Shown here: piece after piece, positions 1-39,433 of the stretch | Numbering within the stretch: the first letter of the stretch is position 1 | Layout of the letters: each line of letters begins with the position of its first letter | NCBI RefSeq assembly: GCF_003201595.1 | Contig: NZ_QJJS01000026.1 | Location: 1-39,433 of the forward strand | Source of the DNA: Sphaerotilus hippei | Lineage (GTDB): Bacteria > Pseudomonadota > Gammaproteobacteria > Burkholderiales > Burkholderiaceae_C | Direction: 5' to 3' | DNA: 39,433 nt | Program-made: the position numbers and the translations under genes | Notes under the pieces: model-generated | What the model saw: the letters and a program-made list of their open reading frames with translations, nothing else | Told to the model about the DNA's origin: nothing | Database searches by the model: none

Positions 1-106
1 CCCGCCCGCCGAGGCTGAGGCAAACTACTACTGGCATCTCGCCGAGCAGGTCGCTGTCGCGGCCTGACTTAAACCAACTGGCCTCCATGAAACCCGGGGC
101 GGTTCA
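1..106 (+). mobile_element. Right end of an IS3-family insertion sequence
   Basis: The first 67 bases encode the last residues of a transposase. They are followed by a terminal sequence at about 81-106 that ends in GGGGCGGTTCA. A right terminus with a GAAACCCGGGGCGGTTCA-like sequence just after the orfB stop is what I know from the IS3 subgroup of the IS3 family (mirror image of a left end starting TGAACCGCCCC). The left end is outside the window, so the target duplication cannot be checked. The exact member is not identified; the boundary at 106 is inferred from the inverted-repeat end. Confidence 0.7.
2..67 (+). CDS. C-terminal tail of IS3-family transposase OrfB (partial)
   Basis: The open frame enters from the left edge and ends at TGA 65-67. 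Its 21 visible residues begin PPAEAEANYYWHLAEQ. The segment P-P-A-E-A-E-x-x-Y-Y matches the extreme C-terminus of IS3-family OrfB integrases (DDE superfamily), which follows the integrase core. Only this tail is in the window, so the catalytic residues and intactness cannot be judged. The call rests on motif recall plus the IS-like terminus that follows directly. Confidence 0.65.
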   Translation, partial: PPAEAEANYYWHLAEQVAVAA

Positions 107-160
107 CAAGCGTAGTTAAGCCGCAGACGTTTTGACCTCTAACCTCGCTAGCAACTTCGC

Positions 161-1282
161 ATGGACACGCGACAGAACCTAACTTCCGAAGACGAGGGAA
201 TGCAGGTGGCGATTCGCTTGCCCGATGGCTTCCCGGCCGAGGACATCGAGCAGCTTTGCTCGCTGATGGCCGACGCCGACCCGTTCGTTCCCGCCTTTGA
301 GCCTTCGAGCTATGGGCTCTACAGCCTAGTCGGCCAAGTTTGGTCGCTTCAAGTCGAACAGATCGAGACGATCCTGCTTCCAGACCGGAACGTCGCCTCC
401 CGAATGGCTCAAATTGCCAAGGGCATGGCAATCGGCAAGGAAGCCCAGCTCATCGCCGGCATCAATGCCTTTGCGCATTTCTTCGACATCCTCATGGAGC
501 CAAGCATCGCATTTCATGAGCTCGCGCGGAGGGAGGGCAACGAAGCGGCGCTTCAAGAGCTTGCATGGTTTCGGGCCGCCGACCATGGCAACAAGTTCGA
601 TTGGCTCGAGGTGGCCCTTGGGCGCGCCGAACGCCTTGTGCGTCCCGAGCAAGCTCGCTCGCTCGAATCGCACGATCTGGCGGCAGGGCTGCGTGATTGG
701 AGCACTGGCTACGGCGCCGTGCTCAAACTGGCGGAAGTTGAGCTGTTCCATCCGGGCGATCCCATTGAGAAGATCATGGCCCTCTTGGACTGGATGCATC
801 GCGACTACTTCTTCGCCGGCCATGTCGCCACCATGGCTTGCGTCTATTTCGCGCCGATCAACGCGCCCAAGGCCGGGCTCATGAAGAGCTTACGCTCGCC
901 GAATCGACAAAAGGCAATTGACGGGGCGAAGAATGCTGCTTGGGATGCCCTCTACCTTTGCTCTCTCAACTCCATGGTCAACAAGGCGGCAGGCAGCCCC
1001 AAGCGCTTCATCTACGCAAGCCTGGATTGGCGCGCGCGATTGATCGCCCGCATGGCCATGGCCTTTGGCGGCGATGGCCCTCACAGGGATGCCATGGCCG
1101 CCATGCTCGGCGAATGGTGGGCCAAGAAGGACGCCGAAGCCATCGCCGACAAGCTGACCACAATTGCGGTCGACATTGACTTGCCTGAAATGGCCGAGAA
1201 GCGATGCAAGGCCGCCGAGAACAAACAGCAAACCATCGCTTCTGGCGAGATGGTCATACGCGACTGGTTGCCAAGCCCGTAA
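161..1282 (+). CDS. Orphan protein of unknown function next to the IS end
   Basis: This is a 373-residue soluble protein with no signal peptide or membrane segment, and I do not recognise its family. The central part contains an N-A-A-W-D motif and, about 35 residues later, A-S-L-D-W-R-A. Spaced acidic residues of this kind also occur in PIN-like nucleases, but that is only a weak resemblance. ATG 161 has no clear ribosome site; ATG 200 (residue 14) is preceded by GACGAGGGA and may be the true start. Base composition is visibly less GC-rich than the neighbours, and the gene sits directly beside an insertion sequence, so recent acquisition is likely. It has no operon partner: the next gene is about 300 bases away. 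Confidence 0.6.
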   Translation: MDTRQNLTSEDEGMQVAIRLPDGFPAEDIEQLCSLMADADPFVPAFEPSSYGLYSLVGQVWSLQVEQIETILLPDRNVASRMAQIAKGMAIGKEAQLIAGINAFAHFFDILMEPSIAFHELARREGNEAALQELAWFRAADHGNKFDWLEVALGRAERLVRPEQARSLESHDLAAGLRDWSTGYGAVLKLAEVELFHPGDPIEKIMALLDWMHRDYFFAGHVATMACVYFAPINAPKAGLMKSLRSPNRQKAIDGAKNAAWDALYLCSLNSMVNKAAGSPKRFIYASLDWRARLIARMAMAFGGDGPHRDAMAAMLGEWWAKKDAEAIADKLTTIAVDIDLPEMAEKRCKAAENKQQTIASGEMVIRDWLPSP

Positions 1283-1579
1283 GTGCTCTCGCGGTGTCCG
1301 ACATGCTCATGCGCGGACGGCTTGGCGGCCGGCCGTCGGATGCGGAACACCCGTATGCGGCAGGTCCAATGACCGCTTGTTGCGCCTGCCGACGTTCAGG
1401 ACTGTCCGGTGCATGTCTCTGACCGGTCTGGAGCTGACGCCTCTGCATGGCGCCGGTGCTCCAGCCACGCTGATCGACGCCGCCACCGCTGCGTAAACCT
1501 GTGTGAAGTCCGGCGGGGAGGCTTGCGCGACGCATTATCAAGATATATCTTAGATGCATCGAAAACAACGGAGCACACG
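1283..1579. other. Intergenic stretch between orphan gene and yqjI-like gene
   Basis: About 300 bases without a convincing gene. Short open frames here lack ribosome sites and recognisable products. The right end, from about 1535, is AT-rich and holds the palindromic operator candidate of the downstream PadR gene. I see nothing else. Confidence 0.5.
1542..1560 (+). promoter_or_regulatory. Two tandem palindromic octamers, likely PadR operator
   Basis: GATATATC (1542-1549) and GATGCATC (1553-1560) are each perfect 8-bp palindromes. They are separated by TTA, so their centres lie 11 bp, one helical turn, apart on the same face of the DNA. The first is the core of a 12-bp palindrome AAGATATATCTT (1540-1551). 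The pair ends 19 bases before the ATG of the PadR-family gene. Autorepression through a palindromic promoter site is known for YqjI; assignment of this element is inference from position and symmetry. Confidence 0.55.
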
Positions 1580-2227
1580 ATGCATCCATTTCACGACGCT
1601 TTCAATTCCTCCCTGCGCGGCCGCTGCGGACACCCTGCCGCCCGCGGCGACCATCGGCACGCTCGGCTGGCTTCGCCGGCCGGTGAAGGTGGTGGCCCCG
1701 CCGGTCCCGTGAAGCGACACGGCGGCGGGCACCGAGGCGGTGGCCATGGCGGCCACGGCGGTCGCGGGCCGCGCCTGTTCGAGCAAGGCGCGCTCAAGCT
1801 GCTGGCGCTGCACCTGCTGGCCGGACAACCTCGCCACGGCTACGAGATCATCAAGGCGATCGAACAGCTGGTGGGCGGCGACTACAGCCCGAGTCCGGGC
1901 GTGATCTACCCGACGCTGACCTACCTCGCCGACGTGGGCTGGGCGAACGCGACCGAGCAGGAGGGCGGCCGCAAGCAGTACGCCATCACGCCGGCCGGCC
2001 AGGAACAGCTGGCGAGCCAGCGCACCGAGCTGGCGGCCCTGCTGCAGCGCCTGGGCGCGACGCGGCAGGAGGCGGGCGCACGCGGCGCCCCCGAGATCCA
2101 GCGTGCCATGGGCAACCTGAAGATGGCGCTGCAGATGCGCTTCGCGCAAGGCACGCCGGACCAGGCGCTGGTGCAGCGGGTGGCCGAACTGATCGACCAG
2201 GCCGCCGTCGGCATCGAGCGGCTGTGA
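1580..2227 (+). CDS. yqjI: PadR-family regulator, YqjI-like (metal-responsive)
   Basis: The 215-residue protein has a PadR winged-helix domain from about residue 65 (FEQGALKLLALHLL, RHGYEIIKAIEQL, SPSPGVIYPTLTYL) and a helical C-terminal dimerisation region. Residues about 46-62 are rich in His and Gly (HGGGHRGGGHGGHGG). That resembles the His/Cys-rich N-terminal extension of Escherichia coli YqjI, a nickel/iron-responsive repressor. Start: ATG 1580 has GGAG (1570-1573) six bases upstream and starts the sequence just after the palindromic operator; an open frame extends further upstream but without a ribosome site. The usual YqjI partner yqjH (ferric reductase) is not visible nearby. Family is sure; the metal role is inference from the His-rich tail. 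Confidence 0.85.
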   Translation: MHPFHDAFNSSLRGRCGHPAARGDHRHARLASPAGEGGGPAGPVKRHGGGHRGGGHGGHGGRGPRLFEQGALKLLALHLLAGQPRHGYEIIKAIEQLVGGDYSPSPGVIYPTLTYLADVGWANATEQEGGRKQYAITPAGQEQLASQRTELAALLQRLGATRQEAGARGAPEIQRAMGNLKMALQMRFAQGTPDQALVQRVAELIDQAAVGIERL

Positions 2228-2297
2228 GCGCGGTGACCGCCATGACACCGCATCAGCAGCGGCCCCAGCCGGTCGACGTGTCGGAGGGCCTCCAGCG

Positions 2298-3803
2298 ATG
2301 ACCACGCGACGCGACTTCTCCCTGATGCTGCTGGCCACCGGTGCCCTCGCGGCCTGTGCCAGCGAGCCCGCGGCGGCGCCGATGCGGGACCTGACGTTCG
2401 ATCCTGACCGCTTCGTTCCCAAGGTGTTCACCGTCGACGGGCGGCGCATCGCCGTGCGTGCGTACGAAGGCCTGCCCGTGGTCGCCCGGCCGGTCGAACC
2501 TGCCTGCCAGGCGATCAACGTCTACATCCCCGAGGCCTACTTCCGCGGCGAGGCGGTCGGCCGCTACACCGCGCGGACCGCCCCCATCTTCCTGCCCAAC
2601 CAGGTGGGCGGCTACATGCCCGCGCTGCCGGGCCGGCCGGACGAACGCATGGGCCCGCCGCCCGCGCCCGGCACGAGCGCCCCGCCCAGCGCGATGGCCG
2701 TGGCGCTCGCACGCGGTTTCGTGGTGGCCTCGCCGGGGGCGCGCGGTCGCACGCTGCGCGCCGCCGACGGCCGCTGGACCGGCAAGGCCCCCGCGGCCAT
2801 CGTCGATCTGAAGGCTGCGGTGCGCTGGCTGCGCCACAACGCCGGCCGCCTGCCCGGTGACACCGAGCGCATCGTCTCCAATGGCACCAGCGCCGGTGGC
2901 GCGCTGTCGGCGCTGCTCGGGGCCAGCGGCAACAGCGCCGACTTCGAGGCCGAGCTGCAAGCCATCGGCGCCGCGCCGGCCCGCGACGACATCTTCGCGG
3001 TCTCGGCCTACTGTCCGATCACCAACCTCGAACACGCCGACGCGGCCTACGAATGGCAGTTCCAGGGCCTGGCGGAGTACCGCAGCATCGCGATCTCGAT
3101 GCTGGACTTCAAGGTCGAGCGCAAGGAGGTCGCGGGCCGACTCGACGCTGACCAGCTCGCGCTCTCACGCGAGCTGCAGGCGGCGTTCATCGCCTACGTC
3201 AACGGGCTGGGCCTGCACGATGGCGCGGGCCGCCTGCTGCAGCTGGACGCATCGGGCCGGGGCAGCCTGCGTGACCACGTGAGCGCGCTGCTCGCCGCGT
3301 CCGCGCAGCGCGCGCTCGACCGCGGAGACGACCTCTCCGGCCGACCTTGGCTGAGCATCGAGTCCGGTCGTGTCCAGGGCGTCGACTTCACGGCCTACGC
3401 CGCAGCCGCCGGCCGGATGAAGGCGCTGCCTGCGTTCGACGGTCTGGCGCTGGAGACCGGCGAGAACCAGCTCTTCGGCGACGCGCGGACCGACCAGCGC
3501 CACTTCACCGCGTTCTCGGTGCGGCATGGCCGTGCCGCCGGTGCCGCCCGGGCCGACGCGCTCACGGTGCGCCAGATGAATGCCATGCACTACGCGAGCG
3601 ACCCGTCGGCGCGTGCCGCGCCGCATTGGCGCCTGCGCCACGGCACGATGGACCGCGACACCTCGCTGGCGATCCCCGCGCTGCTGGCCGCCGCCTTGCG
3701 CGAACGCGGGCTCGACGTGGACCTGGCCCTGCCCTGGGACCGGCCGCATTCGGGCGACTATGACCTCGACGAGCTGTTCGGCTGGATCGAGCGACTGATG
3801 TGA
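2298..3803 (+). CDS. Subtype-B tannase-like alpha/beta hydrolase, predicted lipoprotein
   Basis: 501 residues. The N-terminus has a twin-arginine-like TRRDFSL and a lipobox LAAC with Cys20, so an exported, lipid-anchored hydrolase is predicted. The nucleophile elbow is G-T-S-A-G-G (Ser198), the form seen in subtype-B tannases and feruloyl esterases. Near the C-terminus, RHGTMDRDT probably carries the catalytic Asp and DRPHSGDYD the catalytic His. Substrates of the family are gallate-type or hydroxycinnamate esters; the substrate here cannot be told. It starts 70 bases after the PadR gene, same strand, with GGAGGG at 2282-2287. The genes may be co-transcribed, but a functional link is not evident. 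Confidence 0.75.
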   Translation: MTTRRDFSLMLLATGALAACASEPAAAPMRDLTFDPDRFVPKVFTVDGRRIAVRAYEGLPVVARPVEPACQAINVYIPEAYFRGEAVGRYTARTAPIFLPNQVGGYMPALPGRPDERMGPPPAPGTSAPPSAMAVALARGFVVASPGARGRTLRAADGRWTGKAPAAIVDLKAAVRWLRHNAGRLPGDTERIVSNGTSAGGALSALLGASGNSADFEAELQAIGAAPARDDIFAVSAYCPITNLEHADAAYEWQFQGLAEYRSIAISMLDFKVERKEVAGRLDADQLALSRELQAAFIAYVNGLGLHDGAGRLLQLDASGRGSLRDHVSALLAASAQRALDRGDDLSGRPWLSIESGRVQGVDFTAYAAAAGRMKALPAFDGLALETGENQLFGDARTDQRHFTAFSVRHGRAAGAARADALTVRQMNAMHYASDPSARAAPHWRLRHGTMDRDTSLAIPALLAAALRERGLDVDLALPWDRPHSGDYDLDELFGWIERLM

Positions 3804-3861
3804 CCCGCTGGCCCTGTCGCCTCGGGCTTCCGATCGCCCGTGCCCTCGCTGCTGCCGTGCG

Positions 3862-4770
3862 TCAGCCGGGGAGGTGAGCGGCCCGGTCGGGATGAAGGCG
3901 TTCCTTCAGGAACTCGATGAAGCGCTGCGTCTTGGCGGGCAGCAGCCGCGTCTCGGTCATGGCGTAGACGGGCACCGGTGGGGCCTGCCAATCGGGCAGG
4001 ACCTGGCGCAGGCGTCCTGCCGCCACGTCGTCTTCGGCCAAGGCATCGACGAGCACGACGATGCCCAGGTCCAGCGTGGCCAGGCGACGCAGCATGCCCA
4101 CGCTGTTGAGCTGAAAACGCCCGCCCACTTCGGTCTGCTCGGTCGCGGTGCCGTCGGCACGGGACAGCGACCACACCATGTTCCTGGCGGCCCGGAAGCC
4201 CAGGCATTCGTGGTCGACCAGGTCCTGGGGCCCCTGCGGTTCACCGGCCCGCGCCAGATAACCCGGCGAGGCGTAAAGGTGGGTCGGCAGCACCGCCAGC
4301 AGCCGCGCGATCAACGCTGAGTCCTGCGATTCACCCATGCGGATGGCCACGTCGAAGGGTTCGCTGACCAGGTCCACGCGCCGGGGCGTCAGGTCGAACT
4401 CGAAGCTGATGCCGGGGTGGCTGCGCGCGAATTCAGCCATGAGCGGCGCCAGGTAGGTCGTGCCGAAATCCACCGGCAGCGATGCGCGCAACACCCCGCT
4501 GGGCTGGGCCAGCAGATCCCCCAGCTGCTCGTGCGCGAGGTTGGCCTCGTCGACCAGGCGACGGCAACGCTCGAAGTAGATCTGCCCGGCTTCCGTCAGC
4601 TCCAGCCTGCGGGTGGTGCGGTGCAGCAGGCGCAGGCCGATCGCCTTCTCCAGGGCGCTGACCCGCCGCGAGAGCGTCGAGTTCGGCACACCGATGGCCT
4701 CGGCCGCACGGCTGAAGCTCATCACCTTCGCCACTTCGACGAACAGCGCCATGTCGTTGAGCAGGTGCAT
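3862..4770 (-). CDS. LysR-type transcriptional regulator
   Basis: 302 residues. The N-terminal winged helix-turn-helix (about residues 18-37, SFSRAAEAIGVPNSTLSRRV) is followed by a LysR substrate-binding domain. The form with TTRRLELTEAG and SLPVDFGTTYLAPL is typical of the large CrgA/DmlR-like branch. It lies divergent from the pirin gene across 114 bases and convergent with the tannase-like gene. LysR regulators usually control the divergent neighbour, so the pirin and YcaC-like genes are the likely targets; the effector is unknown. Confidence 0.85.
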   Translation of the reverse strand: MHLLNDMALFVEVAKVMSFSRAAEAIGVPNSTLSRRVSALEKAIGLRLLHRTTRRLELTEAGQIYFERCRRLVDEANLAHEQLGDLLAQPSGVLRASLPVDFGTTYLAPLMAEFARSHPGISFEFDLTPRRVDLVSEPFDVAIRMGESQDSALIARLLAVLPTHLYASPGYLARAGEPQGPQDLVDHECLGFRAARNMVWSLSRADGTATEQTEVGGRFQLNSVGMLRRLATLDLGIVVLVDALAEDDVAAGRLRQVLPDWQAPPVPVYAMTETRLLPAKTQRFIEFLKERLHPDRAAHLPG

Positions 4771-4787
4771 GTTGATCTCTGCAAATA

Positions 4788-4804
4788 TGGATTAATGAAT
4801 TCCA
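4788..4804. promoter_or_regulatory. Imperfect palindrome in LysR/pirin intergenic region
   Basis: TGGATTAATGAATTCCA has matching outer arms TGGA/TCCA around nine bases. It lies in the AT-rich 114-base region between the divergent LysR and pirin genes, where a LysR site of T-N11-A type is expected. The symmetry is weak, so this is only a candidate operator. Confidence 0.3.
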
Positions 4805-4884
4805 GTTTGCCATCTTTATCCCAATTCTGCTTTCCAAGAAGATGACGTTCATCGACACGAACCGCCCATCCACGGGACAAGGCC

Positions 4885-5703
4885 ATGACTTCGTTTGCAC
4901 GCCTGCGCCGCATGAACCTCGGCAGTCAGTTCCACGCCTTCGGGCTGCATGCCGCGGAACTGACCGACCCGATCCTGGGCATCGATCACGCCTGGATGAG
5001 CGGCCCGACCTTCCCGCCGCATCCGCACGCCGGCTTCTCGGCCGTGTCCTACCTCTTCCTGGACTCGCAGACCTGGATCAACAACCGTGACTCCCTGGGC
5101 GGGCGGCAGAAGATCCTGCCGGGGGGCCTGCACTGGACGGCCGCGGGTCGTGGTGTGGTCCACGAGGAGAACCCGGCCGAGCCGGGCCGGACCGTGCACA
5201 TGCTGCAGATCTTCGTGAACCTGCCCCAGGCCAGGCAGGGCGATGCGCCCTTCGCTCTGGCCCTGGCGCCGCAGGACGTGCCGGTGGCCAGCCTGCCCGG
5301 CGCCAGGGTGCGCATTCCCCTGGGCGAGTTCGCGGGCCAGCGCTCGCCGCTGCAGCCGCCCACCGAGGTGCGCCTGCTCGACATCTCGCTCGATGAAGGC
5401 GCCTCACTCAGCGTGCCGGTGCCCGCCGGGCACACCGCCTTCGTGCTGCCGATCTTCGGCCGCGTGGTGGTGGACGGCGAGGCGCTCGACAGCGATGGCG
5501 CGCCGGTGCCCGTCGCGCCGGCCTCGCCCGAGGCCCGTGTCATCGCGCTGCAGGCCACGCAGGGCGCGGCCAAGGTGGCGCTGTTCTCGGGCGCACCACT
5601 GGAGCAGCCCGTGCACTGGCAAGGCCCGATGGCCCTGGCTTCGCCCGAGGCGCTGCACCGGGCCCTGAGCGCCTACCAGCGCGGCGAGTTCGGCCAGATC
5701 TGA
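4885..5703 (+). CDS. Pirin-family cupin protein
   Basis: 272 residues with the pirin bicupin fold. The metal-binding N-terminal cupin is recognisable from FPPHPHAGFS (His46, His48) and GRGVVHEE (His93, Glu95), which match the His-x-His and His-x-Glu ligands of pirins. The C-terminal pirin domain contains VPAGHTAFVLPIFG and an LFSGAPL stretch. Some bacterial pirins have quercetinase or other dioxygenase activity and others are redox-responsive regulators; nothing here tells which. It is divergent from the LysR gene and is followed after 93 bases by a YcaC-like hydrolase, a common pairing, probably as one LysR-controlled unit. Confidence 0.85.
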   Translation: MTSFARLRRMNLGSQFHAFGLHAAELTDPILGIDHAWMSGPTFPPHPHAGFSAVSYLFLDSQTWINNRDSLGGRQKILPGGLHWTAAGRGVVHEENPAEPGRTVHMLQIFVNLPQARQGDAPFALALAPQDVPVASLPGARVRIPLGEFAGQRSPLQPPTEVRLLDISLDEGASLSVPVPAGHTAFVLPIFGRVVVDGEALDSDGAPVPVAPASPEARVIALQATQGAAKVALFSGAPLEQPVHWQGPMALASPEALHRALSAYQRGEFGQI

Positions 5704-5761
5704 TCCCCGCATCGCTTTCGTTTTTCAAGCGCGAACGGGCCGGCGCACAGGCCCTCTTTCT

Positions 5762-5778
5762 GGTGACACGACGTCACC
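5762..5778 (+). promoter_or_regulatory. Inverted repeat before YcaC-like gene
   Basis: GGTGAC and GTCACC flank ACGAC, a perfect 6-bp inverted repeat ending 18 bases before the start codon and just upstream of the AAGGAG ribosome site. It could be an operator or a small leader hairpin; no second copy was seen. Confidence 0.25.
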
Positions 5779-5796
5779 GCCCTCAAGGAGCACCCC

Positions 5797-6381
5797 ATGT
5801 CTTTCAACAAGTTCACCGCCACCGACACCGCTCTCCTGATGATCGACCACCAGGTCGGCACCATGGGCTGGGTCAAGTCCATCTCGTTCGACGAGATGAA
5901 GCGCAATGCCGTGATGCTGGCCGAGACGGCCCGCATCCTGAAGATCCCCACCGTGCTGACCTCGAGCATGGAGGAGTACGCCCAGGGCCCGCTGCTGAGC
6001 GAGCTGCAGACCTCGCTGCCCACGGCCTTCGCCGAGCGCGTCAAGCGCATGGGCATCGTCAACGCCATGGACGACGCCAACTTCGCCGCCGCCGTCCAGG
6101 CCACCGGCCGCAAGAAGGTGGTGGTGGCCGGCGTGACCAACGACGTGTGCACCGTCTACCCGGTGCTGACGCTGATCGACATGGGCTACGACGTGCAGGT
6201 GGTGGCCGACGCCGGCGGCTCGCCGACCAAGCTGGCCGACGAGGTCTCGCTGCGCCGCATGGAGCGCCATGGCGCCACGATCACCACCACCAACCAGCTG
6301 ATCGCCGAGCTGGCCGGCACCTGGGCCACGCCCGAAGGTGGCGAGCTGGTGCAGCTGATCATCGGCGCGCTGCAGGCCTGA
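5797..6381 (+). CDS. YcaC-like isochorismatase-fold cysteine hydrolase
   Basis: 194 residues of the isochorismatase/cysteine-hydrolase superfamily. The triad candidates are Asp17 in LLMIDHQ, Lys83 in ERVKRMG and Cys118 in GVTNDVCT; Cys118 is the same number as the proposed nucleophile of E. coli YcaC, whose fold and length this resembles. AAGGAG lies seven bases before the ATG. The substrate of YcaC-type hydrolases is not established. Pairing with a pirin gene and a divergent LysR regulator is frequent in proteobacteria and may reflect a stress or xenobiotic response. Strong hairpins follow the gene. Confidence 0.85.
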   Translation: MSFNKFTATDTALLMIDHQVGTMGWVKSISFDEMKRNAVMLAETARILKIPTVLTSSMEEYAQGPLLSELQTSLPTAFAERVKRMGIVNAMDDANFAAAVQATGRKKVVVAGVTNDVCTVYPVLTLIDMGYDVQVVADAGGSPTKLADEVSLRRMERHGATITTTNQLIAELAGTWATPEGGELVQLIIGALQA

Positions 6382-6389
6382 TGACGACG

Positions 6390-6425
6390 GACAGGCACCG
6401 CCACCGACCGGTGGCGGTGCCTGTC
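6390..6425 (+). terminator. Perfect 17-bp hairpin after YcaC-like gene
   Basis: Arms 6390-6406 and 6409-6425 are perfectly complementary over 17 bp with only AC between them. It starts nine bases after the stop codon. No T-run follows, so it would be a non-canonical terminator or an RNA-protecting hairpin. Confidence 0.6.
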
Positions 6426-6441
6426 GATGAGCCCCTGGGTG

Positions 6442-6482
6442 CTGCCGGCTGCGGCGCGCGCATGCCGCGCCGCAGCCGGCAG
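6442..6482 (+). terminator. Second perfect 17-bp hairpin before efflux operon
   Basis: Arms 6442-6458 and 6466-6482 are perfectly complementary (CTGCCGGCTGCGGCGCG and its complement) around a seven-base loop. No T-run follows. It lies immediately upstream of the first possible GTG start (6494) of the efflux operon, so it could insulate that operon from upstream transcription or affect its leader. Confidence 0.5.
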
Positions 6483-6529
6483 GGCCACACCGTGTGCACG
6501 CCCCTGGCCCGAACAAGGCGCTTTCGCTC

Positions 6530-8074
6530 ATGACCCCACCGCATCACCGCACGGCCTCGCTGCTGCCGCTCCAGGGCCCCAGGCCCTGGCACCTGGTCGC
6601 CCCATGGCTGCTGGCCCTGACAGGCTGCGCCAGCCAGGTCCGCATCCCCGACCTGGCCAGTGCCTCGCAACCCCGTGACCCCGCGTGGGCCCTGCGTGCA
6701 CCGGCTGCATTGGCCACCAGCCCGGCAGCCGCTGCCCATGTCGATACCGCGCCCTCCTTGCGCGCCACGCCGGTGCCATCGCGCTGGTGGGCGCTCTTCG
6801 ATGACCCCTTGCTGCCGGCCCTGCAGGCCCAGGCCCTGGAAGGCAATCTGGACCTGCAGGCGGCCCTGCTGCGCATCGAGGAGAGCCGAGCCCGCCTGGG
6901 CATCACCGATGCGCGGGGCCTGCCTCAGATCGGCGTCAGCGCCGGATACGCCCGCTCGGCCCTCAGCGCCGACTCGCCGCTGGCCAAGCTCCACGTGCCC
7001 ACCACGCCTTATGACCAATTCCAATGGGGCATGCAGGCCAGCTGGGAGATCGACCTGTGGGGCCACCAGGTCCAGCAGAGCGCCGCGGCCCGCGCCCAGC
7101 TTGAAGCGACCCAATGGGCGGCCGGTGCCGCCCGCGTCACCCTGAGCGCCGAGGTCGCGCGCAGCTACCTGCTGTTGCGTGGTGTCCAGGCCCAGCAAGC
7201 CCTGGTCGACGACCACCGCCAGATCGCCGCCGAACTGCTGCGCCTCACCGACAGCCGCGAGCGCAACGGCATGGCCACCCGCTTCGATGCCGCGGCCGCC
7301 CGCGCCGAACGGGCCACCGTCGAAGCCCGGGCCCTCCAGCTGGGTCAACAGCGTGACGGCCTGCTCAACGCCCTGGCCCTGTTGCTGGGCGAAGCACCCC
7401 ATCAGCTCGACGCCCGGCTCCTTTCCAGCCACACCTTCCCGCCCGCCCCCAGGGACCTGTCCGTGGGTGTGCCCAGCGACCTGGCTCGCCAGCGTCCCGA
7501 CATCCTGCAGGCCGAGGCCCTGCTGCGTGCGGCCACTGCCGACAAAGGCGCGGCCCAGGCCGACTTCTATCCCCGTGTCAGCCTGAACGCCGGCTGGAGC
7601 ATCGCCACTTCGCACGCGAGCGAGCTGGGCAACTGGGACATGCGCCAGTTCAGTGTCGGCCCCGTGGTGCACCTGCCCCTCTTCGACGGCGGCCTGCTCC
7701 AGCGCACCCTGACCCTCTCCGACGCCCGCCAGCGTTCGGCGGCCATCGCCTGGCGGCACACCGTGCTCAAGGCCTGGCACGAGGTCAGCACCGCGCTGGA
7801 CGCCTGCGTCAACGAACAGGCCCGCAAGGCGCACCAGGAAGACGCCGTGGTCCACAGCCGCGTCGCCCTGGACAGCGCCCGCAACGCCTGGCGCGCCGGC
7901 AGCACCGACTTCACCACCGTGCTGGTGGCGCAGCGCAGCCTGCTCAATGCACAGGCCGCATTGGCCGAGACCACCACGGCTTCCGGTCTGGCCGTGGTGT
8001 CGCTCTACCGCGCACTCGGCGGCGGCGAAGACGAGGGGAACGCGCCCCGGCACGTGGCCGAGGTCCGGCCATGA
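6530..8074 (+). CDS. Outer-membrane factor lipoprotein of efflux system (NodT/OprM type)
   Basis: 514 residues. The N-terminus has a hydrophobic segment and lipobox ALTGC (Cys33). The mature part begins with the RWWALFDDPLL motif typical of NodT-family outer-membrane factors, and two OEP (TolC-like) repeats follow, with the family feature SDLARQRPDILQAEALLRAATA at the start of the second repeat. It forms the trimeric channel through the outer membrane. Start chosen at ATG 6530; GTG 6494 in frame would add 12 residues. Its stop overlaps the MFS start by four bases, so the genes are translationally coupled. It opens a three-component drug or aromatic-acid efflux operon. Confidence 0.85.
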   Translation: MTPPHHRTASLLPLQGPRPWHLVAPWLLALTGCASQVRIPDLASASQPRDPAWALRAPAALATSPAAAAHVDTAPSLRATPVPSRWWALFDDPLLPALQAQALEGNLDLQAALLRIEESRARLGITDARGLPQIGVSAGYARSALSADSPLAKLHVPTTPYDQFQWGMQASWEIDLWGHQVQQSAAARAQLEATQWAAGAARVTLSAEVARSYLLLRGVQAQQALVDDHRQIAAELLRLTDSRERNGMATRFDAAAARAERATVEARALQLGQQRDGLLNALALLLGEAPHQLDARLLSSHTFPPAPRDLSVGVPSDLARQRPDILQAEALLRAATADKGAAQADFYPRVSLNAGWSIATSHASELGNWDMRQFSVGPVVHLPLFDGGLLQRTLTLSDARQRSAAIAWRHTVLKAWHEVSTALDACVNEQARKAHQEDAVVHSRVALDSARNAWRAGSTDFTTVLVAQRSLLNAQAALAETTTASGLAVVSLYRALGGGEDEGNAPRHVAEVRP

Positions 8075-9642
8075 GCACGACACCCATCGCCGCACCGACC
8101 GCCACATCGGGTGCTGTCCCCACCGCCCCGGCTGCGCCCCCCGGCCCCGTGTTCGGCCCCCGCCTGGCCGTGGGCATGGCCGGCATCCTGCTGGCGGCCA
8201 TGGTGGCCGGCCTGAACGCCCGCGTGCCCGCCCTGGCCCTGCCCGATACCCGCGGCGCCCTGGGCCTGGGGCCGGACGAAGCCTCCTGGCTCAGCACGGC
8301 CTACACCGCCGGTGAGCTGGCCGTCATGCCCTTTGCCACCTGGTTCGCCGTGACCTTCTCGCTGCGGCGCTTTCACGGCTGGATGCTGGTGAGCACCTTG
8401 CTGCTGGCGCTGCTGCTGCCCTTCGTGCACGAGCTGAGCTGGCTGCTGCCGCTGCGCTTGCTGCATGGCCTCGTGTCGGGTGCCCTGATTCCCATGCTGA
8501 TGATGGCCGCGCTGCGCTTCCTGCCCACGCCCATCCGCCTGCACGGGCTGGCGCTCTATGCCTTGACCGCCACCTTCGCGCCCAACGTCGCGCTGTGGAT
8601 CGCCACCCAGTGGCTGGACCGCCTGGTCGACTGGCGCTGGGCCTACTGGCACCTCGTCCCGCTCGGGCTGCTGGCCCTGGCGTTGGCGCAGTGGGGCATC
8701 CCCCGGATGCCGCCGGCCCTGCCCAGGCTCGGACAGGCCAACTGGCCGGGCATGGCCCTGGGTGCTCCCGGCCTGATGCTGCTCACCGTGGGGCTCGACC
8801 AGGGCCAGCGGCTGGACTGGCTGCAGTCCCCGCTGATCGTGGCCGCGCTGACCGCCGGGGGCCTGCTGACCAGCCTCTTCCTGCTCAGTGAATGGTTCCA
8901 CCCCGGGCCCTTCATCAAGCTGCAGCTGCTGGGGCGGCGCAACCTGGGCCTGGGCTTCGTGGTGTTCTTCCTGCTGCTGGTGTCGATGTCCTCGGGCGTG
9001 GCGCTGCCCTCGCTGGACCTCACGGTGCAGCACGGCTTCCGGGTCGAGCAGCTCGTGCCGCTGGGCCTGGTCGTCGGCCTGCCGCAGCTCGTGCTGGGCC
9101 CGCTCGTGGCGCTGCTGCTCTACCAGCGCCGGGTCGATGCCCGGCATCTGTTCGCGCTGGGGCTGGTCCTGATCGCCGCCGCCTGCTGGACGGCCGCGCG
9201 TGTCGATGTCGACTGGATGGCGCCGCAGTTCCTCACCGCCCAGATGCTCCAGGCGGTCGGGCAGCCGCTGGCGGTGGTCTCGCTGCTGTTCCTGAGCACC
9301 AGCGTGGTCCAGCCCATGGAGGGGCCGTTCGTCTCCGGCATCGTCAACACCCTGCGGGCCTGCGGCACCCTGGTGGGCGGGGCCTTCGTCAGCCACCAGA
9401 TGAGCGAGCGCAGCAGCTTCCATGCGGAGGTGCTGCTGGGCGACCTCGGCCGGCGCCTCGGCCAGGGGCTGGACGCCGCTGCCGCCATCCCACTGGGCCC
9501 GCTGCTGGGCCGGCATGCGAGCGTGCTGGCCGTGGCGGACGTCTACCGGATGCTGGGCCTGCTGGCGCTGCTGCTGATCCCCCTGGTGCTGATGCTGCAG
9601 CACATCCCTGCGCCGATGGCGACCCGGCCGACGGCCCCCTGA
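8071..9642 (+). CDS. MFS efflux pump, DHA2/EmrB type
   Basis: 523 residues with about 14 hydrophobic helices, the size and topology of the DHA2 (14-TM) drug:proton antiporters such as EmrB. A Pro/Ala-rich cytoplasmic start precedes the first helix at about residue 31. The segment FGPRLAVGMAGILLAAMVAGLNARV and the SWLSTAYTAGELAVMP region correspond to helices 1-2. It is the inner-membrane pump that works with the adaptor and outer-membrane factor beside it. It is coupled to the upstream gene by an ATGA overlap. The substrate is unknown; aromatic or phenolic compounds are possible given the genome context but not shown. Confidence 0.85.
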   Translation: MSTTPIAAPTATSGAVPTAPAAPPGPVFGPRLAVGMAGILLAAMVAGLNARVPALALPDTRGALGLGPDEASWLSTAYTAGELAVMPFATWFAVTFSLRRFHGWMLVSTLLLALLLPFVHELSWLLPLRLLHGLVSGALIPMLMMAALRFLPTPIRLHGLALYALTATFAPNVALWIATQWLDRLVDWRWAYWHLVPLGLLALALAQWGIPRMPPALPRLGQANWPGMALGAPGLMLLTVGLDQGQRLDWLQSPLIVAALTAGGLLTSLFLLSEWFHPGPFIKLQLLGRRNLGLGFVVFFLLLVSMSSGVALPSLDLTVQHGFRVEQLVPLGLVVGLPQLVLGPLVALLLYQRRVDARHLFALGLVLIAAACWTAARVDVDWMAPQFLTAQMLQAVGQPLAVVSLLFLSTSVVQPMEGPFVSGIVNTLRACGTLVGGAFVSHQMSERSSFHAEVLLGDLGRRLGQGLDAAAAIPLGPLLGRHASVLAVADVYRMLGLLALLLIPLVLMLQHIPAPMATRPTAP

Positions 9643-9696
9643 TCCACCACGCTGCCGTCGCCATCCCTTTCACTCCCGCTACACCGGACAACGCCC

Positions 9697-10737
9697 ATGG
9701 CCCTCTCCATCCAAGCCCGATTGACCGGCGCGACCGTGCTGGTCGCCGTCACCGCCGCTGCGGCCTACGCCTACAGCCGCGGCACGTCCGACGCCTCCTT
9801 CCAGGCCACCGATGACGCCTATGTCGAGGCCGACTACACCCAGGTGGCCCCCCGCCTGAGCGGCACCGTCGACCAGGTGATGGTGGATGACCACCAGGCC
9901 GTGCAGGAAGGCGAGCTGCTGGCGGTTCTGGACGACCGCGATGCGCTGGTGGCCCTGGAGAGCGCCAAGGCCCAGGTGCTCAGCGCCCGGGCCGCTTTGA
10001 GCAGCCTCCAGGCCCAGCGGGCCCGGCAACCCAGCGTGCGAGCCCAGGCCCGCGCCACCGTCTCGGCGGACGATGCCGCCCTGGCCCTGGCTGCCGCCAA
10101 CCGCACCCGCTTCCAGGCCATGGCCCAGGAGGGCTCCGGCACGCTGCAGGCGCAGCAGCAGGCCGACGCCCAGTGGCTGATGCAACAGGCCCACCGGGAG
10201 CGTGACCTGGCCGCTCTCCAGGGCGTGGACCAGCAAAACGCCGTGATCCAGGCCGATGTCGAGAAGGCCCAGGCCGCGCTCATGGCGGCGCAAAGCAGCC
10301 AGAAGGCGGCCGAGCTGACCCTGTCCTACACCCGCATCACGGCGCCGACCAGCGGCGTGGTCGCGCAGCGCAGCGTGCGTGCGGGCGCTTATGTGCAGGC
10401 CGGCAAGCCGCTGCTGGCCGTGGTGCCCCTGAAGGACGTCTACGTCACCGCCAACTTCCGCGAGACCCAGCTGGCCCGCATGCGTCCCGGGCAGCCCGTT
10501 CGCCTCACGGTGGATGCCCTGCCTGGCGTGCGCTTCACGGGCCATGTGAGCAGCCTGGCGCCCGCCAGCGGCACGAGCTTCTCGCCGCTGCCGGCCCACA
10601 ACGCCACGGGCAATTTCACCAAGATCGTCCAGCGCCTGCCGGTGCGCATCGAGCTCGACGACACCCGTCCGCAACGCCAGCTGCTGCGCGTGGGCATGTC
10701 CGTGCGGCCCGAGGTGGACGTGCGCACCGCCCACTGA
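9697..10737 (+). CDS. HlyD/EmrA-type periplasmic adaptor
   Basis: 346 residues. One N-terminal membrane anchor (about residues 8-27) is followed by DDAYVEADYTQVAPRLSG, the signature of EmrA-like membrane-fusion proteins. Then come a biotinyl-lipoyl half-motif, a long Ala/Gln-rich coiled-coil hairpin (about residues 80-205), the second lipoyl half (TRITAPTSGVVAQRSVRAG) and a beta-barrel domain (VTANFRETQLARMRPGQPV). It links the MFS pump to the outer-membrane factor. A 54-base gap separates it from the pump gene, within one operon. Confidence 0.85.
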   Translation: MALSIQARLTGATVLVAVTAAAAYAYSRGTSDASFQATDDAYVEADYTQVAPRLSGTVDQVMVDDHQAVQEGELLAVLDDRDALVALESAKAQVLSARAALSSLQAQRARQPSVRAQARATVSADDAALALAAANRTRFQAMAQEGSGTLQAQQQADAQWLMQQAHRERDLAALQGVDQQNAVIQADVEKAQAALMAAQSSQKAAELTLSYTRITAPTSGVVAQRSVRAGAYVQAGKPLLAVVPLKDVYVTANFRETQLARMRPGQPVRLTVDALPGVRFTGHVSSLAPASGTSFSPLPAHNATGNFTKIVQRLPVRIELDDTRPQRQLLRVGMSVRPEVDVRTAH

Positions 10738-10761
10738 GCGCTGGCGCCAAAGGAGAACCGC

Positions 10762-11103
10762 ATGTTCGGCTACCAGATCACCTTCTTCACCCAGCAGGAC
10801 CGCGTGCATGGCCACGAGCCGCTGGCGCAATGGCTGCTGGCCCAGGCCGGCGCGCTGGGCATCCGAGGGGCCACCCTCAACGGCTCCTTGCAGGGCCTGG
10901 GGCACGATGGTCAGGTCCACGCCATGAACCTCTTCGACCTCGCAGACCAGCCCGTTCAGCTCACCCTGATCGTGTCGGACGCCGAGCACGAGCGCCTGAT
11001 GGCGCACCTGCAAGCCTGCGGCGTCCACGTCTTCTTCGTGCGCAGCCGGGTCGAGTTCGATACGCTGGGCACCCCTTCCTCTGCCGCCCCCGCATCGCCA
11101 TGA
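10762..11103 (+). CDS. DUF190 (PII-like) small protein
   Basis: 113 residues. The sequence GYQITFFTQQD, LGIRGATLNGSLQGLGHDG, ADQPVQLTLIVSD and VHVFFVRSRVEFDTLG fits the DUF190 family, which has a PII-like ferredoxin fold and is often encoded beside CrcB fluoride channels. Here it follows the efflux adaptor by 24 bases (AAAGGAG site) and overlaps the next gene by four bases. It may bind a small ligand and sense or modulate the pump; this is inference. Confidence 0.8.
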   Translation: MFGYQITFFTQQDRVHGHEPLAQWLLAQAGALGIRGATLNGSLQGLGHDGQVHAMNLFDLADQPVQLTLIVSDAEHERLMAHLQACGVHVFFVRSRVEFDTLGTPSSAAPASP

Positions 11104-11630
11104 GCACTTCCCGGCCCTCCGCTCCTTCGCCCCGGAAAGACCGCTGGCCACGCCCGGTCCGCCTCGGCGCCCTGTCGCTCCTGCTGGCCTGGCCCCTGCT
11201 GGGCTCCGCGGGCCCGCTGGCCGTGGGCGATGCCCTCGCGCCCCTGAGCCTGAGCGATCAGCATGACCGGGCCGTGCAGGTCGACGACCGGACGCGCCTC
11301 GTGGTCTTCTCTGCCGAGAAGCAGGTCAGCGAGATGGTCAGCCGCGTGCTGTCCGCCGCGCCGCCCGACACGCTGGACCGCCTGGGCGCTGTCTATGTCT
11401 CGGACATCAGCGGCATGCCGGCCATCATCACCCAGGTCTTCGCCCTGCCCAGATGGCGCCAGCTGCCCTTCAGCACGGCCCTGGCACGCGACGAGGCGGT
11501 CACGGCCGACCTGCCGCGCCAGCCCGGATGCGCCACCGTGCTGACCCTGCGCAACGGCGAGGTCGCCTCGATCCAGTACGTGATGGACGCGGCGCAACTG
11601 CAGCGGGCCATGGGCGTGCCGGTGCCCTGA
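11100..11630 (+). CDS. Exported thioredoxin-fold-like protein, last gene of efflux operon
   Basis: 176 residues. A basic N-terminus (RKDRWPRPVR) followed by LGALSLLLAWPLLGSAGP reads as a signal peptide or anchor. The rest (VGDALAPLSLSDQHDRAVQVDDRTRLVVFSAEKQVSEMV) resembles the start of redoxin/thioredoxin-like domains, but there is no CxxC motif; the single mature Cys lies in RQPGCATVL. It is therefore unlikely to be a normal disulfide reductase. The start ATG 11100 overlaps the DUF190 stop (ATGA). Function is unknown; the same fold without active cysteines is often found in uncharacterised periplasmic proteins. Confidence 0.65.
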   Translation: MSTSRPSAPSPRKDRWPRPVRLGALSLLLAWPLLGSAGPLAVGDALAPLSLSDQHDRAVQVDDRTRLVVFSAEKQVSEMVSRVLSAAPPDTLDRLGAVYVSDISGMPAIITQVFALPRWRQLPFSTALARDEAVTADLPRQPGCATVLTLRNGEVASIQYVMDAAQLQRAMGVPVP

Positions 11631-11719
11631 GGTCTGCACCCACCTCCTGCTGATGCGGGGGCGGCGCCGCGACGATGCCCGCCGTGCATCACGTTTCTGG
11701 GCCAGGGCCGGGTGGACAT

Positions 11720-11738
11720 GCCGCCCTGCCTGGGCGGC
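11720..11738. terminator. Short hairpin between convergent genes
   Basis: GCCGCCC and GGGCGGC flank TGCCT, a perfect 7-bp stem. It lies between the end of the efflux operon and the end of the reverse-strand AAA ATPase, where a bidirectional terminator is expected. The T-run is absent. Confidence 0.35.
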
Positions 11739-11740
11739 GT

Positions 11741-12928
11741 TCAATCCTCGTCCAGCGCCAATGTGCCTTGTGGTGACGCTGGAGGCCATCGTGAGGCGCC
11801 GACACGGTCCTTGTACCAGCGGTGCATGGCGGCATCTTCGACCGCGTATTCACCGCGGGCCGACTTCCAGACCAGAGCCGGCGTGCGTTGTCGCAGTGCT
11901 TCCAAGGCTTTTTGCGCTTGCTGCACGCTGACGGGGCGGCCCAGTGGCTCTCGGTAGAAACGCAAGGCCTCGGCGTCATAGGGGCGGAAGCGCGGTCCCT
12001 GGTCGAGCATGCGCCAAAGCACCACCTGCTCCGTGGGCTTGAGCCCCAGGTAGTCGGATTCCATCTGCGCTTCGTCCTGCGACTGCTGATCCTGCGCGGC
12101 CTGTTGCAGCGCGGGCTCGAACCGGCCGGTGTGGCTCGACAGGGGGCTGAGCACCGCCCCCATCGCCGCCATGAAGAACTGGGGTCGGTGGCCGAAGGCG
12201 GCAAACGCGGCCTGCAACGCGGCCCTGTCCACTGGAACCAGATCAGGCCGCTGAGCTTCCACCAAACCGGCCACATGGGCGATGAAATCGGTGTCCAGCG
12301 GCGGCAGCGCCTGGATCTGCGATCCGTAGAACGGTGCGCCCGCACTCACCACCAGGCGCAGCAGCTTGTCGCGATCAGAGCCGGACATCACCAGCATCAG
12401 GCTCACCTGGCCGGGTTGGTTCATCTGGTCGCGGGCTGATTTCAGCGCTGTCATGGCCGCCTCGCCGGCCTCGCTGGTCAGGGCGTGCTGTGCCTCGTCG
12501 ATGATCAGCGCCACGGGCTGGCCCGCAGCCTGCTGCAGGCTGCGCAGCGCCTCCACCAGGGTCAGTCCATCGACCTGGCCGATCCTGCTGGTGTCGATGT
12601 CCAGCGTGCCGGCCACCTTCACGCTCTTGAGGCCGGCCTTCCTGGCCGTGCGGGCCACCAAGCCCAGATGCGTTTGCAATGCACGGGCGATGGCTTCGGC
12701 GATCAAGGCGCCAGGGTCGCGGCGGGTGTCGGCCCACAGGTCCACGTACACCACCTCGACGCCCGCTTGCTTCAGGGCGGGTGCGAGGTCTCCCTGCAAG
12801 AAAGTGCTCTTGCCGGTTCGGCGCGGTGCAGCCAGGAACAGGCCGTTGTGCGCATCGCCCAGCAGCGAGCGCCCTTGCAGGGCTTGCACCAACTGTTGCG
12901 CCAGCGCCGTGCGGTGGTACGCGATCAT
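11741..12928 (-). CDS. AAA-type ATP-binding protein
   Basis: 395 residues. Walker A is A-P-R-R-T-G-K-S-T (residues 34-42) and Walker B is VALIIDEAQH, so this is a P-loop ATPase of the AAA/STAND type. The C-terminal third, with GLKPTEQVVLWRMLDQGPRFRPYDAEALRFY, looks like a winged-helix. There is no membrane segment. The start ATG 12928 has AGAGG nearby. A truncated PDDEXK nuclease lies just upstream on the same strand, which hints at a former two-gene unit, possibly DNA processing or defence, but no complete partner remains. Function is unassigned. Confidence 0.75.
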   Translation of the reverse strand: MIAYHRTALAQQLVQALQGRSLLGDAHNGLFLAAPRRTGKSTFLQGDLAPALKQAGVEVVYVDLWADTRRDPGALIAEAIARALQTHLGLVARTARKAGLKSVKVAGTLDIDTSRIGQVDGLTLVEALRSLQQAAGQPVALIIDEAQHALTSEAGEAAMTALKSARDQMNQPGQVSLMLVMSGSDRDKLLRLVVSAGAPFYGSQIQALPPLDTDFIAHVAGLVEAQRPDLVPVDRAALQAAFAAFGHRPQFFMAAMGAVLSPLSSHTGRFEPALQQAAQDQQSQDEAQMESDYLGLKPTEQVVLWRMLDQGPRFRPYDAEALRFYREPLGRPVSVQQAQKALEALRQRTPALVWKSARGEYAVEDAAMHRWYKDRVGASRWPPASPQGTLALDED

Positions 12929-12960
12929 GCGACTACCTCTTTGTATCTCGAGTTTGGATA

Positions 12961-12982
12961 TTTTATCTTTTGCTGGATAAAA
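12961..12982. promoter_or_regulatory. AT-rich inverted repeat upstream of AAA ATPase
   Basis: TTTTATC and GATAAAA flank eight bases in the AT-rich spacer between the nuclease remnant and the ATPase start. On the reverse strand it lies 33-54 bases before the ATG, where either an operator or promoter element would sit. The composition differs sharply from the GC-rich surroundings. Confidence 0.35.
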
Positions 12983-13006
12983 AGCGATAGTTTGATCGCC
13001 GAGGCG

Positions 13007-13201
13007 TCAGTGCCTGATCAGCTTGAAGCTCACTGGATGGCGGTGGCCGCTGATGCCGGGCACGGCCAACAAGGCCCATTTCAGCTTCTGATCGTCGTCC
13101 AGCGCAATGATCACGCCTGCCACGGTCTGGTTCGGCTCGGCGATCTGTTCTTTCACCTTGCCCATGTCGCGCAGGATCTGGCCGACCACCACGTCCGAGG
13201 T
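13007..13201 (-). pseudogene. C-terminal remnant of a PDDEXK-type (NucS/DUF91-like) nuclease
   Basis: The reverse frame encodes about 64 residues ending in FKLIRH. The part TSDVVVGQILRDMGKVKEQI, then GVIIALDDDQKLKWAL, matches the C-terminal half of PDDEXK nuclease-like proteins, which read (A/T)S-D-x-V-x-GQILRYMGWVKE. The catalytic half with the ExK motif is missing. Upstream the frame runs into the promoter region of the catechol dioxygenase gene and hits a stop at about 13281, so the homologous part ends near 13201. No ATG is available; only a GTG at 13192. I read this as a gene cut by the arrival or rearrangement of the aromatic cluster. Confidence 0.6.
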
Positions 13202-13220
13202 CCGCCGCGCGCCCGAGCCC

Positions 13221-13258
13221 CAACCATCCGGGTATGAGTCGCAGCCCTCAACGGTATT
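13221..13258 (+). promoter_or_regulatory. LysR-type double site of the catechol dioxygenase promoter
   Basis: Two GGTAT elements at 13231 (GGTATGAGTCGCAGC) and 13253 (GGTATTAG) are 22 bp apart. The same arrangement with matching bases between the elements lies in front of the meta-pathway operon (35067-35107). The left half of the first site is degenerate (CAACC instead of CATACC). A possible -10 TTATCT lies 17 bp after TTAGTC. This fits the recognition and activation sites of a CatR/BenM-like LysR activator. Confidence 0.5.
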
Positions 13259-13368
13259 AGTCCACGGCCGGCTCTTTCGTTATCTTGACGCCATGCGGTG
13301 GACACACCGGCCTGCCCTCGAGGCCTCTGCTGTCGACTGGAACACTTCCCCATCAAGAAGGAGACAAC

Positions 13369-14304
13369 ATGGCCATCACTGGCGTCATGCGACCCGGGCA
13401 CATCCAGATCCGCGTGCTGGATCTGGAGATCAGCCGCAAGTTCTATCGCGATGTCGTCGGACTCGTGGAGACCGGCACCGACCCGCAGGGGCGGGTGTAC
13501 TTCAAGTGCTGGGACGAGCGTGACCACAACAGCGTCATCCTGCGCCAGGCCGATCGGGCGGGCGTGGACTTCGTCGGCTTCCGGGTGTCGGACCGGGCCG
13601 CGCTGGATGGCTTCGAGCGTGCGCTGAAGGCGCGTGGCCTGGCGACGGACCGCCTGCCCGCCGGCGAGATGCTGGAGACCGGCGAGCGCCTGCGCTTCAC
13701 GCTGCCGTCGGGCCACGACTTCGAGCTGTATGCCGACAAGACCCACGTCGGCAACGGCCTGGGCCTGGTGAATCCGCCGCCGTGGGGCGCGGACGCCGAG
13801 CGGGGCATCGCCCCGATCCGCTTCGACCACTGTCTGCTCTACGGGCCGAACGTGCAGGAGAACAAGGCGCTGTTCACCGAGGTGCTGGGCTTCCGGCTGG
13901 TCGAGCGCATCCTGGGCCCGAAGGAGGCCGGCGAGCCGGAGCTGGCGATCTTCCTGTCGTGCTCGCACAAGACGCACGACATCGCCTTCGTCGAGCATCC
14001 GGAGCCGGGCAAGCTGCACCACGTCTCGCTGCGCATGGCGTCGTGGGAGAAGGTGCAGCGCGCCAGCGACATCATGGGCATGAACAAGGTGTCCATCGAC
14101 ATCGGCCCGACCCGCCACGGCACCACCCGCGGCGAGACCATCTATGCCTGGGACCCGTCGGGCAACCGCTTCGAGACCTTCGCCGGCGGCTACGAGCCGT
14201 ATCCGGACTGGGAGCCGATCACCTGGACCTTCGACGAGTTCGGCCACGGCCTGGACTTTCCCACCGGCAAGCTGCACGAGAGCTTCCTGGGCGTGGTGAC
14301 CTGA
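13369..14304 (+). CDS. dmpB: Catechol 2,3-dioxygenase (extradiol, meta-cleavage)
   Basis: 311 residues with two vicinal-oxygen-chelate domains. It opens catechol to 2-hydroxymuconic semialdehyde with Fe(II) and O2. The iron ligands are His154 (RFDHCLLYG), His217 (KLHHVSL) and Glu269 (NRFETFAGG), close to His153/His214/Glu265 of XylE. AAGGAGAC precedes ATG 13369 by five bases; the frame is open further upstream but without a ribosome site. It is a single gene here, facing the ferredoxin gene rather than being inside the hydroxylase operon as in Pseudomonas dmp. An LTTR double site precedes it. Sequence style is nearer to the TbuE/TomB/AphC type of betaproteobacteria. Confidence 0.93.
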   Translation: MAITGVMRPGHIQIRVLDLEISRKFYRDVVGLVETGTDPQGRVYFKCWDERDHNSVILRQADRAGVDFVGFRVSDRAALDGFERALKARGLATDRLPAGEMLETGERLRFTLPSGHDFELYADKTHVGNGLGLVNPPPWGADAERGIAPIRFDHCLLYGPNVQENKALFTEVLGFRLVERILGPKEAGEPELAIFLSCSHKTHDIAFVEHPEPGKLHHVSLRMASWEKVQRASDIMGMNKVSIDIGPTRHGTTRGETIYAWDPSGNRFETFAGGYEPYPDWEPITWTFDEFGHGLDFPTGKLHESFLGVVT

Positions 14305-14312
14305 GGCCGCCA

Positions 14313-14332
14313 GCCGGGCCGCGCGGCCCGGC
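14313..14332. terminator. 20-bp perfect GC palindrome between convergent genes
   Basis: GCCGGGCCGCGCGGCCCGGC is self-complementary over 20 bp and sits in the 39-base gap between the stops of the catechol dioxygenase and the reverse-strand ferredoxin gene. Position suggests a bidirectional terminator, though there is no T-run and little loop. Confidence 0.5.
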
Positions 14333-14343
14333 ACCGGTCTCCT

Positions 14344-14730
14344 TCAGCGCGGGTTCACCGGAGACGGTGAGCCCGCGTTCTGCATCACGGCCTTGCGCAT
14401 GCGGCCGAGCACGCGCAGGCGCAGGTCGCTGCCGGGCTGGATGCAGCAGGCGAGCACGCGGTGGGCCTGTTCGTCCTCCTCGCTGACGTGGCCGCGGCTC
14501 ATGACCCGCTTGACGTAGTCGCCCTCGATCACGGCCACCTTGCACACGCCGCAGCCGCCACCCCGGCAGCCCAGCGGGATGCCCCGGCGCCCCGAGCGGG
14601 CCAGCGCCGACAGCGCGGTTTCCTGCGAGGTGCAGGGGAAGGTCTCGCCGGTGTCCTCGACGGTGACGTGGTGCGGTGCGTCGCCAGCGGCGGTGGCGGG
14701 CAGGGTGGGCAGGCAGCAGGGAGCGGGCAT
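14344..14730 (-). CDS. dmpQ: Plant-type [2Fe-2S] ferredoxin, XylT/DmpQ-like
   Basis: 128 residues. The cluster motif is Cys55-x4-Cys60-x2-Cys63 (LGCRGGGCGVCKV) with the fourth Cys at 94-95 (LACCIQPG). XylT and DmpQ reduce the inactivated ferric iron of catechol 2,3-dioxygenase, so its place end to end with that gene fits. The N-terminus is about 20 residues longer than usual. AAGGA precedes ATG 14730. It is transcribed away from the LysR gene across a 102-base region and towards the dioxygenase gene, so it is not in the same transcript as its client enzyme, an unusual arrangement. Confidence 0.85.
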   Translation of the reverse strand: MPAPCCLPTLPATAAGDAPHHVTVEDTGETFPCTSQETALSALARSGRRGIPLGCRGGGCGVCKVAVIEGDYVKRVMSRGHVSEEDEQAHRVLACCIQPGSDLRLRVLGRMRKAVMQNAGSPSPVNPR

Positions 14731-14832
14731 GGGCAGTCCTTCCAGAACGGCATCGGATTCGGGGTGGCACGGCGGGTGCCGGTGGCGACGAGAATGAGGG
14801 CGGGCCCGATCCGGGCCGACGGACACGAGACC

Positions 14833-15735
14833 ATGGACCTTCGACAACTGAAGTACTTCCTCGCGGTCGCCGAGGAGCTCAACATCGGCCGGGCGGCCAG
14901 CCGGCTGCACCTCTCGCAGCCGCCGCTGACGCGCCAGATCAAGGCGCTGGAGGAGGAGCTCGGCGTGGAGCTGTTCGTGCGCATGGCGCGCGGCGTGGAG
15001 CTGACGCAGGCCGGCGAGGTGTTCAAGGAGGAGGCCACCAACATCCGCATGCTGGTGGAGGCGGCGGTGGACCGGGTGCAGCGCACCGGCGAGGGCAAGC
15101 TCGGCCGGCTCGACGTGGGCATCTTCGGCTCGGCGATCTACGACATCATTCCCAAGCTGCTGCAGGTGTTCCGCGAGCGCCTGCCGGGGGTCAACGTCGT
15201 GCTGCACACGCTCAACAAGGCCGAGCAGGTCGAGGCGCTGCGCCAGCGCCGCATCACGGTGGCCTTCAACCGCATGATGCAGCCCGAGCCGGACATCGGC
15301 CGCGAGCTGGTGGCCACCGAGGCGCTGTACGTGGTGCTGCCGGTCGAGCACCGGCTGGCTCGCCTGGAGAGCGTGCCGCTGCGGGCGCTCGACGGCGAGC
15401 CGATGGTGCTGTTCCCGAACGTGGGCCGGCCCAACTTCGTCGACCGGGTGCAGGACCTGTGCCGCCAGCAGGGCTTCGAGGTGCAGGTCGCGCAGGAGGT
15501 GGGGGACGCGGTGACGGGCATCGCGCTGGTGGCGCGCGGCTTCGGGCTGACGCTGATCCCCGAGTCGGCGGCCAAGACGCTGGTCGTCGAGGGCACGACC
15601 TATCGCCCGCTGGCCGACGCGCCGCAGGCGGTGGTGGACCTGAGCTGCTATTACCGGGCCACCGACCCGTCGCCGCTGCTCAAGTCCTTCCTGGCCGTGG
15701 TGCGCGAGTACCGCGCCGGCCAGCGGGCCGACTGA
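14833..15735 (+). CDS. LysR-type regulator, CatR/CbnR/AphT-like
   Basis: 300 residues. The helix-turn-helix is at about 18-37 (NIGRAASRLHLSQPPLTRQI), the S-Q-P-P-L-T-R-Q-I form of the CatR/BenM/CbnR aromatic branch, and IPKLLQVFRERLPGVNVVL opens the effector domain. Start ATG 14833 gives the canonical MDLRQLKYFLAVAEE. It is divergent from the ferredoxin gene and convergent with dmpP (17-base gap). In Comamonas testosteroni a LysR gene, aphT, controls the meta-cleavage genes of the phenol cluster. The ATAC-N7-GTAT box upstream of the meta operon and the related site before the catechol dioxygenase are the likely targets. The effector (catechol-derived or cis,cis-muconate-like) is unknown. Confidence 0.88.
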   Translation: MDLRQLKYFLAVAEELNIGRAASRLHLSQPPLTRQIKALEEELGVELFVRMARGVELTQAGEVFKEEATNIRMLVEAAVDRVQRTGEGKLGRLDVGIFGSAIYDIIPKLLQVFRERLPGVNVVLHTLNKAEQVEALRQRRITVAFNRMMQPEPDIGRELVATEALYVVLPVEHRLARLESVPLRALDGEPMVLFPNVGRPNFVDRVQDLCRQQGFEVQVAQEVGDAVTGIALVARGFGLTLIPESAAKTLVVEGTTYRPLADAPQAVVDLSCYYRATDPSPLLKSFLAVVREYRAGQRAD

Positions 15736-15752
15736 GGTCGGCGGCCGGGCCA

Positions 15753-16823
15753 TCACACCGAGCGGAACAGCGGGCTGCGCACCCGCTGCGCGTCCGCGGC
15801 CGACAGGAACTTCTCGGTGTGGATGTCGCGCTCGAACAGCCTGCCCTGCATCAGCGTGTCCAGGCAGGCGTCGATCATGGCCGGCGGGCCGCACAGATAG
15901 GCCTTGCGACCGCTGAAGTCGCCCTTGAAGTGGCGCGCGGCCACCTCGTGCAGCCAGCCGCGCGGGCCGGTCCAGTCGCTGCCTTCGGGCTCGTGCGACA
16001 GCGCGCTCACGTAGGTGAAGTTCGGGAAGCGCTCGGCCAGCGCGAGGAAGGCCTCGTGCTCGTACAGCTCGGCGCGGTGGCGCTGGCCGTAGACCAGCGT
16101 GATCGGCCAGTCGCGGCCTTCGTGCTGCAGCAGATCGAGGATCATGCTGCGCGGGCTCGACAGGCCGGAGCCCCCGGCCATGAACAGCAGCGGCCGGCCG
16201 TCGCGTGCGTGCACGGACTTGCGCACGAAGAAGCGGCCGTAGGGGCCGGCCAGCGCCAGCGTGTCGCCCACCTGAAGCCGCTCGTGGATGCAGGTGGTGG
16301 CCGCTCCGCCCTGCACGATGCGCACGTGCAGCTCGAGGTCCTGTCCCTGCGCGGGCGGGCTGGCGATCGAGAACGCCCGCCGCCCTTCCACCGAGGGAAT
16401 CTCGAGGTTCACGTACTGCCCGGCCTGGAAGGCCATCGGCCGGTCCAGGCGCAGGTGCACGGCGCGGATCGTGGGCGTGAGCCGCTCCAGGCGGGTCACG
16501 GTGGCGCGGTAGTCCTGCACCGGCAGGTTCAGCGCGTCAGGTTCCTCGTCGAGGTCGGCCTCGATGACGACATCGGACTGCAGGCGCGCGCAGCAGGCCA
16601 GCGTGCGGCCTTCCTCGCGCTCGAAGTCCATCAGCGCGAAGGGCGAGGCGTCGCCGTGCTCGACCTCGCCGTCGAGCACCCGCACCTTGCAGGTGGCGCA
16701 CAGGCCGTGGCAGCAGGCGTGCGGCAGCCAGACGCCCGCGCGCAGGCAGGCGTCGAGGATGGTCTGGTCGTCGTCGACCTCCACGGTCTGGCCCGTGGGT
16801 TCAAGGTGCAGCTGGTAGCTCAT
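15753..16823 (-). CDS. dmpP: Phenol hydroxylase P5 component, NADH:ferredoxin-type reductase
   Basis: 356 residues. The N-terminal [2Fe-2S] domain has Cys37-x4-Cys42-x2-Cys45 and Cys77. Then come an FAD-binding domain with RAFSIASPP and an NAD-binding domain with GGSGLSSPRSMI and LCGPPAMIDA. It passes electrons from NADH to the diiron oxygenase. It is the last gene of the dmpKLMNOP operon, 16 bases after P4, and ends convergent with the LysR gene. Length and order match DmpP/TomA5. Confidence 0.93.
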   Translation of the reverse strand: MSYQLHLEPTGQTVEVDDDQTILDACLRAGVWLPHACCHGLCATCKVRVLDGEVEHGDASPFALMDFEREEGRTLACCARLQSDVVIEADLDEEPDALNLPVQDYRATVTRLERLTPTIRAVHLRLDRPMAFQAGQYVNLEIPSVEGRRAFSIASPPAQGQDLELHVRIVQGGAATTCIHERLQVGDTLALAGPYGRFFVRKSVHARDGRPLLFMAGGSGLSSPRSMILDLLQHEGRDWPITLVYGQRHRAELYEHEAFLALAERFPNFTYVSALSHEPEGSDWTGPRGWLHEVAARHFKGDFSGRKAYLCGPPAMIDACLDTLMQGRLFERDIHTEKFLSAADAQRVRSPLFRSV

Positions 16824-16839
16824 GGTGTGGGCCCCCGGT

Positions 16840-17202
16840 TCAGAACGAGGCGCCGGCCAGGCCGTCGAGGCCCGGGGTGCGCAGGCGCAGGAAGGCCTTG
16901 TGGTCCAGACCGTTGTCGACCAGGCTCAGCTCGGGCCGCGGCTCGAAGGGCTCGTCCGAGCGCAGCCACTGCACGCCGGACCAGTCGATGCGGGCGAAGT
17001 CCGGGTGCTGGCCGAACAGGCCGGGCAGCACCTGCTCGACCAGGGCGCCGAAGGGCATGCCCGGCGGCACGGGGATGCACAGCGGCGTGGCGTACATCAG
17101 GTGGCGGTCCCAGGCGATGTTGATCAGCTGCTGGCCGTGGAACTTGTCGACCGAGTCCTTCAGGTCGCCGTGGTAGCCGGGACGGAGGGCGCGTGTGCTC
17201 AT
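16840..17202 (-). CDS. dmpO: Phenol hydroxylase P4 component (gamma subunit)
   Basis: 120 residues, starting MSTRALRPGYHGDLKDSVDKF, the DmpO/TomA4 family. This is the small subunit of the (alpha-beta-gamma)2 hydroxylase. ATG 17202 was chosen because it has GAGGAGACACCCC directly upstream; the much longer open frame is only read-through of another frame of P3. It lies between P3 (37 bases) and P5. The family has no cofactor of its own. Confidence 0.92.
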   Translation of the reverse strand: MSTRALRPGYHGDLKDSVDKFHGQQLINIAWDRHLMYATPLCIPVPPGMPFGALVEQVLPGLFGQHPDFARIDWSGVQWLRSDEPFEPRPELSLVDNGLDHKAFLRLRTPGLDGLAGASF

Positions 17203-17239
17203 GGGGTGTCTCCTCGTGGGGGTGCGAACGGCGCGGCGC

Positions 17240-18841
17240 TCAGGCCGCCTTGGGCTGTTCCGGAGGACGCGGCGCGTGGCTGCTGGCGGGCTTGCTGGTC
17301 CACTGCGTCCAGTTCCGGGCGTCGACGTGGCCCTCGAGGTCGCCGCCGTCCACGCCGGCCTGGATGCCCATGTAGCGCAGCGCCTCGACCAGCGGGTTGA
17401 AGTCGGGCGATGCCGGGTCGGCATCCGGCAGGAAGTAGCTGCCCTGGTAGATCTGGTGCACCGGCAGGTGGGCATGCACGTACTTCTCGGGTTCGTGGTC
17501 GAAGATGCCCTGGCAGCCGTCCGAGCAGAAGTGGAAACGCTGGCCGAAGTAGTTCGACTCGCGGTGGCAGATCCGGCCCGGGTCCCCCGGCTCGGTGAAC
17601 AGCAGCGGCCACTGGCAGGTCTGGCACAGCTGCGGCAGCGTGGCGTTGACGAAGGGCGTGCCGGCCGCCTCCATGGCGGCCCAGTGCTCGTAGCGGGGGC
17701 GGTACAGGCGGTCGAAGGTCTCGGGGTACTTGGCCGACAGCCACTGCATCTCCTCTTCCGCGGGCAGCCACACGGGGAAACCGGCGGCATGGCGGAACTG
17801 GTAGAAGGTGCTCCACAGCTGGTGGCTGACGTGCTGCTTCTCCTCCACCGTCACCTCGGCGAACTTCGGTGGCCGGATGCCGTAGCGCGCCAGGTCGGCG
17901 AACAGCGCGCCGCCGTTCTGCTCGTAGTAGATCTCCCAGGCCTCGGCCCAGCTCATCACGCGCTTGGGCAGCATGTAGTCCATCATGGCGGCCACCAGGC
18001 TCAGCAGCCGGTAGCCGCGCCAGAACCACTTGTCGATCCAGCCCTGCACGATGGGCACGTTGGCCGGGTCCTGTTCCAGCAGGAACTTGATGACCTCGAT
18101 GCCCAGCGTCATGTGGCGCGCCTCGTCGCTCTGCGCCGAGAAGCCGAAGCTCACGGTGGAGAGGTCGCCGTTGTAGGCCGCACCCGACATCCACGGCATG
18201 AACACCAGGTTGGTCAGCACGTACTCGAACGCGAAGCAGATGCCCACGACGAACTCGAAGGGCCCGGCCGAGACGGCATCCTCGAAGAAGGACTTGGGGA
18301 TGCTCAGGTACCAGGTGCGGTCGTACTGGTGCGGGAACTCCGCCATCCCGGTGAAGTACTTGTTGTAGTGGCTCAGCGCATGAGTCTGCGTCTGGGCATG
18401 GCGCAGTTCGTCGATGGCCTGCATCTGCGCGGCGATGCGCGCGGCCGTGCCCGGAAACTCGCGCCCGATGATGTTGAAGCCCCGGTGCGAGGCGTATTCC
18501 ATGCCGACCACGCCGTTGATGAAGATCTTCAGCGCCTGGATGTAGCGCACGTCGGTGACGTTGAACTGCGCGTTGTTCTGCTGGAAGGCGTCGAGGATGG
18601 CGTAGAGCTTGCGCTCCTTCTCGCCCTGGTACTTCCAGTAGGCGTCCATGGTCAGGCGGAACGGGTCTTCCCAGCGGTCCCAGTCGTGGATCCGGATGCC
18701 CTCGAACTTCACGTGGCGCCAGATGTCGTCCTCGGCCTGGTAGCTGGGCGTCCAGCCCAGGTCGCGCGTGAGCAGCGCGTAGTTCTCCTTGAGGCTGAGC
18801 TTGCGGGGGATGGCGGGCGTGGCTGGCGTGGCGGCGGTCAT
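17240..18841 (-). CDS. dmpN: Phenol hydroxylase P3 component, diiron oxygenase alpha subunit
   Basis: 533 residues (DmpN is near 517). The carboxylate-bridged diiron site is complete: Glu115 (GMEYASHRG), Glu145-x-x-His148 (DELRH), Glu206 (AFEYV) and Glu240-x-x-His243 (DEARH). It inserts one oxygen atom into phenol to give catechol; the (methyl)phenol range depends on the pocket, which I cannot model. Start ATG 18841 follows GGAGACACCC. An Ala/Pro/Thr-rich stretch of 12 residues precedes the conserved part. The C-terminal YHS-like region has CQTCQWPLLF and HFCSDGCQGIF, as in other members. Confidence 0.95.
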   Translation of the reverse strand: MTAATPATPAIPRKLSLKENYALLTRDLGWTPSYQAEDDIWRHVKFEGIRIHDWDRWEDPFRLTMDAYWKYQGEKERKLYAILDAFQQNNAQFNVTDVRYIQALKIFINGVVGMEYASHRGFNIIGREFPGTAARIAAQMQAIDELRHAQTQTHALSHYNKYFTGMAEFPHQYDRTWYLSIPKSFFEDAVSAGPFEFVVGICFAFEYVLTNLVFMPWMSGAAYNGDLSTVSFGFSAQSDEARHMTLGIEVIKFLLEQDPANVPIVQGWIDKWFWRGYRLLSLVAAMMDYMLPKRVMSWAEAWEIYYEQNGGALFADLARYGIRPPKFAEVTVEEKQHVSHQLWSTFYQFRHAAGFPVWLPAEEEMQWLSAKYPETFDRLYRPRYEHWAAMEAAGTPFVNATLPQLCQTCQWPLLFTEPGDPGRICHRESNYFGQRFHFCSDGCQGIFDHEPEKYVHAHLPVHQIYQGSYFLPDADPASPDFNPLVEALRYMGIQAGVDGGDLEGHVDARNWTQWTSKPASSHAPRPPEQPKAA

Positions 18842-18879
18842 GGGTGTCTCCTGTGCTTCGGTTCGGGTGCGAGGCCGCT

Positions 18880-19182
18880 TCAGGCGGCCTTCCACTGCAG
18901 GGTGAACTCGTCGAGGCTTTCCTCGACCTCGCCCGACAGCGAGACGAGGTTGATGTGCAGTTCGCGCAGGTCGAAGTCGCGGCCCAGGTGCGACTCGATC
19001 GACTCGCGCCGCACGACCAGGCGGCCCGGCGCGGTGATCTTCACCATCGCGGGGTACTCGTCGAAGCGGGCCTGGGGGTTGTCGTCGCGGATGGCCTCGA
19101 TGATGGGCAGCGTGTCGTGGTTGGCCTGCAGCGCGATGAACACGGGCTGCTGGCTGACGTCGGGGGCAAGGGCGGTGGTCAT
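18880..19182 (-). CDS. dmpM: Phenol hydroxylase P2 component (MmoB/DmpM effector protein)
   Basis: 100 residues of the MmoB/DmpM family (VFIALQANHDTLPIIEAIRDD, then PAMVKITAPGRLVV). This cofactor-free regulatory protein docks on the hydroxylase and couples electron flow to oxygenation. It sits between P1 and P3 as in the dmp and aph operons. Start ATG 19182, gap 45 bases from P1 and 38 bases to P3. DmpM is about 90 residues, so a short N-terminal extension is present. Confidence 0.92.
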   Translation of the reverse strand: MTTALAPDVSQQPVFIALQANHDTLPIIEAIRDDNPQARFDEYPAMVKITAPGRLVVRRESIESHLGRDFDLRELHINLVSLSGEVEESLDEFTLQWKAA

Positions 19183-19227
19183 GGCGATTCCGGTGAGGTC
19201 TTGACGGAGCGGTTGTGGTGCGCGGAC

Positions 19228-20226
19228 TCAGTCGCGCTGCAGGCCGAGCCGGGCCAGGCGTTCATCCAGCGCCTGGCTGGCCTGCTGCAGTGCGGCGCGA
19301 CCGTTCCGGGGCAGGGCCGTTTCGGCCAGCGCGAGCAGGCCGTGCTCGAAGGCGCGCTGCCACTTCGTCACCCAGCCCGCGATGAGCACGCGGTTGTGCC
19401 CGCTCTCGGCCACGCAGGTCTTGAGCACGGCATCGACCCAGCGGTCGGTCTCGTCCTGCCAGCGCAGAGGGAAGTCCAGCACGCTGGCCAGCACCGGGCC
19501 GTGCGACTCGGCGAAGTCGGCCTCGAAGGACTTCAGCAGCAGCGGGTGCACGAGGCGGTCGGCGACGACCGCCTGCGCGACGAAGGACTCGAACCAGTCG
19601 CGCACGACGAGGGTGTTCTCCACCTCGCGGCGCAGGCCCTGCCAGGCGGCATCGTCCATCCAGGCGGCCTTGGCGCGGGTCAGCGCGGTGCCGGTGTTGC
19701 CGTCCAGCAGCAGGCCGATGCGCGAGACGTGCTGCGCCAGGCCCAGCCGATCCATCATCGCCAGGGTGGCGGCCTGCGTGATGGCCGTGCCCCAGCCGTA
19801 GGCGGCCACCTGGCTCATGCTGGTGTTGGCGCCCCACTCGAAGTGGCGCAGCGGCAGCAGGCACCGGACCAGCCGGTCCTTCGTGTCCTGCGGCAGCGAC
19901 GAGAGCAGGCCGCGCTGCTCCACCATCTCCAGCTGCCGGTCCGTCGCCTCCTGCTGGCGCGCGCGCGCGATCGTGTAGCTGCCGTAGTAGTACTGGCGCG
20001 GATCCTTCAGCGCATACCAGTCGGCCATCTGCACGGCGGTGCGGCGCGGGTCCCAGATGTCGTGCTCGGGATCCCACAGCGGCTTGTAGTGGAAGTTGGT
20101 CTCGGCCTGCAGGTGGTAGGTGCCCTCCTGGTAGCGCGACGCGGGCTTGTCGCCGAAGCGGCGCGCGATGTGGCCGAACGTGTGCCGCAGCGGCTTGACG
20201 TTCTGGACGCGGATCTCGACGGTCAT
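19228..20226 (-). CDS. dmpL: Phenol hydroxylase P1 component (beta subunit)
   Basis: 332 residues of the DmpL/TomA1 family. It shares the ferritin-like fold of the alpha subunit but lacks its metal ligands, and it scaffolds the hydroxylase. Recognisable segments are PLRHTFGHIARRFGDKPASRYQEGTY, RQYYYGSYTIARARQQEA and LRHFEWGANTSMSQ. ATG 20226 follows GAGGAGACCCC; a longer frame extends into the intergenic part before it but without a site. It is 34 bases after P0. Confidence 0.93.
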   Translation of the reverse strand: MTVEIRVQNVKPLRHTFGHIARRFGDKPASRYQEGTYHLQAETNFHYKPLWDPEHDIWDPRRTAVQMADWYALKDPRQYYYGSYTIARARQQEATDRQLEMVEQRGLLSSLPQDTKDRLVRCLLPLRHFEWGANTSMSQVAAYGWGTAITQAATLAMMDRLGLAQHVSRIGLLLDGNTGTALTRAKAAWMDDAAWQGLRREVENTLVVRDWFESFVAQAVVADRLVHPLLLKSFEADFAESHGPVLASVLDFPLRWQDETDRWVDAVLKTCVAESGHNRVLIAGWVTKWQRAFEHGLLALAETALPRNGRAALQQASQALDERLARLGLQRD

Positions 20227-20260
20227 GGGGTCTCCTCTCGGGTGGGACGGGGCGAAACGT

Positions 20261-20527
20261 TCAGTCGCTGAGGCCGGGCCGGCCATAGCGCCACTTGGCC
20301 TGTTCGGCGTCCAGGCGTGCGGCCTGGGCGTCGTCGATCAGGCGCACGCGGTGCATGACGCAGAACGCCTCGAACGCCGGCCGGGGCAGGATCAGGTCCA
20401 CCGAGAGTTCCGGCTCGCCGATGGCGAAGTCGAACTCCACGAAGCCGTCCGGGCGCTGCTGTCGCACACGCACCCAGCACACGGTGTGCGGTTCGGGCAT
20501 GGCGCCGGGAAAGTCGAGCACGGTCAT
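20261..20527 (-). CDS. dmpK: Phenol hydroxylase P0 component (assembly protein)
   Basis: 88 residues of the DmpK/P0 family (CWVRVRQQRPDGFVEFDFAIGEPELSVDLILP). DmpK is needed to assemble active hydroxylase, apparently by helping iron loading, and is not part of the catalytic complex. Start ATG 20527 has CAGGAGACAG upstream. It is the first gene of the operon, 62 bases downstream of the -12 element of a sigma-54 promoter. Confidence 0.92.
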   Translation of the reverse strand: MTVLDFPGAMPEPHTVCWVRVRQQRPDGFVEFDFAIGEPELSVDLILPRPAFEAFCVMHRVRLIDDAQAARLDAEQAKWRYGRPGLSD

Positions 20528-20588
20528 GGTCTGTCTCCTGCCGGCCTCGTGTTCGCGGGGTTCAGGGCGGGCCGGTGCGGGGAGACTT

Positions 20589-20604
20589 TGCGAAGGCCAT
20601 GCCA
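20589..20604 (-). promoter_or_regulatory. Sigma-54 (-24/-12) promoter of the phenol hydroxylase operon
   Basis: On the reverse strand the sequence is TGGCATGGCCTTCGCA: GG and GC are exactly ten bases apart, and it differs from the consensus TGGCAC-N5-TTGCA at few positions. It lies 62 bases before the start of dmpK, giving a leader of about 50 bases. DmpR-type control of dmp operons uses exactly this type of promoter. Confidence 0.75.
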
Positions 20605-20727
20605 CGTGGAGCGAAGTCAGGGTAGATCCGGAGCGGCCGGCGTCTCGAGGCCCGTCGAGGGGGCCCGCCACGACCCCCTGGGCAGGAAGGCCCGAAGAGG
20701 AATCGGGGTTGTCCCTGTCGAAAATCA

Positions 20728-20746
20728 GGCACCCGGCACGGGTGCC
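20728..20746. repeat. Inverted repeat in hydroxylase operon upstream region
   Basis: GGCACCC (20728-20734) and GGGTGCC (20740-20746) flank GGCAC. It lies about 125-140 bases upstream of the -24 element and next to a larger palindrome. It could be part of the activator-binding region. Confidence 0.35.
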
Positions 20747-20750
20747 CGGG

Positions 20751-20780
20751 GCGGGGTTGCGGAAATTTCCGCAGCCCCGC
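20751..20780. promoter_or_regulatory. 30-bp near-perfect palindrome; activator site or terminator
   Basis: The core TGCGGAAATTTCCGCA (20758-20773) is a perfect 16-bp palindrome. The flanks GCGGGG (20751-20756) and CCCCGC (20775-20780) extend it to 30 bp with one mismatched pair (T20757/G20774). It is centred about 190 bases upstream of the predicted start of the hydroxylase transcript, in the range of DmpR/XylR upstream activating sequences, which are also 16-bp inverted repeats. It also lies just after the stop of the Rieske oxygenase gene, so it could instead end that transcript, though no T-run follows. Confidence 0.5.
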
Positions 20781-20791
20781 CAGGGGGGGGC

Positions 20792-21898
20792 TCAGGCCCA
20801 GCGCCGTTCGGCGTCGATCATGCGGCGCAGCAGGCGCCGCACGCGCACCGGGGCCACGTCGCTGGAGATCAGCACCGGGTTGAGCGCGAAGAAGTCCGGC
20901 GTGTTCATCTCGCGCTGCACGGCCTCGATGATCGGGCCGTCCTCGTTGACGAAGGCCCCGTGCATGGCCTGGATCTTCATCGCGTTGAACCCGGCGTCGT
21001 CGACCACGTGGTTGCGGCGCGTGGCGAACCAGTAGTGCGTGTGGCCTTCGCTGGCGGGCGTGCAGGTGTGCACGTCGTACTGGCCCACGGTGTGAGCCAG
21101 GTCGAGCGGCGACGTGCCGTCCTGCACCGCCCCCACCATCAGCCGGATGGTGGCCGGAGCGAACCAGGTCACGTCCAGGAAGTGCCGCGCACCCTGCGCC
21201 GGGTCGGGCAGGAAGTTGGCGAAGATCAGCATCGCCGGCGTCTGCGACCACTCCCAGCGCACGTTGACGGTGTCGTTCTCCTCCTTGACCGGCGGGATCA
21301 GCGGCGAGAGCTGGCCCCGCGTGGTGATGATCTCGCCGTGCACGTGGTCCACGTGCGAGAGGTCCATCACGTTGTCGATGATGAGCTCGTAGTGCGCCTT
21401 CATCGGCATGTAGGTGTGGGCCAGGCCGGTGGCGGGGCCGTCGTCGAGCGGGCCGAAGTCGGGCAGCTTCGACGGGTCGGCGGGCATCTCGCCCATCCAG
21501 ATCCACAGCAGGCCGTGGCGCTCGAGCAGCGGGTAGCTGCGCACCCTGGCCGCCGCCGGGATGTGGCCGTTGCCGTGCGGGTTGTGGGTGCAGGTGCCGG
21601 TGCAGTCGAAGCGCAGCGCGTGGTAGCGGCAGACCACGTCGTCACCCTCGCGCCGGCCCATGCTCAGCGGCACGAAGCGGTGCGGACAGCGGTCGTGCAG
21701 GGCCACGGCCGTGCCGTCGGCCTTGCGGTAGAGCAGCACCGAGGTGTCGAGCAGCGTGCGCTGCATCATGCCTTCGGTGGGCACTTCGGTGGACAGCGCG
21801 GCCGCATACCAGGTGTTGAGCAGGTAGGGCGTGTCGGGCTTGCCGATCGGGTTGCCGCTGGGGTGCAGGGTGATGGTGCGGGTTTCGGGGGCGTTCAT
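20792..21898 (-). CDS. Rieske non-haem iron oxygenase, VanA-like
   Basis: 368 residues. The Rieske [2Fe-2S] domain has Cys71-x-His73 and Cys90-x2-His93. The mononuclear iron site is around DNVMDLSHVDHVH, with His182 and His187. Layout and length fit the VanA/phthalate-type single-subunit oxygenases, which demethylate methoxy-aromatics or cleave aryl ethers. With the reductase gene directly upstream it forms a two-component system. Start ATG 21898 has AGGAGACCCGAG before it. It is transcribed from a sigma-54 promoter before the reductase gene. Its place inside a phenol cluster suggests that it makes phenol or catechol from a methoxy- or phenoxy-compound; the substrate cannot be read from the sequence. 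Confidence 0.85.
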   Translation of the reverse strand: MNAPETRTITLHPSGNPIGKPDTPYLLNTWYAAALSTEVPTEGMMQRTLLDTSVLLYRKADGTAVALHDRCPHRFVPLSMGRREGDDVVCRYHALRFDCTGTCTHNPHGNGHIPAAARVRSYPLLERHGLLWIWMGEMPADPSKLPDFGPLDDGPATGLAHTYMPMKAHYELIIDNVMDLSHVDHVHGEIITTRGQLSPLIPPVKEENDTVNVRWEWSQTPAMLIFANFLPDPAQGARHFLDVTWFAPATIRLMVGAVQDGTSPLDLAHTVGQYDVHTCTPASEGHTHYWFATRRNHVVDDAGFNAMKIQAMHGAFVNEDGPIIEAVQREMNTPDFFALNPVLISSDVAPVRVRRLLRRMIDAERRWA

Positions 21899-21956
21899 CT
21901 CGGGTCTCCTGTCGTGGTCGTGAAAACCGGCGTCGGGCCGGCGGGTGGGGCGGCTC

Positions 21957-23009
21957 TCAGGCGGCCGCTGCAAGGTCCGGTCGCCACCCCAGCGGGGCGA
22001 CGACCAGACGGGATGAGGTCGCGCGCGAGCAGCACGGCGTGAAGCGGTCGCCGCGGGCGCGCTCGGCGTCGGACAGCACCAGGTCGTGGTGTTCGGGCTG
22101 GCCGTCGATCACCTGCAGGCAGCACTGGCCGCAGATGCCCTGCTCGCAGGACAGGTCGACCGGCAGGCCGGCGCCCTGGAGCGCCTGTGCGGCGCTCTCG
22201 TGCGCGGCCACGCGCAGGGTGCGGCCGGTGGGCGCCCACAGCAGCTCGAAGCTGCCGTCCGGGCCGCTTCCGCCCGCGGCCGCAGCCGTGCGGACCGGGC
22301 TTTCGGCCGGTGGCGCGAACCGCTCGATGACGACCCGCTCGTCGGCCCAGCCCAGCGTGCGGGCGGCCTGCTGCACGGCGGCCATGAAGCCCCCCGGCCC
22401 GCAGGCGCAGACCAGCGTGTCCTGCGGCGCGCGCTCGAGCAGCGTGCGCAGGTCGAGCGCCGGCCTGGCGGCTGGCCCCGGGGCGGGGATGTCGGCGTGC
22501 ACGCTCACGCGGTCGGCCCACGCGGCGGTGGCCAGGCGTTCGGCGAAGGGCAGGCGGTCCCGGCTGCGCACGGCGCAGTGCAGCGCGAAGCTGCGGCCGT
22601 CGGCCCAGAGCGTCTCGGCCATGGACAGCAGCGGCGTCAGGCCGATGCCCCCGGCCAGCAGCAGCACATGCGGGGCGTCCCGCAGCGCGAAGAGGTGGCG
22701 CGGCGGGCCCACCCGCAGCGTGTCGCCGACCGCGACGTGGCGGTGCAGCCAGAGCGAGCCGCCGCGGCCTTCGGCCTCGCACTGCACGGCGATCAGGTAG
22801 CGGTGCCGATCCGACGGGGCGTGGCACAGCGAGTACGAGCGCACGCGGCCGGAGCCGTCGGGCAGCTCGACGTCGATGTGCGCGCCGGCCTCGAACGGAG
22901 GCAGCGGGCCGCCGTCGTCGCGACGCAGCTCGAAGGCGGCGATGTGCGGGGTGAGTTCGTCGCGCCGGGTGACACGCAGCGACAGCCGGTCCGTGGTGTG
23001 GCTGGACAT
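21957..23009 (-). CDS. VanB-like FMN/[2Fe-2S] oxygenase reductase
   Basis: 350 residues in the phthalate-dioxygenase-reductase order: flavin domain (RSYSLCHAP), NAD domain (GGIGLTPLLSM, CACGPGGFM), then a C-terminal plant-type ferredoxin domain with Cys288-x4-Cys293-x2-Cys296 and Cys326-327. It supplies electrons from NADH to the Rieske oxygenase 58 bases downstream. ATG 23009 has GAGAGGAGACGAAC in front and lies 38 bases after a -12 element. The segment from about 240 to 260 is an Ala/Gly-rich linker. A longer upstream frame lacks a site and would cover the promoter. Confidence 0.87.
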   Translation of the reverse strand: MSSHTTDRLSLRVTRRDELTPHIAAFELRRDDGGPLPPFEAGAHIDVELPDGSGRVRSYSLCHAPSDRHRYLIAVQCEAEGRGGSLWLHRHVAVGDTLRVGPPRHLFALRDAPHVLLLAGGIGLTPLLSMAETLWADGRSFALHCAVRSRDRLPFAERLATAAWADRVSVHADIPAPGPAARPALDLRTLLERAPQDTLVCACGPGGFMAAVQQAARTLGWADERVVIERFAPPAESPVRTAAAAGGSGPDGSFELLWAPTGRTLRVAAHESAAQALQGAGLPVDLSCEQGICGQCCLQVIDGQPEHHDLVLSDAERARGDRFTPCCSRATSSRLVVAPLGWRPDLAAAA

Positions 23010-23046
23010 GTTCGTCTCCTCTCGTGCTTGTGGTGCCTGGATGCTT

Positions 23047-23062
23047 TGCAACCGGCGGGCCA
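23047..23062 (-). promoter_or_regulatory. Sigma-54 (-24/-12) promoter of the Rieske operon
   Basis: The reverse strand reads TGGCCCGCCGGTTGCA, with GG and GC ten bases apart, TGGC at -24 and a perfect TTGCA at -12. The predicted transcript start is about 25 bases before the reductase ATG. The region is shared with the divergent sigma-54 activator gene. Confidence 0.75.
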
Positions 23063-23132
23063 GCGCGCGCACCGGCATTCACGCTAGTGCGGATGGCGTG
23101 ACCGGCCTGCGGTGTTCATGATCTGCAGCAAT

Positions 23133-23147
23133 CTGCCGCTGCGGCAG
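23133..23147. promoter_or_regulatory. 15-bp perfect inverted repeat between Rieske operon and activator gene
   Basis: CTGCCGC and GCGGCAG flank a single T. It is centred about 105 bases upstream of the predicted Rieske transcript start and 50-60 bases before the activator start codon, a position suited to an upstream activating sequence or an autoregulatory site. Confidence 0.4.
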
Positions 23148-23193
23148 GTGACTGGTTTGCGCAATGCACCGGTCGATCTGGAGACCGCCGTCG

Positions 23194-24963
<1,770 letters not shown>

Positions 24964-24987
24964 GCGCCGCCGGGGTGGCCGGCGCGC

Positions 24988-26787
<1,800 letters not shown>

Positions 26788-26814
26788 GGCAGGATGCCTT
26801 TCAGGGCATGGACG

Positions 26815-27528
26815 TCAGGCGGACAGGGGCGATCGAGGGTACAGGCGCTCGTCGAAGGCGTCCAGACGGGGCATCCTCAGGGGCTGCATCTGCGCCAGGG
26901 CGTCGAGGTGGCGCTGGTGCGCCTCCAGCAGCGCCTCGCGCTGCGCGGGGCTGGCGTAGGGCACATGCCAGCCGAACCAGGGCGGCATCACGTCGAAGCC
27001 GGCATAACCCAGCGTGCCGCGCAGCAGCGGGCGCAGCATCTCGTCGAGCGGGCCGTGCACGCCGTCGGGCGTGAACAGGTGGGCCGGGCCGCCCAGCGTC
27101 AGCGTGACGAGCGCCTGCTTGCCCGCCATGCCGCCGCGGTCATAGAAGCGCTTGCCGCCATAGACCAGCCCGCTGATGAGCACGCGGTCCAGCCAGCCCT
27201 TCAGGATGGCCGGCACCGAGCACCAGTAGAGCGGAAAGTTGAGCACCAGCAGATCGCACCACAGCAGCTTGGCGACCTCGGCGCGGATGTCCGGGGCCAG
27301 CGTGCCGCCCTCGTAGGCGTGGCGCTGCTCGAGCGCGTAGACGAGGTAGTCGGGGTCCTGGCGCTCGAGGAAGTCATCCGGCCCGGCGACCGGGTTGAAG
27401 CCGCTCGCGTACAGGTCCGACACCCGCACCTGGTGGCCCTGGGCACGGAACCGGGCATGGGCCCGGGTGCAGATCGCCGAGCAGAAGGACTGCGGCTCCG
27501 GATGGGCATGCACGATGAGCACGTTCAT
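26815..27528 (-). CDS. NAD(P)H:quinone oxidoreductase-like flavodoxin-fold protein
   Basis: 237 residues of the NQO1/KefF/MdaB flavodoxin-like family: VLIVHAHPEPQSFCSAI (flavin phosphate loop), DLLVLNFPLYWCSVPAILKGWLDRV, and TLGGPAHLFTPDGVHG. Such enzymes reduce quinones by two electrons with NAD(P)H. A sensible role is to recycle or detoxify quinones formed when catechols oxidise, but this is inference. Its ATG overlaps the stop of the fused tautomerase gene by four bases, and activator B follows after 27 bases, so it is inside the operon. Confidence 0.8.
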   Translation of the reverse strand: MNVLIVHAHPEPQSFCSAICTRAHARFRAQGHQVRVSDLYASGFNPVAGPDDFLERQDPDYLVYALEQRHAYEGGTLAPDIRAEVAKLLWCDLLVLNFPLYWCSVPAILKGWLDRVLISGLVYGGKRFYDRGGMAGKQALVTLTLGGPAHLFTPDGVHGPLDEMLRPLLRGTLGYAGFDVMPPWFGWHVPYASPAQREALLEAHQRHLDALAQMQPLRMPRLDAFDERLYPRSPLSA

Positions 27529-27950
27529 GCCCGGACTCCCGCCTCGGCGCGGGCCCGGATCTCGGTGGCGCGCAGCACGCTGGCGGGCGTGCCGCCGATG
27601 GCCCAGTGCTCCGGCGGGATGGACCGGCAGCCGCCGCGCACCTGCTGGCGCTCCACGCCCAGCGTGCGCACGAGCAGGTCGGTGAAGCCGGCCAGCAGCT
27701 GCTGGCCGGCCTCCACCGGCCGGCCCTCGAGCACGAGGAAGTGGAACCAGGGGGCCGCCGCACCCCCCTCGCTGACCAGCCGGCCCCCGATGGCGACGTG
27801 CTGGGGCCGGTGCAGGTGCACGGCCACGCGCACGCGCTCGATCGGGCATTGCAGCACCTCGGCGTAGAGGTGGCTGCTGGCCAGCACCAGTTCGGCGATC
27901 TGCTCGTCGGTGTGCCGGCCTTCGGTCAGGTGGTACTCGAGGATGGGCAT
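27525..27950 (-). CDS. Fused (double) tautomerase-superfamily protein
   Basis: 141 residues beginning M-P, so Pro1 is available as the catalytic base of the 4-oxalocrotonate tautomerase superfamily. Two homologous beta-alpha-beta units can be seen: about 2-57 (EYHLTEGRHTDEQIAELVLA ... VAIGG) and about 72-125 (FHFLVLEGRPVEAGQQLLAG ... WAIGG). This is the fused layout found in cis-CaaD/MSAD-like enzymes. The second unit has no N-terminal Pro. Its substrate is unknown; the same operon already has a normal 4-oxalocrotonate tautomerase. It follows the MetA-like gene by 15 bases and overlaps the next gene. Confidence 0.7.
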   Translation of the reverse strand: MPILEYHLTEGRHTDEQIAELVLASSHLYAEVLQCPIERVRVAVHLHRPQHVAIGGRLVSEGGAAAPWFHFLVLEGRPVEAGQQLLAGFTDLLVRTLGVERQQVRGGCRSIPPEHWAIGGTPASVLRATEIRARAEAGVRA

Positions 27951-27965
27951 GGCGGGCGCTCCGGA

Positions 27966-28868
27966 TCAGAACTTCATGACGGCCTTGAGCCAGACGGCCG
28001 TGCCCTCGGTGTGGTAGCGGGCGCTGGTCTCGCGCAGCACGCGCGCCTCGAGCGACAGGCCGCTCGGGTGCTGGTAGTGCACCGCCGGGCCGAAGGCGTG
28101 GACGCGGCTGCGCCAGCCGTCGCCGACCACCGCGCCGCTGCGCTTGTCGTCGGTGGTCTGCTGCACCAGCGTGCCCTGCAGGCCGACCTGCCACTGCGCG
28201 TCGAGGCGCCAGCCGGCGTTCCAGTCGGCGTGCAGGTACTGGCCCGAGGTGTAGTCGGTGTCGCTGTTGCGGCCATTGAAGCTGTAGGTGATCTTGGTCG
28301 ACAGGTCCACCGACGGCGTCAGGTAGGACACGGCCAGCAGCGGGCGCACCGTGGTGATGTTGTTGCCGGTGTTGGCCATGCGCGTGGCCTCGTAGCTGCC
28401 GGTGGGCACGACGAAGTCCAGCGCGGCGGCGGCGTGCCAGTCGGTCCAGTGCCAGGTCACGAAGGGGCCGAACTCCAGGTCGCCCAGGCCGGTGCGGCTG
28501 TCGCTCGCGCCGGCCGCGTCGACCTTCAGCCTGACCAGCGGCAGCACCGCATGCGCCCCGACGAGTCCGCCCATGAAGGGGATGTCGGTGACATGCACCA
28601 CGCGGCCCACCAGAGCATCGGCGCTGACCTTGAAGCCGGGGACCATCGATTGGCCGCCGCCGTCGTTGAAGCGGTCGGCCTGGTAGTGGTTGAAGTAGAA
28701 CAGGCCGTAGGTGCCCGGGGGCGGCAGGGCGCCGGCCATGAAGCCCTCGGCCCCGGCGGCGGCGGTGTTCAGGCCGCCTTCGGTGGCCTGGGCCGACAGG
28801 GCCAGGGCCGCGAGGCCGCAGGCGACCAGGGGCTTCAGTCGAGCCCCGACGGAAAGTGCGTTCTGCAT
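27966..28868 (-). CDS. MetA/SphA-type outer-membrane protein of phenol clusters
   Basis: 300 residues. A signal peptide (PLVACGLAALALSAQA) is followed by GLFYFNHYQADRFNDGGG and many amphipathic beta-strands, ending in Phe as outer-membrane barrels do. This fits the family labelled 'putative MetA-pathway of phenol degradation' (Phenol_MetA_deg/SphA), found beside meta-cleavage genes and thought to be a substrate-uptake barrel; activity has not been proven for most members. GAGAGGAGACACCAC precedes ATG 28868. It lies 65 bases after the SDR gene in the operon. Confidence 0.8.
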   Translation of the reverse strand: MQNALSVGARLKPLVACGLAALALSAQATEGGLNTAAAGAEGFMAGALPPPGTYGLFYFNHYQADRFNDGGGQSMVPGFKVSADALVGRVVHVTDIPFMGGLVGAHAVLPLVRLKVDAAGASDSRTGLGDLEFGPFVTWHWTDWHAAAALDFVVPTGSYEATRMANTGNNITTVRPLLAVSYLTPSVDLSTKITYSFNGRNSDTDYTSGQYLHADWNAGWRLDAQWQVGLQGTLVQQTTDDKRSGAVVGDGWRSRVHAFGPAVHYQHPSGLSLEARVLRETSARYHTEGTAVWLKAVMKF

Positions 28869-28933
28869 GTGGTGTCTCCTCTCGCGGCGGTGTGCTTGTG
28901 ATGGGGTCGGGGCGCCGCGCCTCCCCGGGTGGA

Positions 28934-29698
28934 TCAGGGCAGGCCCTTGCGGCGTCCGGCGTCCATGAAGAGCGTGCCGCCGGCCAGCGCATCGGCGTGC
29001 GGGTCGAGCAGCAGGCCGATGGCCCAGGCGATCTGCTCCGGCGTGGTGAAGGCGCCGATGGCCGACTCGGCACGCATGGCGTCGAGCACGGCTTCGGTGT
29101 CCAGGCCGTCACGCTCGCCGCGTGCGGTGGCGACACGGCGCAGGCGCTCGGTGTCGGCCGGGCCCGGCGCGATCAGGTGCGAGGTCACGCCCCGCGAGCC
29201 GCAGGCCCACGAGAGCTGGCGCACCACGTTGGCCAGCGCGGCGTTGGCCACGCCGGCCGTGGCCGCATAGGCGCTCGGCTCGAAGCCGTAGTGGCCGCCG
29301 ATGGCGACCAGCCGCGAGCCGCGCACCAGCCGGTCGTCCACCGCCCGCACCAGGCGCAGCAGGCCGCCGACCTTGATGTCGACGGCGTCGCTCAGCGCCG
29401 CCAGCGGCACGTCGAGCACGCCGCCGGCCGTGGCCACGCCCGCGCCCTGCACGACCATGCGCACCGGGGCCGCGCCGCAGGCCTGCACGGCCCGGCGGAT
29501 GGCCTCGATGGCACGGTCGTCGGCGATGTCGGTCGCGCAGGGCCGGATGCCCGGCACCTCGGCGGCGAGCGAGGCCAGCGCATCGGCGCTGCGCGCCACG
29601 GCGATGACCTGCAGGCCGGCCGCGTCCAGCCGGCGCGTGATGAGGCGGCCCATCGCGCCGGTGCTGCCGACGACGACGGCGAGTTCCCGGGTGCTCAT
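28934..29698 (-). CDS. SDR-fold protein with degenerate active site
   Basis: 254 residues of the short-chain dehydrogenase/reductase family: cofactor loop GSTGAMG (11-17), QGAG (84-87) in place of NNAG, and [11 protein letters not shown] after the active-site region. The catalytic Tyr-x3-Lys is not intact: Tyr144 is followed by AATA, so Ala148 replaces Lys, and the usual Ser is Gly (AIGG). It may have lost dehydrogenase chemistry or use another arrangement. Its start overlaps the aldolase stop by four bases, so it is translated with the meta pathway. No standard meta-pathway step needs it. Confidence 0.75.
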
Positions 29699-30750
29699 GG
29701 CCGGCTGCCCGGGCCGCGCGCCTTGGCCATGGTCATCGCGGTGTCCATGATCATGTCCTCCTGGCCGCCGATCATCTTCAGGCGGCCCAGCTCGACCAGG
29801 AGCTCGCGCGCCGGCACGCCGGTGCGTTCGGCGGCGCGGCGGGCGTGCAGCAGGAAGGTCGAGTACACGCCGGCGAAGCCCAGCGTCAGCGACTCGCGGT
29901 CCACGCGCACCGGCCGCTCCATCAGCGGCACGATCAGGTCCTCGGCCACGTCCATGATGCGGAACAGGTTCACGCCGGTCTCGATGCCCATGCGCTCGCA
30001 CACGGCGGCAAACACCTCCAGCGGCGTGTTGCCCGCGCCGGCGCCCATGCCGGCCACCGAGGCGTCGATGCGGCTGGCGCCGGCCTCGATCGCGGCGATG
30101 GAGTTGGCGATGCCCATGCCCAGGTTGTGATGGCCGTGGAAGCCGATCTCGGTCGCGGGGTCGAGCACCTCGCGCAGCGCACCGACGCGGTCCTTCACGT
30201 CCTGCGGCAGCATGAAGCCGGCCGAGTCGGTGACGTAGATCGTCTGCGCGCCGTAGCTCTCCATCAGCTTGCCCTGCGCGGCCAGGCGCTGCGGATCGTT
30301 GAGGTGGGCCATCATCAGGAAGCCCGTGGTGTCCATGCCCAGCTTGCGGGCGAAGGCGATGTGCTGCGGCGAGGTGTCGGCTTCGGTGCAGTGGGTGGCC
30401 ACGTGCACGCTGCGGGCGCCGCAGTCGAAGGCCGATTGCAGCTCGCGCATCGTGCCCAGGCCGGGGATCAGCAGCACGGAGACCCGGGCCTGCTTCATCA
30501 GCGGGCAGACGGCGCTCAGGTACTGCTCGTTGCTGGCCAGCGCGAAGCCGTGCTGCAGCGAGTTGCCCCCCAGGCCGGCGCCGTGCGTGACCTGGATCAG
30601 CGGCACGCCCGCGTCGTCGAGCGCGGTGGCCACGCGCACCATCTCCTCGACGCTGATCTGCTCGCGCCTGGCGTGCATGCCGTCGCGCAGGCACATGTCG
30701 TGCAGCAGGACCTTGCGGCCCCGGAGCGAAGATTCCTGTGTGTTCATCAT
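29695..30750 (-). CDS. dmpG: 4-Hydroxy-2-oxovalerate aldolase
   Basis: 351 residues of the DmpG/HMGL-like aldolase family. It splits 4-hydroxy-2-oxovalerate to pyruvate and acetaldehyde. The TIM barrel carries the metal and catalytic residues Arg22-Asp23 (CLRDGMHA) and His205/His207 (GFHGHHNLG), which match Arg17-Asp18 and His200/His202 of DmpG. The C-terminal communication domain passes acetaldehyde to DmpF. ATG 30750 overlaps the dmpF stop by four bases; a second ATG at 30747 is possible. Confidence 0.95.
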
Positions 30751-31679
30751 GCGGCCTCCACCGGCTGGAGCCGGATCTTCCCGGCGAGGATCTCTTCGGC
30801 GAACATCTCCGCGGTGCGCGTGGCCGCCGCGGTCATGATGTCGAGGTTGCCGGCGTATTTCGGCAGGTAGTCGCCCAGGCCCGCCACTTCCATGAACACC
30901 GAGACCCGATGGCCCTGCGGCACCTGGTCGAACACCGGGCCGTTGACCAGCCGGTAGCCGGGCACGTACTGCTGCACCGCCTCGATCATGTCGAGCACGG
31001 AGTTCGTCACGCGCTGTTCGTCCGGGGCTTCGTCGGTCAGGCAGTAGATGGTGTTGCGCATGATCAGCGGCGGGTCGGCCGGGTTGATGATGGCCAGCGC
31101 CTTGCCCTTGCGGGCGCCGCCCACCCGCTCGATCGCGGAGGACGTGGTGTAGGTGAACTCGTCGAGGTTGGCGCGGGTGCCCGGGCCGATCGACTTCGAC
31201 GACAGCGTGGCGATGATCTCGGCGTAGGCCACCGACTGGATGCGCGAGACGGCGTGCACGATCGGGATCGTGGCCTGGCCGGCGCACGAGATCATGTTGA
31301 CGTTCATCTCGACCTTGTCGGTGTGCTCGCGCAGGTTGACCGGCGGCACGCACAGCGGGCCGATGGCCGCGGGCGTCAGGTCGATCATCAGCACGCCCAG
31401 CGCGTTGAGCTTGCGCGAGTTCTCGGCATGCACATAGGCGCTGGTGGCGTCGAAGGCGATCTCGATGCCGTCCTCCAGCACGTGAGGCAGCAGGCCGTCC
31501 ACGCCGTCGGCGGTGGTCTTCAGGCCCATCTCGCGGGCGCGCGCCAGGCCTTCGGACTGCGGGTCGATGCCGACCATCCAGACCGGCTCCAGCACGGGGC
31601 TGCGGCGGATCTTGTAGATGAGGTCGGTGCCGATGTTGCCGGACCCGATCAGGGCGCAGCGGATCTTGCGGGGGGGCAT
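30747..31679 (-). CDS. dmpF: Acetaldehyde dehydrogenase (acylating)
   Basis: 310 residues. The NAD loop is [10 protein letters not shown] (11-20) and the catalytic Cys is Cys132 ([12 protein letters not shown]), the same number as in DmpF of Pseudomonas CF600. It turns channelled acetaldehyde, NAD+ and CoA into acetyl-CoA in a complex with DmpG. It is fused by overlaps to both neighbours (TGATG with dmpI, ATGA with dmpG), so expression is coupled. Confidence 0.95.
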
Positions 31680-31912
31680 CAGAGGGTCTCCGTCCGGGGT
31701 TGTGCGGCGCCGGCCTGGCGCTGCTGGGCACGCATCTCGGCGGTCACGCCGCCCACGGAAAACTCTTCCGTGCTGTGCTCGGTGATGAGGATGCGCACGG
31801 TGTCAAGCGGGCAGTCCAGCGCGCGCGAGGCGGCCTGGGCGACCTCGGCGGCCACGCGCCGCTTCTGCTCGATGGTGCGGCCGGTCAGCAGGTGCATTTC
31901 GATGATGGGCAT
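31679..31912 (-). CDS. dmpI: 4-Oxalocrotonate tautomerase
   Basis: 77 residues, beginning [13 protein letters not shown]. Counting from Pro as 1, the catalytic residues Pro1, Arg11, Arg39 and Phe50 are all at the positions known for 4-OT. It isomerises 2-hydroxymuconate to 2-oxohex-3-enedioate. The tail is about 14 residues longer than the 62-63 of the classic enzyme. It lies between dmpH (28 bases) and dmpF (one-base overlap). Confidence 0.93.
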
Positions 31913-31940
31913 GGGTTCTTCCTGCGGGGGTGGGTGCGGT

Positions 31941-32735
31941 TCAGACGAAGCGCATGCCGACGCTGCCCAGCGCCTGGAAGCGTGCGGTCACGCAGTCGCC
32001 GGGTTTCACGGCCACCGCCTCGGTGATGCCGCCGCTCATGACGAAGCTGCCCGCGGGCAGCGTCTCGCCCAGTTCGTGCAGCACCTTGACGAGCAGCGCC
32101 ACGGCCTCGGCCGGGTGGCCCATCACGGCGGCCGACGAGCCCATCGCGACGGCCTCGCCGTTCTTCTCGAGCACGACGCCGAGCGAGGCGAGGTCGATCT
32201 GCCCGGGCCGGAACGCCCGCCCGCCGGTGACGAAGCGTGCCGACGAACCGTTGTCGGCGACCACGCTGGGCAGGTCGAACTTGAAACCCGAGAAGCGCGA
32301 GTCGATGATCTCGACGGCCGGCACGACGAAGTCGGTGGCCGCCATCACGTCCTCGCGGGTGCAGTGCGGGCCGGACAGCGCGGTGCGGGTCACGAAGGCC
32401 ACCTCGCACTCCACGCGTGGATGGACCAGGTCGTCGGTGCGGATGGCCGAGGCCTCCGGGCGAGCCATGTCGGCCATCAGGAAGCCGATCGACGGCACCC
32501 GCACCCCCATCTGGTCCATCTTGGCCTTCGAGGTCAGGCCGGCCTTCCAGCCCACCTGGCGCTGCCCTTCGGCCAGCCAGCGGCGGCGCAGCGCCTGCTG
32601 CACGGCGTAGCCGTCGTCCAGCGTCATGCCGGGGAAGTCATCGGTCAGTTTGGGGATGGCGCGGGCGCCGCGTTGCGCGGCCTCGATGCGGTCGGTCAGC
32701 AGGCCGATCGCCTCGTCGTTCAGGGTCACGTTCAC
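31941..32735 (-). CDS. dmpH: 4-Oxalocrotonate decarboxylase
   Basis: 264 residues of the hydratase/decarboxylase family. It removes CO2 from 2-oxohex-3-enedioate to give 2-hydroxypenta-2,4-dienoate, in complex with the hydratase. Segments VGWKAGLTSKAKMDQMGV and HPRVECEVAFV (metal-binding Glu residues) are typical. No ATG is present at the proper place; GTG 32735 overlaps the hydratase stop (GTGA) and gives the 264-residue length of DmpH. Paralogous to the next gene upstream. Confidence 0.92.
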   Translation of the reverse strand: MNVTLNDEAIGLLTDRIEAAQRGARAIPKLTDDFPGMTLDDGYAVQQALRRRWLAEGQRQVGWKAGLTSKAKMDQMGVRVPSIGFLMADMARPEASAIRTDDLVHPRVECEVAFVTRTALSGPHCTREDVMAATDFVVPAVEIIDSRFSGFKFDLPSVVADNGSSARFVTGGRAFRPGQIDLASLGVVLEKNGEAVAMGSSAAVMGHPAEAVALLVKVLHELGETLPAGSFVMSGGITEAVAVKPGDCVTARFQALGSVGMRFV

Positions 32736-33529
32736 AGCGCGCTCCTTCCGTGGAAACGGGCCCGGCAGGTGCCGAGGCCGCTGATGGTGCAGGCCAGCTC
32801 GTCGCCGTCGGTCACGGCCACCAGCGGCGACTGCGAGCCCGACAGGATCACCTCGCCGGCGCGCAGTGGCACCCCGAGCCGGCCCAGCGTGTTGGCCAGC
32901 CAGGCCACCGCGTTCAGCGGCGAGCCCTGCACGGCCGCGCCCACGCCGGTGGCGTGCAGCTCGCCGTTGCGGTGCAGGACCATGCCGGCCATCGTCAGGT
33001 CGAAGTCGCGCGGATCGGCCCGGTCCCGGCCGATGACGAACACGCCGCACGAGGCGTTGTCCGCGACGGTGTCCTGGATCTTGATGTCCCAGTTCCGGAT
33101 GCGGCTGTCGACGATCTCGAAGCAGGGCGAGACGTAGGCGGTGGCGCGCAGCACGTCCACCGGCGTGATGCCCGGGCCGCGCAGGTCCTCGGCCAGCACG
33201 AAGGCCAGCTCGGCCTCGGCCTTGGGCTGGATCAGGCCGTTCAGGTCGATGCCGTCGGATTCCTGGCAGACCATGCCCGAGGTCAGCACGCCGAAGTCCG
33301 GCTCGTAGACGCCCAGGAAGTCCTGCACCGGCTTGCTGGTCACGCCGATCTTCTTGCCCACGACATGCTCGCCGGCGGCCAGGCGGCGCTGCAGCAGGCG
33401 CGACTGGATGGCGTAGGCGTCGGCGATGGTGATCTCCGGATGGCGCAGCCGCAGCGGGCTCAGCACCTGCCGCTCGCGCCAGGCGGCGAAGAGCTCGTCG
33501 CCCAGCGCCTCGATCAGGTCGGATTGCAT
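32732..33529 (-). CDS. dmpE: 2-Hydroxypenta-2,4-dienoate hydratase (2-oxopent-4-enoate hydratase)
   Basis: 265 residues of the same family as DmpH. It adds water to give 4-hydroxy-2-oxovalerate. Metal-ligand region QPKAEAELAFVLAEDL and the conserved VGKKIGVTSKPVQDFLGV distinguish it as the hydratase. It is 14 bases after the semialdehyde dehydrogenase gene and overlaps dmpH by four bases. In the Pseudomonas dmp order a hydrolase gene (dmpD) lies between dmpC and dmpE; here there is none. Confidence 0.92.
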   Translation of the reverse strand: MQSDLIEALGDELFAAWRERQVLSPLRLRHPEITIADAYAIQSRLLQRRLAAGEHVVGKKIGVTSKPVQDFLGVYEPDFGVLTSGMVCQESDGIDLNGLIQPKAEAELAFVLAEDLRGPGITPVDVLRATAYVSPCFEIVDSRIRNWDIKIQDTVADNASCGVFVIGRDRADPRDFDLTMAGMVLHRNGELHATGVGAAVQGSPLNAVAWLANTLGRLGVPLRAGEVILSGSQSPLVAVTDGDELACTISGLGTCRARFHGRSAL

Positions 33530-33543
33530 GTGGTTTCCCTCCT

Positions 33544-35004
33544 TCAGAGCTTGACGCAGACGTTGCGCAGCTCGCTGTAGAACTCGAGCGAGTGCACGCC
33601 GCCCTCGCGGCCGATGCCCGACTGCCTGGAGCCGCCGAAGGGCGTGCGCAGGTCACGCAGGAACCAGCTGTTCACCCAGGTGATGCCGACCTCGATCGAC
33701 TCGGCCATGCGGTGGGCACGCGCCAGGTTCTCGGTCCAGATCGTCGTGGACAGGCCGTAGCGGTTGTCGTTGGCCAGCCCGATCACCTCGGCCTCCGTGT
33801 CGAAGGCGCGGATGTGGCAGCAGGGGCCGAAGATCTCCTCGCGCACCACGGCGGCGGTCTCGGGCAGGCCGGTCCAGATCGTGGGCTGCACCCAGGCGCC
33901 TTCGGCCAGCTCGCCCGCCATGGCCGGCACGCCGCCGCCCGTCACCACCGTGGCGCCTTCGGCCACGGCCTTGGCGTAGTAGGACAGCACCTTGTGGCGG
34001 TGCTCCTGGCTGATGAGCGGGCCGTAGTTCGAACCGGCATCGGACGGGCGGCCGTACTTCACGGCCTCGCAGCGGGCCTTGAGCGCCGCGACGAAACGGT
34101 CGAACAGCGGGCGCTCGACGTAGACCCGCTCGGTGCCCAGGCAGACCTGGCCGGTGTTCATGAAGGACGAGCGGAAGATGCCGTCGACGGCGTCGTCGAA
34201 GTTCGCGTCCGCGAAGACGATGCCGGCGTTCTTGCCGCCCAGCTCGAACGAGACGTCGCGGATGCCGTCGGCCGCAGCCTTCATGATGGCCGTGCCGGTG
34301 CGGGTCTCGCCGGTGAAGGTGATGGCCGCGACGTCGTCGTGGCGGGTCAGCCATTCGCCGGCCGAATCCGGACCGAAGCCGTGCACGACGTTGAACACGC
34401 CCGGCGGCACGCCCACGGCGTTCATGACCTCGCCCAGCAGGGTGGTGGTGGCCGGGGTCTCTTCCGAGGGCTTGACCACGACGGTGTTGCCGCAGGCCAG
34501 CGCCGGCCCGACCTTCCAGGTCATCAGCAGGAAAGGCGCGTTCCACGGGCTGATGACCCCGATCACGCCCTTGGGCTTGCGGATGGCGTAGTTCAGCGCA
34601 CCGCGGCCGTCGGGCGTCTCGAGCTTGAAGCTCTCGGTCGGCACGTTCTTGATGACGTCGGCGAAGACCTTGAAGTTGGCGGCCCCGCGGGGCACGAAGG
34701 CGTGGGCGATGACGTGGTGCGGCTGGCCGGTGTCGGCCTCCTCGGCGGCCACGAAGTCGTCGAAGCGTTTCGTGATGCCGTCGGCCACGGCGTGCAGCAT
34801 GGCCACGCGCTGGTCGGTGGTCAGCCGGGCCCAGTCGCCGTGCAGCGCCCGGCGGGCGGCGGCCACGGCGGCGTCGATCTCGGCGCGGCCGCCCTCGGCC
34901 ACCCGGTACAGCACGCGGTTGTCCAGCGGTGAACGCTTCTCGAAGGTCTTGGCGTCTTGCGATGGCACGGCGTGGCCATCGATGAAGTGCCGGAGGGTCT
35001 GCAT
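33544..35004 (-). CDS. dmpC: 2-Hydroxymuconic semialdehyde dehydrogenase
   Basis: 486 residues, aldehyde-dehydrogenase superfamily, class of DmpC/XylG. It oxidises the ring-cleavage product to 2-hydroxymuconate with NAD+. Catalytic Cys288 (NTGQVCLGTERVYV), general base Glu254 (FELGGKNAG) and Asn155 (SPWNAPF) are present. It is the first gene of the long reverse operon and follows an LTTR-controlled promoter by about 60 bases. Confidence 0.94.
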   Translation of the reverse strand: MQTLRHFIDGHAVPSQDAKTFEKRSPLDNRVLYRVAEGGRAEIDAAVAAARRALHGDWARLTTDQRVAMLHAVADGITKRFDDFVAAEEADTGQPHHVIAHAFVPRGAANFKVFADVIKNVPTESFKLETPDGRGALNYAIRKPKGVIGVISPWNAPFLLMTWKVGPALACGNTVVVKPSEETPATTTLLGEVMNAVGVPPGVFNVVHGFGPDSAGEWLTRHDDVAAITFTGETRTGTAIMKAAADGIRDVSFELGGKNAGIVFADANFDDAVDGIFRSSFMNTGQVCLGTERVYVERPLFDRFVAALKARCEAVKYGRPSDAGSNYGPLISQEHRHKVLSYYAKAVAEGATVVTGGGVPAMAGELAEGAWVQPTIWTGLPETAAVVREEIFGPCCHIRAFDTEAEVIGLANDNRYGLSTTIWTENLARAHRMAESIEVGITWVNSWFLRDLRTPFGGSRQSGIGREGGVHSLEFYSELRNVCVKL

Positions 35005-35066
35005 GGGGCTTTCCTGTGACAGCGTTGTATGCGACGCAGTCTAGGAATCGGGTCGGCAGACCGTCC

Positions 35067-35107
35067 AATACCTTTTGGCCGCTGCCATTCATACCGGCCC
35101 GGTATGA
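35067..35107 (-). promoter_or_regulatory. LysR-type control region of the meta-pathway operon
   Basis: A perfect 19-bp palindrome (35089-35107, core CATACCGGCCCGGTATG) contains ATAC-N7-GTAT, the recognition box of CatR/BenM-like LysR regulators. A second GGTATT (reverse strand, 35072-35067) lies 23 bp nearer the gene, where the activation site would overlap the -35 region; a TAGACT -10-like element follows. The stretch matches the region before the catechol dioxygenase gene base for base at many positions. Confidence 0.65.
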
Positions 35108-35230
35108 GTCCCGGGTGGCGCGCCGTGGCCGCCCGTTTCCGGCGGCCGGCCTCCACTAAACTGGGCGCCCCTCGATCCGACCCCAGCCCTCCGCGGTGAC
35201 GGGTCCCAGGAACACAAAGGAATCTCCGTC

Positions 35231-35944
35231 ATGGGCGCGCAGTGGAAAGCAAAGCACAAGGACCTGGCCGCCAACGCCAAGGGCCGCTTGTTCGGGAAAT
35301 TGTCCAAGGACATCATGATCGCCGCGCGCCATGGCGCCGATCCGGCCTCCAACTCGCGTCTGCGGCTGGTGGTCGAGCAGGCCCGCAAGGTCTCGATGCC
35401 CAAGGACACGCTGGAGCGGGCGATCAAGAAGGGGGCCGGCCTGACTGGCGAGGCGGTGCATTTCGAGCACGTGGTCTACGAGGGTTTTGCGCCGCACCGC
35501 GTGCCGGTGATGGTCGAGTGCCTGACCGACAACGTGAACCGCGCGGCATCGGACATGCGGGTGCTGTTCCGCAAGGGCCAGCTGGGCACGTCGGGCTCGG
35601 TGTCGTGGGACTTCGATCACCTGGGCATGATCGAGGCCGAGCCGGCCGCGGCCGGGGCCGACCCGGAGATGGCCGCCATCGAGGCCGGCGCCCAGGACCT
35701 CGAACCGGGTGACGACGAAGGCGTGACGCTGTTCCTGACCGCTCCGGCCGACCTGGACCTGGTGGGGCGTGCGCTGCCGGCGCAGGGGTTCACGGTGCTG
35801 TCGTCCCGGCTGGGCTACAAGCCGAAGAACCCGGTGAGCCCGTCCAGCCTGAACGCCGAGCAGCTCGAGGAGGTCGAGTCCTTCCTGGCCGCGCTGGATG
35901 CCAACGAGGACGTGCAGAACGTCTTCGCCGGCCTGGGCGACTGA
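35231..35944 (+). CDS. YebC/PmpR-family protein (YebC paralogue)
   Basis: 237 residues of the YebC/TACO1 family: [63 protein letters not shown], and [11 protein letters not shown]. Members act as DNA-binding regulators (PmpR) or help ribosomes through difficult peptides (YebC, TACO1). The start differs from the usual MAGHSKWANI-type YebC and fits the second paralogue of betaproteobacteria, near YeeN. AAAGGA lies before ATG 35231. It is divergent from the meta operon and not clearly connected with it. Confidence 0.88.
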
Positions 35945-35990
35945 CGCTCCGGCGCCGCCGCCCGCCGCGGCGGACGGTCGGGCCGAAGGA

Positions 35991-36839
35991 TCAGCCGCCG
36001 GCCTGCAGGCGCAGGCGCCGGGCGGCTTCTTCGTCCCGGGCGTCGTCGATCTCGCGCAGCACGCCGCCGAGGTCGACCGCGCCGGCCTCGTGCTCGAACT
36101 GCCCGGTCAGCGCCGTCTCGACGCTCAGCACCCCACGCTGGTAGAGCGCCCAGATCTCGTGGCCGTAATCGGTCCGCAGCAGCTCCGGCGCGGTCTGGCC
36201 GAAGAAGTGGCGCAGGTTCTCGACGTCGCGCAGCAGCATGCGCTGCGCGTGGTTGTTGCCCGCCGCGTCCACGGCCTGGGGCAGGTCGATGATGACCGGG
36301 CCGTCTTCGGCCAGCAGGATGTTGAACTCCGACAGGTCGCCGTGCACGACGCCGGCGCAGAGCATGCGCACGACCTCGCGGATCAGCGTGGCGTGGTGGG
36401 CGCGGGCCTCGTCGGGCGTGAAGACCGAATCGTTCAGGCGCGGCGCGGCATCGCCGTCGGCATCGGCCACCAGCTCCATCAGCAGCACGCCTTCATGGAA
36501 GTTGTGCGGGCGCGGCACACGCACCCCGGCGGCGGCCAGGCGGTAGAGCGCATCGACCTCGGCACTCTGCCAGGCCGCTTCCTGAGCCTCGCGACCGAAG
36601 CGGGTGCCCTTGGCCATCGCGCGGGCCTGGCGGCTGTTCTTGACCTTGCGGTTCTCGGTGTAGTCCACGGCCTGGCGGAAGCTGCGGTGCGTGGCTTCCT
36701 TGTAGATCTTGGCGCACAGCGTCTCGTCGCCGCAGCGCACGACGTAGACCTCCGCTTCCTTGCCGCTCATCAGCTGGCGCACCACGGTGTCGATCAGGCC
36801 CTCGTCCACCAGGGGTTGCAGTCGTTTCGGAGGTTTCAT
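35991..36839 (-). CDS. RIO-family serine protein kinase
   Basis: 282 residues. The kinase fold shows a RIO-type ATP loop SGKEAEVYVV, the ATP lysine Lys44 (CAKIYK), the catalytic loop HGDLSEFNIL and the metal loop IIDLPQAVD in place of DFG. Bacterial RIO1/RIO2-like kinases of this kind are widespread in proteobacteria; their substrates are largely unknown. It is convergent with the YebC gene and its start is 69 bases from the divergent esterase gene. Confidence 0.87.
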   Translation of the reverse strand: MKPPKRLQPLVDEGLIDTVVRQLMSGKEAEVYVVRCGDETLCAKIYKEATHRSFRQAVDYTENRKVKNSRQARAMAKGTRFGREAQEAAWQSAEVDALYRLAAAGVRVPRPHNFHEGVLLMELVADADGDAAPRLNDSVFTPDEARAHHATLIREVVRMLCAGVVHGDLSEFNILLAEDGPVIIDLPQAVDAAGNNHAQRMLLRDVENLRHFFGQTAPELLRTDYGHEIWALYQRGVLSVETALTGQFEHEAGAVDLGGVLREIDDARDEEAARRLRLQAGG

Positions 36840-36907
36840 CGCCTCATTCTGCGCCCCGGGCGCGCATCCACCCCCAGGCGGGGCGCCGGCCGTGCAGAAT
36901 CGCCGCC

Positions 36908-37933
36908 ATGGCCAAGCGCACCCGAAGCACCCCGTGGCTCAAGCTCTTCGAGCGTGGGGTCAAGGCGATCACCCGCAGCACGGTGCGGGCCGGCCGGCGT
37001 GCGGTGGACCATGCGGTGGCCTCCGCCGCCGAGGCCCACCGGCCGCCCTCCGGGCCGGGCGACTGGATCGCCGGTGTCGCCGTGGGGGCGGCCGGCATGC
37101 GGCGCTTCCGGCTCTATCGTCCGCCGGGTCTGGTGCCCGGCGAGCGATTGCCCCTGATGGTGATGCTGCACGGCTGCGGCCAGGATGCCCGCAGCTTCGC
37201 GGTCAGCACCCGCATGAACCGGGTGGCGGCCCGCGAGCGTTTCCTGGTGCTCTATCCGGAGCAGGACCGGCTTGCCAACGCACAGGGCTGCTGGAACTGG
37301 TTCGAGACCCGTTCGGGCCGGGCCGGCGCCGAGGTGGCGCTGATCATGGCGGCCATCGACCAGGTCTGCCTGCTGCACCCGGCCGATCCGGCCCGGGTGG
37401 TGGTGACGGGGCTGTCGGCCGGCGCGAGCATGGCGGCGCTGCTGGTGTCCGCGCATCCGGCCCGGTTCCAGGCCGTGGTGATGCATTCGGGCATTCCCCC
37501 GGGCACGGCCCATTCGGCCATGTCGGCCCTGGGCGCGATGCACGGCCGACGGGCCACACGGCCCTTGGCGGTGGCCCCCGCGGGCCTGGCGGCGGCCTGG
37601 CCCCCGCTGATGGTGATCCACGGGGGCGCGGACCTGGTGGTGTCGGCCAGCAATGGCCAGGCGGCGGTGCAGGCCTGGGCCGATGCGGCCGGCGCCCTGG
37701 CGGGGGCGGCGCGCACCGTGCAGCGCGGCCGGCGCTATCCGATGACGGTGACCGACTTCAAGCACGGCCGGCGCACGGTGGCCACGCTGGTCAACGTCGC
37801 TCCGCTCGGTCATGCCTGGAGCGGCGGCGCGGATCGCCAGCCCTACAGCGATCCACGCGGCCCCGATGCGTCCCGACTGGCGTGGGCCTTTGCCGCGCGA
37901 CAGCTGCGCGCTGGTGCCTCAAAGCTGAAATAG
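36908..37933 (+). CDS. PHB-depolymerase-family esterase (LpqC type)
   Basis: 341 residues, alpha/beta hydrolase. Seen: oxyanion region MLHGCGQDARSF, nucleophile motif GLSAGAS, acid in VIHGGADLVV and base in PLGHAWSGG. This is the short-chain PHA/feruloyl-esterase-like family (esterase_phb, catalytic domain type 1). No clear signal peptide: the N-terminus is basic (KLFERGVKAITRS), so it may be cytoplasmic and act on intracellular polyester or oligomers. Its end overlaps the end of the convergent phospholipase gene by 15 bases. Confidence 0.82.
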   Translation: MAKRTRSTPWLKLFERGVKAITRSTVRAGRRAVDHAVASAAEAHRPPSGPGDWIAGVAVGAAGMRRFRLYRPPGLVPGERLPLMVMLHGCGQDARSFAVSTRMNRVAARERFLVLYPEQDRLANAQGCWNWFETRSGRAGAEVALIMAAIDQVCLLHPADPARVVVTGLSAGASMAALLVSAHPARFQAVVMHSGIPPGTAHSAMSALGAMHGRRATRPLAVAPAGLAAAWPPLMVIHGGADLVVSASNGQAAVQAWADAAGALAGAARTVQRGRRYPMTVTDFKHGRRTVATLVNVAPLGHAWSGGADRQPYSDPRGPDASRLAWAFAARQLRAGASKLK

Positions 37934-38992
37934 CGCCAGACCCAGGCCCACGCTGGTCTGCCGGTGGTTGTAGTCCAGCAGGGTTTCGCCGTAGCCGGTG
38001 AAGACCTGCGTGTACCAGCGCAGGCCGGCGGGATGCTCGGAGTCGACCGGGTGGGACCAGTCGAGCTGCAGCGAGCCGCGGCTCGGTCGCTTGGGGTCGG
38101 TGCGCCAGGTCAGCGATGCCGTCGAGCGGCCCGGCAGCCAGGCGGCCACCACCTCCGCGTTGCCGAGGTACTGCGTCAGGTCGGGGTTGTCGTCATCGCT
38201 GGACTCCTTCAGTCGGCGGTGCGCGCGCAGCACCAGCGCGAACTCCCCCCGATCGAAGGCCGTGGCCGCCCAGACCCGGTTCCAGCTGCGCGACAGCGGC
38301 TCGCTCTGGCCGTTGGACTGGTGAGCGATGGCCAGCTGAGCCATGCGCCAGCGCCAACCTCCGGGCAGCTGGCCGAGCGGCTCCGGCACCGGGACCACGT
38401 AGATCGCCTCGGGCTGGTGATCGGTGCTGCGGAACGGCGCCGAGTCCTCCCGGTTCCAGACCTGCCAGAGCGAGCGCTGCGTGTAGGCCAGCCACAGGTC
38501 GGCGCCAGGCAGCAGCAGGCCTTCGGCCACCTTGGCCCGCACCGAGATCTGCAGCTTCGCCTCGGTCGCCCGGTAGTGCTCGCGGGCGGGCGCGGTGCCC
38601 AGCGTCGGGCTCGATGGCGCGCGGTTGATGCGTGAGGTCGAGTGCACCGGCAGCAGGAAGTTCGGCTGGTGGGTGCGCAGCACGAAGGTGCCGCGCTTGT
38701 CCTCGGGCCTGAGCTCCCAGGTGGTGGTCAGCGCTTCGGACGCGGCAAAGTTCGTCAGCGTGGTGCCTGAAGGGGACTGGCCTGCCGGGGTGGTGACGAC
38801 GACGCCCGCTTCGGCCGGCACGGCCGAAGCGGGCGTGATCGGGGTGGGCGCACCGAACTGGCGGTCGTAGCAGGCGAGTCGCTGCACATCGACGGGCAAC
38901 CCGGCGCAGCCGGCAGCCGTCTCGGCCTGTGCGGAGCCGGCCGACAGTGCGGCCAGTGTCAGCAAGAGCTGGCGGGGGGTGGAGCAGGTCAC
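37919..38992 (-). CDS. pldA: Outer-membrane phospholipase A (PldA/OMPLA)
   Basis: 357 residues. A signal peptide (RQLLLTLAALSAGSAQA) is followed by a linker and the OMPLA beta-barrel. The active-site segment AHQSNGQSEPLSRSWNR contains the His and Ser of the family signature H-x-S-N-G-x-S-x3-S-R-S-W-N-R. The barrel ends SVGLGLALFQL. It hydrolyses phospholipids in the outer leaflet of damaged outer membranes as a calcium-dependent dimer. Start taken at GTG 38992, with GGAGAG eight bases before; upstream ATGs would put charged residues ahead of the signal peptide. Confidence 0.87.
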   Translation of the reverse strand: MTCSTPRQLLLTLAALSAGSAQAETAAGCAGLPVDVQRLACYDRQFGAPTPITPASAVPAEAGVVVTTPAGQSPSGTTLTNFAASEALTTTWELRPEDKRGTFVLRTHQPNFLLPVHSTSRINRAPSSPTLGTAPAREHYRATEAKLQISVRAKVAEGLLLPGADLWLAYTQRSLWQVWNREDSAPFRSTDHQPEAIYVVPVPEPLGQLPGGWRWRMAQLAIAHQSNGQSEPLSRSWNRVWAATAFDRGEFALVLRAHRRLKESSDDDNPDLTQYLGNAEVVAAWLPGRSTASLTWRTDPKRPSRGSLQLDWSHPVDSEHPAGLRWYTQVFTGYGETLLDYNHRQTSVGLGLALFQL

Positions 38993-39256
38993 GAGAGGGT
39001 CTCTCCGTCTGGGGTCTCTGGTTTCCTCTTCCCTGATATGGAAGGGAGAGAGAAGGGCCCTCGATGTTCGGTCAGCCCCTCCCGGCAGGGCGTGAATGTT
39101 GTCCGGATGCGACATCTCCGGTGAATCAGCGCGGGGAGGTGGCACTGACACGGAATCTGGTGTCTAATTCGTCTCCCGCTGCAGAAGAGCTGGCGCCGAT
39201 CGAAAGACGGCCAAGGCAGGTTCAGCAGGCAAGCAGAAAATCAACAGATCAGATGC

Positions 39257-39285
39257 TTGACACGGAAAGAAATGCGGTTCATAAT
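39257..39285 (+). promoter_or_regulatory. rRNA operon promoter (sigma-70)
   Basis: TTGACA (39257-39262), a 17-base spacer, and CATAAT (39280-39285): a perfect -35, ideal spacing and 5/6 -10. The AAAATCAA-type A-rich stretch upstream may act as an UP element. It fires towards the boxA leader. A ten-base repeat TGACACGGAA occurs at 39146 and again here at 39258. Confidence 0.75.
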
Positions 39286-39353
39286 CTCATCTCTTTGCTG
39301 CTGACGAACAATGATTGCGCTGAGCGCGGTGGTTGTGGAGTTGGTGGTGAAAC

Positions 39354-39363
39354 TGCTCTTTAA
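39354..39363 (+). promoter_or_regulatory. boxA antitermination site of the rRNA leader
   Basis: TGCTCTTTAA matches the rRNA boxA that recruits NusB/NusE antitermination factors. The following AAAATTAACAGCCGATAAGC is the form I know from rrn leaders of Burkholderiales, where it precedes the 16S gene. The 16S gene itself is beyond the window. Confidence 0.8.
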
Positions 39364-39406
39364 AAATTAACAGCCGATAAGCGTGGGCGTTTGAAGGCGA
39401 GTGCCA

Positions 39407-39420
39407 GTGTCGCAAGACAC
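39407..39420 (+). other. Leader RNA hairpin with GCAA tetraloop
   Basis: GTGTC and GACAC enclose GCAA, a GNRA-type tetraloop. It lies after boxA in the rRNA leader, and could be a boxB-like or RNase III processing stem start. Confidence 0.45.
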
Positions 39421-39433
39421 ATGGTCTTCGGAC

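Follow-up and report, generated by a model that had tools for sequence, protein, structure and literature searches.

Organization of the gdmBA locus

The window considered here is the whole stretch of contig DNA that was analysed, 39,433 bases in length, and it carries on its minus strand a Rieske oxygenase gene and a reductase gene upstream of phenol hydroxylase genes. Read 5′ to 3′ on that strand, a −24/−12 site (TGGCCCGCCGGTTGCA; 23047–23062) is followed by a gdmB-like reductase gene of the PDR/VanB type (21957–23009; 350 aa; 56% to its Sphaerotilus orthologue), a gdmA-like Rieske oxygenase gene (20792–21898; 368 aa), a second sigma-54 site (TGGCATGGCCTTCGCA; 20589–20604), the genes of a dmpKLMNOP-like multicomponent phenol hydroxylase (15753–20527), which were recognized by tblastn with Sphaerotilus orthologues at 63–80%, and a dmpQ-like ferredoxin gene that was likewise matched by tblastn with a Sphaerotilus orthologue (matched range 14368–14706). 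A catechol 2,3-dioxygenase gene (61% to the Sphaerotilus orthologue) lies on the plus strand at 13369–14304. The lower meta-pathway genes, assigned by Pfam and by Sphaerotilus orthologues, occupy 27549–35004 on the minus strand, where they encode an HMS dehydrogenase, a hydratase, a decarboxylase, an acetaldehyde dehydrogenase, an aldolase, an SDR and a tautomerase-like protein, together with a Phenol_MetA_deg protein.

In addition, the locus contains two regulator genes. REG1 (plus strand, 23194–24963) is divergent from the reductase gene, and REG2 (minus strand, 24988–26787) is convergent with REG1. The start codon of REG1 at 23194 was picked by alignment, its frame being open from 23164. 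An earlier note on this DNA had described a VanA/VanB-like pair upstream of dmpKLMNOP, extending from 20792, where the oxygenase gene of the minus strand ends, to 23062, where the −24/−12 site begins. Both the pair and these coordinates proved to be correct; the divergent regulator paired with gdmBA was absent from that description.

The oxygenase and reductase very probably form a guaiacol O-demethylase

The oxygenase carries the Pfam domains Rieske and VanA_C, and the reductase an NAD-binding domain and a C-terminal Fer2 domain. Among solved structures, the reductase was closest to 6kbh, a reductase fused to a P450, and to 2pia, the phthalate dioxygenase reductase. When the oxygenase was compared with the PDB, 28 sequences were matched, of which 7QWT came first at 514 bits and the dicamba demethylase DdmC next at 206 bits. 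A table in PMC12445004 lists 7QWT as GdmA of Rhizorhabdus wittichii RW1. According to PMC11837543, GdmA of Novosphingobium aromaticivorans converts guaiacol to catechol by demethylation, and PMC12997858 states that Pseudomonas putida grows on guaiacol once it has been given GdmAB of Cupriavidus necator N-1. The oxygenase of the window is 77% identical to a homologue on a Sphaerotilus plasmid and 63.5% identical to a homologue on plasmid pBB1 of C. necator N-1, and from strain and similarity we infer that the latter is the characterized GdmA.

A phylogenetic placement of the oxygenase among Rieske proteins, which the earlier note had proposed as a check, was obtained in part. In a quick tree of 96 rows with long outgroup branches, 90 GdmA-like rows including the pBB1 homologue and 7QWT formed one clade (SH-aLRT 99), and DdmC and five farther plasmid homologues (36.8–42.7% identity to the window oxygenase) fell outside it; the rows contain none of the types TsaM, LigX and PobA and no VanA of proven function. 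Furthermore, C71, H73, C90, H93, H182, H187 and D320 were invariant in all 11 sequences compared. We take the first four of these to be the Rieske CxH...CxxH ligands and the remaining three to be the facial ligands of the iron. With 7QWT as its nearest solved relative, a place in the GdmA clade, the Rieske and iron-ligand motifs and a PDR/VanB-type reductase as its partner, the gdmBA pair very probably encodes the guaiacol O-demethylase GdmAB.

This enzyme type has been described since 2022, the founding description of GdmA as a guaiacol O-demethylase reportedly having appeared in Chem Catal, and the pair is thus less new than the earlier note thought. The idea put forward there, namely that guaiacol-like O-demethylation would feed the phenol hydroxylase or the catechol dioxygenase, is retained for guaiacol and the catechol dioxygenase on the grounds of sequence, phylogeny and neighbourhood. 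Since the product of guaiacol is catechol, entry would be at the catechol dioxygenase, and the phenol hydroxylase would be bypassed.

gdmA and its neighbours in other genomes

In the 303-kb plasmid record of Sphaerotilus sulfidivorans, the order REG2, REG1, gdmB, gdmA and dmpKLMNOPQ is found, with frmR, frmA and fghA farther on, downstream of dmpQ in this syntenic cluster. On pBB1 of C. necator N-1 the order is gdmB-gdmA-frmA-fghA, adjoining a different multicomponent monooxygenase. The presence of frmA-fghA beside gdmA fits a predicted demethylase that releases formaldehyde. A frmA gene was located within 10 kb of gdmA in only 4 of 80 loci, and in the genome of the window frmA and fghA lie side by side on another contig.

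Of the 80 gdmA loci, 21 had phenol hydroxylase genes in the flanking DNA that was retrieved (17 of the 57 loci whose flanks reached 9 kb or more to either side). This co-location recurs, being seen, among others, in Zoogloea, Xanthobacter, Polynucleobacter, Psychrobacter and Oceanobacter. Among the loci compared for gene order, an arrangement in which gdmA is followed within 2.5 kb by phenol hydroxylase genes on the same strand was shared by the window and loci L019, L023, L031, L032 and L033. Loci such as L034, L038, L043, L048 and L051 combine gdmA and a REG1-type regulator with no phenol hydroxylase match in the fetched flanks.

Separate sigma-54 sites precede gdmBA and the dmp genes

The earlier note had assigned gdmB a −24/−12 promoter with TTGCA and GG-N10-GC. 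Indeed, TGGCCCGCCGGTTGCA was the best −24/−12 match on both strands of the window, with 13.5 out of a possible 14.5 on scoring weights of our own making. The joint second-best sites, at 13.0, were located before dmpK (20589–20604; p 0.004) and at 14765–14780. Of 45 regulator-gdmB gaps, 43 contained a site of 13.0 or more with p ≤0.01 from mononucleotide shuffles, and the remaining two had sites of 12.5 and 11.5; in this set two genomes are counted double and one species is represented by two strains. A site like that of dmpK was found in all four syntenic relatives examined (L019, L023, L031 and L032; p ≤0.024).

Between gdmA and dmpK the minus strand contains a strong double hairpin (20690–20800; fold z −5.24) that lacks a T-run, and a search for an intrinsic terminator in this gap of the window found none. 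The corresponding gap measures 1.6 kb in S. natans (L031) and 2.3 kb in Leptothrix (L032), with opposite-strand reading frames inside. One of these frames appeared oxidoreductase-like by eye; in DNA as GC-rich as this, some frames arise by chance. A single gdmBA-dmpKLMNOPQ operon was dismissed as the default in view of the sigma-54 site of each unit, the hairpin between them and, in two relatives, the long gaps with opposite-strand frames. Of the earlier proposal that sigma-54 wires the pair into the phenol cluster, the promoter stands, but gdmBA adjoins the dmpKLMNOP operon and is probably not part of it, the two looking like separate units.

A possible upstream activator site, GATCATGAAC, was noted on the minus strand at 23114–23123, within a block that is common to the aligned Sphaerotilaceae gaps. 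L019, L031 and L032 have two copies of this type of block at a distance of 34 bases, and the site is kept as tentative because the window holds just one clear related copy. A CATGAAA block was enriched, occurring in 15 of 42 gaps against a shuffle mean of 1.1. The consensus activator site of DmpR reached at most 10 of 16 matches upstream of gdmB in the 9 loci displayed of 42 and was discounted. Separately, a palindrome, GTTGAGnnCTCAAC, was observed near the gdmB start in eight loci, belonging to four Zoogloea, one Parazoarcus and three MAGs.

The divergent regulator belongs to a DmpR-type clade with an altered pocket

REG1 contains the Pfam domains XylR_N, V4R, Sigma54_activat and HTH_8, which identify it as a sigma-54 activator of the XylR/DmpR family. 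An AlphaFold model of its sensor (mean pLDDT 80.8) had the sensor crystals of MopR and PoxR as its top matches (5KBG, E 5.8e-20, and 5FRV, E 2.9e-19, respectively). The residues of the DmpR pocket were taken as defined in PMC7264223 and PMC10715001. His100 and Trp128 are the residues that grip the phenol hydroxyl in DmpR, and according to PMC7264223 the phenol sensors DmpR, PoxR and MopR have His100 in common. In DmpR numbering, REG1 keeps Trp128 and has Arg at position 100, His at 108 and Trp at 170. As we classed a protein as a phenol sensor when it had both His100 and Trp128, REG1 was not placed among them. REG2, a DmpR-family activator by its Pfam domains, has both residues.

To place these proteins, a tree of 107 regulators was made without the pocket columns 100, 108 and 170. 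In this tree 52 rows formed one branch (SH-aLRT 100), with REG1 inside and REG2 outside. All 52 rows came from loci that had been fetched through gdmA, and their distance to gdmA was at most 2.5 kb in 50 of them and 2.7 and 8.2 kb in the other two. Within the clade, position 100 was Arg in 49 rows and Ala in three, as compared to His in all 55 other rows; the Arg state required two changes on the tree. Position 108 was Asn in 42 clade rows, His in nine and Ser in one, while 46 of the 55 others had Val and one had His. Trp170 was found in 51 of the 52 clade rows and in none of the 55 others. Trp128 and the four zinc ligands were retained throughout the clade, the zinc cysteines, which are 151, 177 and 185 in the DmpR paper, being numbered 149, 175 and 183 here (6IY8 sequence, counted from His100 and Trp128). 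These counts omit L024, L026 and L027 (genomes read twice), L033 (a second S. sulfidivorans strain), seven rows of the family survey from gdmA genomes (L118–L124) and L028, which stems from a separate genome (G172), has Arg, Asn and Trp and would be the 53rd row. Ten regulator rows from Sphingomonadales and Kordiimonas fell into a separate DmpR-type branch with His100 and with Gly at position 149; in Sphingomonads, the regulators next to gdmA have retained His100, which speaks against a pocket change as a general companion of gdmA.

REG1 is most likely a dedicated activator of the gdmB promoter, and the pocket suggests that it senses a methoxyphenol, not phenol. REG2 is likely to be the phenol sensor that drives dmpKLMNOPQ.

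Regulators of the REG1 type often accompany gdmA

A DmpR-type regulator was located within 4 kb of gdmA in 54 of the 80 loci, and in 43 of the 80 its start lay on the opposite strand, no more than 700 bases from gdmB or gdmA. None was seen in the other 26 loci, some of which were ended by the contig, and none was found within 15 kb of gdmA on C. necator N-1 pBB1 at the cut used. A regulator of this kind is therefore not a universal companion of gdmA.

Since the clade rows had been collected by way of gdmA, the surveys that searched genomes with the REG1 sensor serve as checks independent of that selection. They score first-look candidates only, so that members may have been missed, and they used gdmA cuts of E 1e-80 (family) and E 1e-90 (order and class). 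Among 299 genomes of the family, gdmA was detected in seven, and the same seven carried matches to the REG1 sensor of at least 224 bits; altogether 77 genomes matched the sensor, the best one after the seven reaching 189 bits. Of 30 loci from the family, the seven from gdmA genomes had Arg100 and Trp170, whereas the other 23 had His100 and no Trp170. At the class level (274 genomes), gdmA was present in two, namely the genome of the window and G886, and although eight genomes matched the sensor, only these two exceeded 163 bits. In G886 the match lies 1.4 kb before gdmA on the opposite strand and has Arg, Asn and Trp. The order-level survey adds little, the genome of the window being the sole one of 399 with a gdmA match; the next sensor matches, at 187 and 180 bits, have His100.

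A class genome without a gdmA match (L156) encodes a regulator with Arg100, Phe128 and Phe170 that falls outside the REG1 clade, and Arg100 alone is thus not diagnostic. Across 33 loci, the divergence of GdmA was correlated with that of the sensor (r 0.73; 0 of 2000 permutations), a correlation that shared descent alone could explain.

Proposed mechanism and alternative explanations

Together, gene identity by homology and clade, the conserved promoter, the linkage of regulator and gdmA, and the pocket substitutions make it probable, in our estimation, that the window encodes a GdmAB guaiacol demethylase which feeds the meta pathway from a sigma-54 promoter activated by REG1, for which we propose the name GdmR, with the dmp unit under REG2. 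GdmB would take electrons from NAD(P)H and hand them on, through its presumed flavin and [2Fe-2S] cluster, to the presumed Rieske cluster and mononuclear iron in GdmA; GdmA would hydroxylate the methyl group of guaiacol (2-methoxyphenol) to yield catechol and formaldehyde. Catechol would then enter the catechol 2,3-dioxygenase and the dmp lower pathway of the same window, and formaldehyde would probably be cleared by the frmA-fghA pair elsewhere in the genome. The divergent REG1 would most likely switch on the sigma-54 promoter of gdmBA, its pocket with Arg100, His or Asn at 108 and Trp170 recognizing a methoxyphenol over phenol, and dmpKLMNOPQ, with its own sigma-54 site, would most likely respond to REG2.

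Conceivably, GdmAB of the window could act chiefly on another methoxy- or alkoxy-aromatic compound, such as a 4-alkylguaiacol, guaethol or 3-methoxycatechol, or it could convert anisole to phenol for the adjoining hydroxylase. The position of gdmA shortly before phenol hydroxylase genes, in the window and five other loci, would suit such a role, and with an identity of 63.5% to the homologue from C. necator N-1 the substrate range could have shifted. However, the oxygenase shares its clade with that homologue and with 7QWT, a catechol dioxygenase is encoded within the same cluster and the regulator retains Trp128, which in DmpR binds the phenol hydroxyl together with His100, and we consider a different main substrate unlikely. 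It is doubtful, too, that gdmBA simply belongs to the phenol regulon, with REG2, or REG1 as a second phenol sensor, activating both units and the Arg/Trp pocket being meaningless. In the family and class surveys, strong REG1-sensor matches were confined to gdmA genomes, the His100 of DmpR, PoxR and MopR was lost in 52 of 52 clade rows and several loci have the regulator with no phenol hydroxylase match in their fetched flanks, all of which argues against a shared phenol response, even though a single cluster has a sigma-54 site before each unit and contains two DmpR-like proteins, and phenol hydroxylase genes recur beside gdmA.

The effector of REG1, on the other hand, could be catechol or some other downstream product instead of guaiacol. 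PDB entry titles show that MopR was crystallized with catechol and with o-cresol, and an arginine might bind a phenolate or a further hydroxyl group. Yet the link of this clade with gdmA favours the substrate of the demethylase as effector, and a catechol 2,3-dioxygenase gene was found within 10 kb of gdmA in only 17 of the 80 loci; we give catechol, or another phenol, a small chance of being the effector. It appears most improbable that what we read as GdmAB is instead a vanillate demethylase of the VanAB type. A VanA_C domain and a PDR/VanB-like reductase would be expected of VanAB as well, but VanAB proper was rejected on the scores against 7QWT and DdmC and on the tree, in which VanA-like rows, though no VanA of proven function, lie outside the GdmA clade. 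One of these rows, L113, has an aromatic acid transporter and a VanB-type reductase as neighbours and is 42.7% identical to the window oxygenase, and another Rieske protein from the genome of the window (L002, 40.6% identical) could fill the VanA role.

Taking GdmAB with a methoxyphenol-responsive REG1 as the preferred reading, a broader proposal can be made. GdmR would be a distinct DmpR-type subfamily that arose once from phenol sensors via a His-to-Arg change and a remodelled pocket (Asn or His at 108, and Trp170), that senses guaiacol or related ortho-methoxyphenols and that travelled together with gdmBA among beta-, gamma- and alphaproteobacteria, Sphingomonads having recruited a separate DmpR-type branch for the gene. 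We judge the chances that this holds in full to be about even. A literature search in which most subscription journals lay outside the coverage returned, among the matches listed, no title or abstract start describing a guaiacol sensor of this kind. The pair, read as GdmAB, adds a further member to an established type of enzyme, and REG1 as a guaiacol sensor was not found in print.

Lignin breakdown yields guaiacol as a main product, and demethylation is often a bottleneck when aromatics from lignin are to be converted into chemicals. If the proposal is true, a methoxyphenol sensor within the best-studied family of phenol sensors would be a ready biosensor. It would also offer a natural experiment on pocket specificity, with one clade and its main substitution at the residue that holds phenol. 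The locus would moreover show a lignin module that has settled next to a phenol pathway and yet apparently stays outside its operon.

Comparison with known systems

With the GdmAB systems of C. necator N-1, N. aromaticivorans and R. wittichii RW1 (7QWT), the window shares the oxygenase clade and the Rieske and iron-ligand motifs, and with the C. necator N-1 plasmid locus also the order gdmB-then-gdmA. In contrast to that locus, which has frmA-fghA and another monooxygenase, the window adjoins dmpKLMNOPQ and a divergent DmpR-family regulator. The REG1 clade resembles DmpR, MopR and PoxR in domain order, sensor fold, zinc ligands and Trp128, and differs from them in the replacement of His100 by Arg or Ala, in Asn, His or Ser at 108 and in Trp170. 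Like the classical dmp, mph and aph clusters, the window combines dmpKLMNOPQ, catechol 2,3-dioxygenase, the lower meta pathway and a His100 regulator. Beyond these it has a gdmBA module, which to our knowledge the classical clusters lack, and a second regulator.

Variation among gdmA loci

The genome that contains the window encodes a second Rieske protein (L002; G000:C4:162726-162980), which is 40.6% identical to the window's GdmA and is possibly the vanillate demethylase. Second copies of gdmA itself, in tandem or nearby, were found at the homologous loci L025 (9881-10912 and 13914-14930, with the regulator sitting between the two), L036 (10001-11041 and 11635-12342), L049 and L085, and this doubling could be a sign of paralogues diverging in substrate.

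Directly 3′ of the gdmA stop codon, the minus strand of the window can form a very stable double hairpin without a T-run (20690-20800). In S. natans (L031, 11078-12680) and Leptothrix (L032, 11093-13399), the gap that separates gdmA from the phenol hydroxylase genes contains opposite-strand reading frames. Judged by eye, one of these looks oxidoreductase-like, and the Leptothrix gap has an additional, TetR-like one.

At the Moraxellaceae loci (L022, L104, L105, L106 and L107), gdmA is followed by two separate reductase matches; L022 is located on a mobilizable plasmid carrying mobR and phenol hydroxylase. Within the clade of REG1, the proposed GdmR, Arg at position 100 (DmpR numbering) is replaced by Ala in the gammaproteobacterial members L064, L068 and L088. 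The Sphingomonad and Kordiimonas gdmA loci (L021, L066, L074, L075, L082 and L109) include a TonB receptor and a DmpR-type regulator of another kind, which displays His100 together with Gly149, the latter representing the loss of one zinc cysteine.
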